Virus record (IMG/VR): IMGVR_UViG_3300028800_000179
Span: 1-40,629 of that record
Direction: 5' to 3' (one strand)
Length of the DNA: 40,629 nt
DNA from: a virus
Below, piece after piece: positions 1 through 40,629 of this stretch. The notes under the pieces were generated by a model, which was given only the letters and a program-made list of their open reading frames with translations, had not been told where the DNA came from and searched no databases. Position 1 is the stretch's first letter, and every line of letters starts with the position of its first letter. Both the position numbers and the translations under genes were made by a program.

Positions 1-549
1 CTTCGTCCAGTTCGCGTTCCGGCACGGCGGAGACCGCCATCACGGCCACGAGAAAAGGTTGAAATGTCCTAAAGGACCCCGAAGGACTTTGAAGACAAGG
101 CGGTTACGTCGGAAAAGACGGTTTTTGCCGGAGCGGCGAGTTTTGGGGCTTCAGAGTAATGATTGAAATGGGTTCGGAGGCCAACCTAAAAGCATACCGC
201 GGCGGTGTTGCAACGGCTCGGCAGCGGACCTGCAGCGATGGAAGCGCACTCAGTTTTGGGCAGCATCTTCATTGAAGAAAAAGACCAGGTTGCTGCGATG
301 TTTGATGCACCACGCAACGGCCGCAGCGGCACCGGCAAACCTCTTGTTCCGGGAACGGCGCCGGCCGGCAACGATTTCGACCAGGACGCCGGCGAGACCA
401 GGCGCTGGCAGGAATAGGGTTTTGCGTTGTGAAAAGGGTTCAAACGCCGGTATGTTTTTTGGCGGCAAATGGGCCATATGAGCTTAAGCGGTTCATGGTT
501 CGTTTGTCAGGGGCCGGTTGGCTGTTATCCAGCCGGTCCCACTTAATTT
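1..549. other. left-edge region without a convincing gene
   Basis: Several overlapping short frames are open on both strands between about 186 and 481, but they shadow one another and none has a recognisable motif or start signal. A minus-strand frame beginning with ATG at 40-38 (MAVSAVPERELDE) runs off the left edge and could be the start of a neighbouring gene, but it is too short to judge. Direct copies of AAGGAC lie near 72-87. This could be host flank or the phage left end; I could not identify a terminal dinucleotide or transposase-binding repeats. Confidence 0.4.
510..540. terminator. GC-rich hairpin between the lipoprotein gene and the left region
   Basis: GGGGCCGG, a TT bulge, GGCTG, a five-base loop, then CAGCC and CCGGTCCC form a strong hairpin just downstream of the leftward lipoprotein gene. 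There is no real T-run on either side (ACTTAATTTT follows on the plus strand), so it may be a terminator for leftward transcripts or only an RNA-stabilising hairpin. Confidence 0.35.
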
Positions 550-957
550 TCACTCAGCAGCACCACGTGGTGATTTAATTGGCAAAGTTGGAGTATTATC
601 CTCAATTACATGAGGCCATATCGGAGCAATGTTAGTATCTTGGCCAGCTTCAGCCGTCGCTTTCCAATCACGAATAGTACCCACCACTTCAGAGCCGAAA
701 GTCACACTCACATCATCCAGCACGATCTGATTGGGTGCCACAGAATACTTACTGGCAGCGACGGTGCGCAGAGCAAAATAATAAGTCTCCGCTGGCGGCG
801 GCGCATTAAGCGAAAGAGGCCACGCGCCGGAGTCAGCATCCACCATTCCAAGCTCACGTACACCGGAATTCCAATCTCCTGAAGGCGGATATTTTACAGT
901 GGAAACGCACCCGCACAGCAGCACGCTGGCTACCAACATGGAGAAGATGGTTTTCAT
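550..957 (-). CDS. small lipoprotein (135 aa)
   Basis: The protein starts MKTIFSMLVASVLLCGC. This is a short charged n-region, a hydrophobic stretch and an LCGC lipobox, so Cys17 should be lipidated after signal peptidase II cleavage and the protein anchored in a membrane. The rest (STVKYPPSGDWNSG and onwards) matches no family I recognise. An upstream in-frame start exists at 1044, but the signal sequence fixes the start at 957. The leader on the minus strand is CA-rich without a Shine-Dalgarno site. It lies outside the RHH switch and reads away from the early operon, so it could be a lysogeny-expressed surface protein of the prophage or a host gene. The function is unknown. Confidence 0.65.
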   Translation of the reverse strand: MKTIFSMLVASVLLCGCVSTVKYPPSGDWNSGVRELGMVDADSGAWPLSLNAPPPAETYYFALRTVAASKYSVAPNQIVLDDVSVTFGSEVVGTIRDWKATAEAGQDTNIAPIWPHVIEDNTPTLPIKSPRGAAE

Positions 958-1025
958 GGCAGTTAAGTTATTGGAGTTGTTCACATGGACAGCGGATGTC
1001 CAACCCGGATTGGCACGGTGGACGC

Positions 1026-1244
1026 ATGAATGCTGGAATTGCAAAGAGGGTTACGCTGGAGCCCGAGCTGGAGGAGATAGCGGCACTGTGGCCGGCAGCG
1101 AAGAGGTTTGAGGCCGCGGCAAAGATGCGGCGCTGGGCCCGGCAACTGACAGTGAGCGCAAAAATCATGTGCATGGACGCTAGCCCTTCTCCCCGCCGGC
1201 ACGGCGTGCCAATTTTGCCGCAGCGGAAGGCGGTATTGAACTAG
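1026..1244 (+). CDS. small hypothetical protein (72 aa)
   Basis: The frame from ATG 1026 encodes a helix-rich start (EPELEEIAALWPAAKRFEAA) followed by a basic stretch with MRRWARQL, which looks like real protein. The C-terminal third is less convincing and overlaps the end of the convergent RHH gene (1180-1449) by 65 bases. An alternative in-frame start lies at 996. No family is recognised. Its place beside the RHH repressor suggests an accessory or regulatory phage gene, but this is only positional. Confidence 0.45.
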   Translation: MNAGIAKRVTLEPELEEIAALWPAAKRFEAAAKMRRWARQLTVSAKIMCMDASPSPRRHGVPILPQRKAVLN

Positions 1245-1449
1245 ATTGTTTTTTTGGTGCGCGCGGGGCGACGGGCGCCTCGCGCAATTCAATTTTCACT
1301 GCCCTGGAAGATTCGATTTCATCAAGGTAATTTTCTGTCGCAGTGCGCACAAGTTGAGCAACAGGAATACCCGTATTTTTGGACACGGCTTTTAACCTGT
1401 CAGCAATATCCCTCGAAAATCGCACCGGAATCGCAGAATTAAGGTTCAC
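1180..1449 (-). CDS. ribbon-helix-helix (CopG/Arc-type) regulator, leftward; candidate repressor
   Basis: Residues about 5-42 (SAIPVRFSRDIADRLKAVSK, then GIPVAQLVRTATENYL) have the form of an RHH DNA-binding domain: a short beta strand, then two helices. A lysine- and proline-rich tail follows. I chose GTG 1449. The longer start at ATG 1485 would translate the operator-like repeats (GGATAGCAA copies) as protein, which is implausible, although 101 aa remains possible. It diverges from a second RHH gene at 1533 whose domain is clearly similar. By position it is the counterpart of a lysogeny repressor, binding the shared control region as a dimer of dimers. The leftward promoter is not obvious: TTGATT and TATCCA with a 16-base spacer would give a nearly leaderless mRNA. 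Confidence 0.7.
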   Translation of the reverse strand: MNLNSAIPVRFSRDIADRLKAVSKNTGIPVAQLVRTATENYLDEIESSRAVKIELREAPVAPRAPKKQSSSIPPSAAAKLARRAGGEKG

Positions 1450-1458
1450 AAGCTCAAT

Positions 1459-1477
1459 GGATAGCAACGGATAGCAA
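1459..1477. promoter_or_regulatory. operator-like tandem repeat GGATAGCAA x2
   Basis: GGATAGCAA occurs at 1459-1467 and 1469-1477, so the repeats start exactly 10 bases apart, on one face of the helix. An inverted near-copy (TTGCTATAC) at 1513-1521 overlaps the -10 box of the rightward promoter. Cooperative RHH dimers usually bind such short direct or inverted repeats, so the nearby RHH proteins are the likely ligands. That assignment is an inference. Confidence 0.6.
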
Positions 1478-1494
1478 AAAATCAAGAAAAAAAG

Positions 1495-1522
1495 TTGACC
1501 ACTGGTATCCGATTGCTATACA
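1495..1522 (+). promoter_or_regulatory. sigma70-type early promoter
   Basis: TTGACC (1495-1500), a 16-base spacer, then TGCTATACA: an extended -10 (TG at 1514-1515) with TATACA at 1517-1522. The expected start lies near 1529, just before ATG 1533, so the leader would be only a few bases. The -10 is covered by the inverted operator half-site at 1513-1521, so binding there would block transcription of the early operon. Confidence 0.7.
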
Positions 1523-1532
1523 TTAGGATTCA

Positions 1533-1727
1533 ATGAAGCGCATAGCCATGCTTGATCCGGTTCCCATTCGGTTTTCACAGGACACTAAATCCCGTGTTCA
1601 GAAAGCGGCTAAAAAGTTCAGAGTGAAGCCCGCACAAATCGTCCGCCACGCCGTCGAAAAGCAATTAGTTGAATGGGACCGGACGGGGCAGATGATCATT
1701 GAGGCAACCCCCGAAGAAAAGCGATGA
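1533..1727 (+). CDS. ribbon-helix-helix regulator, first gene of the early operon (64 aa)
   Basis: The core PVPIRFSQDTKSRVQKAAKK, then FRVKPAQIVRHAVEKQL, matches the RHH layout and aligns along its length with the divergent RHH gene (IPVRFS, AQLVR, A-E-L), so the two are paralogues or related by exchange. The length of 64 aa is normal for a minimal RHH repressor. It starts directly after the strong promoter. The position is that of Mu ner or lambda cro: an early product that would compete with the opposing repressor for the same operators. It ends in an ATGA overlap with the next gene. Confidence 0.75.
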   Translation: MKRIAMLDPVPIRFSQDTKSRVQKAAKKFRVKPAQIVRHAVEKQLVEWDRTGQMIIEATPEEKR

Positions 1728-1954
1728 GTGGAGGATTCATCGTTATTTACGCGGGTGCAGCAATCCGGTTGCCGTCACTGGATCTGACGACGCGGGAGCG
1801 GGCATCGCGGTTCATATCCGAAGCGGATGCCTGGTTCGAGGTCCACCGCGCCAGGCTTGATCCCAAAAACTGCGAGGTGGTTCCACTGTCTGAATCCGAA
1901 CGGTTACACGACGTTCAAATAAAGGTCGAGCAACGTTCGGAGGTAGGGCAATGA
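1724..1954 (+). CDS. hypothetical early protein (76 aa)
   Basis: This is a short soluble protein (IVIYAGAAIRLPSLDLTTRE, later WFEVHRARLDPKNCEVVPLS) without membrane segments or a motif I recognise. It begins in an ATGA overlap with the RHH gene at 1533 and ends in another ATGA at 1951, so it is translationally coupled inside the early operon. The function is unknown. Confidence 0.6.
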   Translation: MSGGFIVIYAGAAIRLPSLDLTTRERASRFISEADAWFEVHRARLDPKNCEVVPLSESERLHDVQIKVEQRSEVGQ

Positions 1955-2040
1955 TCTCAACACCTGGCACTTTATCCGACCTCTGGCGCGCGTCTATGGG
2001 GTCTTTCCCGAACACAGGGTTCAGCCGATTACCATCATGA
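1951..2040 (+). CDS. possible 29-aa coupled peptide
   Basis: The frame starts in the ATGA at 1951 and stops in the ATGA at 2037, so it would couple the upstream and downstream genes perfectly. It encodes MISTPGTLSDLW, then RASMGSFPNTGFSRLPS. It lies across a conserved repeat (1967-2036). The second copy near 13280 is open in the same frame for part of its length (RASMGSFPTTDCPR). It may be a leader peptide, or the coupling may be accidental and the repeat be the functional element. Confidence 0.3.
   Translation: MISTPGTLSDLWRASMGSFPNTGFSRLPS
1967..2036. repeat. diverged ~70-base repeat, copy 1
   Basis: The core GCGTCTATGGGGTCTTTCCC at 1990-2009 is identical to 13280-13299, and similarity continues about 23 bases upstream and 27 downstream without a gap. 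Copy 1 ends at the ATG of the small membrane protein at 2037. In the flanks most second positions of one codon register are kept while the plus-strand first positions (minus-strand wobble positions) vary most. This hints at a once-coding minus-strand segment (GKDPIDAR). Confidence 0.65.
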
Positions 2041-2261
2041 CTGCCTTTATTCCAATCCTTCTTGGCTCGGCGGTGTTGCTGATGTTGTTGCTGGCTAAAA
2101 TACTTTCCGCGCCGAAATGCTCCCACCCCCCAACGGGCCTCGCCGGCGACGACACAGCAGAACCCGTTGTTTCAAAACAATCAGCTAACGGAGGCACGTC
2201 GCCGATGCCTCCGTCTTTTTTGAAGAATTGCGAGGAGCGAAATCCGAAGTTCGAATTATGA
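2037..2261 (+). CDS. small membrane protein (up to 74 aa)
   Basis: The N-terminus MTAFIPILLGSAVLLMLLLA forms one transmembrane helix, followed by a polar proline- and serine-containing tail. No family is recognised. An intrinsic terminator (2188-2221) lies inside the 3' part of the frame, so transcripts that stop there would lack the end of the gene. The frame after about residue 50 may therefore not be functional. The stop overlaps the ATG at 2258. Confidence 0.45.
   Translation: MTAFIPILLGSAVLLMLLLAKILSAPKCSHPPTGLAGDDTAEPVVSKQSANGGTSPMPPSFLKNCEERNPKFEL
2188..2221 (+). terminator. intrinsic terminator / attenuator inside the early operon
   Basis: ACGGAGGCA (2188-2196) and TGCCTCCGT (2206-2214) form a perfect nine-pair stem with a nine-base loop, followed by C and six T. 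This is a textbook rho-independent terminator. It lies between the RHH gene and the ParB-like gene of one continuous rightward gene series, so it should limit early transcription unless read-through or antitermination occurs. Confidence 0.8.
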
Positions 2262-2446
2262 ACGCGCTCACCGATCACCCAGCCCCGCTGATTGATGAAA
2301 CGAGCGGCATTCAAGAAACGGACGCCGCGGCGCACCGTCCCTACCCAAAATTGAAGGTCATGGACGCACTGGTGACGGCGGCGATATTCATTTGCCTGGG
2401 AGCGTATCTAGTGATCGGCGGGATGTGGCTCTTTTTCCATTTATGA
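2258..2446 (+). CDS. small membrane protein (62 aa)
   Basis: It starts in the ATGA overlap at 2258. A polar N-terminal half is followed by a hydrophobic C-terminal segment (ALVTAAIFICLGAYLVIGGM), consistent with a C-terminal single-pass helix with a cytoplasmic N-terminus. It ends in ATGATG at 2443, the start of the ParB-like gene. The segment just upstream (GCGAAATCCGAAGTTCGAA) resembles small dispersed repeats rather than a normal leader. The function is unknown. Confidence 0.5.
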   Translation: MNALTDHPAPLIDETSGIQETDAAAHRPYPKLKVMDALVTAAIFICLGAYLVIGGMWLFFHL

Positions 2447-3297
2447 TGAACAAAACAGAACTTCGGGACCCGGCGGATTTGCGGTTGCATCCGCTGCGGA
2501 AAGGATTCACGGCGCTGGACACATCGGAGGCGGAACAATGGAATGCGTTTGTTGACGGAATGAGCGCGGCGGGGCCGGGTGGCATCCCGCCGCTATTTAT
2601 CACCGCTGACGGCCGGGTGATGGACGGAGCCAGGCGTTTGAAGGCGGCAAAGCAGCTTGGCTGGGTCGAAGTCGCGTGCATGGTCAGGCCGGAAGAGGAT
2701 GCGGGGGCGCTGGTGATTGATACGCTGTTTGGCCAGCGGAATCTGACGCGCTGCGTGAAGACGTATCTGGCGATTTGCATCCTGGATGAGTTCGTCAAGT
2801 CGTCGGAGAACCGGCGGCTGCGGAATCTTCAAAAAGGGCTGAAAACCCTTGAAAAGCCGCTAAATGGAGTTTCGTCAAATCGCTTGTCGAAACCCCTCGG
2901 TGGAAGGCCGGAAGAGGAAAAAAGCACACGTGTTTTAGCCGAAAAATTCGGCGTCAGCCGGGAGACTGTGCGCCGAGCTATTCAGGTGGTGGAGTTGTTT
3001 GCGAAGGAGCCGGAGCTGAAGGCCAAGTGGGAACCCCTGCTCATGACGGGTGAGAAAAATTTATGGAACGTGCTGTCGGCGGTCGGGGGAGCCGGGGCGG
3101 ACCAATCGAAGCGAACAGATGGAGTTGTCACAACCCAGTTGACGCTGGCTTTCGAACGGATAGGCGAGCACGCGGAAATATGGGCTGATCTCCCCGAAAC
3201 CGAACGCCAACACATCGTTTCAAAATGGCGCGCGACAGCCGCCAAAATTCCCAAACCTCTGCGTAAGACCATCATTGAGATTCTGCAGCAAGCCTGA
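2443..3297 (+). CDS. ParB-like DNA-binding protein with central HTH (284 aa)
   Basis: Residues about 5-80 form a ParB/Srx-type N-terminal domain: ADLRLHPLRKGF, then ITADGRVMDGARRLKAAKQL, with DGARR at 61-65 where ParB proteins carry the G-x-R-R signature. Residues 162-183 (TRVLAEKFGVSRETVRRAIQ) form a clear helix-turn-helix. The rest is helical. The start at 2443 gives an ATGA overlap with the preceding gene; a second ATG follows at 2446. No ParA neighbour is present. An early regulatory or replication-linked role near the transposase is more likely than plasmid-style partition, but this is an inference. Confidence 0.75.
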   Translation: MMNKTELRDPADLRLHPLRKGFTALDTSEAEQWNAFVDGMSAAGPGGIPPLFITADGRVMDGARRLKAAKQLGWVEVACMVRPEEDAGALVIDTLFGQRNLTRCVKTYLAICILDEFVKSSENRRLRNLQKGLKTLEKPLNGVSSNRLSKPLGGRPEEEKSTRVLAEKFGVSRETVRRAIQVVELFAKEPELKAKWEPLLMTGEKNLWNVLSAVGGAGADQSKRTDGVVTTQLTLAFERIGEHAEIWADLPETERQHIVSKWRATAAKIPKPLRKTIIEILQQA

Positions 3298-3314
3298 CAG
3301 CATGAAATCTACCA

Positions 3315-3458
3315 ATGAAGCAAAAACGAGTCCCCAGCCGGGTTCTGGAGGCCAGAGATATTCTGCTCCGGAACGGGTTTTCCAAACTAGCCTGCGCAAA
3401 GGTTTTACGCGTCTCTTATACCACGCTCTGGCGTTTGGAAAACAAGCGACGCAAATAG
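3315..3458 (+). CDS. 47-aa helix-turn-helix protein (Ner-like position)
   Basis: The frame ATG 3315 to TAG 3456-3458 encodes a basic protein. LEARDILLRNGFSKLACAKV, then LRVSYTTLWRLENKRRK, fits a helix-turn-helix with recognition helix SYTTLWRLENK. It is followed at once by a strong terminator and then the transposase gene. The size and position suggest a small transcription regulator comparable to Mu Ner, although the sequence does not prove that family. Confidence 0.65.
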   Translation: MKQKRVPSRVLEARDILLRNGFSKLACAKVLRVSYTTLWRLENKRRK

Positions 3459-3474
3459 TTTCAGCTTTCATCCG

Positions 3475-3517
3475 CCGCCGCACCGTCGTGACTGACGGTT
3501 GCGGCGGTTTTGTTTTT
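3475..3517 (+). terminator. strong intrinsic terminator before the transposase
   Basis: CCGCCGCACCGTC (3475-3487), loop GTGACT, then GACGGTTGCGGCGG (3494-3507): thirteen pairs with one bulged T, followed by TTTTGTTTTT. This should stop transcription from the early promoter before the transposase gene, so transposition genes would need read-through or their own promoter. Confidence 0.85.
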
Positions 3518-3555
3518 ACGGGCAGTTCAACGGTCGAGACAACCACGAAAAGAGC

Positions 3556-5793
3556 ATGATCTCGAACCAAAACATTTCCGGGACGAACGGCAGCAAGACC
3601 GACGAGAACACGTCTGTGGCGGAGACAAAACCACCGACTGAAGGCGTTGCGAGCGTCTTCGGAGCTGGGGAATCCCTGGTCCACGGGTGCGAAGGCAGAC
3701 CAAGTAATCCCGAATCTGAGCAGGCGAATATCGCCGAAGTCGAGTCTGGCCGGTCTTCGGTTGAGAACGAAGCCAGTCCGTCTGCTCAGAACAATTTTGG
3801 GGAGCTGCGAGGAAATGGTGCGGCGGGAGATCCGCCGACGATATCCTACCGAGGGACTGTCCATGAAACACCTGCAGCTCCCCATCCGCCCGGAACAATG
3901 CCCGGCGACTGGCGCATCGAGGAGGCGAACCGCCGGCAACGGATTTTACAGGCATTCTGGGCCCGGCTGGAGCAGGGCGTTTCGAGGATGCAGGCGGCGC
4001 GGGAGGTGGGCGAGCCGTTCACCAACATCTGGCGTTATGAGAGGGCATATCTTGCCGACGGCTACGACGGACTGATTCCAGATATTTCCACCGGCCGTAA
4101 AACGGTGCTTCAAAAACTCGGGTTCACGTCCGACCAGGTCAAGGTGCTGCTGGACCAGGTGCAGGGCTTGAACCTTGACACGGAATCCACGACGACGGCC
4201 CTTCGACTGTTCGCGAGCAGCGAACGTTGCCCGGAGGAGCTGGCCAAGGTGATCCTGGATCCCAACCGCTGCAGCAAGCACGCGATTCCGCCGAGCATCC
4301 GGCGCGCGGCCACGCCTACAAAAAATTCACGCCTGGCGCATCGGGGGTCGCGGGCGCTGGACCTGGGCGGCATCTGGATTCCGCGCAAGCTGGACATTTT
4401 GCCGGGCGACATCTTTTGTCCGGATGATACAACGCCGATTTTTGGCTGGTGGGTACCGTGGATCGCATCGGAGGAATATCCGTTCGGGGTAAAGCTGCTG
4501 CAGGGGCAGCTGCTGCGCATCATTGACGTGGCCAGCCAGTGCCCGGTCGGGCGGGTGCTGGTGGCGCGCGAGAAGTCGAGTTATCGCGCGTCCGACATCT
4601 GGGCCTGGGTAGGGTTCATGGCTGACGACGTGGGGCTGCCGCGCCTGGGGTTTCAAATGGAGCGCGGCAGCTGGGATGCAACGCTGCTGCAGGGCGTGGA
4701 GGTGGTCGAGCAGGACGGCGACGTGTCACACGGCCGGCGTGTGGGCGGATTGCGCCAGCTGCCATCGAACATCACGTCCTGGCACCAGGAGAAACTCGCC
4801 GGTGTTCCGTTCCCAAAAAACCTCCAGACGTGGACGAGTTACCTGCCCAAGAGCAAGAGCATCGAGGCTTATTTCGACCGCGTGCAAACCCTGGAGGGAA
4901 CGCTTTACGGATCTCTGGGCCGGGACCAGATGCGCCGGCCGTTTGAGAAGGCGAAGAAACTGTTTCAACAATGCTCGCGCCTTAACGCCAAGACCGATCC
5001 GCGCGAGCATTTTCTTTCTGGCATGGAGCTGATGACGCGGCTCAATGGCATGGATGATTTTCTGGCGAACGAACCGATGGAGGGTGAGGTCTTCAAGGGC
5101 ATTCCGCGCCTGAACTTTGAGACGGCGATCCGGGAGCATCCGCTTTTCCAGATGCCCGAGGAAAGCCGGTGGCTTTACCGGCGCGACTGGAAGCGGCTGA
5201 CGATCACGCAGGGCTGGGCACGTGTGCGGCTGACGGACCCGATGACTGGGGAACGTTATTCGATTTGTTACGGCAACCCGCGAGTGTTCGCGGAGATCGA
5301 GGGGCGGGACGTGATTGTTTATTACGACCGTGAAAAGTTCGAGGAACCGGCGCAGATCTTGGCGGCGAGCCGGTTCAATGCCGCCGGCCGGGAATTTTAT
5401 CCGGGCGATTACGTTTGCGAAGCGGAGCATTTCGAGCGGCCGGGCATGTTCCTGGATACCGAGCGCAGCGGGCACGACGTGCGCAAGCAGTGGAAGAACG
5501 CGGTCATGACCATTTACGGCCGCGCCAGCGTGCATGCGCCCAGCCGGCAGGTGCCGGCGGAGATAGCGGACAGGCGGCTGGAGAAGGGCAACAGCTTCAC
5601 CCTCGACGGCGCCACGCCATTTGCCAAGTCCGGCGCCGCCCCGGCCACCACGGTGGACGGCCGGCCAGCGGCGGCGGCAATGCAGGCCAGCGTGTTTGCA
5701 CCGCGCACGGCTGACCAGCTGAAGAAGCAGAGTGAGAAATTTGCGCGCAAGGCGGCGGACGTTAACCGCCTGCGCGACATGGTTGAAACATGA
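3556..5793 (+). CDS. Mu-type DDE transposase (745 aa)
   Basis: This would catalyse strand transfer for phage integration and replicative transposition. N-terminal residues about 115-180 contain helical DNA-binding material (RRQRILQAFWARLEQGVSRM). The RNase-H-like core has Asp285 in LPGDIFCPDD, the strand RIIDVASQCPVGRVL, Glu369 in GFQMERGSW where the second catalytic Asp is expected, and Glu437 in SKSIEAYFDRVQ. Spacings are 84 and 68. A mu-type C-terminal beta region follows (RVRLTDPMTGERYSI). MuA is 663 aa. The start at 3556 (leader GAAAAGAGC) avoids the terminator that a start at 3499 would include. The next gene is the ATPase partner, as in Mu. Confidence 0.88.
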   Translation: MISNQNISGTNGSKTDENTSVAETKPPTEGVASVFGAGESLVHGCEGRPSNPESEQANIAEVESGRSSVENEASPSAQNNFGELRGNGAAGDPPTISYRGTVHETPAAPHPPGTMPGDWRIEEANRRQRILQAFWARLEQGVSRMQAAREVGEPFTNIWRYERAYLADGYDGLIPDISTGRKTVLQKLGFTSDQVKVLLDQVQGLNLDTESTTTALRLFASSERCPEELAKVILDPNRCSKHAIPPSIRRAATPTKNSRLAHRGSRALDLGGIWIPRKLDILPGDIFCPDDTTPIFGWWVPWIASEEYPFGVKLLQGQLLRIIDVASQCPVGRVLVAREKSSYRASDIWAWVGFMADDVGLPRLGFQMERGSWDATLLQGVEVVEQDGDVSHGRRVGGLRQLPSNITSWHQEKLAGVPFPKNLQTWTSYLPKSKSIEAYFDRVQTLEGTLYGSLGRDQMRRPFEKAKKLFQQCSRLNAKTDPREHFLSGMELMTRLNGMDDFLANEPMEGEVFKGIPRLNFETAIREHPLFQMPEESRWLYRRDWKRLTITQGWARVRLTDPMTGERYSICYGNPRVFAEIEGRDVIVYYDREKFEEPAQILAASRFNAAGREFYPGDYVCEAEHFERPGMFLDTERSGHDVRKQWKNAVMTIYGRASVHAPSRQVPAEIADRRLEKGNSFTLDGATPFAKSGAAPATTVDGRPAAAAMQASVFAPRTADQLKKQSEKFARKAADVNRLRDMVET

Positions 5794-5803
5794 CAAAATG
5801 AAG

Positions 5804-5821
5804 CCGGCCGACGCCGGTTTT
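5804..5821 (+). terminator. weak hairpin with T-run between transposase and ATPase genes
   Basis: CCGGC (5804-5808), loop CGAC, GCCGG (5813-5817), then TTTT. The stem has only five pairs, so it is at most a partial attenuator or an mRNA end-protecting hairpin between the two transposition genes. Confidence 0.3.
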
Positions 5822-5847
5822 CACCAACACATCGGAGGAAAAACAAA

Positions 5848-6930
5848 ATGGTCGAGATTGAGAGTGAACAATTGACGGGCGGCCGCATCCGACTGGATGC
5901 GCGAACGCTGGAGGACCGGGCCAAGCATTTGCCCGAGAAAATGCAGGACCGGTTCGTCTGGCTGGGCAGTTACGTCCGGGAGGAATGCAGCTACAACATC
6001 GACATTCTGCAAACCCGGTTTGTGGCGCTGGGTTTTCACCACGACAAGACGACCTGGGGAAAAATCCTGCGCGGCTTGTGGGACCGGAACGCTGACGGGA
6101 CGGCGGCGAAGGCCCCGTGCTTGGCGGAGGAAAAGTTCATCCGGGCGGTGGACGCGCTCAAGAACGACTCGCGCATCAAGGAGCGCGGTGGCCGGATCCC
6201 TTTTGTCCCGACCCCGACCGCGATCCTGATCCACAATTTCGTGGACGTGAAGCGCACGCCCGACCGGGTCTGCAAGTTCGGGATCATCATCGGGGAGACG
6301 GGGGTCCAGAAAACGGCGGCGCTGCGGGAGTATTGCGCGCAAAACAACCACGGCGCCTGCGTGATGGTGGAGGCGCCGGAACGGCCGAGCATGAGCCAGT
6401 TCATGACGGACCTGGCCAAGGCCTATGGCTATGCCGAGGGATCGAGTTATGGGAAGAAGAAGGCTTACGTGCTGTCGGTGGTAGGAAATAAAAAAACAAT
6501 CATCGTCGAAAACGTGCAGCGGCTTTATGACGAGCGGTACCGCGACAAGCAGCCGATCTTCTCCTTTTTGCAAAAACTCCAGGAGGATACTGGTTGCACG
6601 ATCATCATCACGTTTACGCCGACGTTTGAAAAGACGTTTACGGCCGGGCTGCAACGCGGATTTTTTGAGCAGTTCGAAGGGCGCGCCGGTGGCCGGAGGA
6701 ACTTTCTTCGATTACCCGAATATCCGCCGGAGGAAGACGTGTTGATGATTGCCAAGGCGTTCGGTTTGCGGGACGCGGACAAGCACGCCGCCGAGCTGGT
6801 GAAAATCACGCGTGAGCCAGGACGGATCCGGCGGCTGTTCGAGGATCTGCAGGATGCCAAGATCTCCGCGGAAGCCAACGGGGAGAAACTGACCATCACA
6901 CATGTGCGCCAGGCGCGCGGGGAGGACTGA
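5848..6930 (+). CDS. MuB-like AAA+ ATPase, transposition target protein (360 aa)
   Basis: The position directly after the transposase and the domain order (helical N-terminal 130 residues, then an ATPase domain) match MuB, which binds target DNA and activates the transposase. The P-loop is GETGVQKT at residues 149-156. Lys155 and Thr156 are kept, but the usual Gly before Lys is Gln154. The Walker B strand is TIIVENVQRL with Glu221 where Asp-Glu is usual. The C-terminal lid (PEEDVLMIAKAFGLRDADKH) is AAA-like. A good Shine-Dalgarno sequence (GGAGGAAAAAC) precedes ATG 5848. Confidence 0.82.
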   Translation: MVEIESEQLTGGRIRLDARTLEDRAKHLPEKMQDRFVWLGSYVREECSYNIDILQTRFVALGFHHDKTTWGKILRGLWDRNADGTAAKAPCLAEEKFIRAVDALKNDSRIKERGGRIPFVPTPTAILIHNFVDVKRTPDRVCKFGIIIGETGVQKTAALREYCAQNNHGACVMVEAPERPSMSQFMTDLAKAYGYAEGSSYGKKKAYVLSVVGNKKTIIVENVQRLYDERYRDKQPIFSFLQKLQEDTGCTIIITFTPTFEKTFTAGLQRGFFEQFEGRAGGRRNFLRLPEYPPEEDVLMIAKAFGLRDADKHAAELVKITREPGRIRRLFEDLQDAKISAEANGEKLTITHVRQARGED

Positions 6931-6932
6931 TC

Positions 6933-7238
6933 ATGAACGCCATAAAAAATTCACCAGCGATGTTGGACGTCTTTGGATTGATCGCCGTGGAACGGTTGCG
7001 GGTTCGCAGATTGCAGGCGGTTGGAAAGTACAAGTTCTCGACCAACAGCCCGACGGTTTCCAACGGCCTAAAACTGGCGATCGTCATGGAGGAGATCGGC
7101 GAAGTCGCCCGTGAGATTTACGAAATGCACGACAAGGACGATTTCACACCCCAGGCCAAGAACCGACTGCGCAAGGAATTAGTCCAAGCCGCCGGCACGT
7201 TGGTCGCGTGGCTGGAAACGCCGGAGGTCAAACCGTGA
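6933..7238 (+). CDS. MazG-like nucleotide pyrophosphohydrolase-type protein (101 aa)
   Basis: The helix LKLAIVMEEIGEVAREIYE carries the EExGEV signature at residues 53-58, and a second helix has RLRKELVQAAGTLVAWLE with Glu82. This fits the all-alpha MazG-like fold, where acidic residues bind Mg2+ to hydrolyse nucleoside triphosphates. Phages often carry such proteins to control nucleotide or alarmone pools. The second acidic motif is Glu rather than the usual Glu/Asp pair, so activity is uncertain. It starts two bases after the ATPase gene. Confidence 0.65.
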   Translation: MNAIKNSPAMLDVFGLIAVERLRVRRLQAVGKYKFSTNSPTVSNGLKLAIVMEEIGEVAREIYEMHDKDDFTPQAKNRLRKELVQAAGTLVAWLETPEVKP

Positions 7239-7277
7239 ATTCATTTTCCAGCGGCCGCACAACAAGTCATTTGACTC

Positions 7278-7601
7278 ATGACTACGAACAAAGCGGGCCG
7301 GCCCGACCGTTTCGGAGCGGCTCATCAACCGCGGCCGCTGGAGATTCTTTCAACCGTAATGAATCTGCAAAGGATAAAGACCATCGAGGACTGCGAAACT
7401 CGACTGGCATGGTGCAGATCGGAGCTGGAGCACAAGGTCCGGGAAGCCGAATCGGGACAGAAGATTCTCCGGGCCGAGATAAAAATCCTCATCACCCTGC
7501 TGGACCACAAGCGGTCTCCGCAGCTTTTTGAATACAAACTCGAACTGATCCCAATGAACAGGAATCAACCAACCAAAAATGAAAACACTGATAGCGTTTA
7601 A
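7278..7601 (+). CDS. hypothetical coiled-coil early protein (107 aa)
   Basis: Residues about 28-85 are strongly helical and charged (IKTIEDCETRLAWCRSELEH, then KILRAEIKILITLLDHKR), consistent with a coiled coil. The N-terminal 27 residues are less ordered, and an internal ATG at 7359 may be the true start. It overlaps the next gene by 23 bases. No family is recognised. Confidence 0.5.
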   Translation: MTTNKAGRPDRFGAAHQPRPLEILSTVMNLQRIKTIEDCETRLAWCRSELEHKVREAESGQKILRAEIKILITLLDHKRSPQLFEYKLELIPMNRNQPTKNENTDSV

Positions 7602-8355
7602 CGGCGATCCGGCATTGAAGGCGATGATGCTGGAGGAAATCGAAAAGCATCGCAAAGCGGACCAGCTGGTCAAGGGCACCTACGAAACCACCGGGAAGGG
7701 CGGCATGTTCCGGGGTTGCGCCATCGGCTGCTCAATCGATTCGTTGAACGTGCGCCTGGGCAAAACCATCTCGCACGGAAACCATGCGGCCTACGAATCG
7801 GAACTGAGCATCCCGGAAATCCTGGCTTATCTCGAAGACGGATTATTCGAACGGCTGGATGACAAACTCTCGATGACCTGGCCCGGAAGGTTTTTGTCGG
7901 CGATCCCGGTCGGCGCCGACCTGAGCCACGTCCACGGCAAGTTTTTCGCATGGACGTTGCTCGACGAGAAAATCGGCTTTTGGCGGGACTGGTCGGATCG
8001 GGCTGATCAACAGGCGGTCAAAGACTTTGGTAATTTCGTCGCCTATCTGGCGACGGATCAACCCTTCAAAAAACAGGAATGGGATGCCGTGCGGCATCCG
8101 TTTATAAACAGCCTCGCCAGACTCGACAGCCTCGCCAGACTCGACAGCCTCGCCAGACTCGACAGACTCGCCAGACTCGACAGACTCGCCAGACTCGACA
8201 GCCTCGCCAGACTCGACAGCCTCGACAGCCTCGCCAGACTCGCCAGACTCGACAGCCTCGACAGCCTCGCCAGACTCGAAATTTATAAAATCGCTTCGGA
8301 AAAAGTTTTGCAACTTTTGTCCGAAGCTCCGGTGCCTTCGGAAGTCTCCAAATAA
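7579..8355 (+). CDS. phage protein with conserved N-domain and tandem SLARLD repeats (258 aa)
   Basis: Residues 1-175 form a globular domain with MFRGCAIGC, SIPEILAYLEDGLFERL and WPGRFLSAIPVGADLSHVHG. Similar N-domains with different low-complexity tails occur, to my recollection, in other phages. Residues about 178-234 are a three-residue-period repeat (SLA/RLD) encoded by 19 tandem nonamers (8109-8279), followed by a helical end. Every change in repeat number by whole units keeps the frame, so length variants are tolerated. The start at 7579 follows a CAACCAACCAAAA leader. The function is unknown. Confidence 0.7.
   Translation: MKTLIAFNGDPALKAMMLEEIEKHRKADQLVKGTYETTGKGGMFRGCAIGCSIDSLNVRLGKTISHGNHAAYESELSIPEILAYLEDGLFERLDDKLSMTWPGRFLSAIPVGADLSHVHGKFFAWTLLDEKIGFWRDWSDRADQQAVKDFGNFVAYLATDQPFKKQEWDAVRHPFINSLARLDSLARLDSLARLDRLARLDRLARLDSLARLDSLDSLARLARLDSLDSLARLEIYKIASEKVLQLLSEAPVPSEVSK
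8109..8279 (+). repeat. 19 tandem nonamers CAG(C/A)CTCG(C/A)
   Basis: The consensus is CAGMCTCGM, where only the fourth and ninth bases vary between A and C; all 19 units are nine bases. The array encodes alternating SLA and RLD/SLD triplets in the host gene, and the frames shown for this stretch on the other strand and the second plus frame are also free of stops. It is a likely site of slippage or recombination. Confidence 0.92.
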
Positions 8356-8373
8356 TTCTCAACCTATCGGTAT

Positions 8374-8574
8374 ATGAACATGACCAAACAATATCGAAAG
8401 GAACTACGGAGACTTTACACGCAACGGGATTCGGCGCGTAAGCTGGCGGACAAACAGCTGTTGCAGCTCCGCCGTCAATTCAAAAAGGACCTGGACCGGA
8501 TCAATCGCCAGGACGATCGCCGGATCACCAGAATCAACAGGCGCATAGCCATCCTGGAAGGGAGGCTGTCATGA
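8374..8574 (+). CDS. small basic coiled-coil protein (66 aa)
   Basis: It is nearly all helix-forming and rich in Arg, Lys and Gln (LRRLYTQRDSARKLADKQLL and INRQDDRRITRINRRIAILE), so a nucleic-acid-contacting coiled coil is possible. An alternative ATG lies at 8380. It ends in an ATGA overlap with the next gene. No family is recognised. Confidence 0.55.
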   Translation: MNMTKQYRKELRRLYTQRDSARKLADKQLLQLRRQFKKDLDRINRQDDRRITRINRRIAILEGRLS

Positions 8575-9053
8575 GCGTCAAATCCGACGTGGACCGCGGC
8601 CTGGAAATCCAGGGAGAGATTGAAAAGCTCAAGGCCGAACTGGCTGACATCGAGACGCGGCTGCAGATGGCCGCGCTCAAGAATCCCGGCGAGCACGAGG
8701 AGCTCAAGGATGCCGATCGCGAGGGCAAGCGCTGGCTCGCCCAGGGCAGCGACCGGATCGTTCCGGTGATCCTGACGGCCGACCTGATCATCGGTGAATT
8801 CGCCGCCAATAGTCCACGATCCCAGACCATCCACACCGCCTCGCGCGGGCAAATGGATTTCTTCTTCAAGAAGACCGTGAAATTCGAGAACCGGTTCGAC
8901 ACCGGCAAAAAGTTCCGCGCACAGGCGGATACGGTCCTGGGCCCGGCGGCGCCCAACTTCATCACGCACTGCCTGGCGCGCGACAAGGAAGGCCAGCCCA
9001 AGAGCCGGATCGTCATCGCCTGGAAGGAAACCGAGCCGGCCAGCCATAAATGA
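8571..9053 (+). CDS. hypothetical protein, coiled coil plus compact domain (160 aa)
   Basis: Residues 1-40 form a coiled coil (IQGEIEKLKAELADIETRLQ). Residues 60-155 form a compact domain with FFFKKTVKFENRFDTGKKFR and KSRIVIAWKETE. Mu-type phages place the DNA-end-protecting Gam protein in this early region, and Gam also begins with helices, but I see no specific Gam motif. It is coupled by ATGA on both sides. Confidence 0.55.
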   Translation: MSVKSDVDRGLEIQGEIEKLKAELADIETRLQMAALKNPGEHEELKDADREGKRWLAQGSDRIVPVILTADLIIGEFAANSPRSQTIHTASRGQMDFFFKKTVKFENRFDTGKKFRAQADTVLGPAAPNFITHCLARDKEGQPKSRIVIAWKETEPASHK

Positions 9054-10036
9054 ACCGCGCCAACTACAATCCGAAGACCGGAAAATTCCGGTTCAGCGTC
9101 GTGAAGCCCGTTCCCAAGGGACAGGTGATGAAAATGTACGGGGATTATCAGGTGGGAATGTCCCTGAGCGCGATCGGGAAAAAATACCGGAATATCACCG
9201 GCGGGAGCGTCCGGGAACTTTTCCAAAAGCGTGGTCTGGCGTTGCATGCGGCGCCCAACGCCTGGACGAAGCACCGGGCCGATGGCAGTTTTGAATCAAA
9301 GCCGCCCATGACTCCGCGGGAGGTCACGGCACTGATCGCCAGAATGACGTGGGTGAGCGTGCCGGAGGAATTACACCTGGACTGGCGTAAATGGTCGATG
9401 GCGACCCGCGGTGAATTCATCCTCCGCGTCCGCAGGCATCTTGAGAAAAATCACGGCCACGTTTTCGCCCCCACCACACCGCATTCATCGAACGTCCAGC
9501 CGTTCGATTATACCACGGCGGAGGCTCGGGTGATCGCGGAGAAATGGAACATTGGTAAAGACTCGAAGCGATTTTCGACCAAGCTCAAACCGGCCAGCCA
9601 GGGGATGATTTACAAGGGCGTGCTCTATTACTGGAGCAGCGGAACGGGCTATCAATGTTGCCTCGGCAAGTATGCTCCGGCGATCGGCCGGCCCCAGCTG
9701 CACCGGGTCATTTACAAGGAACACATTGGTCCGATACCCGAGGGCATGACGGTGATCCAGAAGGACGGCAACAAGAACAATTTCAGCCCACGGAACCTTG
9801 CCCTGCGCTCAAAGAAGGACTGCGCACTGATGAATTCGATTCAGAATCAATATAAACGGAATCCCACGCCGCAAAATCTTCGCCGGTTTCGATGGGTCAT
9901 AGACAAGTGTGTCCTGGGCCGGCAAGAGGCGCGGCTGGCCAAGGCCCGCGCCGCCACGACGCTGCTGCTCGAACAGTTTGAATCACCGGAAAAATCCACC
10001 AGCCTGCTGGCCACAATTCAACGGAGGAAAAAATGA
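9050..10036 (+). CDS. HNH endonuclease with N-terminal HTH (328 aa)
   Basis: Residues 26-63 look like a resolvase-type helix-turn-helix (GQVMKMYGDYQVGMSLSAIG, then SVRELFQKRGL). Residues 218-250 carry the HNH_3-type nuclease core (LHRVIYKEHIGPIPEGMTVI, then QKDGNKNNFSPRNL), with His218, His225, Asp239, Asn244 and Asn249 in the usual order. Such proteins are free-standing homing endonucleases in many phages, though here the gene is coupled by ATGA to both neighbours rather than inserted between them. Confidence 0.75.
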   Translation: MNRANYNPKTGKFRFSVVKPVPKGQVMKMYGDYQVGMSLSAIGKKYRNITGGSVRELFQKRGLALHAAPNAWTKHRADGSFESKPPMTPREVTALIARMTWVSVPEELHLDWRKWSMATRGEFILRVRRHLEKNHGHVFAPTTPHSSNVQPFDYTTAEARVIAEKWNIGKDSKRFSTKLKPASQGMIYKGVLYYWSSGTGYQCCLGKYAPAIGRPQLHRVIYKEHIGPIPEGMTVIQKDGNKNNFSPRNLALRSKKDCALMNSIQNQYKRNPTPQNLRRFRWVIDKCVLGRQEARLAKARAATTLLLEQFESPEKSTSLLATIQRRKK

Positions 10037-11163
10037 CAACAGCACAACTGCCCAAGCTTGAAACCATCAGGAAATACGTCCACGCACCCGGCACGGCGTT
10101 GCCGGTTGAAAAAAACGGCATCCCGGTCAGCGCCGAAGGCAATGTGCGAGCGCAATGGATGGATGTGACTCCGGAAACGGCGTCTCGCTGGCTGAGGAAC
10201 AATTTCCGCAACCGGCCGGTGTCCGACGACGTGGTCGCGGCCTACGCGCGCGACATGGTCAATGGCGTCTGGCAGCCAACGCACCAGGGGATTGCCTTCA
10301 ACGACCGGGACGAACTGATTGACGGCCAGCACCGGTTGAAGGCGGTGATCAAATCCAGGAAGACGATCCGCATGATGGTGACCTTCGGGCTGCCTTCGAA
10401 GATTGAAGGCAGCGAAATGACGACGATGGATTGCGTGGACCGCGGGCGCACCCGGTCGGTCGCCGATCAGCTCAAGATCCAGCACGGCCTTAAAAACAGC
10501 ACCGCGATTACGCAGATCGCCTCGGGCATCGCGGGCCTGTGCCATGAACGGGTGCGCCGGTTGAGCGTGGGCCAAACGCTGGACATTTATCGCGAGTTCA
10601 AGGTGCCGATGGATTTCATCATCACCAACCGCAGCAAGGAACCAGGCTTGAAATCGGCCGGCGTGCTGTCCGCGTTTACCTTTGTGATGCGGGCCGATGA
10701 TGCGGCGGATTTTGGGATCCCCGGTGGTCCGGCAGCCACGATGTTTAAGGCGCTCAATTCGGGTGAGGGGCTCAAGGCATTCCCGGTGATCAAATTGTTT
10801 CGAGAGTTTTTGACCGGCAATAATGCGAGCCTGATCCTGGCCAGCATGAATCGGGGCATCGCCGAACTGGCGGTGCAGGCGCTTTTTTTGGAGTTGAAAA
10901 AGGAGCGCGTCACCAACCTGAAATTCTCCCTGGATGGCCTGAACCATTTTCGCGCAGCGCAGCCCGAGCGGGTGGGCCGGATCGCAAAAATGTTCGCATT
11001 GCCCGATGCGGTGGATCCGGCAAAGCAGCCGGTCAAAAAATCAGCCTTACCCAGAATCGATTCGCACGTTTGTGATTGCGGGAAAGCGGCAACGGTCAAC
11101 TCGCGCGGCGGGTGGAGGTGCGTTCGCTGTCACATGATTGAAACGGGTGGCAAAACGTCATGA
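10033..11163 (+). CDS. ParB/Srx-like phage protein with C-terminal zinc ribbon (376 aa)
   Basis: Residues 62-120 hold the signature PTHQGIAFNDRDELIDGQHR, with DGQHR at 97-101, typical of a widespread phage ParB/sulfiredoxin-like nuclease family. The middle is helical. The last 35 residues form a probable zinc ribbon (CDCGKAA then GWRCVRCH). A strong Shine-Dalgarno sequence (GGAGGAAAAA) precedes ATG 10033. It is the second ParB-like gene in the window, unrelated in detail to the one at 2443. A role in DNA metabolism is likely; the biochemical activity is not established. Confidence 0.7.
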   Translation: MTTAQLPKLETIRKYVHAPGTALPVEKNGIPVSAEGNVRAQWMDVTPETASRWLRNNFRNRPVSDDVVAAYARDMVNGVWQPTHQGIAFNDRDELIDGQHRLKAVIKSRKTIRMMVTFGLPSKIEGSEMTTMDCVDRGRTRSVADQLKIQHGLKNSTAITQIASGIAGLCHERVRRLSVGQTLDIYREFKVPMDFIITNRSKEPGLKSAGVLSAFTFVMRADDAADFGIPGGPAATMFKALNSGEGLKAFPVIKLFREFLTGNNASLILASMNRGIAELAVQALFLELKKERVTNLKFSLDGLNHFRAAQPERVGRIAKMFALPDAVDPAKQPVKKSALPRIDSHVCDCGKAATVNSRGGWRCVRCHMIETGGKTS

Positions 11164-11495
11164 AGATGTTTCTGATCATTCTTTGCCTCGTCACGGCCGT
11201 GCGGCTGAACGGCGGCGTCCTGCTGGCCAGCTGGGAGCAGCGGGATGAGGCCGGGCACATTGGCGCTTATGGCATCGCCTATGATCCGATGAAGCTGACC
11301 TGCGCCAGCAGGCTCTGGCCGAAGGGCACTCGGCTCAGGGTGACGGAGATTCACAACGGTCTATCGGTGATCGTGACTGTGGTGGACCGCAATCCGCCCG
11401 GACGATTTGCGTTGGATTTATCATGGGCTGCGTTCGGGAAAATTGACGGCCATGCCCTGGGCGTGGCCGAGGTGAATGTGGAGGTGATCAAGTGA
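11160..11495 (+). CDS. exported RlpA-like double-psi beta-barrel protein (111 aa)
   Basis: The N-terminus MKMFLIILCLVTAVRLNGG is a signal peptide. The mature part matches the RlpA core: GIAYDPMKLTCASR, LPxGT-like WPKGTRLRV, then VVDRNPPGRFALDLSWAAF, which corresponds to DRGPf..gRiIDLS in RlpA. RlpA proteins cleave glycan strands lacking stem peptides, so this could act on peptidoglycan in the periplasm. Only the barrel is present, without a SPOR domain. It is coupled by ATGA to the preceding gene. Confidence 0.72.
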   Translation: MKMFLIILCLVTAVRLNGGVLLASWEQRDEAGHIGAYGIAYDPMKLTCASRLWPKGTRLRVTEIHNGLSVIVTVVDRNPPGRFALDLSWAAFGKIDGHALGVAEVNVEVIK

Positions 11496-12097
11496 CCGAT
11501 GCGCAACATCATCTTTATATCCGGCGCTGGATCGCCTGCGTGCGCGCCAACCACTGGGTGATGCGCAAGGGCCGGCTCGTGGACAATGCCGTCGGTGAAG
11601 GTGCCAGTGAATGGCATGCGCTGGCCTGGACGGCCGCGCAGCAGCTGGCGCTGCAGCAGCACCGCGGGGTGACTGCAGATGATCTGCGGAAGGGCTGCCA
11701 CGTCGTCGCATTCGGATCGGCGAAGTCGAGCAAGGACCTCACCAACCATGAATTCAACCGGCTCCTGGTCCTGTGGGGAAACGACTCCTTCCGGAGTGGC
11801 ACCACAGCGGCGCTGGCGGGCCTGCTGATTGATCCACTGGACCTGGCCAGCATCAGCGCCTGGCGCAACCCGGAAATCACCGAGCGCAATTCATTTGTCG
11901 CGTTCCTGCGGCGCAAGGCCCATGAGGGCGTTCTGATCCGGATCGCCGAGAATGCATTCGCCGAGGTGCGCTCCCAGGAGAAAAGCTGGGACGAACTCGA
12001 TTTGAGCAAGCTGCGATGGATGTCGAAGCAGTTGAAAGACCGTCGAGGACCGAGAGTTGAGAGATGTGAGCGGGAATACGTGGCGGGACCATTTTAA
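11492..12097 (+). CDS. GemA (Mu gp16)-like protein, tentative (201 aa)
   Basis: It starts at GTG in a GTGA overlap. The central part (EWHALAWTAAQQLALQQHRG, then KDLTNHEFNRLLVLWG) resembles the GemA layout: a helical segment, a small variable loop, then a helical segment with S-x-x-D-L-T and a hydrophobic helix. Mu GemA modulates host gene expression and precedes mor, and this gene lies near the end of the early block. The match is by shape, not by a firm motif. Confidence 0.4.
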   Translation: MTDAQHHLYIRRWIACVRANHWVMRKGRLVDNAVGEGASEWHALAWTAAQQLALQQHRGVTADDLRKGCHVVAFGSAKSSKDLTNHEFNRLLVLWGNDSFRSGTTAALAGLLIDPLDLASISAWRNPEITERNSFVAFLRRKAHEGVLIRIAENAFAEVRSQEKSWDELDLSKLRWMSKQLKDRRGPRVERCEREYVAGPF

Positions 12098-12343
12098 ATG
12101 CGACACGCCTACCCACAATTCACCTGGACGACTTGCAATGAACCGCCTGACAACTGCCGGCGGGTGATCGTCTGGCACCGCTGCCGGCAATGGTGCCGGT
12201 TTTATGAAATTGTGGTTGGCTCGTGGAACTCGCTCGAGTGGCGCCAGGATAACGACAAAGGTTATCTACAGGGCCGAATTTACCAACCGGACCTCTGGCG
12301 CGATATTGAAACACCGGACAACCGGAAGTCCCCATGGTTATAG
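12098..12343 (+). CDS. small cysteine/tryptophan-rich protein, DUF551-like in outline (81 aa)
   Basis: It contains PPDNCRRVIVWHRCRQWCRF and ends with YQPDLWRDIETP, a layout like small phage DUF551 proteins in which P-P-x-x-x-x-V-I-V-W is followed by a late W-x-x-x-x-x-P. The assignment is weak. The ATG is directly after the preceding stop, and the 3' end overlaps the next start by ten bases. Confidence 0.5.
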   Translation: MRHAYPQFTWTTCNEPPDNCRRVIVWHRCRQWCRFYEIVVGSWNSLEWRQDNDKGYLQGRIYQPDLWRDIETPDNRKSPWL

Positions 12344-12681
12344 GCAATCCACAGAAAGATTTATTTGAGCAGCCGCGGCATGCGGAGAACGCCGACGTGC
12401 GATGGTTGGAGAATCTTCTGGCCGGCACGGCCGACTGGTTCACGTCGCGCGTGGTGCTGATTTCGCTCGGGCGCACGCCGACGGATGACAACCGCCGCTG
12501 GGTGCGCGAACTGGCCAGCACGAGCGAGTGGATCATCAGCGGGCAAAAAGGTTACAAGCATATCAAGCACGCGACGGCCGAGGAGATCGAGCATGCGGCG
12601 AACTGGCTGGAGAGCCAGGCCAAGAAGATGAGCGACCGGGCCGGCGGCATTCGCCGAAACGCGCACAAGATTTTTGGGTGA
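12334..12681 (+). CDS. hypothetical protein, possible winged helix (115 aa)
   Basis: The segment NADVRWLENLLAGTADWFTS, RTPTDDNRRWVRELASTSEW, IISGQKGYKHIKHATAEEIE reads like a winged-helix fold with a short beta wing, and the C-terminus is a basic helix (SQAKKMSDRAGGIRRNAHKI). DNA binding is plausible; no named family is recognised. Confidence 0.6.
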   Translation: MVIGNPQKDLFEQPRHAENADVRWLENLLAGTADWFTSRVVLISLGRTPTDDNRRWVRELASTSEWIISGQKGYKHIKHATAEEIEHAANWLESQAKKMSDRAGGIRRNAHKIFG

Positions 12682-12702
12682 GCCGAACCTCGGCCTGGCA
12701 TT

Positions 12703-12879
12703 ATGAACAAACGGCTGGCGAAGATTGCGCGTGGTATCATGAGTTGTTACGCGATCCGCTGGAAGGTCATCCGGCGGGATCCAAACCAGCGCGAGCACGC
12801 GGACTGGTTGTTGTTCCAGGCGGTGAGGATGCGGGAACTGAGCATAAAGATTTTAGGTGAAAATGGCCCAACAAATTGA
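12703..12879 (+). CDS. small basic protein (58 aa)
   Basis: The frame fills the gap between 12681 and 12863 and encodes MNKRLAKIARGIMSCYAIRW followed by DPNQREHADWLLFQAVRMRE, a helix-rich basic protein. It overlaps the next gene by 17 bases. No good ribosome site is visible, so coupling to upstream translation would be needed. Confidence 0.45.
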   Translation: MNKRLAKIARGIMSCYAIRWKVIRRDPNQREHADWLLFQAVRMRELSIKILGENGPTN

Positions 12880-13087
12880 ACTTCCAAATCTGCCGATTGA
12901 GAAATGGCTGTCGCCCAAGGAGGTCGCCGGCCATTTCGGTTTGTCGGCATTCAGCGCCTACCGCTGGGTGAACGAGGGAATGATTCCCGACCATTTCGTG
13001 CGTTACTGCGGCACCTGGCGCATGCGGCTGCATCCGGACGTGGTGTCCTACCTACAGAAGAAATTTCACGAGCTGCGCACTGTCTGA
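12863..13087 (+). CDS. excisionase/MerR-type HTH protein (74 aa)
   Basis: EKWLSPKEVAGHFGLSAFSA, then YRWVNEGMIPDHFVR and GTWRMRLHPDVVSYLQK, form a winged helix-turn-helix of the AlpA/excisionase type. The start ATG 12863 has AGG at 12855-12857 as ribosome site; a GTG at 12857 is possible. It is the last gene before the 349-base gap, the position where Mu has mor or C, so it is a candidate activator of the late operon. That role is inferred from position only. Confidence 0.7.
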   Translation: MAQQIELPNLPIEKWLSPKEVAGHFGLSAFSAYRWVNEGMIPDHFVRYCGTWRMRLHPDVVSYLQKKFHELRTV

Positions 13088-13110
13088 GCGCCTTCAAAAA
13101 ATCCACCAGT

Positions 13111-13150
13111 ATAACCCCGCCGAAGGACGTTTCGCAATCGGGGTATTTTG
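13111..13150 (+). terminator. probable terminator after the early/middle genes
   Basis: ATAACCCCG (13111-13119) pairs with CGGGGTAT (13139-13146) with one bulged A, enclosing a short inner CGAA/TTCG-like pairing, and TTTTG follows. It is 23 bases past the stop of the HTH gene at 13087. Confidence 0.5.
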
Positions 13151-13256
13151 CGCCAGTGGCAAAAATTGCTTCTTTTGTCTCCTTGGCCGCGTTGGTGGTT
13201 GAAATGCCGGCCGCGTGAAATAGTCGCGGCATGGTCGAGCAAAAAAACCAGCGCGC

Positions 13257-13326
13257 GAATCTTAACCGGTCTGCGGCGTGCGTCTATGGGGTCTTTCCCT
13301 ACCACGGATTGTCCCCGGTAATCGTC
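13257..13326. repeat. diverged ~70-base repeat, copy 2
   Basis: The core at 13280-13299 is identical to 1990-2009, with gapless similarity on both sides. Here the element lies about 110 bases upstream of the first late gene. Pairing potential includes GGGG (13288-13291) with CCCC (13313-13316). Confidence 0.65.
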
Positions 13327-13436
13327 ACCAAGAATCTGGGTGGCGATGGGTTTTCCTCCGATGTGTTGGGACTCGACCCCCTTCTTCATCACTCCCGTCG
13401 TCACCCTCCAACGTAAACCATGAACCAAAAAAACCA

Positions 13437-14021
13437 ATGAAAATGAAGAACTCAATCATCACCCTCATTGTGGCGCTGGGCGCCATCTGCATTCTGCCGG
13501 CAGCCAAGGCGCAGACGCAAACGAACGCGGCACCACCGCTGCCATCCACGCCGCAGGCATTTTACACCAGCGTGCTGGATTATTTCAGCAGCAACGATCC
13601 GACGATGCAGTTCACCAAGTTCAAGCTGTGGACGGAGGCCGACTACCAGAACAACGTCAACATTGCCTCCAAGATCGCGGTGAGTTTTGACGTGTATAGC
13701 ACCGATGCCACGTACACAAATGCGATTACGTTCGGCGTGGAGGGTGGAATGAGGAACGCAGGAATTGCAGGAACAATCGTGGACGGCACGGGCGGCATCC
13801 AGCTCGCGTACAACATCAATTCTATCCGGCTGGAAGGATACATTGATGGCGGTTACAGCGCCATCAGCAGCGAGGGCTTCGCCGAGCTCGGCATGCGGGT
13901 GGACAAAAAACTCACGCCGAACACCTTTGCCGGACTTTCGATGGGCTTTCAAATTCCAACGACGCCAAAAGGGGGAACGGCCTATCCGATCATCGGCGTG
14001 ATCGTCGGAGCCACATTCTAA
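13437..14021 (+). CDS. exported outer-membrane beta-barrel-like protein (194 aa)
   Basis: MKMKNSIITLIVALGAICIL followed by PAAKA-Q is a clear Sec signal peptide. The mature protein has alternating strands (ITFGVEGGMRNAGIAGTI, FAELGMRVDKKL, FAGLSMGFQIP) and ends GVIVGATF with a terminal Phe, which is typical of outer-membrane barrels. It has about 168 mature residues, enough for a small barrel. It is the first gene after the non-coding gap. It may change the host surface, for example by blocking superinfection. The start at 13437 is set by the signal peptide. Confidence 0.7.
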   Translation: MKMKNSIITLIVALGAICILPAAKAQTQTNAAPPLPSTPQAFYTSVLDYFSSNDPTMQFTKFKLWTEADYQNNVNIASKIAVSFDVYSTDATYTNAITFGVEGGMRNAGIAGTIVDGTGGIQLAYNINSIRLEGYIDGGYSAISSEGFAELGMRVDKKLTPNTFAGLSMGFQIPTTPKGGTAYPIIGVIVGATF

Positions 14022-14054
14022 CCTGAAACGACAAGCCGCACCCCGCACCGCGTA

Positions 14055-14681
14055 ATGAAAGACTGCTTAGCAGCTAAGGCACCGAGCGCTGGTCGCCGTC
14101 ATGGGCGTAACCGTAGCGGAGGGTTCGGTCCCCAATGTCTTGAGTTGCGTGGTGCGGGCGCCTGTTTTTTTGTCCTGATGATTTTTTTGATGGCGATGTT
14201 GTGCGGCTGCAGCACGGCGCCGCTTACGCACGGGATCCCGAATTTTTCGCAGGTCGATCCGCGGGTATACCGGGGCGGCCAACCGACACCGGAAGGCTGG
14301 GCTTGGCTTAAATCTCAAGGAGTGCTTTACGATCTCAAACTAGACACGGAAGGCGAAGGTTCGGATGCACTGGCCAAAAGCAATGGCCTACACGTGATCC
14401 CGCTGCCGATCACTTTATTCCAGCAGACCTTGGGTCAGCCGCCGACGGACGAAATAGATTGTGCCGTTTCCACGATTGAGCTTGGCACCGAGGAATTTTC
14501 TGGCGGCGGTGTTTTCGTACACTGCCAGCACGGGCAGGACCGTACTGGCCTGATGATTGGCATTTACCGGGTCAGATGCGATCACTGGACCAAGGCGCAA
14601 GCGTGGGCTGAAATGATGGCGCACGGATTCCACCCGCTGCTGCGGGGACTGTGCTGGTCCTGGGAGGAGGACGTGCCGTGA
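14055..14681 (+). CDS. tyrosine/dual-specificity phosphatase-like lipoprotein (208 aa)
   Basis: The phosphatase loop is VHCQHGQDRTGLMIG, a complete HCX5R with Cys157 as nucleophile and Arg163 binding phosphate. NFSQVDPRVYRGGQPTPEGW is the N-terminal pattern of this superfamily, where it precedes the beta-alpha core. A hydrophobic stretch FFVLMIFLMAMLCGC gives a lipobox, so the enzyme is probably anchored outside the cytoplasm. The first 30 residues look unlike protein; the true start may be TTG 14145 or ATG 14178. It overlaps the lipase gene by GTGA. Exported members of the family can act on proteins, lipids or inositol phosphates. Confidence 0.75.
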   Translation: MKDCLAAKAPSAGRRHGRNRSGGFGPQCLELRGAGACFFVLMIFLMAMLCGCSTAPLTHGIPNFSQVDPRVYRGGQPTPEGWAWLKSQGVLYDLKLDTEGEGSDALAKSNGLHVIPLPITLFQQTLGQPPTDEIDCAVSTIELGTEEFSGGGVFVHCQHGQDRTGLMIGIYRVRCDHWTKAQAWAEMMAHGFHPLLRGLCWSWEEDVP

Positions 14682-15445
14682 TTTCGGAAACGCTCAATCC
14701 GGATGCCAAGAGCTTCACCTGGCCAAATGCCAGAGCGTGTTTGGATTGGTGTGCGGAAGCCTACGGCGGCCCGGCGACGTTGGCCTCCTCGCTGACCGGT
14801 GCGCAGATGATCGTGCGCGAGTTGTCCGATCACATCGTGGTGGCGTTTCGGGGCAGCGAGAGCGCCGAGGACTATCAACAGGACGCAAAATTTGAGTTTA
14901 CCGACCTGATTATTCCGCCCGACGGCACGCCGGCCAAGGTGCACAAGGGTTTCCTGGAGGACTTCGACAGCCTGAACGATCAGTTGATCCAGTATGTAAA
15001 AGGTCTTTCCACCAAACCGATTTTCATCACCGGCCATTCGCTCGGCGGCGGACAGGCAATTCTTTGCGGACTGGAATTTCTGCGGGTGGGTTTCCGGCTG
15101 GCGGGGATCTACACGTTCGGGCAGCCGCGCGTGGGCAACGGCATCTTTGCGCGCTGCTACGACATCGCCAGCTGGGGAATGATCGGCGCGCTGCGCGACA
15201 TCACCTGGCGCGTGGTCAACGAGAACGACATCGTGGCGCGCCTGCCGGGCGCGCTGCTGGGTTACCGGCATTGCGGGAACGAAATCTTTCTCCCGGTCGA
15301 AGGCGGTTACTGGGTCAACCCACCGGCTTGGCGCCGGGGCTGGAGCAATCTGCTGGGCTTTTTATCGGCATGGCGGCATGGCGGCGACGTGCTGATCACC
15401 GAGCATCATCTGTTGGACTACCAGGAAAGGATGGCCGGCCTGTAA
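14678..15445 (+). CDS. class 3 lipase, alpha/beta hydrolase (255 aa)
   Basis: The nucleophile elbow is ITGHSLGGGQA with Ser121. Asp184 in NENDIVARLPG and His243 or His244 in ITEHHLLDYQ complete a class 3 lipase triad. HIVVAFRGSES is the strand carrying the oxyanion-side motif of the family. It starts at GTG in the GTGA overlap with the phosphatase gene. I see no signal peptide, so it would act inside the cell or leave after holin-type membrane damage. In a phage lysis region it may attack membrane lipid or lipoprotein, which is inferred. Confidence 0.82.
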   Translation: MISETLNPDAKSFTWPNARACLDWCAEAYGGPATLASSLTGAQMIVRELSDHIVVAFRGSESAEDYQQDAKFEFTDLIIPPDGTPAKVHKGFLEDFDSLNDQLIQYVKGLSTKPIFITGHSLGGGQAILCGLEFLRVGFRLAGIYTFGQPRVGNGIFARCYDIASWGMIGALRDITWRVVNENDIVARLPGALLGYRHCGNEIFLPVEGGYWVNPPAWRRGWSNLLGFLSAWRHGGDVLITEHHLLDYQERMAGL

Positions 15446-15687
15446 TGATCACGCTGCCTTCAACCAACGATCTGCAGCAGGCCAGCGCGGCGGTGCAGGA
15501 GACTGTCGCCCAGGTGAAAATGAACTGGCCGGCGATCGCGGCCTGCGCGGTCCTGCTGGGTCGCGAGTTGACCAATTTCAACCAATGGTGCAAGGGCGTC
15601 GCCGCATTCATCATTTATCACGGCGGCATCGGTTACCTGTTTTGGAAACTGCTTTGGAACCCGCCGGGAGAGGCCCCCAAGTCATGA
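15445..15687 (+). CDS. small membrane protein, holin candidate (80 aa)
   Basis: Residues 25-43 (MNWPAIAACAVLLGRELTNF) and 48-72 (CKGVAAFIIYHGGIGYLFWK) give one or two membrane segments after a polar N-terminus. Size and place beside the lipase suit a holin, though sequence alone cannot prove it. The start overlaps the lipase stop by one base, and the end is an ATGA with the next gene. Confidence 0.55.
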   Translation: MITLPSTNDLQQASAAVQETVAQVKMNWPAIAACAVLLGRELTNFNQWCKGVAAFIIYHGGIGYLFWKLLWNPPGEAPKS

Positions 15688-15956
15688 ATGATATCCGAAA
15701 ACCTTTTCAAGCCAGACAACCGGGTGCGGCAGCACCGGGCGTCATTGCCTCGTCGCATCCGATCAGCGATTTGGATCTGCAGATGCGAGCCGTCGGCGGC
15801 ATGTATCGAATGCGCGCGTCGCTGGCGCGCGAACTCGCGAACGCCGCCATCACCGAGGAGAACCGGCAGAAATACTTTGTCGAAGCGGACACCTGGGAGA
15901 ACGCCGCCAACCTGCTGGCGGCCAAACTGGAAAAGCGGGAGGGCAAAACGTCATGA
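15684..15956 (+). CDS. hypothetical helical protein (90 aa)
   Basis: The first 25 residues are disordered (proline, alanine). The rest is helical with MYRMRASLARELANAAITEE and ADTWENAANLLAAKLEK. It is coupled by ATGA to both neighbours. No family is recognised. Confidence 0.55.
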   Translation: MNDIRKPFQARQPGAAAPGVIASSHPISDLDLQMRAVGGMYRMRASLARELANAAITEENRQKYFVEADTWENAANLLAAKLEKREGKTS

Positions 15957-16741
15957 CGGCCGACGCCAAACTTCAACGTGTGCGTCCGATCCTGCGCTGG
16001 CCCGGCGGCAAGAGCCGGATGCTCAAACGCATCCTGCCGATGATTCCGCCGCACGTCTGTTACTGCGAACCGTTCGCCGGTGGGCTGGCGGTCCTGCTGG
16101 CCAAGGAACGGTCCAACGTGGAGGTGGTCAATGACGCCAACGGCACCCTGGTGGCGTTGTATCGCAACCTGCAGTACCACCTGCCGGCGTTGCTCTCGGA
16201 AATGAACTGGATGTTTTCAAGCCGCCAGAACCTGCACGATTACATCGAGCAGCCGGGCATCACGGAGATCCAGCGGGCGGCTCGGTTTCTCCTGGTCAAC
16301 CGCACTTCGTTCGGCGGCAACATGCACAGCTTCGCAGTGGCCAAGACGCGCGGGGGCGGCGCGGCCTACGACCGGGCCCACACCGGAAAACTTTTGCAAG
16401 CGGCGCATGAGCGCCTTGATCGTGTGGTGGTCGAGAACCTTCCTTATGAACGGTGCTTCGCCAATTACGATTCGAAGGACTCGTTCTTCTTTCTCGATCC
16501 GCCCTATCTCAACGCGGCCACGGCCGCGTACCGCGGCTGGACCGAACCGCAGATGCGCGAATTCCGGCGTCGTGTGGAAAAGCTCAAGGGCAAATGGCTG
16601 GTGACGATCGATGACTCTCCGTTGAACCGCGACCTTTTTTCGGACTGCCACCTGCAACCGGTGGTCACTGCCAACCGGTTGTGCAACACACGGACGCATG
16701 GCGACGTGAAATTTGGAGAACTGATCATCACGCCGAAATGA
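15953..16741 (+). CDS. D12-class DNA adenine N6-methyltransferase (262 aa)
   Basis: ILRWPGGKSRMLKRI (residues 13-27) and YCEPFAGGLAVLLAKE form the AdoMet-binding motifs; FFFLDPPYLNA with Asp182-Pro-Pro-Tyr185 is the catalytic motif. This is the Dam/D12 family, which methylates adenine in a short site such as GATC. Phage copies commonly protect against host restriction or regulate phage genes; in Mu, Dam methylation controls mom. It is coupled by ATGA to the upstream gene. The length is typical. Confidence 0.85.
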   Translation: MTADAKLQRVRPILRWPGGKSRMLKRILPMIPPHVCYCEPFAGGLAVLLAKERSNVEVVNDANGTLVALYRNLQYHLPALLSEMNWMFSSRQNLHDYIEQPGITEIQRAARFLLVNRTSFGGNMHSFAVAKTRGGGAAYDRAHTGKLLQAAHERLDRVVVENLPYERCFANYDSKDSFFFLDPPYLNAATAAYRGWTEPQMREFRRRVEKLKGKWLVTIDDSPLNRDLFSDCHLQPVVTANRLCNTRTHGDVKFGELIITPK

Positions 16742-16754
16742 AAATGGAAAACAC

Positions 16755-17150
16755 ATGATGCCGATTCTGGGAGATGAAATGCCGCCAGTGAACATCATCT
16801 GGAACTGGGTGCCAACCATCTGCGCGATGATTGCCGCTCTGGCGACGCTGGGGTTGTGGCTGAACAGCCGGAAAACTTCGCGCATGGAAGTGGTGCCCAG
16901 TCCGCTGGTGATCAAGGCGGAGGATGATTTCGTTCACAAGGATGAGTTTGAAAAATACGTGTCAGAATATCGCCGCTCACTCAATGAGATTGAAAAGGAC
17001 CGGCTGGACGCGAGTGGCCGGCTCCATGAAAAAATCAATGGCGTGGACCGCAAGGTAAGCGCCCTGGAGCAGAAGACCGAGCTGCAGAACCAGCAACTGG
17101 CGCGCATGGACGCCAAGCTCGACCGCCTGGTGGAGAGAAAACAATCATGA
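16755..17150 (+). CDS. DUF2730-like membrane-anchored coiled-coil protein (131 aa)
   Basis: One transmembrane helix (WVPTICAMIAALATLGLWL) is followed by a long coiled coil (VSALEQKTELQNQQLARMDA). In Mu-like phages a DUF2730 protein of this shape lies just before the terminase genes, as here. A spanin (Rz) with one helix and a coiled coil would look similar, so lysis function cannot be excluded. A second ATG follows at 16758. Confidence 0.6.
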   Translation: MMPILGDEMPPVNIIWNWVPTICAMIAALATLGLWLNSRKTSRMEVVPSPLVIKAEDDFVHKDEFEKYVSEYRRSLNEIEKDRLDASGRLHEKINGVDRKVSALEQKTELQNQQLARMDAKLDRLVERKQS

Positions 17151-17437
17151 CCGCCCAGCAAAAAGAACTGTTTCACCTGGCGATCCTGCGAGTGTTGGAT
17201 TCCAACCGGACGCGCTTCGGTCTGGGGATGGTGGCCATCGGCCATCACCTGCCGCAATTCGGCTTTGGCTTGAGCAGCTTTGATTGCGAGAAGGAATGGT
17301 TCGAGGAGCTCTCCAACGCCATCGATTACCTCACCAGCAAACGGCTGGTCGAGGAGGTCTTGAAGCATGTGGACCGGGCGAATCGTGCGTGGCGGATCAC
17401 CACAGAGGGCATCGATTACGTGGACCAACGAGGATGA
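17147..17437 (+). CDS. winged-helix protein of the Mu packaging region (96 aa)
   Basis: HLAILRVLDSNRTRFGLGMV, then LSNAIDYLTSKRLVEEV and NRAWRITTEGIDYVDQRG, has the layout of a winged helix ending in the common wing motif W-x-I-T-x-x-G. Small proteins of this type stand between DUF2730 and DUF3486 in Mu-like phages (Mu gp26 position). It is coupled by ATGA to the upstream gene. Confidence 0.6.
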   Translation: MTAQQKELFHLAILRVLDSNRTRFGLGMVAIGHHLPQFGFGLSSFDCEKEWFEELSNAIDYLTSKRLVEEVLKHVDRANRAWRITTEGIDYVDQRG

Positions 17438-17440
17438 AAA

Positions 17441-18037
17441 ATGGCCAACAACAAAATCAGTTCGCTGTCGGTCCTCAAAAATCTGCCGCCGGAGCGGCAG
17501 GCCGACATCTGGGAACGGTTGACGGTCAAGAGCAAGACCTGGCAGGACACAGGTTATCGCGCCGTCCGCAAGTGGCTGCACGACGATGGCCTCGAAACTT
17601 CCGAGGCTGCGCTTTCGGATTTTTATTCCTGGTATCCGTTGCGACAACAGTTTCACCAGGACGAAGTGACAACCAATTCGTTGCTGGAGCAGCTCAAGCA
17701 GGAGATTCCCGGATTGACGGAGGAGCAGCTCGACCAACTGGGCCAGCGGACGTTCAGCCTGCTGGCGATCCGGCGCCAGGATCCGGACAGCTTTGTGATG
17801 GTGCGTTCGGCGCGTTCCAAGGCGGAACTGGAAAAGGCCAAGCTCAAATTGCGCGAGCAGGCGGAGAGCCGGCTGGCCGGCCAGGCGAAACTGGCACGGG
17901 AGAAATTCCAATTCGATGCGGCCAAGGCGGCGCTGAAATGCGCGGCGGAGCTCAAGGTGATTTCGAAGAGCAAACTGTCACAGGCCGACAAGGTCAACCA
18001 GGCCCGGCTCAAATTGTTTGGAGTGGAGGGAACCTGA
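17441..18037 (+). CDS. DUF3486-like protein, small terminase candidate (Mu gp27) (198 aa)
   Basis: The N-terminus (SSLSVLKNLPPERQADIWER, then VRKWLHDDGLETSEAALSDF) looks like the HTH DNA-recognition part of small terminase subunits, and the C-terminal half is a long helix. Mu gp27 (DUF3486) has the same size and lies directly before the large terminase. The stop overlaps the terminase start (TGATG). Confidence 0.7.
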   Translation: MANNKISSLSVLKNLPPERQADIWERLTVKSKTWQDTGYRAVRKWLHDDGLETSEAALSDFYSWYPLRQQFHQDEVTTNSLLEQLKQEIPGLTEEQLDQLGQRTFSLLAIRRQDPDSFVMVRSARSKAELEKAKLKLREQAESRLAGQAKLAREKFQFDAAKAALKCAAELKVISKSKLSQADKVNQARLKLFGVEGT

Positions 18038-19563
18038 TGTCACCGAGATTAAAAAAGGCGAGCGCCAAGGCGCTGATAAATTTCCGGGAATACCAGGAAC
18101 CGGTGTTCATGGACCGGGAAAGCGGCATCCTGGTGCTGCATTGGTCCCGGCAGATCGGGAAATCCTACACGCTGGCGTCCTGGGCGGTGGACCGGCTGCT
18201 GACGCAGCTCCAGAAGAATGACACCTGGCTGGTGACGGTGCTTTCCAATTCACGCGACAACGGAGCGGAGTTCGTCCTCAAGGCGCAGGACATCTGCAAC
18301 AAGCTCGGAGTGGTGATGGATTCCTCCGACGATTCCCCGGACCTGACTTATGACAACATGCGAATGGAAGTGCGAGTCACGCTCACCGTCAACGGGCATG
18401 AGCGCATCGGGCGCATCAAGGTGCTGGCGGCAAACCCTCGCACGGCTCGTGGCTTTTCTGGCGATCTCATTCTCGACGAGTTTGCATACCATGAAGACAG
18501 CAACGCGATTTGGGAGGCGGCCGAACCCATCCTGTCCGCCAACCCTGAATATCTCTGTCGGATCGCCAGCACCGGCAACGGCAAGCACAACATGTTTTAT
18601 CGAATGTGCGCCGGCTCAGGTCCCGATAATGGCGAATTTTTCATTTCAACGGCCGGATTCAAAGTCTGCCGGGTCACGCGCACGGCGGCATGGCAGATGG
18701 GCGTCAAAATCTACGACCCCAACACGCGGCAGCCGATCACACCCGACGAGGCTCGGCGCAAGGCGTTAGACAAACGCGCCTACGACCAGAATTACGAGTG
18801 CAAGTTTGCCGACGAGAACATGGCGCTGCTGACGCACGAGCTGATCCAGCAGGCAATGCGCGACGGGATCCCGATCGACGAACAAGTCTGGTCGCCGGTT
18901 TCGATGGCGCGGATGTGGCGCGCGCAAGGGCAGCTCTCGCTGGGCGGTGACATCGGGCGCAACCGCGACATCACGGTCTTTGCCGTCATTGAAAAAATCG
19001 GCCAGAGCAAAAAGGTCATCGCCCTGTTGCGGATGGCCGGGATGCGGCTGCCGGCGCAACAGGCGCAGCTCGACCTGGTCTGCGGGCTGCCCAAGTTCAA
19101 CCGGGCGTGCATTGACATGACGGGCATCGGGCTGGGCCTGGTGGAATACGCCCAGGAGAAATGGGGCGACTACAAAATCAGCGGCGTCAACTTTTCCACA
19201 ACCGAACCCATCAGCGACCGAATCCGTGCCGAGGGGCGCAAGGGGGAAACCGCCAGGGTGACGGAAATCATGGCCACCGAACTGCTCGGCGTATTCGAGG
19301 ACAAATCCATCACCATCGAGGTGGAGCTGGACGCCGACGGCTTCGATGATTTGCGCAAGCCGGAAAAAATCACGTCGCCGGGTGGACGGACGAGCATTGC
19401 CGCGGTGCGCGATGAGGCGGGCCATGCGGACCATTTCTGGGCGTTTGCTCTGTCGATCCGAGCGGCCATGGATGACAGCCAGCCCGGCAAGATTGTTGTT
19501 TTTGAGAACACCCGGACCAGCCGGGTCATAGCCGAGCGTCACAAACGGGAGGTGATGGGATGA
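18037..19563 (+). CDS. terminase large subunit, Mu gp28-like (508 aa)
   Basis: This is the DNA-packaging motor and nuclease. The ATPase half has Walker A HWSRQIGKSYTLASW with Lys42 and Ser43, and Walker B GDLILDEFAYHED with Asp147-Glu148. The nuclease half has acidic residues in SLGGDIGRNRDITVFAVIE, NRACIDMTGIGLG and VRDEAGHADHFWAFAL, the RNase-H-like pattern of large terminases. Length and place between the gp27-like and portal genes match Mu. The ATG at 18037 follows GGAGTGGAGGG, a usable ribosome site. Confidence 0.9.
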   Translation: MSPRLKKASAKALINFREYQEPVFMDRESGILVLHWSRQIGKSYTLASWAVDRLLTQLQKNDTWLVTVLSNSRDNGAEFVLKAQDICNKLGVVMDSSDDSPDLTYDNMRMEVRVTLTVNGHERIGRIKVLAANPRTARGFSGDLILDEFAYHEDSNAIWEAAEPILSANPEYLCRIASTGNGKHNMFYRMCAGSGPDNGEFFISTAGFKVCRVTRTAAWQMGVKIYDPNTRQPITPDEARRKALDKRAYDQNYECKFADENMALLTHELIQQAMRDGIPIDEQVWSPVSMARMWRAQGQLSLGGDIGRNRDITVFAVIEKIGQSKKVIALLRMAGMRLPAQQAQLDLVCGLPKFNRACIDMTGIGLGLVEYAQEKWGDYKISGVNFSTTEPISDRIRAEGRKGETARVTEIMATELLGVFEDKSITIEVELDADGFDDLRKPEKITSPGGRTSIAAVRDEAGHADHFWAFALSIRAAMDDSQPGKIVVFENTRTSRVIAERHKREVMG

Positions 19564-19721
19564 ATTCGAGCCGCCCCAGCCATTTTTACATCCCTGGCGC
19601 GCCGCGCGTGGAGGCGGCACGGCGATTTCCAGCCCCCGTTCATGCCGGTGGCTGCTTGAACGCCGCAGAGCCGCTGCAATGCGCTGCAGTGAGGCAAATT
19701 CTGGGAGGTTACAATGGTTAA
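19560..19721 (+). CDS. small hypothetical protein between terminase and portal (53 aa)
   Basis: The frame begins in the ATGA overlap with the terminase stop and ends eight bases inside the portal gene, filling the only gap in this block. It starts MNSSRPSHFYIPGAPRVEAA and ends AVRQILGGYNG. No family is recognised. Confidence 0.5.
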   Translation: MNSSRPSHFYIPGAPRVEAARRFPAPVHAGGCLNAAEPLQCAAVRQILGGYNG

Positions 19722-21420
19722 AACCGCCCAAAAGGGTTCCGGTACCCGTCGTGGCATCAAAACTCCGGCCAAGACCACCGCGTCGGCACCGGCCGCGACC
19801 ATGTCCGTGGCGGATGCTTACGCCGCTTTTGGCACCGGGAAAACGGATGCGCAGATGGTCCGCAAGTCGAATCTCTGGCGCGACAATTACAATCCGCTGC
19901 GCGGCCTGGTCATGTCGCGCCTCATCACGATTTTTGAGGCGGCCGAACGCGGCGCGTTTGCAGAATTGCAATTGACTCTGCGCAAGGCGGAGAAACGTTA
20001 TCCAGTCCTGAAAGGTTTCGTTGAGCGACTCCTGGCCAGTGTGGAAGAGCTTGGTTGGGACGTGAAGGTTTTGAAGACACTGCCTCCGGGAGCAACGCCG
20101 GAGATGGCCGAGAAACAGCGCGCGTTTTTGAAACAGCGTTATGACCTGATCGGTAATTTAAATGAAGCCATCGGCCAGATCGCGCTGGCTGAAGTTCGTG
20201 GCTACGCGGTTTTGCAGAAGCACCGGTTTGCCGGCGGAGAGAACGATGGCGCGGTGAGCGAGCTTTACTGGCTGGAACCCTGGGTCTGGTCGCGCGACGG
20301 TTACTACGGGGATTTTTATTACAATGAGATTTCACGGTTCGGCGTCGGGCTGGGCGCCTGCGTGGGCACGTTCGGAGAAAAAAACCGGATCGGCAGTGAT
20401 CAATTACCCAGGGAAGACTTCATTATCCGGGAAGTGGAGTCGCCGCTTTATGAGATTGCACTGATCGCGTTCGTCAACTGGTTGATGGGCCGGAAAGATT
20501 GGGCGGCGTTCGTGGAAATCTTCGGCCTGGCCAAGGGCGTGGTAATCATGCCCCCGAATATAGCCATCGGCAAGGAGCCCGATTACCAGAGCGCGGCGGA
20601 AAAGGTTTCCGATGGCGTGAGCGGCGCGCTGCCGGCTGGCAGTGACATCAAGTTCCCCACCGCCGGCGTCCGGGGCGAATCGCCATTTGAAAAATATTGC
20701 GAGGCGCAAAACCAGGACGTGGTGATGGCGGCGACCAGCGGTCTGCTCTCCATGCTCACGGCGTCCGGTGGCGGATTGAATCGCGGGCCCAACCAGGAAC
20801 ACCAGGACATCTGGGTGAAGATCGCGCGCATGAAAGGCAAACGGGTCAACGAAATATTGAACAAGGATTTTGATGTGCCTGAGCTGGCGGCGGAATTTCC
20901 GGGCCAGCCGGTCTGTGCCTATTTCAACATCCCAACCGAAGACAACGAGGACATCGGCGAGCTGGCTGACACGGTGGTTAAATTCGAGGGCGTCAACCTG
21001 CAGACGGACGTGAAGGAAATCTCCGACCGCGCCGGCATGAAGTTGACGCGGGTAAAGGCCGCGACCGATCCGGCACTCAGCGGCAGTCCTGGTGCCAGTC
21101 CCGCGGCCAAGGCCGACGACAAACTGGATAAAGGCGCTTTGAACGCAGCCGTCAAGAATCGCCGCGCCAGCACACCGGCGCAGGCGGATTTTTACCGGGC
21201 AGTCGCCGAAGACCTGCATCCCCTGGCGATTCGGCTCCAGCGCATCCTGCAAATCCAGGACCCCGAAATTCTTAAAGAGAAGCTTCAGGCGCTGATGGAT
21301 GAGATTGATTCGCTCAAATCCGACATCGTCGCCGATCCGGCGAGTGCCCATGCGCTGGAGAAGGTCAACCGGGCGGCCGTCCTGGCCGGTCTTAGGAGTG
21401 AAGCCAAACCAAAATCATGA
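19714..21420 (+). CDS. DUF935 portal protein, Mu gp29-like (568 aa)
   Basis: Motifs typical of the Mu portal family are present: NLWRDNYNPLRGLVMSRLIT near the start, the central LPREDFIIREVESPLYEIAL, then WAAFVEIFGLAKGVVIMPPN and NQEHQDIWVKIARMKGKRVN. The portal is the dodecameric ring through which DNA enters the head. A C-terminal helical extension follows residue 450. A GGAGG lies six bases before ATG 19714. Confidence 0.88.
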   Translation: MVKTAQKGSGTRRGIKTPAKTTASAPAATMSVADAYAAFGTGKTDAQMVRKSNLWRDNYNPLRGLVMSRLITIFEAAERGAFAELQLTLRKAEKRYPVLKGFVERLLASVEELGWDVKVLKTLPPGATPEMAEKQRAFLKQRYDLIGNLNEAIGQIALAEVRGYAVLQKHRFAGGENDGAVSELYWLEPWVWSRDGYYGDFYYNEISRFGVGLGACVGTFGEKNRIGSDQLPREDFIIREVESPLYEIALIAFVNWLMGRKDWAAFVEIFGLAKGVVIMPPNIAIGKEPDYQSAAEKVSDGVSGALPAGSDIKFPTAGVRGESPFEKYCEAQNQDVVMAATSGLLSMLTASGGGLNRGPNQEHQDIWVKIARMKGKRVNEILNKDFDVPELAAEFPGQPVCAYFNIPTEDNEDIGELADTVVKFEGVNLQTDVKEISDRAGMKLTRVKAATDPALSGSPGASPAAKADDKLDKGALNAAVKNRRASTPAQADFYRAVAEDLHPLAIRLQRILQIQDPEILKEKLQALMDEIDSLKSDIVADPASAHALEKVNRAAVLAGLRSEAKPKS

Positions 21421-22565
21421 ACTCATGCGTCGTCATTTTTAACCGCAACGCGCTCCAGTCCGCGAAAGGTTGGATACACATCGTGCCCAAGGGCGAGCTG
21501 CCGAACCGTGAGGCCGGCATCGTCCAGGTGCTCGATGATGAATCGCTGGCCTCGATTTTCGCCGGCATCGAGAAGGACAAGAACCGGCTCGGCGACAAAT
21601 GGCCGGGCATTTATGCCGGCCGTGAGCATTTCATTTACAACAGCGAACAGGACAGCGAAGCGCTGGCATGGTTCAAGGATTTTGAAATTCGCGGTGACGG
21701 CATCTGGGCCAAGGATGACGGCATGACCGACATCGGCACCGATGCCCTAAAGAATCGCCGTTACAAATTCACCAGTTTTGTCGCGGACCGCTCCGACCTG
21801 AAAAAGATTGAAGGCAACCGGTACCGGGTGATGCGGATCGAGACGGTCGGATTCACCAACCAGGCGAATGGCAAGGAACTGCTCACGCCCATCACCAATC
21901 GCCAGGGTGCCGCTGTCCCATGTCCGGATTGCGGAACGCCAATGAAGCCAATGGCCGGTGACAAAATGTTCTGTCCGGACTGTGGAAAAACTCTCGCTGA
22001 CGCTGGCGCGTCGGCGGCCAACCAAAAACAAGCAACCAAGAATAAAATGAAAAACATCGCAACGAAACTTGGTCTCGCCGCCGAGGCAAGCGAAGACGCC
22101 ATCCTCGCGGAAGTGACCAAACTGACCAACCGTGGTGACATCAGCTCCGCTGACCTCGTCACCCTTCGCGCCGAACACAAGACTCGCGGCGAACAAAACC
22201 AAACGCTCCTGGGCGAGCAAGTTGACGGGCTTCTGGCCGAGCACGGCATCAAGGACGAAAAGGTCATGAACCGGCTCAAGCCGGTTTTGTCCGGGCTGAA
22301 GGATCGCGCCGAACGTCTGGAGACGCTGGCCGACTTTGGTTTCAAGCCGGTCGCGCCCGGCAAGACCACACCGGCAGCGCGCGTGCTCAATCGCGGCGCC
22401 GGCGGCGCCGCTGCGCAAACGGAAACCACCGACGAAGCGACCGCCCTGGTCGTGGAACAGGAACGCGCGACGAAAGTCATGAACCGCGCCAAGGAAATCT
22501 CGAAGGAAACACCGACGATCAGCCTGGCCACGGCCACCACGATGGCGGCAAAGGAAATCAAATAG
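21417..22565 (+). CDS. Mu gpI-like head maturation protease with scaffold C-terminus and inserted zinc ribbon (382 aa)
   Basis: Residues 1-160 match the Mu gpI protease layout (GWIHIVPKGELPNREAGIVQ; later TALKNRRYKFTSF-like DALKNRRYKFTSFVA and IETVGFTNQANG). Residues 169-189 form a zinc ribbon with Cys169, Cys172, Cys186 and Cys189 (CPDCGTP ... FCPDCGKT), which I do not expect in this family. The rest (211-382) is a charged helical scaffold. Met211 (ATG 22047) is preceded by a typical leader of this genome, so a separate scaffold is probably also made. It is coupled to the portal gene by ATGA. Confidence 0.8.
   Translation: MNSCVVIFNRNALQSAKGWIHIVPKGELPNREAGIVQVLDDESLASIFAGIEKDKNRLGDKWPGIYAGREHFIYNSEQDSEALAWFKDFEIRGDGIWAKDDGMTDIGTDALKNRRYKFTSFVADRSDLKKIEGNRYRVMRIETVGFTNQANGKELLTPITNRQGAAVPCPDCGTPMKPMAGDKMFCPDCGKTLADAGASAANQKQATKNKMKNIATKLGLAAEASEDAILAEVTKLTNRGDISSADLVTLRAEHKTRGEQNQTLLGEQVDGLLAEHGIKDEKVMNRLKPVLSGLKDRAERLETLADFGFKPVAPGKTTPAARVLNRGAGGAAAQTETTDEATALVVEQERATKVMNRAKEISKETPTISLATATTMAAKEIK
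22047..22565 (+). CDS. internal in-frame start: probable scaffold protein (172 aa), Mu gpZ counterpart
   Basis: Within the protease gene, CCAACCAAAAACAAGCAACC and AAGAATAAA precede ATG 22047. This A- and CAACCA-rich leader is the same type that precedes the major capsid and other late genes here, although it lies inside a reading frame. The product would be the helical scaffold only (MKNIATKLGLAAEASEDAIL and onwards). Mu makes its scaffold Z from an internal start in gene I, so the arrangement has precedent. Confidence 0.6.
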   Translation: MKNIATKLGLAAEASEDAILAEVTKLTNRGDISSADLVTLRAEHKTRGEQNQTLLGEQVDGLLAEHGIKDEKVMNRLKPVLSGLKDRAERLETLADFGFKPVAPGKTTPAARVLNRGAGGAAAQTETTDEATALVVEQERATKVMNRAKEISKETPTISLATATTMAAKEIK

Positions 22566-22608
22566 GCGCCATTCCGAACCACAACCATCAACCATTACAT
22601 ATAAAAAT

Positions 22609-23052
22609 ATGAACGTAGAACTGAATCCTGGCCAAAGCGACACGCGCGTTGGCGATCTCACACTGCCGGGCAACTCGAATCTGACCGGCAAGGAAAATCT
22701 TCTCTGGAAGATTGTAAACATCGCTGGGCTTCCGGGTTTTGACCTGCCCAACTCCGTGGACGATGAAGCGGTCTTCATTGGTGCATCGGGCGACATCCAG
22801 GGCAATCCCTGCGCCGCCGAGGCGCCGAGCCTGGACGGGAACTGCCGGGTGATGATTGACAGCGTGAACGCGATCAATCCCGGCGACAAACTGGCGCTCT
22901 CCCCGAACAATTGGGGAATGCTCTACAAGCCTGCCGCCGGCGCCGGCGCCCATCAATACACCTTCATCGCCGAGGAAGCCGTTGCGGCCGGGGCCGTGCT
23001 GGTGAATCCCGTCAAAGTGCGGCGCATCCCGGACCGCGCATTCAATCTCTGA
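22609..23052 (+). CDS. head decoration-type protein (147 aa)
   Basis: The protein is rich in small beta-type residues, with IVNIAGLPGFDLP in the middle and IAEEAVAAGAVLVNPVKVRR at the end, resembling DUF2190-type capsid accessory proteins that lie between scaffold and major capsid. The leader (CCATCAACCATTACATATAA) lacks a Shine-Dalgarno site. The assignment rests mainly on position. Confidence 0.6.
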   Translation: MNVELNPGQSDTRVGDLTLPGNSNLTGKENLLWKIVNIAGLPGFDLPNSVDDEAVFIGASGDIQGNPCAAEAPSLDGNCRVMIDSVNAINPGDKLALSPNNWGMLYKPAAGAGAHQYTFIAEEAVAAGAVLVNPVKVRRIPDRAFNL

Positions 23053-23108
23053 TCAGCCAACTGACCAGCGAACCAACCATCAACCAAAACAAATAACCGA
23101 CTAAAATT

Positions 23109-24062
23109 ATGGCAGAATCAAGAATCGCCCAGTTGGCCGGCAGTCCGCTGCTCACCAACTTCGCAATCACCGTTAGCCAGCGGGCCATCCGGCCCGTTGG
23201 CCAGTTCATCGCGCCTCTTTGCGAGGTGCCCGACCTCAACTTCCGGTACAAAAAGTACACGGACAAAAACCGGTACCGCGTGCCGGACACCAAACGGCAG
23301 CCCGGCGGCAAGGTGACGCGCCTGGGCTTCACCGCCGATGATATGGCCGCGACGCTGGAGACGAACGCATTGGACTTCCCGATTCCGAACATCGAGGGAT
23401 TGTCCGATGAGCAGCTCGGCTTCTCGATCATGGAAGGCCAGGGCATCATTGCCGATTCAGCGGCCCTCGCGCTGGAGAATGAAATCGTGACAGTCGCGCA
23501 GACGGCGGCGCTGGCGTCGGCGCTGACGCAGGCTGTGGACTTCACCGACGACACAGTAGATCCGATCGCGTTGCTCGACAACCTCATCCTCTCCGTGCTC
23601 AAGGCGGCGAAGAACGGCGCGCCGGTGAAAATCCTCTTCGGGACCACGAAGTTCAAACAGTTCCGCAACAACAAAAACGTCAAGAGCCGCTACATCGTGG
23701 CGGCCGGCGGCGGTGCGGGCGGCAAATCGAGCCTGGGCACGGTATCGCCGACCATCGAGGACGTGGGCGGATTGCTCATGACCTCGCCGGAAGTGCAGCT
23801 CTCGATGATGGTCATCGATCAGGCGGCGCCGGGCGTGGCGGAGAACATCCAGTTCCTGCTGGACACGGTGGTAATTGTGTTCGCCTCCAATGGGACACCG
23901 AACCGGATGGACCCGTCCTTCATGAAGACGTTCGCCCGCATGGGCGGTTTCTTCAAGCCGGGCAATTACATGACGGAAGATCAGCGCGACCAGGTGCTCA
24001 AGATGGACTGGACCACGCTGCCGTCCGTCACGAATTCCGCCGCTGTTGGCGCGTTGAAATAA
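23109..24062 (+). CDS. major capsid protein (317 aa)
   Basis: The place after protease/scaffold and decoration genes, and the sequence layout, fit E-type coat proteins of the HK97 fold used by Mu-like siphophages: FIAPLCEVPDLNFRYKKY, then a long alpha region with ALALENEIVTVAQTAALASA, NLILSVLKAAKNG, and a C-terminal FARMGGFFKPGNYMTEDQRD. The leader is CA-rich (AACCATCAACCAAAACAAAT) with no Shine-Dalgarno. A strong UUCG hairpin follows the stop. Confidence 0.82.
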   Translation: MAESRIAQLAGSPLLTNFAITVSQRAIRPVGQFIAPLCEVPDLNFRYKKYTDKNRYRVPDTKRQPGGKVTRLGFTADDMAATLETNALDFPIPNIEGLSDEQLGFSIMEGQGIIADSAALALENEIVTVAQTAALASALTQAVDFTDDTVDPIALLDNLILSVLKAAKNGAPVKILFGTTKFKQFRNNKNVKSRYIVAAGGGAGGKSSLGTVSPTIEDVGGLLMTSPEVQLSMMVIDQAAPGVAENIQFLLDTVVIVFASNGTPNRMDPSFMKTFARMGGFFKPGNYMTEDQRDQVLKMDWTTLPSVTNSAAVGALK

Positions 24063-24068
24063 TCATGT

Positions 24069-24090
24069 GGGCGCCGCTTCGGCGGCGCCC
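24069..24090 (+). other. UUCG-tetraloop hairpin after the major capsid gene
   Basis: GGGCGCCGC (24069-24077), loop TTCG, GCGGCGCCC (24082-24090): nine perfect GC pairs on an extra-stable tetraloop, seven bases after the capsid stop. No T-run follows, so it more likely stabilises the upstream mRNA or pauses polymerase than terminates. Confidence 0.75.
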
Positions 24091-24121
24091 GCCAAACCGA
24101 AACCATCAATCGAAAAATAAA

Positions 24122-24598
24122 ATGAACTTCTTAAAACAAATTCTGGCAGTCATCTGCCTGCTCATCGGCCTGTTACTGATCGCGCTTCCGGCGCGCGCGG
24201 ACCAGCAGGGCGCCGCTCAAACATTCCTCAGCCCGACCAACATGCCGGCCATCATCACCGGCGGCGCAAACAGCAACGCCTTGAACAGCGTCATTGTTTT
24301 GCGCAAAGGCCAGGGCCTGGGATTGCAATGGCTGTTCAACGGCTCCGCCAGCACCAACACCGCCAATGGTGTCATGCTGCTCACCCCGAGCATCGATGGA
24401 ACCAATTACGACACCACATCGTGGGTCTTCTCGCGCCCGGCGATCGGGACCGGGACGACGGTGGCCACCACTAATTGGTCACCGCTGGCGCTGGCCGGTT
24501 ATTACTCGATAGAAATCACGGCCATGACCAACGCCAACCTTGGCGCGGTTTCGACCCTCACCAATCAGGGAGTCTTGTTTAATCGTCCGAATCTTTAA
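24122..24598 (+). CDS. exported protein of the virion operon (158 aa)
   Basis: MNFLKQILAVICLLIGLLLI, then ALPARA-D, is a Sec signal peptide. The mature part is rich in Asn, Thr and Gly (NMPAIITGGANSNALNSVIV, TNTANGVMLLTPSIDGTNYD) and looks all-beta. It sits between the major capsid and the gp36-like gene, where an exported product is not expected. GC hairpins flank the gene on both sides. No family is recognised; it could be a host-surface or late-acting envelope protein. Confidence 0.65.
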   Translation: MNFLKQILAVICLLIGLLLIALPARADQQGAAQTFLSPTNMPAIITGGANSNALNSVIVLRKGQGLGLQWLFNGSASTNTANGVMLLTPSIDGTNYDTTSWVFSRPAIGTGTTVATTNWSPLALAGYYSIEITAMTNANLGAVSTLTNQGVLFNRPNL

Positions 24599-24607
24599 AT
24601 CGAAGCA

Positions 24608-24633
24608 GGAGGGGGCGCCGAAGCGCCCCCTCC
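24608..24633 (+). other. GC-rich hairpin before the gp36-like gene
   Basis: GGAGGGGGCGC (24608-24618), loop CGAA, GCGCCCCCTCC (24623-24633): eleven perfect pairs. It also sequesters the only G-rich stretch near the next start, and no T-run follows. Together with the hairpin at 24069 it isolates the exported-protein gene in the mRNA. Confidence 0.75.
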
Positions 24634-24643
24634 GCCAATAAAA

Positions 24644-25087
24644 ATGTCCAACTGGATCACCATCGTAAAACTGGATCTGTACAACGCCAAGGCCGCGGTC
24701 CTGGTGGATGCGGCGGACAATGTGCAGCTGGGCGTGGGCCAGGCTTCGCGCAGCGCGCAGGTGATCGCGGATGTGACGACGGAGATTCGGCGCAAAATCG
24801 CCCGCGTCACAACGCTTGACCAGGACGTGACGAAGATTCCCGGCGGTCTTAAAAGCGCGGCGGTGGACATCATTGTTGCGCGGCTCAAAATTTCACTGGA
24901 ACAGGAACTCAGCCAGGACGAGCGCGACACGCTAAAGCGGCGTACCCAGGAGATCAACGACGTGCGTGACGGCAAGGATTTTGTTGACCCACCGGACAAT
25001 CCCGCGACGGAAACATTTGAACAGGCGCAGCCGGCGCCGTCGTTTGGCGATACCCCGTGCCGCCGGAAGAACCGGGAGAACGGCTGA
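24644..25087 (+). CDS. DUF1320 / Mu gp36-like head-completion protein (147 aa)
   Basis: The helical layout (VADVTTEIRRKIARVTTLD-type segment, then LKSAAVDIIVARLKISLEQE and TLKRRTQEINDVRDG) matches gp36 proteins, which adapt the portal to the tail. Position after capsid and before tail-completion genes agrees. The start follows CCAATAAAA without a Shine-Dalgarno site. Confidence 0.7.
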   Translation: MSNWITIVKLDLYNAKAAVLVDAADNVQLGVGQASRSAQVIADVTTEIRRKIARVTTLDQDVTKIPGGLKSAAVDIIVARLKISLEQELSQDERDTLKRRTQEINDVRDGKDFVDPPDNPATETFEQAQPAPSFGDTPCRRKNRENG

Positions 25088-25088
25088 T

Positions 25089-25877
25089 ATGTCAAACGCT
25101 GCCGACATTCTCCTCGATAAAAAGGTGATGCCGACCTGGCTCACGACGGATGACCTGCGCCAGATCGACGCCACGGTCCGGTCCCAATCCTTTTTCAGTG
25201 CGCAAACCATGCTCAATGATTTACTGGAAAAATATAAAGACCGCATCGGTGGCATTCTGAATCCGGTCCCGGCCGCTGGAGAGGCGACGACGCAGTTCAG
25301 TCCGGCTTACGTGCGCCAGGACATTAAACAATTTCTCCAGGAGATTGGCTACGCGCCGGCGCCCGAAGACGCCGGCACGCTCAAGGACCTCTCCAGCGAC
25401 GCGCGCATCAACCTGGTGATCAAGATGAATACGGAGCTGGCCCAGGGCCAGGGGCTTTGGATCGCCAACCAGAACCCGGTGATCCTCGACCAGTGGCCCG
25501 GCCAGGAATTGTTCCGGGCCGAAGGACGCAAGGTGCCGCGCGATTGGATTGATCGCTGGCGCCTGGCCGGCGCGCAGACCGGCGACCCGATCGGCACCGG
25601 CTGGACCATCGCCGGCGACCTGATGATTGCACTCAAGAACCATGACATCTGGAACTGGATCGGCTCCTCCGATTTGTTTGACGATGCGCTCGATGTGATC
25701 TGGCCGCCGTTCGCGTTCAATTCCGGGATGTGGGTGCGCGACGTGGACCGCGCCGAAACCGAGGCCATCGGTTTGCTCGATAAGGGCGAAGCGGCGCCCC
25801 AGCCGATGAGTATCGCCGACGCGCTGGCGGCGTTTGTGAAAAAGATTTCGGCGTTCGCCAAGGAGGTGGAGGCATGA
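25089..25877 (+). CDS. conserved phage head/tail-joining region protein (262 aa)
   Basis: The motif series VPRDWIDRWRLAG, MIALKNHDIWNWIG, then WPPFAFNSGMWVRDVDRAE is one I associate with a conserved protein of Mu-like phages near head-morphogenesis genes. The N-terminal third resembles short head-protein helices (DATVRSQSFFSAQTMLNDLL). A structural or minor head role is likely, but no biochemical function is known to me. It ends in an ATGA overlap. Confidence 0.6.
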   Translation: MSNAADILLDKKVMPTWLTTDDLRQIDATVRSQSFFSAQTMLNDLLEKYKDRIGGILNPVPAAGEATTQFSPAYVRQDIKQFLQEIGYAPAPEDAGTLKDLSSDARINLVIKMNTELAQGQGLWIANQNPVILDQWPGQELFRAEGRKVPRDWIDRWRLAGAQTGDPIGTGWTIAGDLMIALKNHDIWNWIGSSDLFDDALDVIWPPFAFNSGMWVRDVDRAETEAIGLLDKGEAAPQPMSIADALAAFVKKISAFAKEVEA

Positions 25878-26530
25878 GCGTGCTCAACGTCACCGTCAAT
25901 ACACAGCGCCTGGGCGAACTTGAACGTCAGGCGCTGGAGCTGGGCCAGAGCGTGCCGGCGCAGCTCGTCGCCGGCCGGGCCGCGGCGAATTATGTGCGTG
26001 ATTATCTTTTTGATCTCGATGCCGAACGCGCCAACCGGATGGGCGGCGAACGCACGCACTTCTATAGCCGGGCGGCCAAGTCGCTGACTGAACCCAAACC
26101 GGACGACGTCGGCGTCTCGTTTCTGATCACCCAGACCGGTTTTGCGCAGCGTCTGTACGGCGGCGTCATCACGGCCGGCAAAGGCGTTTCCAGCCGGACC
26201 GGCGAGCTGACCAAATACCTGGCATTGGCGGCCACGTCGGAAGCCTACGGCAAAACGCCCGGTGAATTCGACGACCTTGAATTCCGGCCAACACGCAACG
26301 GCGGGATGCTGGTGCAAGCGTTGCAGACCCAGATTGTGCGCGGCAAAAAACAGAAGGACGGCAGTCGTGATTTTTCAACCATCGCGGCCGGCGGCCTGGT
26401 GATGTTCTGGCTGGTACCCGAAGTCACGCAGGAAGCCGATCCGACCGTGCTGCCCTCCAATGAAACGATCGCCACCGCCGCCGCGGATGCCGAGGCGGGA
26501 TTCCTGGCACGTCATTTTGGATCCAACTAA
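25874..26530 (+). CDS. virion morphogenesis / tail-completion protein (218 aa)
   Basis: RAAANYVRDYLFDLDAERAN followed by ERTHFYSRAAKSLTEPKPDD is the layout of phage virion-morphogenesis or neck proteins, in which a helix with paired charges precedes a beta sandwich with FLITQTGFAQRLYGGVI. Position between gp36-like and gp37-like genes supports a neck or tail-completion role. Confidence 0.55.
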   Translation: MSVLNVTVNTQRLGELERQALELGQSVPAQLVAGRAAANYVRDYLFDLDAERANRMGGERTHFYSRAAKSLTEPKPDDVGVSFLITQTGFAQRLYGGVITAGKGVSSRTGELTKYLALAATSEAYGKTPGEFDDLEFRPTRNGGMLVQALQTQIVRGKKQKDGSRDFSTIAAGGLVMFWLVPEVTQEADPTVLPSNETIATAAADAEAGFLARHFGSN

Positions 26531-26532
26531 CG

Positions 26533-27018
26533 ATGCCCAACCTGCAAACATTTGATGATCTGACCAACGGCGTGAACGCGCGCGTGAATCAGGTGCTCGC
26601 CGCGATGCAGTTGGCCATTCCCGCGGGCAACTGGAATCAGATCGGCGTGCTTGTCCAGGATGCGCACGACGTCACCACCGAAATTGAAACGGCGATTCTA
26701 AAAATCGGCATGCTGATCATGATCAACATGCCTTCGTTCCGGAACCAGAACCTGCTGGCCACCCAGATCAACGCGAAGATTTCGTTCATCGTCGAGGTGG
26801 GTGAAAAACCCATCACCTGGCGTAACAATCCGCTGACGCTGCCGACCGCCAAGACCGTGGCGCAGACGATCGCGCGCGGGCTCCAGGGATTTAACGTAAC
26901 CGGATTTGAACCGCTGCGCGTCGTGGACGGCGAGTTCATCAACCTGAGCAAGGACAAACGCCAGGTCTATTCCATCCACGTGGAGACGCAGCAAATATTC
27001 GCACCACCACCTGTTTAA
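26533..27018 (+). CDS. DUF1834 / Mu gp37-like tail terminator protein (161 aa)
   Basis: This is a small alpha/beta protein with MLIMINMPSFRNQNLLATQI and INAKISFIVEVGEKP, then TVAQTIARGLQGFNVTGFEP and YSIHVETQQIF at the end, matching the general form of tail terminators that cap the tube at the neck. Mu places gp37 in the same slot. The family assignment is moderate. Confidence 0.6.
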   Translation: MPNLQTFDDLTNGVNARVNQVLAAMQLAIPAGNWNQIGVLVQDAHDVTTEIETAILKIGMLIMINMPSFRNQNLLATQINAKISFIVEVGEKPITWRNNPLTLPTAKTVAQTIARGLQGFNVTGFEPLRVVDGEFINLSKDKRQVYSIHVETQQIFAPPPV

Positions 27019-27048
27019 ACCGACAAAAACCAATAACCAAAAAACATC

Positions 27049-27612
27049 ATGCCCAATCCATTCATTGAAGAAGAAAAGGCGCTAGGGGCGCTCGTATCGT
27101 TTTTCCCCGAAGGCGCGGCGGTCGCCGCCGGCGGCGTGTGCAGCGCCGCAGCGATCCCCAATCCCAACGATCCGGGCTGGGTCCAGCTTTCCCGCGTGGA
27201 ATCCTGGGAACCCAAGCGCATGGACGTCAAATACCAGAAGGTCAAGGACAGCGCCATCGGGCGGCTGTTCCTGGCCAACGAAGTCGAGACCGACGGCTTT
27301 ATGGAATACAACTTCACCGTCAGCATCCTGCGCGGGCTGCTCGTGGGCATCTTTTTCCGCTCACAAAACTTACTGGGCAACGTCCAGCAACAGTTCGTGC
27401 CGGAACTGGGCATCGCGCCCCGCGGCTGGATCATCATGGTCAACAAGGACCAGGCGGGCACCATCGTGCTGGCCTGCAACCTTTGGGGCCGCATGAAATG
27501 CGATTCCTTCGGCAAAGGCGGCGGCGGCGAGCTGATCAAGCCGGCGCTGGTGTTCACCGATTACGAAAACGCCCTGAAGACCATCTTCCTGGGCAACATC
27601 CTCAATCCTTAA
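27049..27612 (+). CDS. tail tube protein (187 aa)
   Basis: Beta-rich sequence with WVQLSRVESWEPKRMDVKYQ, EVETDGFMEYNFTVSILRGL and a C-terminal ALVFTDYENALKTIFLGN fits a major tail tube subunit of a siphovirus. There is no sheath gene beside it, which implies a non-contractile tail. The leader CCAATAACCAAAAAACATC is of the CA-rich type seen before other abundant virion genes. Confidence 0.6.
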   Translation: MPNPFIEEEKALGALVSFFPEGAAVAAGGVCSAAAIPNPNDPGWVQLSRVESWEPKRMDVKYQKVKDSAIGRLFLANEVETDGFMEYNFTVSILRGLLVGIFFRSQNLLGNVQQQFVPELGIAPRGWIIMVNKDQAGTIVLACNLWGRMKCDSFGKGGGGELIKPALVFTDYENALKTIFLGNILNP

Positions 27613-27648
27613 CCGGCGCTGTCATTGGCCTGAAACGAAAGCCTTTTT

Positions 27649-27852
27649 ATGAGCGACAAACCGAACACGACACCGCCCGTCATCCCCGACATCCATAAGC
27701 CGCCGGTGGCAGCGCCAAAGGTGCTGCTGCCGGTCATTCCCGATGCGGCAAAACTGTCGCCCGGCGGCCGCATTGTAACCAGCGCCGACCAGGTGCCCAT
27801 GCCGGATGCCTTTAAAGAAGCGCCGCCGGCGCCCAAGCCTGCGGACGAATAA
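27649..27852 (+). CDS. small proline-rich protein (67 aa)
   Basis: The sequence is mostly Pro, Ala, Val and Lys (TTPPVIPDIHKPPVAAPKVL) and likely disordered. It could be a linker or an assembly cofactor of the tube. No family is recognised. Confidence 0.45.
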   Translation: MSDKPNTTPPVIPDIHKPPVAAPKVLLPVIPDAAKLSPGGRIVTSADQVPMPDAFKEAPPAPKPADE

Positions 27853-27887
27853 ACGAACTCCAGCCAACCCATTAAATAATCAAGACC

Positions 27888-30323
27888 ATGAAAAAAATTC
27901 TTCTTCAAGCCGCGCTGCTGTTGTTGAGCAGCCTCCCCATGCTGGGCCAGACCACGAACTTACCGGTGATCAGCACCAACGCCGCGTCGGGCAACCCAAC
28001 CAATCCGCCGGTGACGGCTGTATACGGCGCCGTCTTTTTAGCCGGCACGAACGCGCCCAACGGCCTGATCTGTGCCGCGACCGGTTCGTTCTACAATCAG
28101 TTCGATCAGACGTGGACGAATCTGTTGGCGACCTGGGTCAAGGGACAGGGCGTATGCACGAGCAACTGGATCACCCTTACGAACGGCACCGGGCTGTCTT
28201 ATGTTCCACCTTCTCCGGGACAGGTCACCAACGCTGCCGCTGCGGTGTCCCAGACGATGACGCCCACCAATCAGATCAGTAAAACATTTTACGTTTCATC
28301 GACCAACAGCCAGACGTACATGGGCACCGCGCAAATCTTCGGGCAAGGCACGTTGACGCAGCCCTTTTATGGAGACTTCGATGCCATCGTCAATTCCCAG
28401 CCGGCGTGGTCCACGGGCAATCTCCTGCCCACTGGAACTAATGCGCCATTTTGGACTTTGGGCAACGGCGGATTTTCGAGCAATCTTGTGCTTAAGACCG
28501 GTATGGTTTTAGGTGGGTACAACGGGGCGCAAGTGGTCATCAAACGTTCGCCGACCTATGCTTCGACGGAATCTTTGTTCGGCAGTGGAAATTTCATCAC
28601 GCTCAGAAATATAATCATTGACGGGTCGATGACCAATGGAGTGACCGGGAAAGTTGTGTATGGTGCCGTCCTCAATGGGTCTTACGAAAAAGCGGAACAT
28701 TGCGTTGTGATCAACTGGTGTGGGGATTCTTCCGTGGGTGAATCATGGGGATTTTATCTTGGCGCGCAAGCCGGGACGGCCAGCCCTGAAATATCCGATT
28801 GCACGGTGTCGAACTGTTGGGGGAATTATGACGATTGCTATGAGGCCGATGGCTCGGCCTACATCCACGACAATTTCTATACGTTGCCCGTTTTGACGAG
28901 CAATCTGCACATGGTGGGAGTGAATTTTGCCTACGGAGTTAATGAACGGATTGTGAACAATACCGGATCGGGTGGACGAGACTTTGCCTACGCAGACACT
29001 GGGGGAGCAACCAATGTAACGTTCGTGGGAAATTACGGGTTGAATGTAGCCTCCGGCGTTTACGTTCATTTCGGCGGGCCGGCCGTGGGGTGGACCATGC
29101 AGGGCTTGAAAGTCCAAGGGAATACGTTCACCGAAAACACCAATTACTGGGTCAGCTCGCGGGGTATGGTGCTGTTGGATTCCCGTGAAACAAACGTTGC
29201 CTGGAACGGCTTTTTAATATCAGGAAATGTCATGGGGTACGCGTGTCCCGGTGAACCAACGACACAAATTGATCCGAACCAGTGTTCCGTGCTCGTGTAC
29301 GACGAGAGCAATTCCAACGGGCTTTTGAATGGGATTTCGGTTTTGGGAAACACCATCGACAGTCATTTCCCGATCAGCCTGGCGAACTACACCGGCCTGC
29401 AATGGATCGACAATTTTGACCAGAACGGCAATGGCTATTCCAACATTCTCACCAGTCTTGCCCCGCTGGAATTTCAGCGTGAGTCTCAAAACCTGAACGG
29501 TCCCGCCAACCCGCAAAATCCGTTGAATGCCGGCCTCGTGCTTGACCTGTCATTCATCGAGGGCACCGGCACGAACGTTTACAATTACGCATCGTCCTAC
29601 GCCATCACAAATCTGAACTTTACGCCCGTCTGTTCAATGGTGGGTGGCGCGTACCTGTGGAGCACGGGGCAGGTTGGTTACGCCCTGTCAATGACCAACA
29701 ACATATTGGGCGTGGGGGCCGGATCCTTCGCCACATTCACCAACTGTTTGAGCTATTCGTTTGGCACTTCATTGCAGGGTTATTCCAACATGACGGTTGA
29801 AGTTGATGTCAAGCAACCGGCTTTTGTCGGTGGTGCTTACGACATCCCCTTGAGTCTTCAGCAGCTTGCTTCATCGAACTGTTTTCAGTTGCATTTTACG
29901 GCGACGCAGACCGGCTTCAACTTTTGCAGTGGTACGACCAATGAGGCGTATTATTTCGGGACCAGCTACGCAGACGGCAACCCGCATCAGTTGATGGCGG
30001 TATACGCCGGTACGAGCGTAACCTTGTACGTTGATGGCGTTGCCGTTGGTTCGCAAGCGGCGACGGGAATTGTATTTCCAGCGGCCAACGGGGCGGTGAG
30101 TGGTTACTTTGCCGCGAGCCGACTTAATGGATTCGTTTCCAAGGCAGCGGTGTGGACGAGAGCACTATCACCAAGCGAGGTGTTACTGTCTTACCGGAAA
30201 TTCAGGCCGCCTGACATTGGCACCACCTATTACCTGATTTACATGCCGACGAATACGTCGGGAACGCATGGGTTGTCAGGATATCTCACCAACGGCGTGG
30301 TCATTTCCACCGGAACCTACTGA
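27888..30323 (+). CDS. large exported beta-helix protein with C-terminal LamG-like domain (811 aa)
   Basis: MKKILLQAALLLLSSLPMLG-Q is a Sec signal peptide. Residues about 120-480 look like a right-handed parallel beta-helix (FITLRNIIIDGSMTNGVTGK, SPEISDCTVSNCWGN-type rungs, NGISVLGNTIDSHFPISL). Residues about 600-790 form a LamG/concanavalin-type sandwich (HQLMAVYAGTSVTLYVDGVA; LNGFVSKAAVWTRALSPSEV). These folds are common in carbohydrate-binding adhesins and tail depolymerases. A signal peptide on a tail fibre would be odd, because virions assemble in the cytoplasm, so a host-surface adhesin is the alternative. Confidence 0.7.
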   Translation: MKKILLQAALLLLSSLPMLGQTTNLPVISTNAASGNPTNPPVTAVYGAVFLAGTNAPNGLICAATGSFYNQFDQTWTNLLATWVKGQGVCTSNWITLTNGTGLSYVPPSPGQVTNAAAAVSQTMTPTNQISKTFYVSSTNSQTYMGTAQIFGQGTLTQPFYGDFDAIVNSQPAWSTGNLLPTGTNAPFWTLGNGGFSSNLVLKTGMVLGGYNGAQVVIKRSPTYASTESLFGSGNFITLRNIIIDGSMTNGVTGKVVYGAVLNGSYEKAEHCVVINWCGDSSVGESWGFYLGAQAGTASPEISDCTVSNCWGNYDDCYEADGSAYIHDNFYTLPVLTSNLHMVGVNFAYGVNERIVNNTGSGGRDFAYADTGGATNVTFVGNYGLNVASGVYVHFGGPAVGWTMQGLKVQGNTFTENTNYWVSSRGMVLLDSRETNVAWNGFLISGNVMGYACPGEPTTQIDPNQCSVLVYDESNSNGLLNGISVLGNTIDSHFPISLANYTGLQWIDNFDQNGNGYSNILTSLAPLEFQRESQNLNGPANPQNPLNAGLVLDLSFIEGTGTNVYNYASSYAITNLNFTPVCSMVGGAYLWSTGQVGYALSMTNNILGVGAGSFATFTNCLSYSFGTSLQGYSNMTVEVDVKQPAFVGGAYDIPLSLQQLASSNCFQLHFTATQTGFNFCSGTTNEAYYFGTSYADGNPHQLMAVYAGTSVTLYVDGVAVGSQAATGIVFPAANGAVSGYFAASRLNGFVSKAAVWTRALSPSEVLLSYRKFRPPDIGTTYYLIYMPTNTSGTHGLSGYLTNGVVISTGTY

Positions 30324-30328
30324 ACGCC

Positions 30329-31030
30329 ATGATCCAGGTGTTGATCATTGCATTGTCGCTGCTGGCCCTGCAACTGCAGGGCCAGCAGCTCTACACCAAC
30401 CAGGTGGACGTCACGACCACGGTCACGGATTATTATTACAACGCCGCGCTGTTGCCGCTCGGTTTCTCGCCGGCGACGTGGGCCTGGATGCCGACGAGCC
30501 CGTCGGCAACCCTCACCTCAGATCAGCTCGGATTGATCGGAACACTGAATCTCACCAACTACGGCAACTCGACGGTGGCTTTCGTCATTCACCTGTCGTC
30601 CCTGGGCATCGGCAGCAACGGGCTGGTGGTGACGCAATTCTGGCCTGACCCGATAAGTGGATTGTGGATCACCAACGTGACGGCGATCCCGATTTACAAG
30701 ACCGGCTGGAAACTGTTTGCCACCGACGGCCGCACTAACCTGGTTTGCGCAGTCCTGACGAACCTGACCAATCCGCAGTGGACGTTGGTGACCAACTCCA
30801 ATCCGACATGGGGCACATTCACCGGGACCGCACAATTCTTTGACCTGCGAACCAACGGCATCAGCCTGCAGGTTTACCGGACAGACACGCTGCCGGCGAC
30901 CGTGGTCGCCTACACCACAAACATCGTCACGACCAATCCACCCGCGGCCATGGCCGTGCCGATGCCGCCAGGTGTAATGGCTGTGCCAACGTCTCCTGCA
31001 CCTCGGAAATTACCGAGGCACCTATCATGA
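30329..31030 (+). CDS. exported Asn/Thr-rich protein (233 aa)
   Basis: MIQVLIIALSLLALQLQG forms a signal-like hydrophobic start. The mature region is beta-rich (LGLIGTLNLTNYGNSTVAFV, VVTQFWPDPISGLWITNVTA), ending in a proline-rich tail. It follows the LamG protein by five bases and overlaps the zinc-finger gene by ATGA, so it is in the same operon. No family is recognised. Confidence 0.6.
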   Translation: MIQVLIIALSLLALQLQGQQLYTNQVDVTTTVTDYYYNAALLPLGFSPATWAWMPTSPSATLTSDQLGLIGTLNLTNYGNSTVAFVIHLSSLGIGSNGLVVTQFWPDPISGLWITNVTAIPIYKTGWKLFATDGRTNLVCAVLTNLTNPQWTLVTNSNPTWGTFTGTAQFFDLRTNGISLQVYRTDTLPATVVAYTTNIVTTNPPAAMAVPMPPGVMAVPTSPAPRKLPRHLS

Positions 31031-31674
31031 CCGCCGCCCTCCAACGCTCCGGTCGGCGTGTGCGCCATTATCGCGTGGACGCGGCCATCGGCACCCTGCT
31101 GGCGCAGCTCGGGCTGGATTACAGCACGCGAAACTTTTGGACCGATAACAGCTTCATCCTGGAGGAGATTCTGCACGATGCTTTTGTGGCCTACCGGGAC
31201 CGGATCATCCGTGTCCAGCCCAGGGCAGCCGGTGACTCGGAAACGGAGGCGACGGCGCTCAATGCGCTATGGTCGGAAATTAAACGCCGTTTTGAACAGC
31301 ACCTGCGCCCGCATTTATTTTCCAGGATGCCGCAAATGCAGCGGATCAATCGTGGCACTTCGTTGCGCTGTTGTGGTTTCCGGCTTTGCGGCAAGCCGTT
31401 TGAGACGGTTCGCCCCGACAAGAGATTTTGCACGGACCAGCACCGCAACGCCGAGCGCATCCGCCGCTACTGGGACCGCCAAAAACTTTATCGGGTCAGC
31501 GCCTGGCGTGTGTGCGCCAATGAGCACTGCACCAATGGCTCCGGCGGCGGCAGGAAAAGATTCCGCACCACGTACCCGTGGAAAAAATTCTGCACTGGCC
31601 AATGCCAGCTCCGGGCCAAATGGAAGCGGGCGACGGCCCGGCGCCGCGCTACTGTCACCCACCAACACGCATAA
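31027..31674 (+). CDS. protein with two cysteine zinc-knuckle motifs (215 aa)
   Basis: Two similar cysteine motifs are visible: CGFRLCGKPFETVRPDKRFC followed by TDQHRNAERIRRYWDRQK, and VCANEHC later with YPWKKFCTGQCQLRAKWK. They resemble CGNR-type zinc fingers, where F-C-x-x-x-C/H is followed by a basic helix that can contact DNA or RNA. An N-terminal helical domain of about 100 residues precedes them. It is a strange neighbour for tail genes; a regulatory or assembly role is open. Confidence 0.6.
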   Translation: MTAALQRSGRRVRHYRVDAAIGTLLAQLGLDYSTRNFWTDNSFILEEILHDAFVAYRDRIIRVQPRAAGDSETEATALNALWSEIKRRFEQHLRPHLFSRMPQMQRINRGTSLRCCGFRLCGKPFETVRPDKRFCTDQHRNAERIRRYWDRQKLYRVSAWRVCANEHCTNGSGGGRKRFRTTYPWKKFCTGQCQLRAKWKRATARRRATVTHQHA

Positions 31675-31679
31675 AACTT

Positions 31680-32066
31680 ATGGATCACAAAACCATCCGA
31701 CTAAACGGCGGCCTGCTCGTCAACGTGACGATGGCCGACAACAGCATCGTGGAAATCAAGGTCCGGCAACTGCCGACGGGCGAATGGGACAAGGCCATCG
31801 GTCTGTTCACCAACGAACGCGCCCTGGTCGCCCTGATCTGCGGCCAGCCGCCGGAATGGATCAACACTGTGGCACCGGAGAGTTACGGGGAGCTTTACAA
31901 GGTGGCACGGGAGGTGAATGAGCTCGGTTTTTTCGACTTTGCCTCCCGGCAGTTAAAAGCGGGCCAGGAGGAGATCGAACGACTGGTCAAGCTGGGCGTG
32001 CCGCTGGAAAAGATCATCGAGGCCGGAAAGCGATCCATCTCGCTTGCTGGATCGAGAGCTGCGTAA
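31680..32066 (+). CDS. tail assembly chaperone, gpG-like (128 aa)
   Basis: It is a soluble protein (TIRLNGGLLVNVTMADNSIV, later GELYKVAREVNELGFFDFAS) lying just upstream of the tape measure, the position of the G/GT chaperones that coat the tape measure during tail assembly. The 3' end carries a slippery-type sequence, and the following open frame is in -1 register. The assignment rests on position, size and the frameshift arrangement. Confidence 0.6.
   Translation: MDHKTIRLNGGLLVNVTMADNSIVEIKVRQLPTGEWDKAIGLFTNERALVALICGQPPEWINTVAPESYGELYKVAREVNELGFFDFASRQLKAGQEEIERLVKLGVPLEKIIEAGKRSISLAGSRAA
32024..32054 (+). promoter_or_regulatory. candidate programmed -1 frameshift site
   Basis: The heptamer C GGA AAG (32024-32030) in the frame of the gene at 31680 differs in one base from the lambda G/T slippery site G GGA AAG. 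It is followed at once by CGATCCA (32031-32037) pairing with TGGATCG (32048-32054), and an alternative AAGCGA/TCGCTT hairpin. The -1 frame is open through the site and ends at 32266. Confidence 0.55.
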
Positions 32067-32095
32067 TCGACGCGGGCTGCTCGCGCGCCGAGGCG

Positions 32096-32266
32096 ATGGC
32101 CATGAGCTGGGAACAGCTCGATGCATTGGCCCGCGCCGGCCGGGCCCGGATGGCCACCAACATCCTGCAGATCGTCCGGGGCATCCGGGCGGGTTATTCC
32201 GACACCGGCGATTACGGCGACTGGCAGGCCAACATGCGAAGGGAAATGGAACTGACCGATGAGTGA
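32096..32266 (+). CDS. -1 frame tail chaperone extension, gpT-like (56 aa if initiated separately)
   Basis: The frame encodes MSWEQLDALARAGRARMATN and a tail with YSDTGDYGDWQANMRREMEL, a helical, charged sequence as found in T extensions. It is in -1 register to the gene at 31680 and stays open upstream past 32030, so ribosomal slippage there would give a fusion of about 195 residues. Internal ATGs at 32096 and 32102 would allow separate initiation. It overlaps the tape-measure start by eight bases. Confidence 0.55.
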   Translation: MAMSWEQLDALARAGRARMATNILQIVRGIRAGYSDTGDYGDWQANMRREMELTDE

Positions 32267-34808
32267 GCCGGTAAAAATTGTCATCACAGCGCAGACGGCC
32301 GAGGCGGCGGCCGCCATCCGGCAGTTCGCGGTGTCGGCCGGCGCCGACATCGGCGGGGTGGCAGGTGCCGCGGCCGCGCCCAACCTGGCTCTGCGTCAGT
32401 TGCGCGAAACCTCGATGCTGACGCGCGAAGGTTTCATGGGATTGCAGAGCACGGCGTTGCTCCTGGGTGGTACGCATTTCCCCCAACTTACCTATGGGGT
32501 GATGGGACTCACCGAAGGCATGCGCGCCCTGCGCGGCACCGCATTGTTGAGCAAATTATCTTTGGGCGAGCTCGTCCCGATTATCGCCGGCATCGGCCTG
32601 GTGCTGGCGGGTGTGGTGGTCGCCTGGGACGCATTTTCCAACAGCGAGATCACCGCCAAAAAGCGGACGGAAGACCTGGCCGGCGCGCTGGAAAAGCTGC
32701 CCGACCTTTTAAAGAACATTTCTGATGCGGCGCAAACGGGTTTTCTGTCTCCGGAAAAGGCCGAGCAATTGCGGAAGATGGCCAGCGGTGAAACGCCGCT
32801 TTATTACCCGCGAACGCCAGCGGGAATGAAACCAGGTTCACCCTATTATTCAAAAGATCCGGATGGCGGTAAGGATAAAATATTCACCGGGGACCTGACC
32901 ACTGAAGCCAGTTTCCGCAATCGCTCCGGGATGGTGATTCAAAACGAGCCCGCCTTGCAGAAGGACAAAGACGCCTATCTTCAACGGCAGGCATTCGGGG
33001 GGACTGGGGACGATGCCAAGCTCGATGCCGCGCAGCAGAAGATCGCCCTGGCGCGCATAGCCGCGCAAAAGGAATTGGACGATCTGATGAGGACGTCCTC
33101 GCAGGAACAGATGGGCGCGTTCGACAAAGAGCGGTCCCAGGAGGATGAACGTTACGGCAAGGAACTAGCCCATTTCAAGGAGGTGGCCGCCCAACGCCGC
33201 GCTGGCATCACCGACCAGCAACAACTGGCCGCCATCACCCAGCAGCTCGACCAGGATCAGCAGACGCTTGACAACGGCCATCTGGCCCGTCTGGACGCGA
33301 TTGATCAGAAGCAGAATAAAAGTAATGCGGAGGCGCAGAACAAACTGAAAGAACGGGCTGCCCAGGCATTCACGAAGGCCAACACTGACCTGGAGACACA
33401 AATCACCACCGAGGCGGAAGCGGCCGGCAAAAAGCGCGAGGAATACTACCAGGAGGAATACGCCGAGCGCACGCAGTTGGCGGAGATTTTCTACCGGACT
33501 GGCGCCATCAGTGAGCAGCAATACAACGAAGCTGTTGCCAAGGCGCAGCAGGATTTCTATGCCGGGCGAAATGCGATGGAGGAGGAAGGGGTGCGTAAAT
33601 CCCAGGCCGACCAGGAAAACCGTCGCGCAGACATCGAGGCGCAGATCGCGGCGATCCAGTCTGACCAACTCCTGACGCGGTTGCAAAAGGAACAGGAGGA
33701 ACTGGTGCTCAAACAACAGTTGCTACAACTGGATCAGCAGCGCCTGGCCATCATCCAGCAGCGCGTGGCCACCACGGGTGATGATCAAGTTAGAGCGACC
33801 TACGAAAAGGAAATCGAGGAGCTCAAGAAACAGATCGCAGTCTTACAAAATCAAATCCCGGCCGGCCAGCGCAGCATGAGTGTTGGTGGCAACGTGCAGG
33901 ATCAGTGGACACAAATCCAGGGGCGCCTGGGCAGCCCACAGGAGAACGCCGCCAATGTCATCACGTCCCCGTTTGCGCAGCTTGATACGAGCCTGGACAA
34001 GGCGCTGAGTGACATGATGATCAAGGGCACTTCGTTCAGGCAATTCTGGCAGAGCATCAGCTTGGGGATGGCTGAGGATTTCGCTCGGTCGGTGGCCAAG
34101 ATGGCGGCCGACGAGGCTACGAGCCTGGCGATGCAGGCGGCGCAATGGATCGCGCACAACGTGTTCAAGGTGGCCATTCACACGGCCGGGGAACAGGCGC
34201 AGACGGCCGTGACCGCCCAGGGGTCGGTTGAGCGTGGCGCGGTGCGCGTGGCCGAAACGCTTTTCCACATCGGCCAGGTTGCTTTGCGGACGGCCGCACA
34301 CGTCGCCGGGGAAATTCTTCAAACCTCCATGACGATTGCCCAATCAGCGATCCGGGTGGCCACCATCCTGGCTGAGGCGATTCCTTATCTGATCAAGGCC
34401 GCAATCATGGCCATGGACGCCATGGCGGATATTCCAATTGTAGGACCGGTCCTGGCGATTGCGGCTGCCGGCGCCATCATCGCGGCCGGCGCCGGGCTGA
34501 TGTCGCGCGATTCCGGTGGACCGGGCGAGCCGGGCCAGGTCTATCACATTGGCCGGGGCGCGCAGGACGAGATTTTCGTACCGCATAACGCGGGCACATT
34601 TTATCCAAAGGGCCAGTGGTCCGCGAACCAGGCAGTTGCGCCGGGCGGCGGCGGCGGCGCCTCTTCGCCGGACGTCAAGGTGGATCACTTCGTCGTTTAC
34701 AACGACCAGCAGCTTTACGAGAAAATGAAAAGTTCGACGGCGAAAAAAATCTTCGTCACCCATCTCAGCGATCCGGGCATAAAAACGCAGGCGGGCATCC
34801 AGACATGA
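32259..34808 (+). CDS. tape measure protein (849 aa)
   Basis: It is a very long protein with an early membrane segment (LVPIIAGIGLVLAGVVVAW, about residues 107-126), a central run of coiled coil (residues about 230-540, e.g. LLTRLQKEQEELVLKQQLLQ) and a hydrophobic C-terminal region (IPIVGPVLAIAAAGAIIAAG). This order is typical of siphovirus tape measures, which set tail length and are later ejected into the cell envelope. Using the usual 1.5 angstrom per residue, a tail of about 125 nm is expected. It overlaps the chaperone frame and the next gene. Confidence 0.82.
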   Translation: MSEPVKIVITAQTAEAAAAIRQFAVSAGADIGGVAGAAAAPNLALRQLRETSMLTREGFMGLQSTALLLGGTHFPQLTYGVMGLTEGMRALRGTALLSKLSLGELVPIIAGIGLVLAGVVVAWDAFSNSEITAKKRTEDLAGALEKLPDLLKNISDAAQTGFLSPEKAEQLRKMASGETPLYYPRTPAGMKPGSPYYSKDPDGGKDKIFTGDLTTEASFRNRSGMVIQNEPALQKDKDAYLQRQAFGGTGDDAKLDAAQQKIALARIAAQKELDDLMRTSSQEQMGAFDKERSQEDERYGKELAHFKEVAAQRRAGITDQQQLAAITQQLDQDQQTLDNGHLARLDAIDQKQNKSNAEAQNKLKERAAQAFTKANTDLETQITTEAEAAGKKREEYYQEEYAERTQLAEIFYRTGAISEQQYNEAVAKAQQDFYAGRNAMEEEGVRKSQADQENRRADIEAQIAAIQSDQLLTRLQKEQEELVLKQQLLQLDQQRLAIIQQRVATTGDDQVRATYEKEIEELKKQIAVLQNQIPAGQRSMSVGGNVQDQWTQIQGRLGSPQENAANVITSPFAQLDTSLDKALSDMMIKGTSFRQFWQSISLGMAEDFARSVAKMAADEATSLAMQAAQWIAHNVFKVAIHTAGEQAQTAVTAQGSVERGAVRVAETLFHIGQVALRTAAHVAGEILQTSMTIAQSAIRVATILAEAIPYLIKAAIMAMDAMADIPIVGPVLAIAAAGAIIAAGAGLMSRDSGGPGEPGQVYHIGRGAQDEIFVPHNAGTFYPKGQWSANQAVAPGGGGGASSPDVKVDHFVVYNDQQLYEKMKSSTAKKIFVTHLSDPGIKTQAGIQT

Positions 34809-35455
34809 TTGCCATCAACGGTTACACCCTTTTCCCGCACCCGGCCGACTGGTCCACCCAGCCGGACAATGTGGAGGATTGGCAGAGCGGGATTGGCACC
34901 GGTGTCCTGGGCAATGAACAGCGCGCGGGCCTTCGCGATCTCCCGCTGGAATCCCTGACCTTTATCATCACCGCACAATCGCTGCAGGAGCGCTGCCGCC
35001 TCGATGCACGGCTGGACCAGGCGCTCAAATCCGGGTTGGCCTGCATTCCTTACTTTGGCATGGGCAGCGCGCTGGCTGCACCGGTCAATGCCGGTGCCAA
35101 TGCTGTCGGTATCCAGGACGCGGTCAATCCCTGGCCGTGGGCCGCTGGCGATTACGCGATCATCGTGGGCGCCGATGACACGGTTTACGATGTGCTGCCG
35201 GTGACGGTCGTTGCCGGCAACACCCTGCAATTCGGCGCGGGCGCGCTCAATTACGGGTGGGTTAGAAAAATAGTGCGGCCGCTGCTCTTCGGCAAAATCT
35301 CAACGGAAAAGCAAACCGTCCTGACCAACTGGCATACGCCGGTAAAACTCACAGTCAAACAACAGGTCAACCCGCGCAGCGCGCAGATTGGCATCACGCC
35401 GCCGCTGGTTCCGGGCGTTGGTCAACAAATCGTCGGGAAAACGAATCAATTATGA
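34805..35455 (+). CDS. tail-tip protein downstream of the tape measure (216 aa)
   Basis: The N-terminus (INGYTLFPHPADWSTQPDNV, then GLRDLPLESLTFIITAQSLQ) reads like a beta-rich distal-tail domain, and the last third (TVLTNWHTPVKLTVKQQVNP) is also beta. It follows the tape measure by an ATGA overlap, the position of distal tail proteins in the D3112/B3 type of tail. The ATGA at 35452 couples it to the exported protein gene. Confidence 0.55.
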   Translation: MIAINGYTLFPHPADWSTQPDNVEDWQSGIGTGVLGNEQRAGLRDLPLESLTFIITAQSLQERCRLDARLDQALKSGLACIPYFGMGSALAAPVNAGANAVGIQDAVNPWPWAAGDYAIIVGADDTVYDVLPVTVVAGNTLQFGAGALNYGWVRKIVRPLLFGKISTEKQTVLTNWHTPVKLTVKQQVNPRSAQIGITPPLVPGVGQQIVGKTNQL

Positions 35456-36354
35456 AAACGAAAATCGCACTCATCCTGGCAGTTCTGATTTCAGCCTTCA
35501 GCTTTCAGCCTTCAGCCCTGGCTTCAGGTTACGCCCTTTCCAACGACCTGCAGGCGTCGTTCACGCTCTTTTACTGGACTAACAGTGGTGCCGGTAACGT
35601 GTTCAGCCTGATCACCAACACGCCGCCAGGCAACAATTATGTTGTGAGCATTCCCACCAATGGTCCAGCCGGCCTGGGACTGCAACCAACGAACGCGACG
35701 ATGTTCATCCTGGTGCCGTGGACGAACATGCCCTACGCCAGCAACAACGTCAGCTCCTTCTTCACGAACGCGCTCGCCGCCATTGCCCCCGCAAGCGAGA
35801 CGGTACCGCAATGGCAGATGATTTTAAAATCCTATTTCGTCACCGGAGCGATCCCCAACCAGGCGAACTATTGGGAGTTGATTGACACCATTTTTTACTA
35901 CGTGAACGCCATGTATCTGAATTCGGTTTCCGCACAATCGAATGCGCAGTACATCGTCACCATCACGCAGCAGCGTGCATATATTGAGGGTAATTGCATG
36001 ACTCCGGGTGGTGGCTCGACTTCATTCTCACATACGAATTCTTTCGCGTTTGGGTGCTTTGATATAACCACGAACTCACCATACAATTTCAGTTCCCCAC
36101 CACCTGGTTATCAAGGCTACCCAAGTATGACTGTACAGTTCACGATTCCCTTTGCCGATACGAACTACATTGTGCAGGGGTTTTGGGACGGAGTTGAAGT
36201 AGCGACGACGAATTTAACGGGTGGTTTTCCGAACATGTCTTTGACGCTTTCTTCGAGGCCATTTGTTACCGCTCGTACCACCACAAATTGCATCTTGGCG
36301 TTTGGTGCGCTTGACGGTAATTGGCACAACTATTATTTCATTTTCACCCACTGA
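35452..36354 (+). CDS. exported Asn/Thr-rich protein in the tail-tip block (300 aa)
   Basis: MKTKIALILAVLISAFSFQP then SALA-S is a Sec signal peptide, partly encoded by a heptamer repeat. The mature protein is beta-type and rich in Asn, Thr and Phe (GNNYVVSIPTNGPAGLGLQP, later PSMTVQFTIPFADTNYIVQG). It interrupts the tail-tip genes and is coupled to both neighbours (ATGA, TGATG), so it is made together with them. No family is recognised. Confidence 0.65.
   Translation: MKTKIALILAVLISAFSFQPSALASGYALSNDLQASFTLFYWTNSGAGNVFSLITNTPPGNNYVVSIPTNGPAGLGLQPTNATMFILVPWTNMPYASNNVSSFFTNALAAIAPASETVPQWQMILKSYFVTGAIPNQANYWELIDTIFYYVNAMYLNSVSAQSNAQYIVTITQQRAYIEGNCMTPGGGSTSFSHTNSFAFGCFDITTNSPYNFSSPPPGYQGYPSMTVQFTIPFADTNYIVQGFWDGVEVATTNLTGGFPNMSLTLSSRPFVTARTTTNCILAFGALDGNWHNYYFIFTH
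35489..35516 (+). repeat. four tandem heptamers (T/C)TTCAGC
   Basis: TTTCAGC, CTTCAGC, TTTCAGC, CTTCAGC stand directly in tandem, giving an exact 14-base period. They encode part of the hydrophobic core of the signal peptide (ISAFSFQPSA). Confidence 0.85.
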
Positions 36355-37817
36355 TGAATTACCTGGGTCAACCAGTCTTTCCGTTCACGCCGAACTGGCG
36401 CGACGCCATCAGTCGCGGCATACAGTTCGAGCTCCGACCGGAGGACGTGGGCTACGGCCAGGAATATTTCACACCCACCCAGAGCTGGACAGTCAATCAA
36501 TGGCAACTCAGCGTGGAGCTGCCCACGCCGTCCGACATCGTCGCTTTCAAAGCGTTCGTGGCCGGCCAGGTTGGGCCACTGAAAGGATTCTGGCTGCCCA
36601 TGCCGCTCGCTGCCGCCCAAATAACGGCCGGCGCATCCACGAGCGTCTTTAGCATTGCGGCGGAGGGATTGAGCACCTTTTGGCAGGATCGGCCTGATAC
36701 CACCCTCTTTTTCACTTTCCATGATGGGACGCAGGCAGCGGCACAAATCCAATCCGTGGTGCCGGCTGGCGCCACCGAGACGGTCACCCTGACGGCACCG
36801 TTACCTCAGATACCGGACGCCGGAACGTCGATACAAAAACTGCAGTTCGTCCGGTTCGCCGGCGACAAGCAGCCCTCCAAATTTGTCGCGGAGGGTTATC
36901 AAATCCGGAACATCACATTGATTGAGCTGCCCCTGGAATACGCGGTGCCGTTGGTGGGGTTGCGGCCCATTTTCCTGTTTCATTTTTGGGGCGCAGCGCC
37001 GGTCAATACCCACTGGTATTACACATCATTCGCCTCCCCGGTGGCCAGCGCGGGCCGCATCTATGCCAATTTCCCGGTTGATTTTTCCGACCTGGAGGAC
37101 GCGCACGATGGCACGTCCACGCCTTTGAAGCTGACGGCGAAACCTGATGCGACGTCGCCACTATCGCTATTCCTGCCGGTCCCATTCAGTGGCATCCTTT
37201 ACTGTGAGATTTTCTGTGTGGATTATACGGCGCCGGACGTGCAAACACTAATGTTTAGCGGGCGCGTGGTGAGCGTGGAGGATGGGGGATCGAAATTGAC
37301 GCCGACCTGCGAGTCGCGCCTGGCATATCTGAAACGCAAAATCCTGCGCGCCCTCAAGGGACTGACCTGTGGCAATATTTACTGCGATCCGAAGACGTGC
37401 AAGATCGGCCGAGCGAACGAGCAGACGACGGTGAACATTGTGGCCATCAATGCCGGCCCGCCAATGACCATCGTATGCTCGTTCGCTTTTCCCGCCCTGG
37501 CTGCCAAGTTTCAGGCGTTAAACTTTTTTGCCCAGGGCCTTTTTGAATCCGGGCTCGGGCTCAATTACGAGGCGCGCACCATTCTCGCCTCGACGTGGAA
37601 TGCGGGCACACAACAATTGACGCTCACTTTGAATCTGGCGCTCCAAAAGACGCAACCAGGCGCGCAGGCAGAAGTGACGGATGGCTGCGATCATCAACCC
37701 AGCACTTGCATCGCCAAGAATAATTATCAGCACTTTTTTGGACTGCCCTTTGTGCCGCCGCGTAATCCGACCCTGAAGGGCATCAACGCCAACCCCGTGT
37801 CGCAGGGAGGTAAATGA
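36354..37817 (+). CDS. tail protein with BR0599/DUF2163-type C-terminal domain (487 aa)
   Basis: The C-terminal half carries the family signature: CGNIYCDPKTCKIG, a stretch with FFAQGLFESGLGLNYEARTI, then VTDGCDHQPSTCIAKNNYQH and FFGLPFVPPRNP, with the paired cysteines of BR0599-type proteins. The N-terminal part (GIQFELRPEDVGYGQEYFTP, TPSDIVAFKAFVAGQVGPLK) is a separate beta domain like other tail-tip N-domains, so it appears to be a fusion of two usually separate tip proteins. It starts at TGATG after the exported protein. Confidence 0.75.
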   Translation: MNYLGQPVFPFTPNWRDAISRGIQFELRPEDVGYGQEYFTPTQSWTVNQWQLSVELPTPSDIVAFKAFVAGQVGPLKGFWLPMPLAAAQITAGASTSVFSIAAEGLSTFWQDRPDTTLFFTFHDGTQAAAQIQSVVPAGATETVTLTAPLPQIPDAGTSIQKLQFVRFAGDKQPSKFVAEGYQIRNITLIELPLEYAVPLVGLRPIFLFHFWGAAPVNTHWYYTSFASPVASAGRIYANFPVDFSDLEDAHDGTSTPLKLTAKPDATSPLSLFLPVPFSGILYCEIFCVDYTAPDVQTLMFSGRVVSVEDGGSKLTPTCESRLAYLKRKILRALKGLTCGNIYCDPKTCKIGRANEQTTVNIVAINAGPPMTIVCSFAFPALAAKFQALNFFAQGLFESGLGLNYEARTILASTWNAGTQQLTLTLNLALQKTQPGAQAEVTDGCDHQPSTCIAKNNYQHFFGLPFVPPRNPTLKGINANPVSQGGK

Positions 37818-38284
37818 CCATGCAACAACCTTACTTTAATACACTGGAAAAAATCCTCGCCCTTCAAACTGAAGCGCAGAGCTGGATGGGCACGCCGTTC
37901 GCCCCGAAGGCGATGGTGAAGGGTGCCGGCGTGGACTGTGTCCATCTGGCGGCCGGTATTTATCTCAAGCTCGGCGCCATCGCGGAATTTGTGCCCGGTG
38001 ATTATACGCTCGATGAAGGGAGCCACTTAAAGACTTCCAAGGTGATCGGCTGGTTCGCCAACCACCCGGATTTTGCGCCCGTGGAGGCGCCGTATCTCGC
38101 CGGCGATATACTCTGTTTCAACCTGGCGCAGGTCGGCCACCACGTTGGCATGGTCATCAACGGTAAAGAATTCGTGCATGTCTTCGCTCAACGTGGCCGG
38201 TTTGTCATTGTTTCCAACCTGAGCGAATCATTCTACACCCGCCATATTGTGGCGGCGTACCGGCTCATGAAGGGCGCCGCATGA
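37814..38284 (+). CDS. NlpC/P60 family tail-tip peptidase (156 aa)
   Basis: VDCVHLAAGIY with Cys42 and AQVGHHVGMVI with His109 or His110 give the Cys-His core of NlpC/P60 enzymes, with His122 as possible third residue. In siphophages this protein sits beside the hub and cleaves peptidoglycan peptides during entry. The position before the gpJ-like gene agrees. It is coupled by ATGA on both sides. Confidence 0.82.
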   Translation: MTMQQPYFNTLEKILALQTEAQSWMGTPFAPKAMVKGAGVDCVHLAAGIYLKLGAIAEFVPGDYTLDEGSHLKTSKVIGWFANHPDFAPVEAPYLAGDILCFNLAQVGHHVGMVINGKEFVHVFAQRGRFVIVSNLSESFYTRHIVAAYRLMKGAA

Positions 38285-39864
38285 GCTTTCTTTCCGGAAC
38301 CAAAAACCTGCCCACGCCGCCCCAGAAGAATCTGGGGTTGAGTACCGCCAATGCCGCCACGAATGAACAAGGCGCGCCACTTTTTTATCTGGCCGGCAAA
38401 CGACGGTTCGCGGGCACGTTTCTTTCCGACGCCTTCGACCAGGTCGCAATGGCTGTGGGTGGCGGTGGCAAGGATTCGGGGAAGGGCGGAGGCGGTCGGG
38501 GCACCAATTACTACGCCGGTTGCGGCGTTGCGTTTTGCCATGGACCCGCTGATGGGTTCCACGATTTTTATTTAAACGGCGATCCGGTCTATACTCAAAA
38601 CACGCCTTTGATCCCGATTGTCTTAAGCCAGGCTTCCAATCTGGCCACCTTCCAGACGGCCAATCCCCACGGGGTAACCACCGGTCAGACCGGCGTGGTC
38701 TCCGGAGCTGACCAACCTGAATTCAACGGCATCTTCACATTCACGGTGACCAGCCCAACCGAATTCACTTATACCATTCCCGGTTCTTCGCTTTCGGCTG
38801 AGACCGCAACGGGACCCATCCAGTGTTTCATTACACTCGATCCAGTTTATCGCGGCGCGGAGGATGGACTGATTGTCACCGTCCCGGATTATGGTTTGCT
38901 GGGCATTAACTGGGGTACCCAGACAGCGAATGTCGACCCGTATCTGGCGATCAGTGGCGCAAATCATCCGCCGTACCGTGGCATCACCAATCTCATCCTT
39001 CATCAGTTTTTCTTGGGATTAAACCAATACAACTTCCAGAACGCGGAGGCGATTTTCAGCCGGGTTCCGACGCCGGCTTGGCTCGCCAATCCCGCATGGG
39101 CAAATATCTCCGACGAGGCGAACCCGGCCTGCGTCTTTTACGATCTACTGACGAAGCCATTGGCCGGCTTGGATCTGGTGGACGCTGATTTCTATATGGC
39201 CGGAATGAACGATGCGGCAGAGCAATTTTACAACGAAGGATTGGGAGTCAGCCCATTGTTGACTCGCCAGGATTCAGCGCTCTCGTTTATCCAGCAATTG
39301 TGCCAGGCCGTTGACATGCTGCCCCTCTTGAACGGTGCCGGGCTGTTGTATGGGCTTCCAGTGCGTCCGCCGGCGGATTACAGCGCCCTGTTAACCTTTA
39401 CTGACGCCAACCTGGCCGGGTTGCCGACGCCGACCGGGACCGACTGGAGCACGGCCTTCACCTATACGCGACTCACGTTTCCGAATCGGGACGCGAATTA
39501 CAATAACGATTACGTGGAGTGGCAGGATTTCGGAACGCTGGCCGCCACCCAAAATGTGGGCCAACCGCAGACCTTGAATTTGGACTGGATCACGCGCCGC
39601 GACGTTGCTTTAAAACTCATTGCCGCCTATGGGCCGACCGCCGCGTTGCCCCAGCAAACTGGCAAGCAAACGTTGTTATTTACGCCGGCACTTTGGGCGG
39701 CTGCAGCGCCTGGCACTGTCTTCCGCAATGCCTTCACCAATCCAACTTGCGCACGCGCGAACGGCGTTTTCCGTGTAACGCGCCGGCGTTTTTCAAAGTC
39801 AGCGCAGCCGCTAATGGAAATCGAATACTCGGCTGATCGCAGTTATCTCAATGGGGCTCTATGA
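38281..39864 (+). CDS. gpJ-like tail hub protein with inserted beta domain (527 aa)
   Basis: The N-terminal part has Gly-rich NYYAGCGVAFCHGPADGFHD, typical of hub proteins following NlpC/P60. Residues about 115-180 are an inserted beta domain (ATFQTANPHGVTTGQTGVVS, GIFTFTVTSPTEFTYTIPGS), a known add-on in phage structural proteins. The middle (LLTRQDSALSFIQQLCQAVD) and the C-terminal strand region match the tail-hub core. The next gene appears to continue the hub. Confidence 0.72.
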   Translation: MSFLSGTKNLPTPPQKNLGLSTANAATNEQGAPLFYLAGKRRFAGTFLSDAFDQVAMAVGGGGKDSGKGGGGRGTNYYAGCGVAFCHGPADGFHDFYLNGDPVYTQNTPLIPIVLSQASNLATFQTANPHGVTTGQTGVVSGADQPEFNGIFTFTVTSPTEFTYTIPGSSLSAETATGPIQCFITLDPVYRGAEDGLIVTVPDYGLLGINWGTQTANVDPYLAISGANHPPYRGITNLILHQFFLGLNQYNFQNAEAIFSRVPTPAWLANPAWANISDEANPACVFYDLLTKPLAGLDLVDADFYMAGMNDAAEQFYNEGLGVSPLLTRQDSALSFIQQLCQAVDMLPLLNGAGLLYGLPVRPPADYSALLTFTDANLAGLPTPTGTDWSTAFTYTRLTFPNRDANYNNDYVEWQDFGTLAATQNVGQPQTLNLDWITRRDVALKLIAAYGPTAALPQQTGKQTLLFTPALWAAAAPGTVFRNAFTNPTCARANGVFRVTRRRFSKSAQPLMEIEYSADRSYLNGAL

Positions 39865-40493
39865 ATTTTGAGCGTCTCATCAAATTGCCGGCGACGCTCG
39901 CGCCCGGCGGCAATTTATCACTGGCCGCCTTGGTGCGGCGAAATCATTGTCGCGAAATGGGCGCGGCAGTTTGGCTGGGTCGCAACTTTGCCTTTCAAGG
40001 GACTGCCCCGGAAAGTTATTTCCATCTCGGCGCCGTCCGCCGCTTCGCATTTCATGGTAAACTGACCAGCGATTTGAAGTCAGATTCCCCGCTGCTTCCG
40101 ATTGCAAATCCAATCCCGAAATATGCCACTAACCCGGTTCCCCTCGTTGATGGACCGCAGATCCAATTGGACGGCGTTGATCTGATTTTGCCGGAGCTGT
40201 TTGACTTCGATGCCTTGGTGAACGCTACCCTTTTATTTGTCGGCGATGAAATCCTTTCCATTGCAGCCGCCACCTTGATCGGTCCTGGCGCGTTCGCTCT
40301 TCAGGTTATACGCGGCCGCTTTGGAACAATGATTGCGACTCACTTGGTTGGGGCAGATTTTTTCATCATTCCCCTGGCCGATTTGACGATCCTCCAACAC
40401 CCTTCTTTTGTGCCTGGTGGCACGAGTCTGTTTAAGCTGACCATCGGGGTACAGCAATTAGCGGCTGCGGCCGCATTCGAGGTGGCGCTTTGA
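39861..40493 (+). CDS. second part of a split tail hub / tip protein (210 aa)
   Basis: FVGDEILSIAAATLIGPGAF followed by LQVIRGRFGTMIATHLVGAD is the E-I-x-x-x ... Y/V-x-R-G-x-x-G-T ... H-x-x-G-A series found near the end of gpJ-like hubs, so in this phage the hub is divided between this gene and the one at 38281. They overlap by ATGA. Confidence 0.6.
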   Translation: MNFERLIKLPATLAPGGNLSLAALVRRNHCREMGAAVWLGRNFAFQGTAPESYFHLGAVRRFAFHGKLTSDLKSDSPLLPIANPIPKYATNPVPLVDGPQIQLDGVDLILPELFDFDALVNATLLFVGDEILSIAAATLIGPGAFALQVIRGRFGTMIATHLVGADFFIIPLADLTILQHPSFVPGGTSLFKLTIGVQQLAAAAAFEVAL

Positions 40494-40629
40494 TGGTATT
40501 GCCGGGTGCCTGCAGTCCGGCTGCTGGGCTGCTGCAACCCTATCGTCCTGCCGGCGCTGGGTACCCTTTTCAGCCTGTTTGGGAACCCTTTTCAATCATT
40601 TCTCGCGGTTACGGCGGGAACAGCATCCC
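40493..40629 (+). CDS. start of a further tail-tip gene, cut by the right edge
   Basis: ATG 40493 (TGATG overlap with the previous stop) opens a frame to the end of the window: MVLPGACSPAAGLLQPYRPA and onwards, proline- and glycine-rich. Only 45 residues are visible, so nothing can be said of its function. Receptor-binding or fibre proteins usually follow the hub. Confidence 0.5.
   Translation, partial: MVLPGACSPAAGLLQPYRPAGAGYPFQPVWEPFSIISRGYGGNSI

Follow-up and report, generated by a model that had tools for sequence, protein, structure and literature searches.

The window analysed here is the whole of a virus record of 40,629 bases, which encodes a Mu-type portal, a Mu-like protease and a protein with a MuB C-terminal domain, as well as a long-tail module with a probable tube protein, a tape measure protein and tip proteins carrying BR0599 and Rcc01698-like domains. 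Taken together, these genes point to a Mu-like siphovirus, probably with a transposable lifestyle. Its capsid protein shares 73-90% identity with counterparts in six other, related viral contigs and 44-77% with those of eight bacterial genome contigs, mostly titled Verrucomicrobia or a subgroup thereof, which suggests a host among the Verrucomicrobiota. Ahead of the virion genes, an array of 9-base repeats (ACAGCCTCG/CCAGACTCG) lies at 8108-8287, at the end of the gene 7579-8355. Upstream of the terminase, two further proteins are predicted to be exported (13437-14021 and 14178-14681) and are possibly lysis or conversion genes; one has a Sec signal and relatives in L002 and L010, while the other has a lipobox (LCGC). 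The lipoprotein gene is adjoined by a class 3 lipase (14678-15445; Pfam, 87.7 bits), which is unusual for a phage lysis region.

Table 1. Late genes of the window considered in the text, in map order (↓, predicted cut site).
Feature	Position	Strand	Remarks
Major capsid protein	23109..24062	+	Weak Pfam Phage_cap_E match; neighbour of SP1
SP1, decoration-like	24122..24598	+	Signal peptide 24122-24199 (ARA↓DQ) and single predicted beta-sandwich domain; directly behind capsid gene
Probable tail tube protein	27049..27612	+	By position; upstream of SP2; homologs in L004, L002, L010
SP2, fibre-like	27888..30323	+	Signal peptide 27888-27950 (LGQ↓TT); between tube and tape measure
SP3, Thr-rich	30329..31030	+	Probable signal peptide ~30329-30385; between SP2 and the 31027 gene
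Tape measure protein	32259..34808	+	By length and position; downstream of SP3; homologs in L004, L010
First tail-tip gene	34805..35455	+	By position, residues 1-186 of the single tip gene of relatives
SP4, Asn/Thr/Ser-rich	35452..36354	+	Signal peptide 35452-35523 (ALA↓SG); between two tail-tip genes
Second tail-tip gene	36321..37817	+	BR0599 and Gp84-N (Pfam), PHROG 778 and 1082; downstream of SP4

A signal scorer run on all genes from the small terminase gene through to the last of the late block flagged exactly four, and the same four were flagged after a second, independent gene-calling pass. The scorer is a rule set of our own, not SignalP, and the control statistics depend on it; it was positive for OmpA, MalE and PhoA and negative for LacZ and RecA. 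The scores were 7.75 for SP1, 7.68 for SP4, 5.61 for SP2 and 5.38 for SP3, whose cut site is uncertain. The n, h and c regions and the small-x-small cut site are clear in SP1 and SP4, fair in SP2 and weak in SP3, the signal of the last being devoid of any basic residue. As judged from their leaders, all four are predicted to fit the pattern of Sec signal-peptidase I substrates. Moreover, their mature parts are composed of 28-32% Asn, Thr and Ser, compared with a mean of 15.6% and a maximum of 20.5% in the other late proteins, and of only 5-8% charged residues, compared with at least 12.9%. The sequence-only reading had described four signal-bearing, Asn/Thr-rich proteins starting at these positions, set after the capsid gene, between the tube and tape measure genes (two of them) and within the tail-tip block, with coupled starts from 30329 to 31027 and at 35452. 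This description was confirmed throughout, SP3 being the weakest case and the couplings consisting of 4-base overlaps, at 31027-31030 between SP3 and the following gene and at 35452-35455 between the first tail-tip gene and SP4. Promoter- and terminator-like matches occur at about shuffle level, and a separate side-fibre gene lacking a signal was not seen in the late block of the window. On these grounds of sequence the export of the four proteins is well supported, while their destination is something we infer.

The occurrence of such signals by chance was assessed in several ways. None of 2000 whole-protein shuffles reached the real score of SP1 or SP4, while 11 reached that of SP2 and 50 that of SP3; shuffling the first 60 residues only was less favourable to SP2, whose score was reached by 104 of 2000. 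Spurious open reading frames passed the scorer in 2 of 108 cases. Among the structural-region genes of six annotated control phages (P8625, lambda, Maribacter phage Molly_5, crAss001, B40-8 and Flavobacterium phage lillamy9-3), 3/123 scored, namely lambda Lom and a small gene in each of P8625 and B40-8. A set of 30 fibre or tail proteins, taken from 14 control phages, gave no scoring member. With 3/123 taken as the false-positive rate, at least four signals among 23 late genes would be expected with p ~0.002. A chance origin was therefore rejected on the basis of shuffles, spurious open reading frames and composition. Among genes of 100 aa or more located behind the capsid gene, 44 of 168 scored in the clade of the window, a few of these calls being alternative-start false positives (for example a 220-aa gene of L003 and a 172-aa gene of L004), compared with 2 of 48 in the distant verrucomicrobial prophages L015 and L078-L084. 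Conserved head genes scored in 2 of 82 cases, both capsid genes with a hydrophobic N-terminal extension. An artefact of a single contig was rejected, since the relatives agree, and so was a general trait of verrucomicrobial phages, since P8625 and L078-L084 are mostly without signals.

An export segment is present in the gene that immediately follows the capsid gene, both in the window (where an alternative in-frame ATG for SP1 lies at 24065) and in L002, L003, L004, L006, L007, L008, L010 and L011, L005 being identical to L006 at this locus; an SP1-type gene is missing from this place in L009 and L012-L014. Position, export segment and the start of the mature part are conserved in this nine-member family. 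The mature part usually begins with (A)D-x-Q-G-Y-P, directly after an AxA-like site, and the hydrophobic segment that ends in this site is kept across the family despite swaps of the leader, which may be of the ordinary Sec type, prepilin-like or fused to a cytosolic domain. A leader that changes in type but keeps its export segment is the outcome expected under selection for export. The leader of L004 resembles host prepilins, retaining the GF of the prepilin motif (G↓FxxxE) with Gln in the position of Glu, and the motif is absent from the leader of SP1 in the window; the family profile also matched host prepilin N-termini in many genomes. When 384 genomes were searched with the SP1 family, strong matches were confined to the two known capsid loci and the remainder were mostly leader-only prepilin matches, and no relatives of SP1 and the capsid protein were found among 50,697 phage records. 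The family has diverged to 35-41% identity while the capsids retain ~75%, and can be considered fast-evolving. The AlphaFold2 model of SP1, of modest confidence (pLDDT 66), consists of a helix at residues 3-21, corresponding to the signal, followed by strands arranged as a beta sandwich. Matches of SP1 to minor-tail and fibre domains of phages are weak (best E 2e-4). Foldseek against the PDB returned nothing below 1e-3, with tail-spike, carbohydrate-binding-module and viral beta folds at 0.005-0.04, so the claim on its fold is limited to a beta sandwich.

The capsid genes next to this family show a peculiarity of their own in two relatives. At L004 9851-10936 and L011 2150-3256 no start codon is found where the capsid frame would normally begin, and the frame continues upstream into an N-terminal extension of ~50 aa with hydrophobic segments, which an internal ATG could avoid in L011, there being none in L004; this may reflect a capsid precursor attached to the membrane, or else an assembly error. 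These extensions make a membrane attachment of head proteins conceivable, and they are one of the reasons for weighing a first alternative, namely that the hydrophobic N-termini are uncleaved anchors rather than export signals. They would attach to the membrane or to parts of the virion while it is assembled, and the proteins would stay in the inner membrane or on its cytoplasmic face. In addition, 85-100 residues precede the hydrophobic segment of the SP1-family protein in L003 and L006, with no other ATG, GTG or TTG before the segment in L006 and with a front part in L003 that matches the small phage families phrog_2616 and phrog_829. Nevertheless, AxA-like cut sites stand immediately before the conserved mature start of the SP1 family, the leaders possess ordinary n, h and c regions, and fibre domains would make little sense on an anchor facing the cytoplasm, all of which renders this alternative improbable.

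The largest of the four, SP2, comprises a segment of the type GSxYxQFD..WVK (residues ~40-115), a beta-helix-like middle part (~123-529) and a LamG domain (660-765), and stretches homologous to it were found in L002/L047 and L004; a search of viral contigs confirmed no SP2 relatives. The LamG domain previously proposed for this product is recovered well above the Pfam cut-off (40.8 bits against 27.6), while the beta-helix proposed together with it is plausible from the sequence, its fold being unconfirmed by an AlphaFold2 model built from four sequences, which reached a pLDDT of 34 and was not used further. Places comparable to that of SP3 are occupied in L004, L010 and L003 by signal-bearing genes of 163-172 aa, with no sequence similarity detected. 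Between SP3 and the tape measure gene lies 31027-31674, which encodes a Cys- and Arg-rich protein of 215 aa with CxxxxC-type motifs and no family match above cut-off in Pfam or PHROG.

The same arrangement recurs in the relatives, since L004 and L010 have signal-bearing genes in the interval from tube to tape measure, such genes flank the tube gene on both sides in L002, and three of them stand in a row before the next large gene in L003. Many of the signal-bearing genes near the tail, both in relatives and in more distant verrucomicrobial prophages, are recognisable fibres. One in L004 carries the foldon of T4 fibritin (PF07921, 23.9 bits, cut-off 21) and shares the GSxYxQFD..WVK segment with SP2 of the window; another, in L069, is a collagen-stem fibre (phrog_5073, 1e-22); and a third, in L072, has a tail-spike-like part after its phage tail repeats (phrog_35419, 6e-25). 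When 388 Verrucomicrobiota genomes were queried with the tail-repeat fibre, two matched, too few for a comparison within one family. Given the foldon, collagen and tail-repeat domains of the relatives, surface proteins unconnected with the virion are less likely than exported fibre and decoration proteins.

SP4 stands apart from the others. The tail-tip protein is encoded by a single gene of 670-677 aa in L046, L049 and L052, none of which has a counterpart of SP4, and by two genes around SP4 in the window; the second of these, starting at TTG 36321 or ATG 36354, aligns to residues 186-676 of the L049 tip gene, and the first has no significant similarity on its own. It had been suggested that the same insertions should be looked for in related phages, and the signals do recur through the lineage, but an insertion specific to one phage fits only SP4. 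This bears on a second alternative, in which the four genes would be host-derived cargo (morons), that is, verrucomicrobial exported adhesins caught between virion genes and with no role in making the virion. The lack of an SP4 counterpart in relatives is in line with it, as are the composition and LamG domain, which resemble those of host surface proteins, and the prepilin-like leader of L004. However, divergent phages use the same slots, there are 4-base overlaps with virion genes, promoter-like matches are close to the level of shuffles, and the strong matches of the SP1 family in the 384 genomes searched are limited to the two known capsid loci, so that cargo of this kind is the least probable of the explanations weighed here.

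Further evidence is provided by capsid cassettes of other Verrucomicrobiota, in which a linked pair of decoration-like genes, DecA and DecB, follows the capsid gene; the pair is compared with SP1 in place and signal, not as proven homologs. Both proteins score for signals in ~15 loci. In genome G092, signals are absent from both in 4/4 copies, and the start of the proteins coincides with that of the mature part in the other loci; this signal-less state is one evolutionary event. The existence of DecA and DecB without a signal shows that the mature parts can do their work without being exported, as would be expected of virion parts more than of factors at the cell surface. Regarding the cassettes themselves, those of L056-L063, L066, L068 and L070 (genomes G092, G150, G288, G040, G239, G023 and G174) comprise a Mu-like portal, protease, capsid and gp36-like genes; exported proteins are present in them, four copies lie in G092, and tape measure and tail genes are not evident. 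Such cassettes could be satellites, remnants or gene-transfer elements.

The signal-less pair also weighs against the main rival, according to which exported fibre-like proteins are no virion parts but remain on or around the infected cell and, with their fibre domains reused, block reinfection as receptor decoys or aggregate cells. Export signals above chance, adhesin-type domains (LamG, fn3 and collagen) and the precedent of lambda Lom, a known exported late-region protein which lies among tail genes and scores here, would all agree with such a role. Nevertheless, DecA and DecB without signals would be useless as surface factors, and many different fibre families occupy fixed places beside capsid and tube genes. 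Nor is there any match in the exported proteins to C-terminal sorting signals (PEP-CTERM-type or other) or to a lipobox that would hold them on the surface, a lipobox ending in Cys, the criterion for lipoprotein superinfection exclusion, being absent from all four leaders. A coat or decoy against reinfection is considered less probable than a place on the virion, and is the strongest of the alternatives.

The explanation preferred, to which a probability of roughly 45% is given, is that SP1 as a capsid decoration, and SP2 and probably SP3 and SP4 as fibre-like proteins, are made together with the virion, exported by Sec and joined to virions outside the cytoplasm. It draws on the signals and the fibre domains that follow them, on the retention of the signals in relatives and on the gene order with its overlaps, all of which can be read in the sequence. 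Cleavage, export in the real host and docking on virions are what we infer from them. The signal peptide would bring each chain into the periplasm via Sec, where signal peptidase I would remove the leader and the beta-rich chain would fold, some relatives trimerising by a foldon or a collagen stem; the folded protein would then dock on its virion neighbour, capsid or tail, at the membrane or, more probably, when lysis mixes periplasm and cytoplasm. Tailed phages normally build their fibres and capsid decorations inside the cell. Nevertheless, fibres or spikes can be added to finished particles in extracts, as is classical for T4 and P22, which makes docking at lysis reasonable. No tailed phage is known to us in which passage of the fibres through Sec has been proven.

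The sequence-only reading had seen in these genes late surface proteins made at the same time as virions; the Sec signals on late genes overlapping virion genes agree with this, although the separateness of the proteins from the virion has become less likely. Of the functions it had offered, a meeting with virions after lysis is now favoured, as members of the group in relatives are recognisable fibres, and coating of the host ranks lower. It is also proposed, with somewhat more reserve than the reading of the four genes, that one lineage of tailed phages completes its virions outside the cytoplasm, its fibres and capsid decorations passing through Sec, maturing in the periplasm and docking at the membrane or at lysis. 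If so, the assembly of tailed phages would gain an extracytoplasmic step, and annotation may call such genes host cargo. For hypervariable proteins, the absence of a signal peptide has been used in support of their coming from phages and not from bacteria (PMC6199706), a rule that would fail for this lineage if its fibres are exported throughout. If the proteins are decoys instead, they would make up a modular system for controlling reinfection.

In the open-licence literature searched, where an earlier report may have been missed, no account was found of signal peptides as a regular feature of phage fibres or structural proteins, and to this extent the feature is, as had been supposed, undescribed. 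One or two signal peptides have been reported in Bacteroides rumen phages (PMC5723332). What is new is the export signal that precedes the domains, these being already known. With the fibres and spikes of tailed phages the proteins share domains and gene positions in relatives, as well as the fibre-type segment, LamG and beta-helix-like middle of SP2, whereas the known ones are produced in the cytoplasm and lack signal peptides (0/30 tested score). Verrucomicrobia phage P8625 (KP792622) is a cultured siphovirus of a related host which also has a tail fibre and a LamG protein, but neither scores here, and the analysis of its authors found a signal peptide in no protein (PMC4642752). SP1, being small, fast-evolving, placed beside the capsid gene and predicted to be a beta sandwich, is comparable to the capsid decoration proteins of tailed phages by position and a low-confidence model, and differs from them in its Sec signal; the usual place of a decoration protein, just before the capsid gene, is occupied by gene 22609. 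Finally, lambda Lom is likewise encoded among late tail genes and bears a Sec signal (PMC12309495), but it is a single outer-membrane barrel, whereas the window encodes several fibre-like or predicted beta-sandwich proteins beside its capsid and tube genes.
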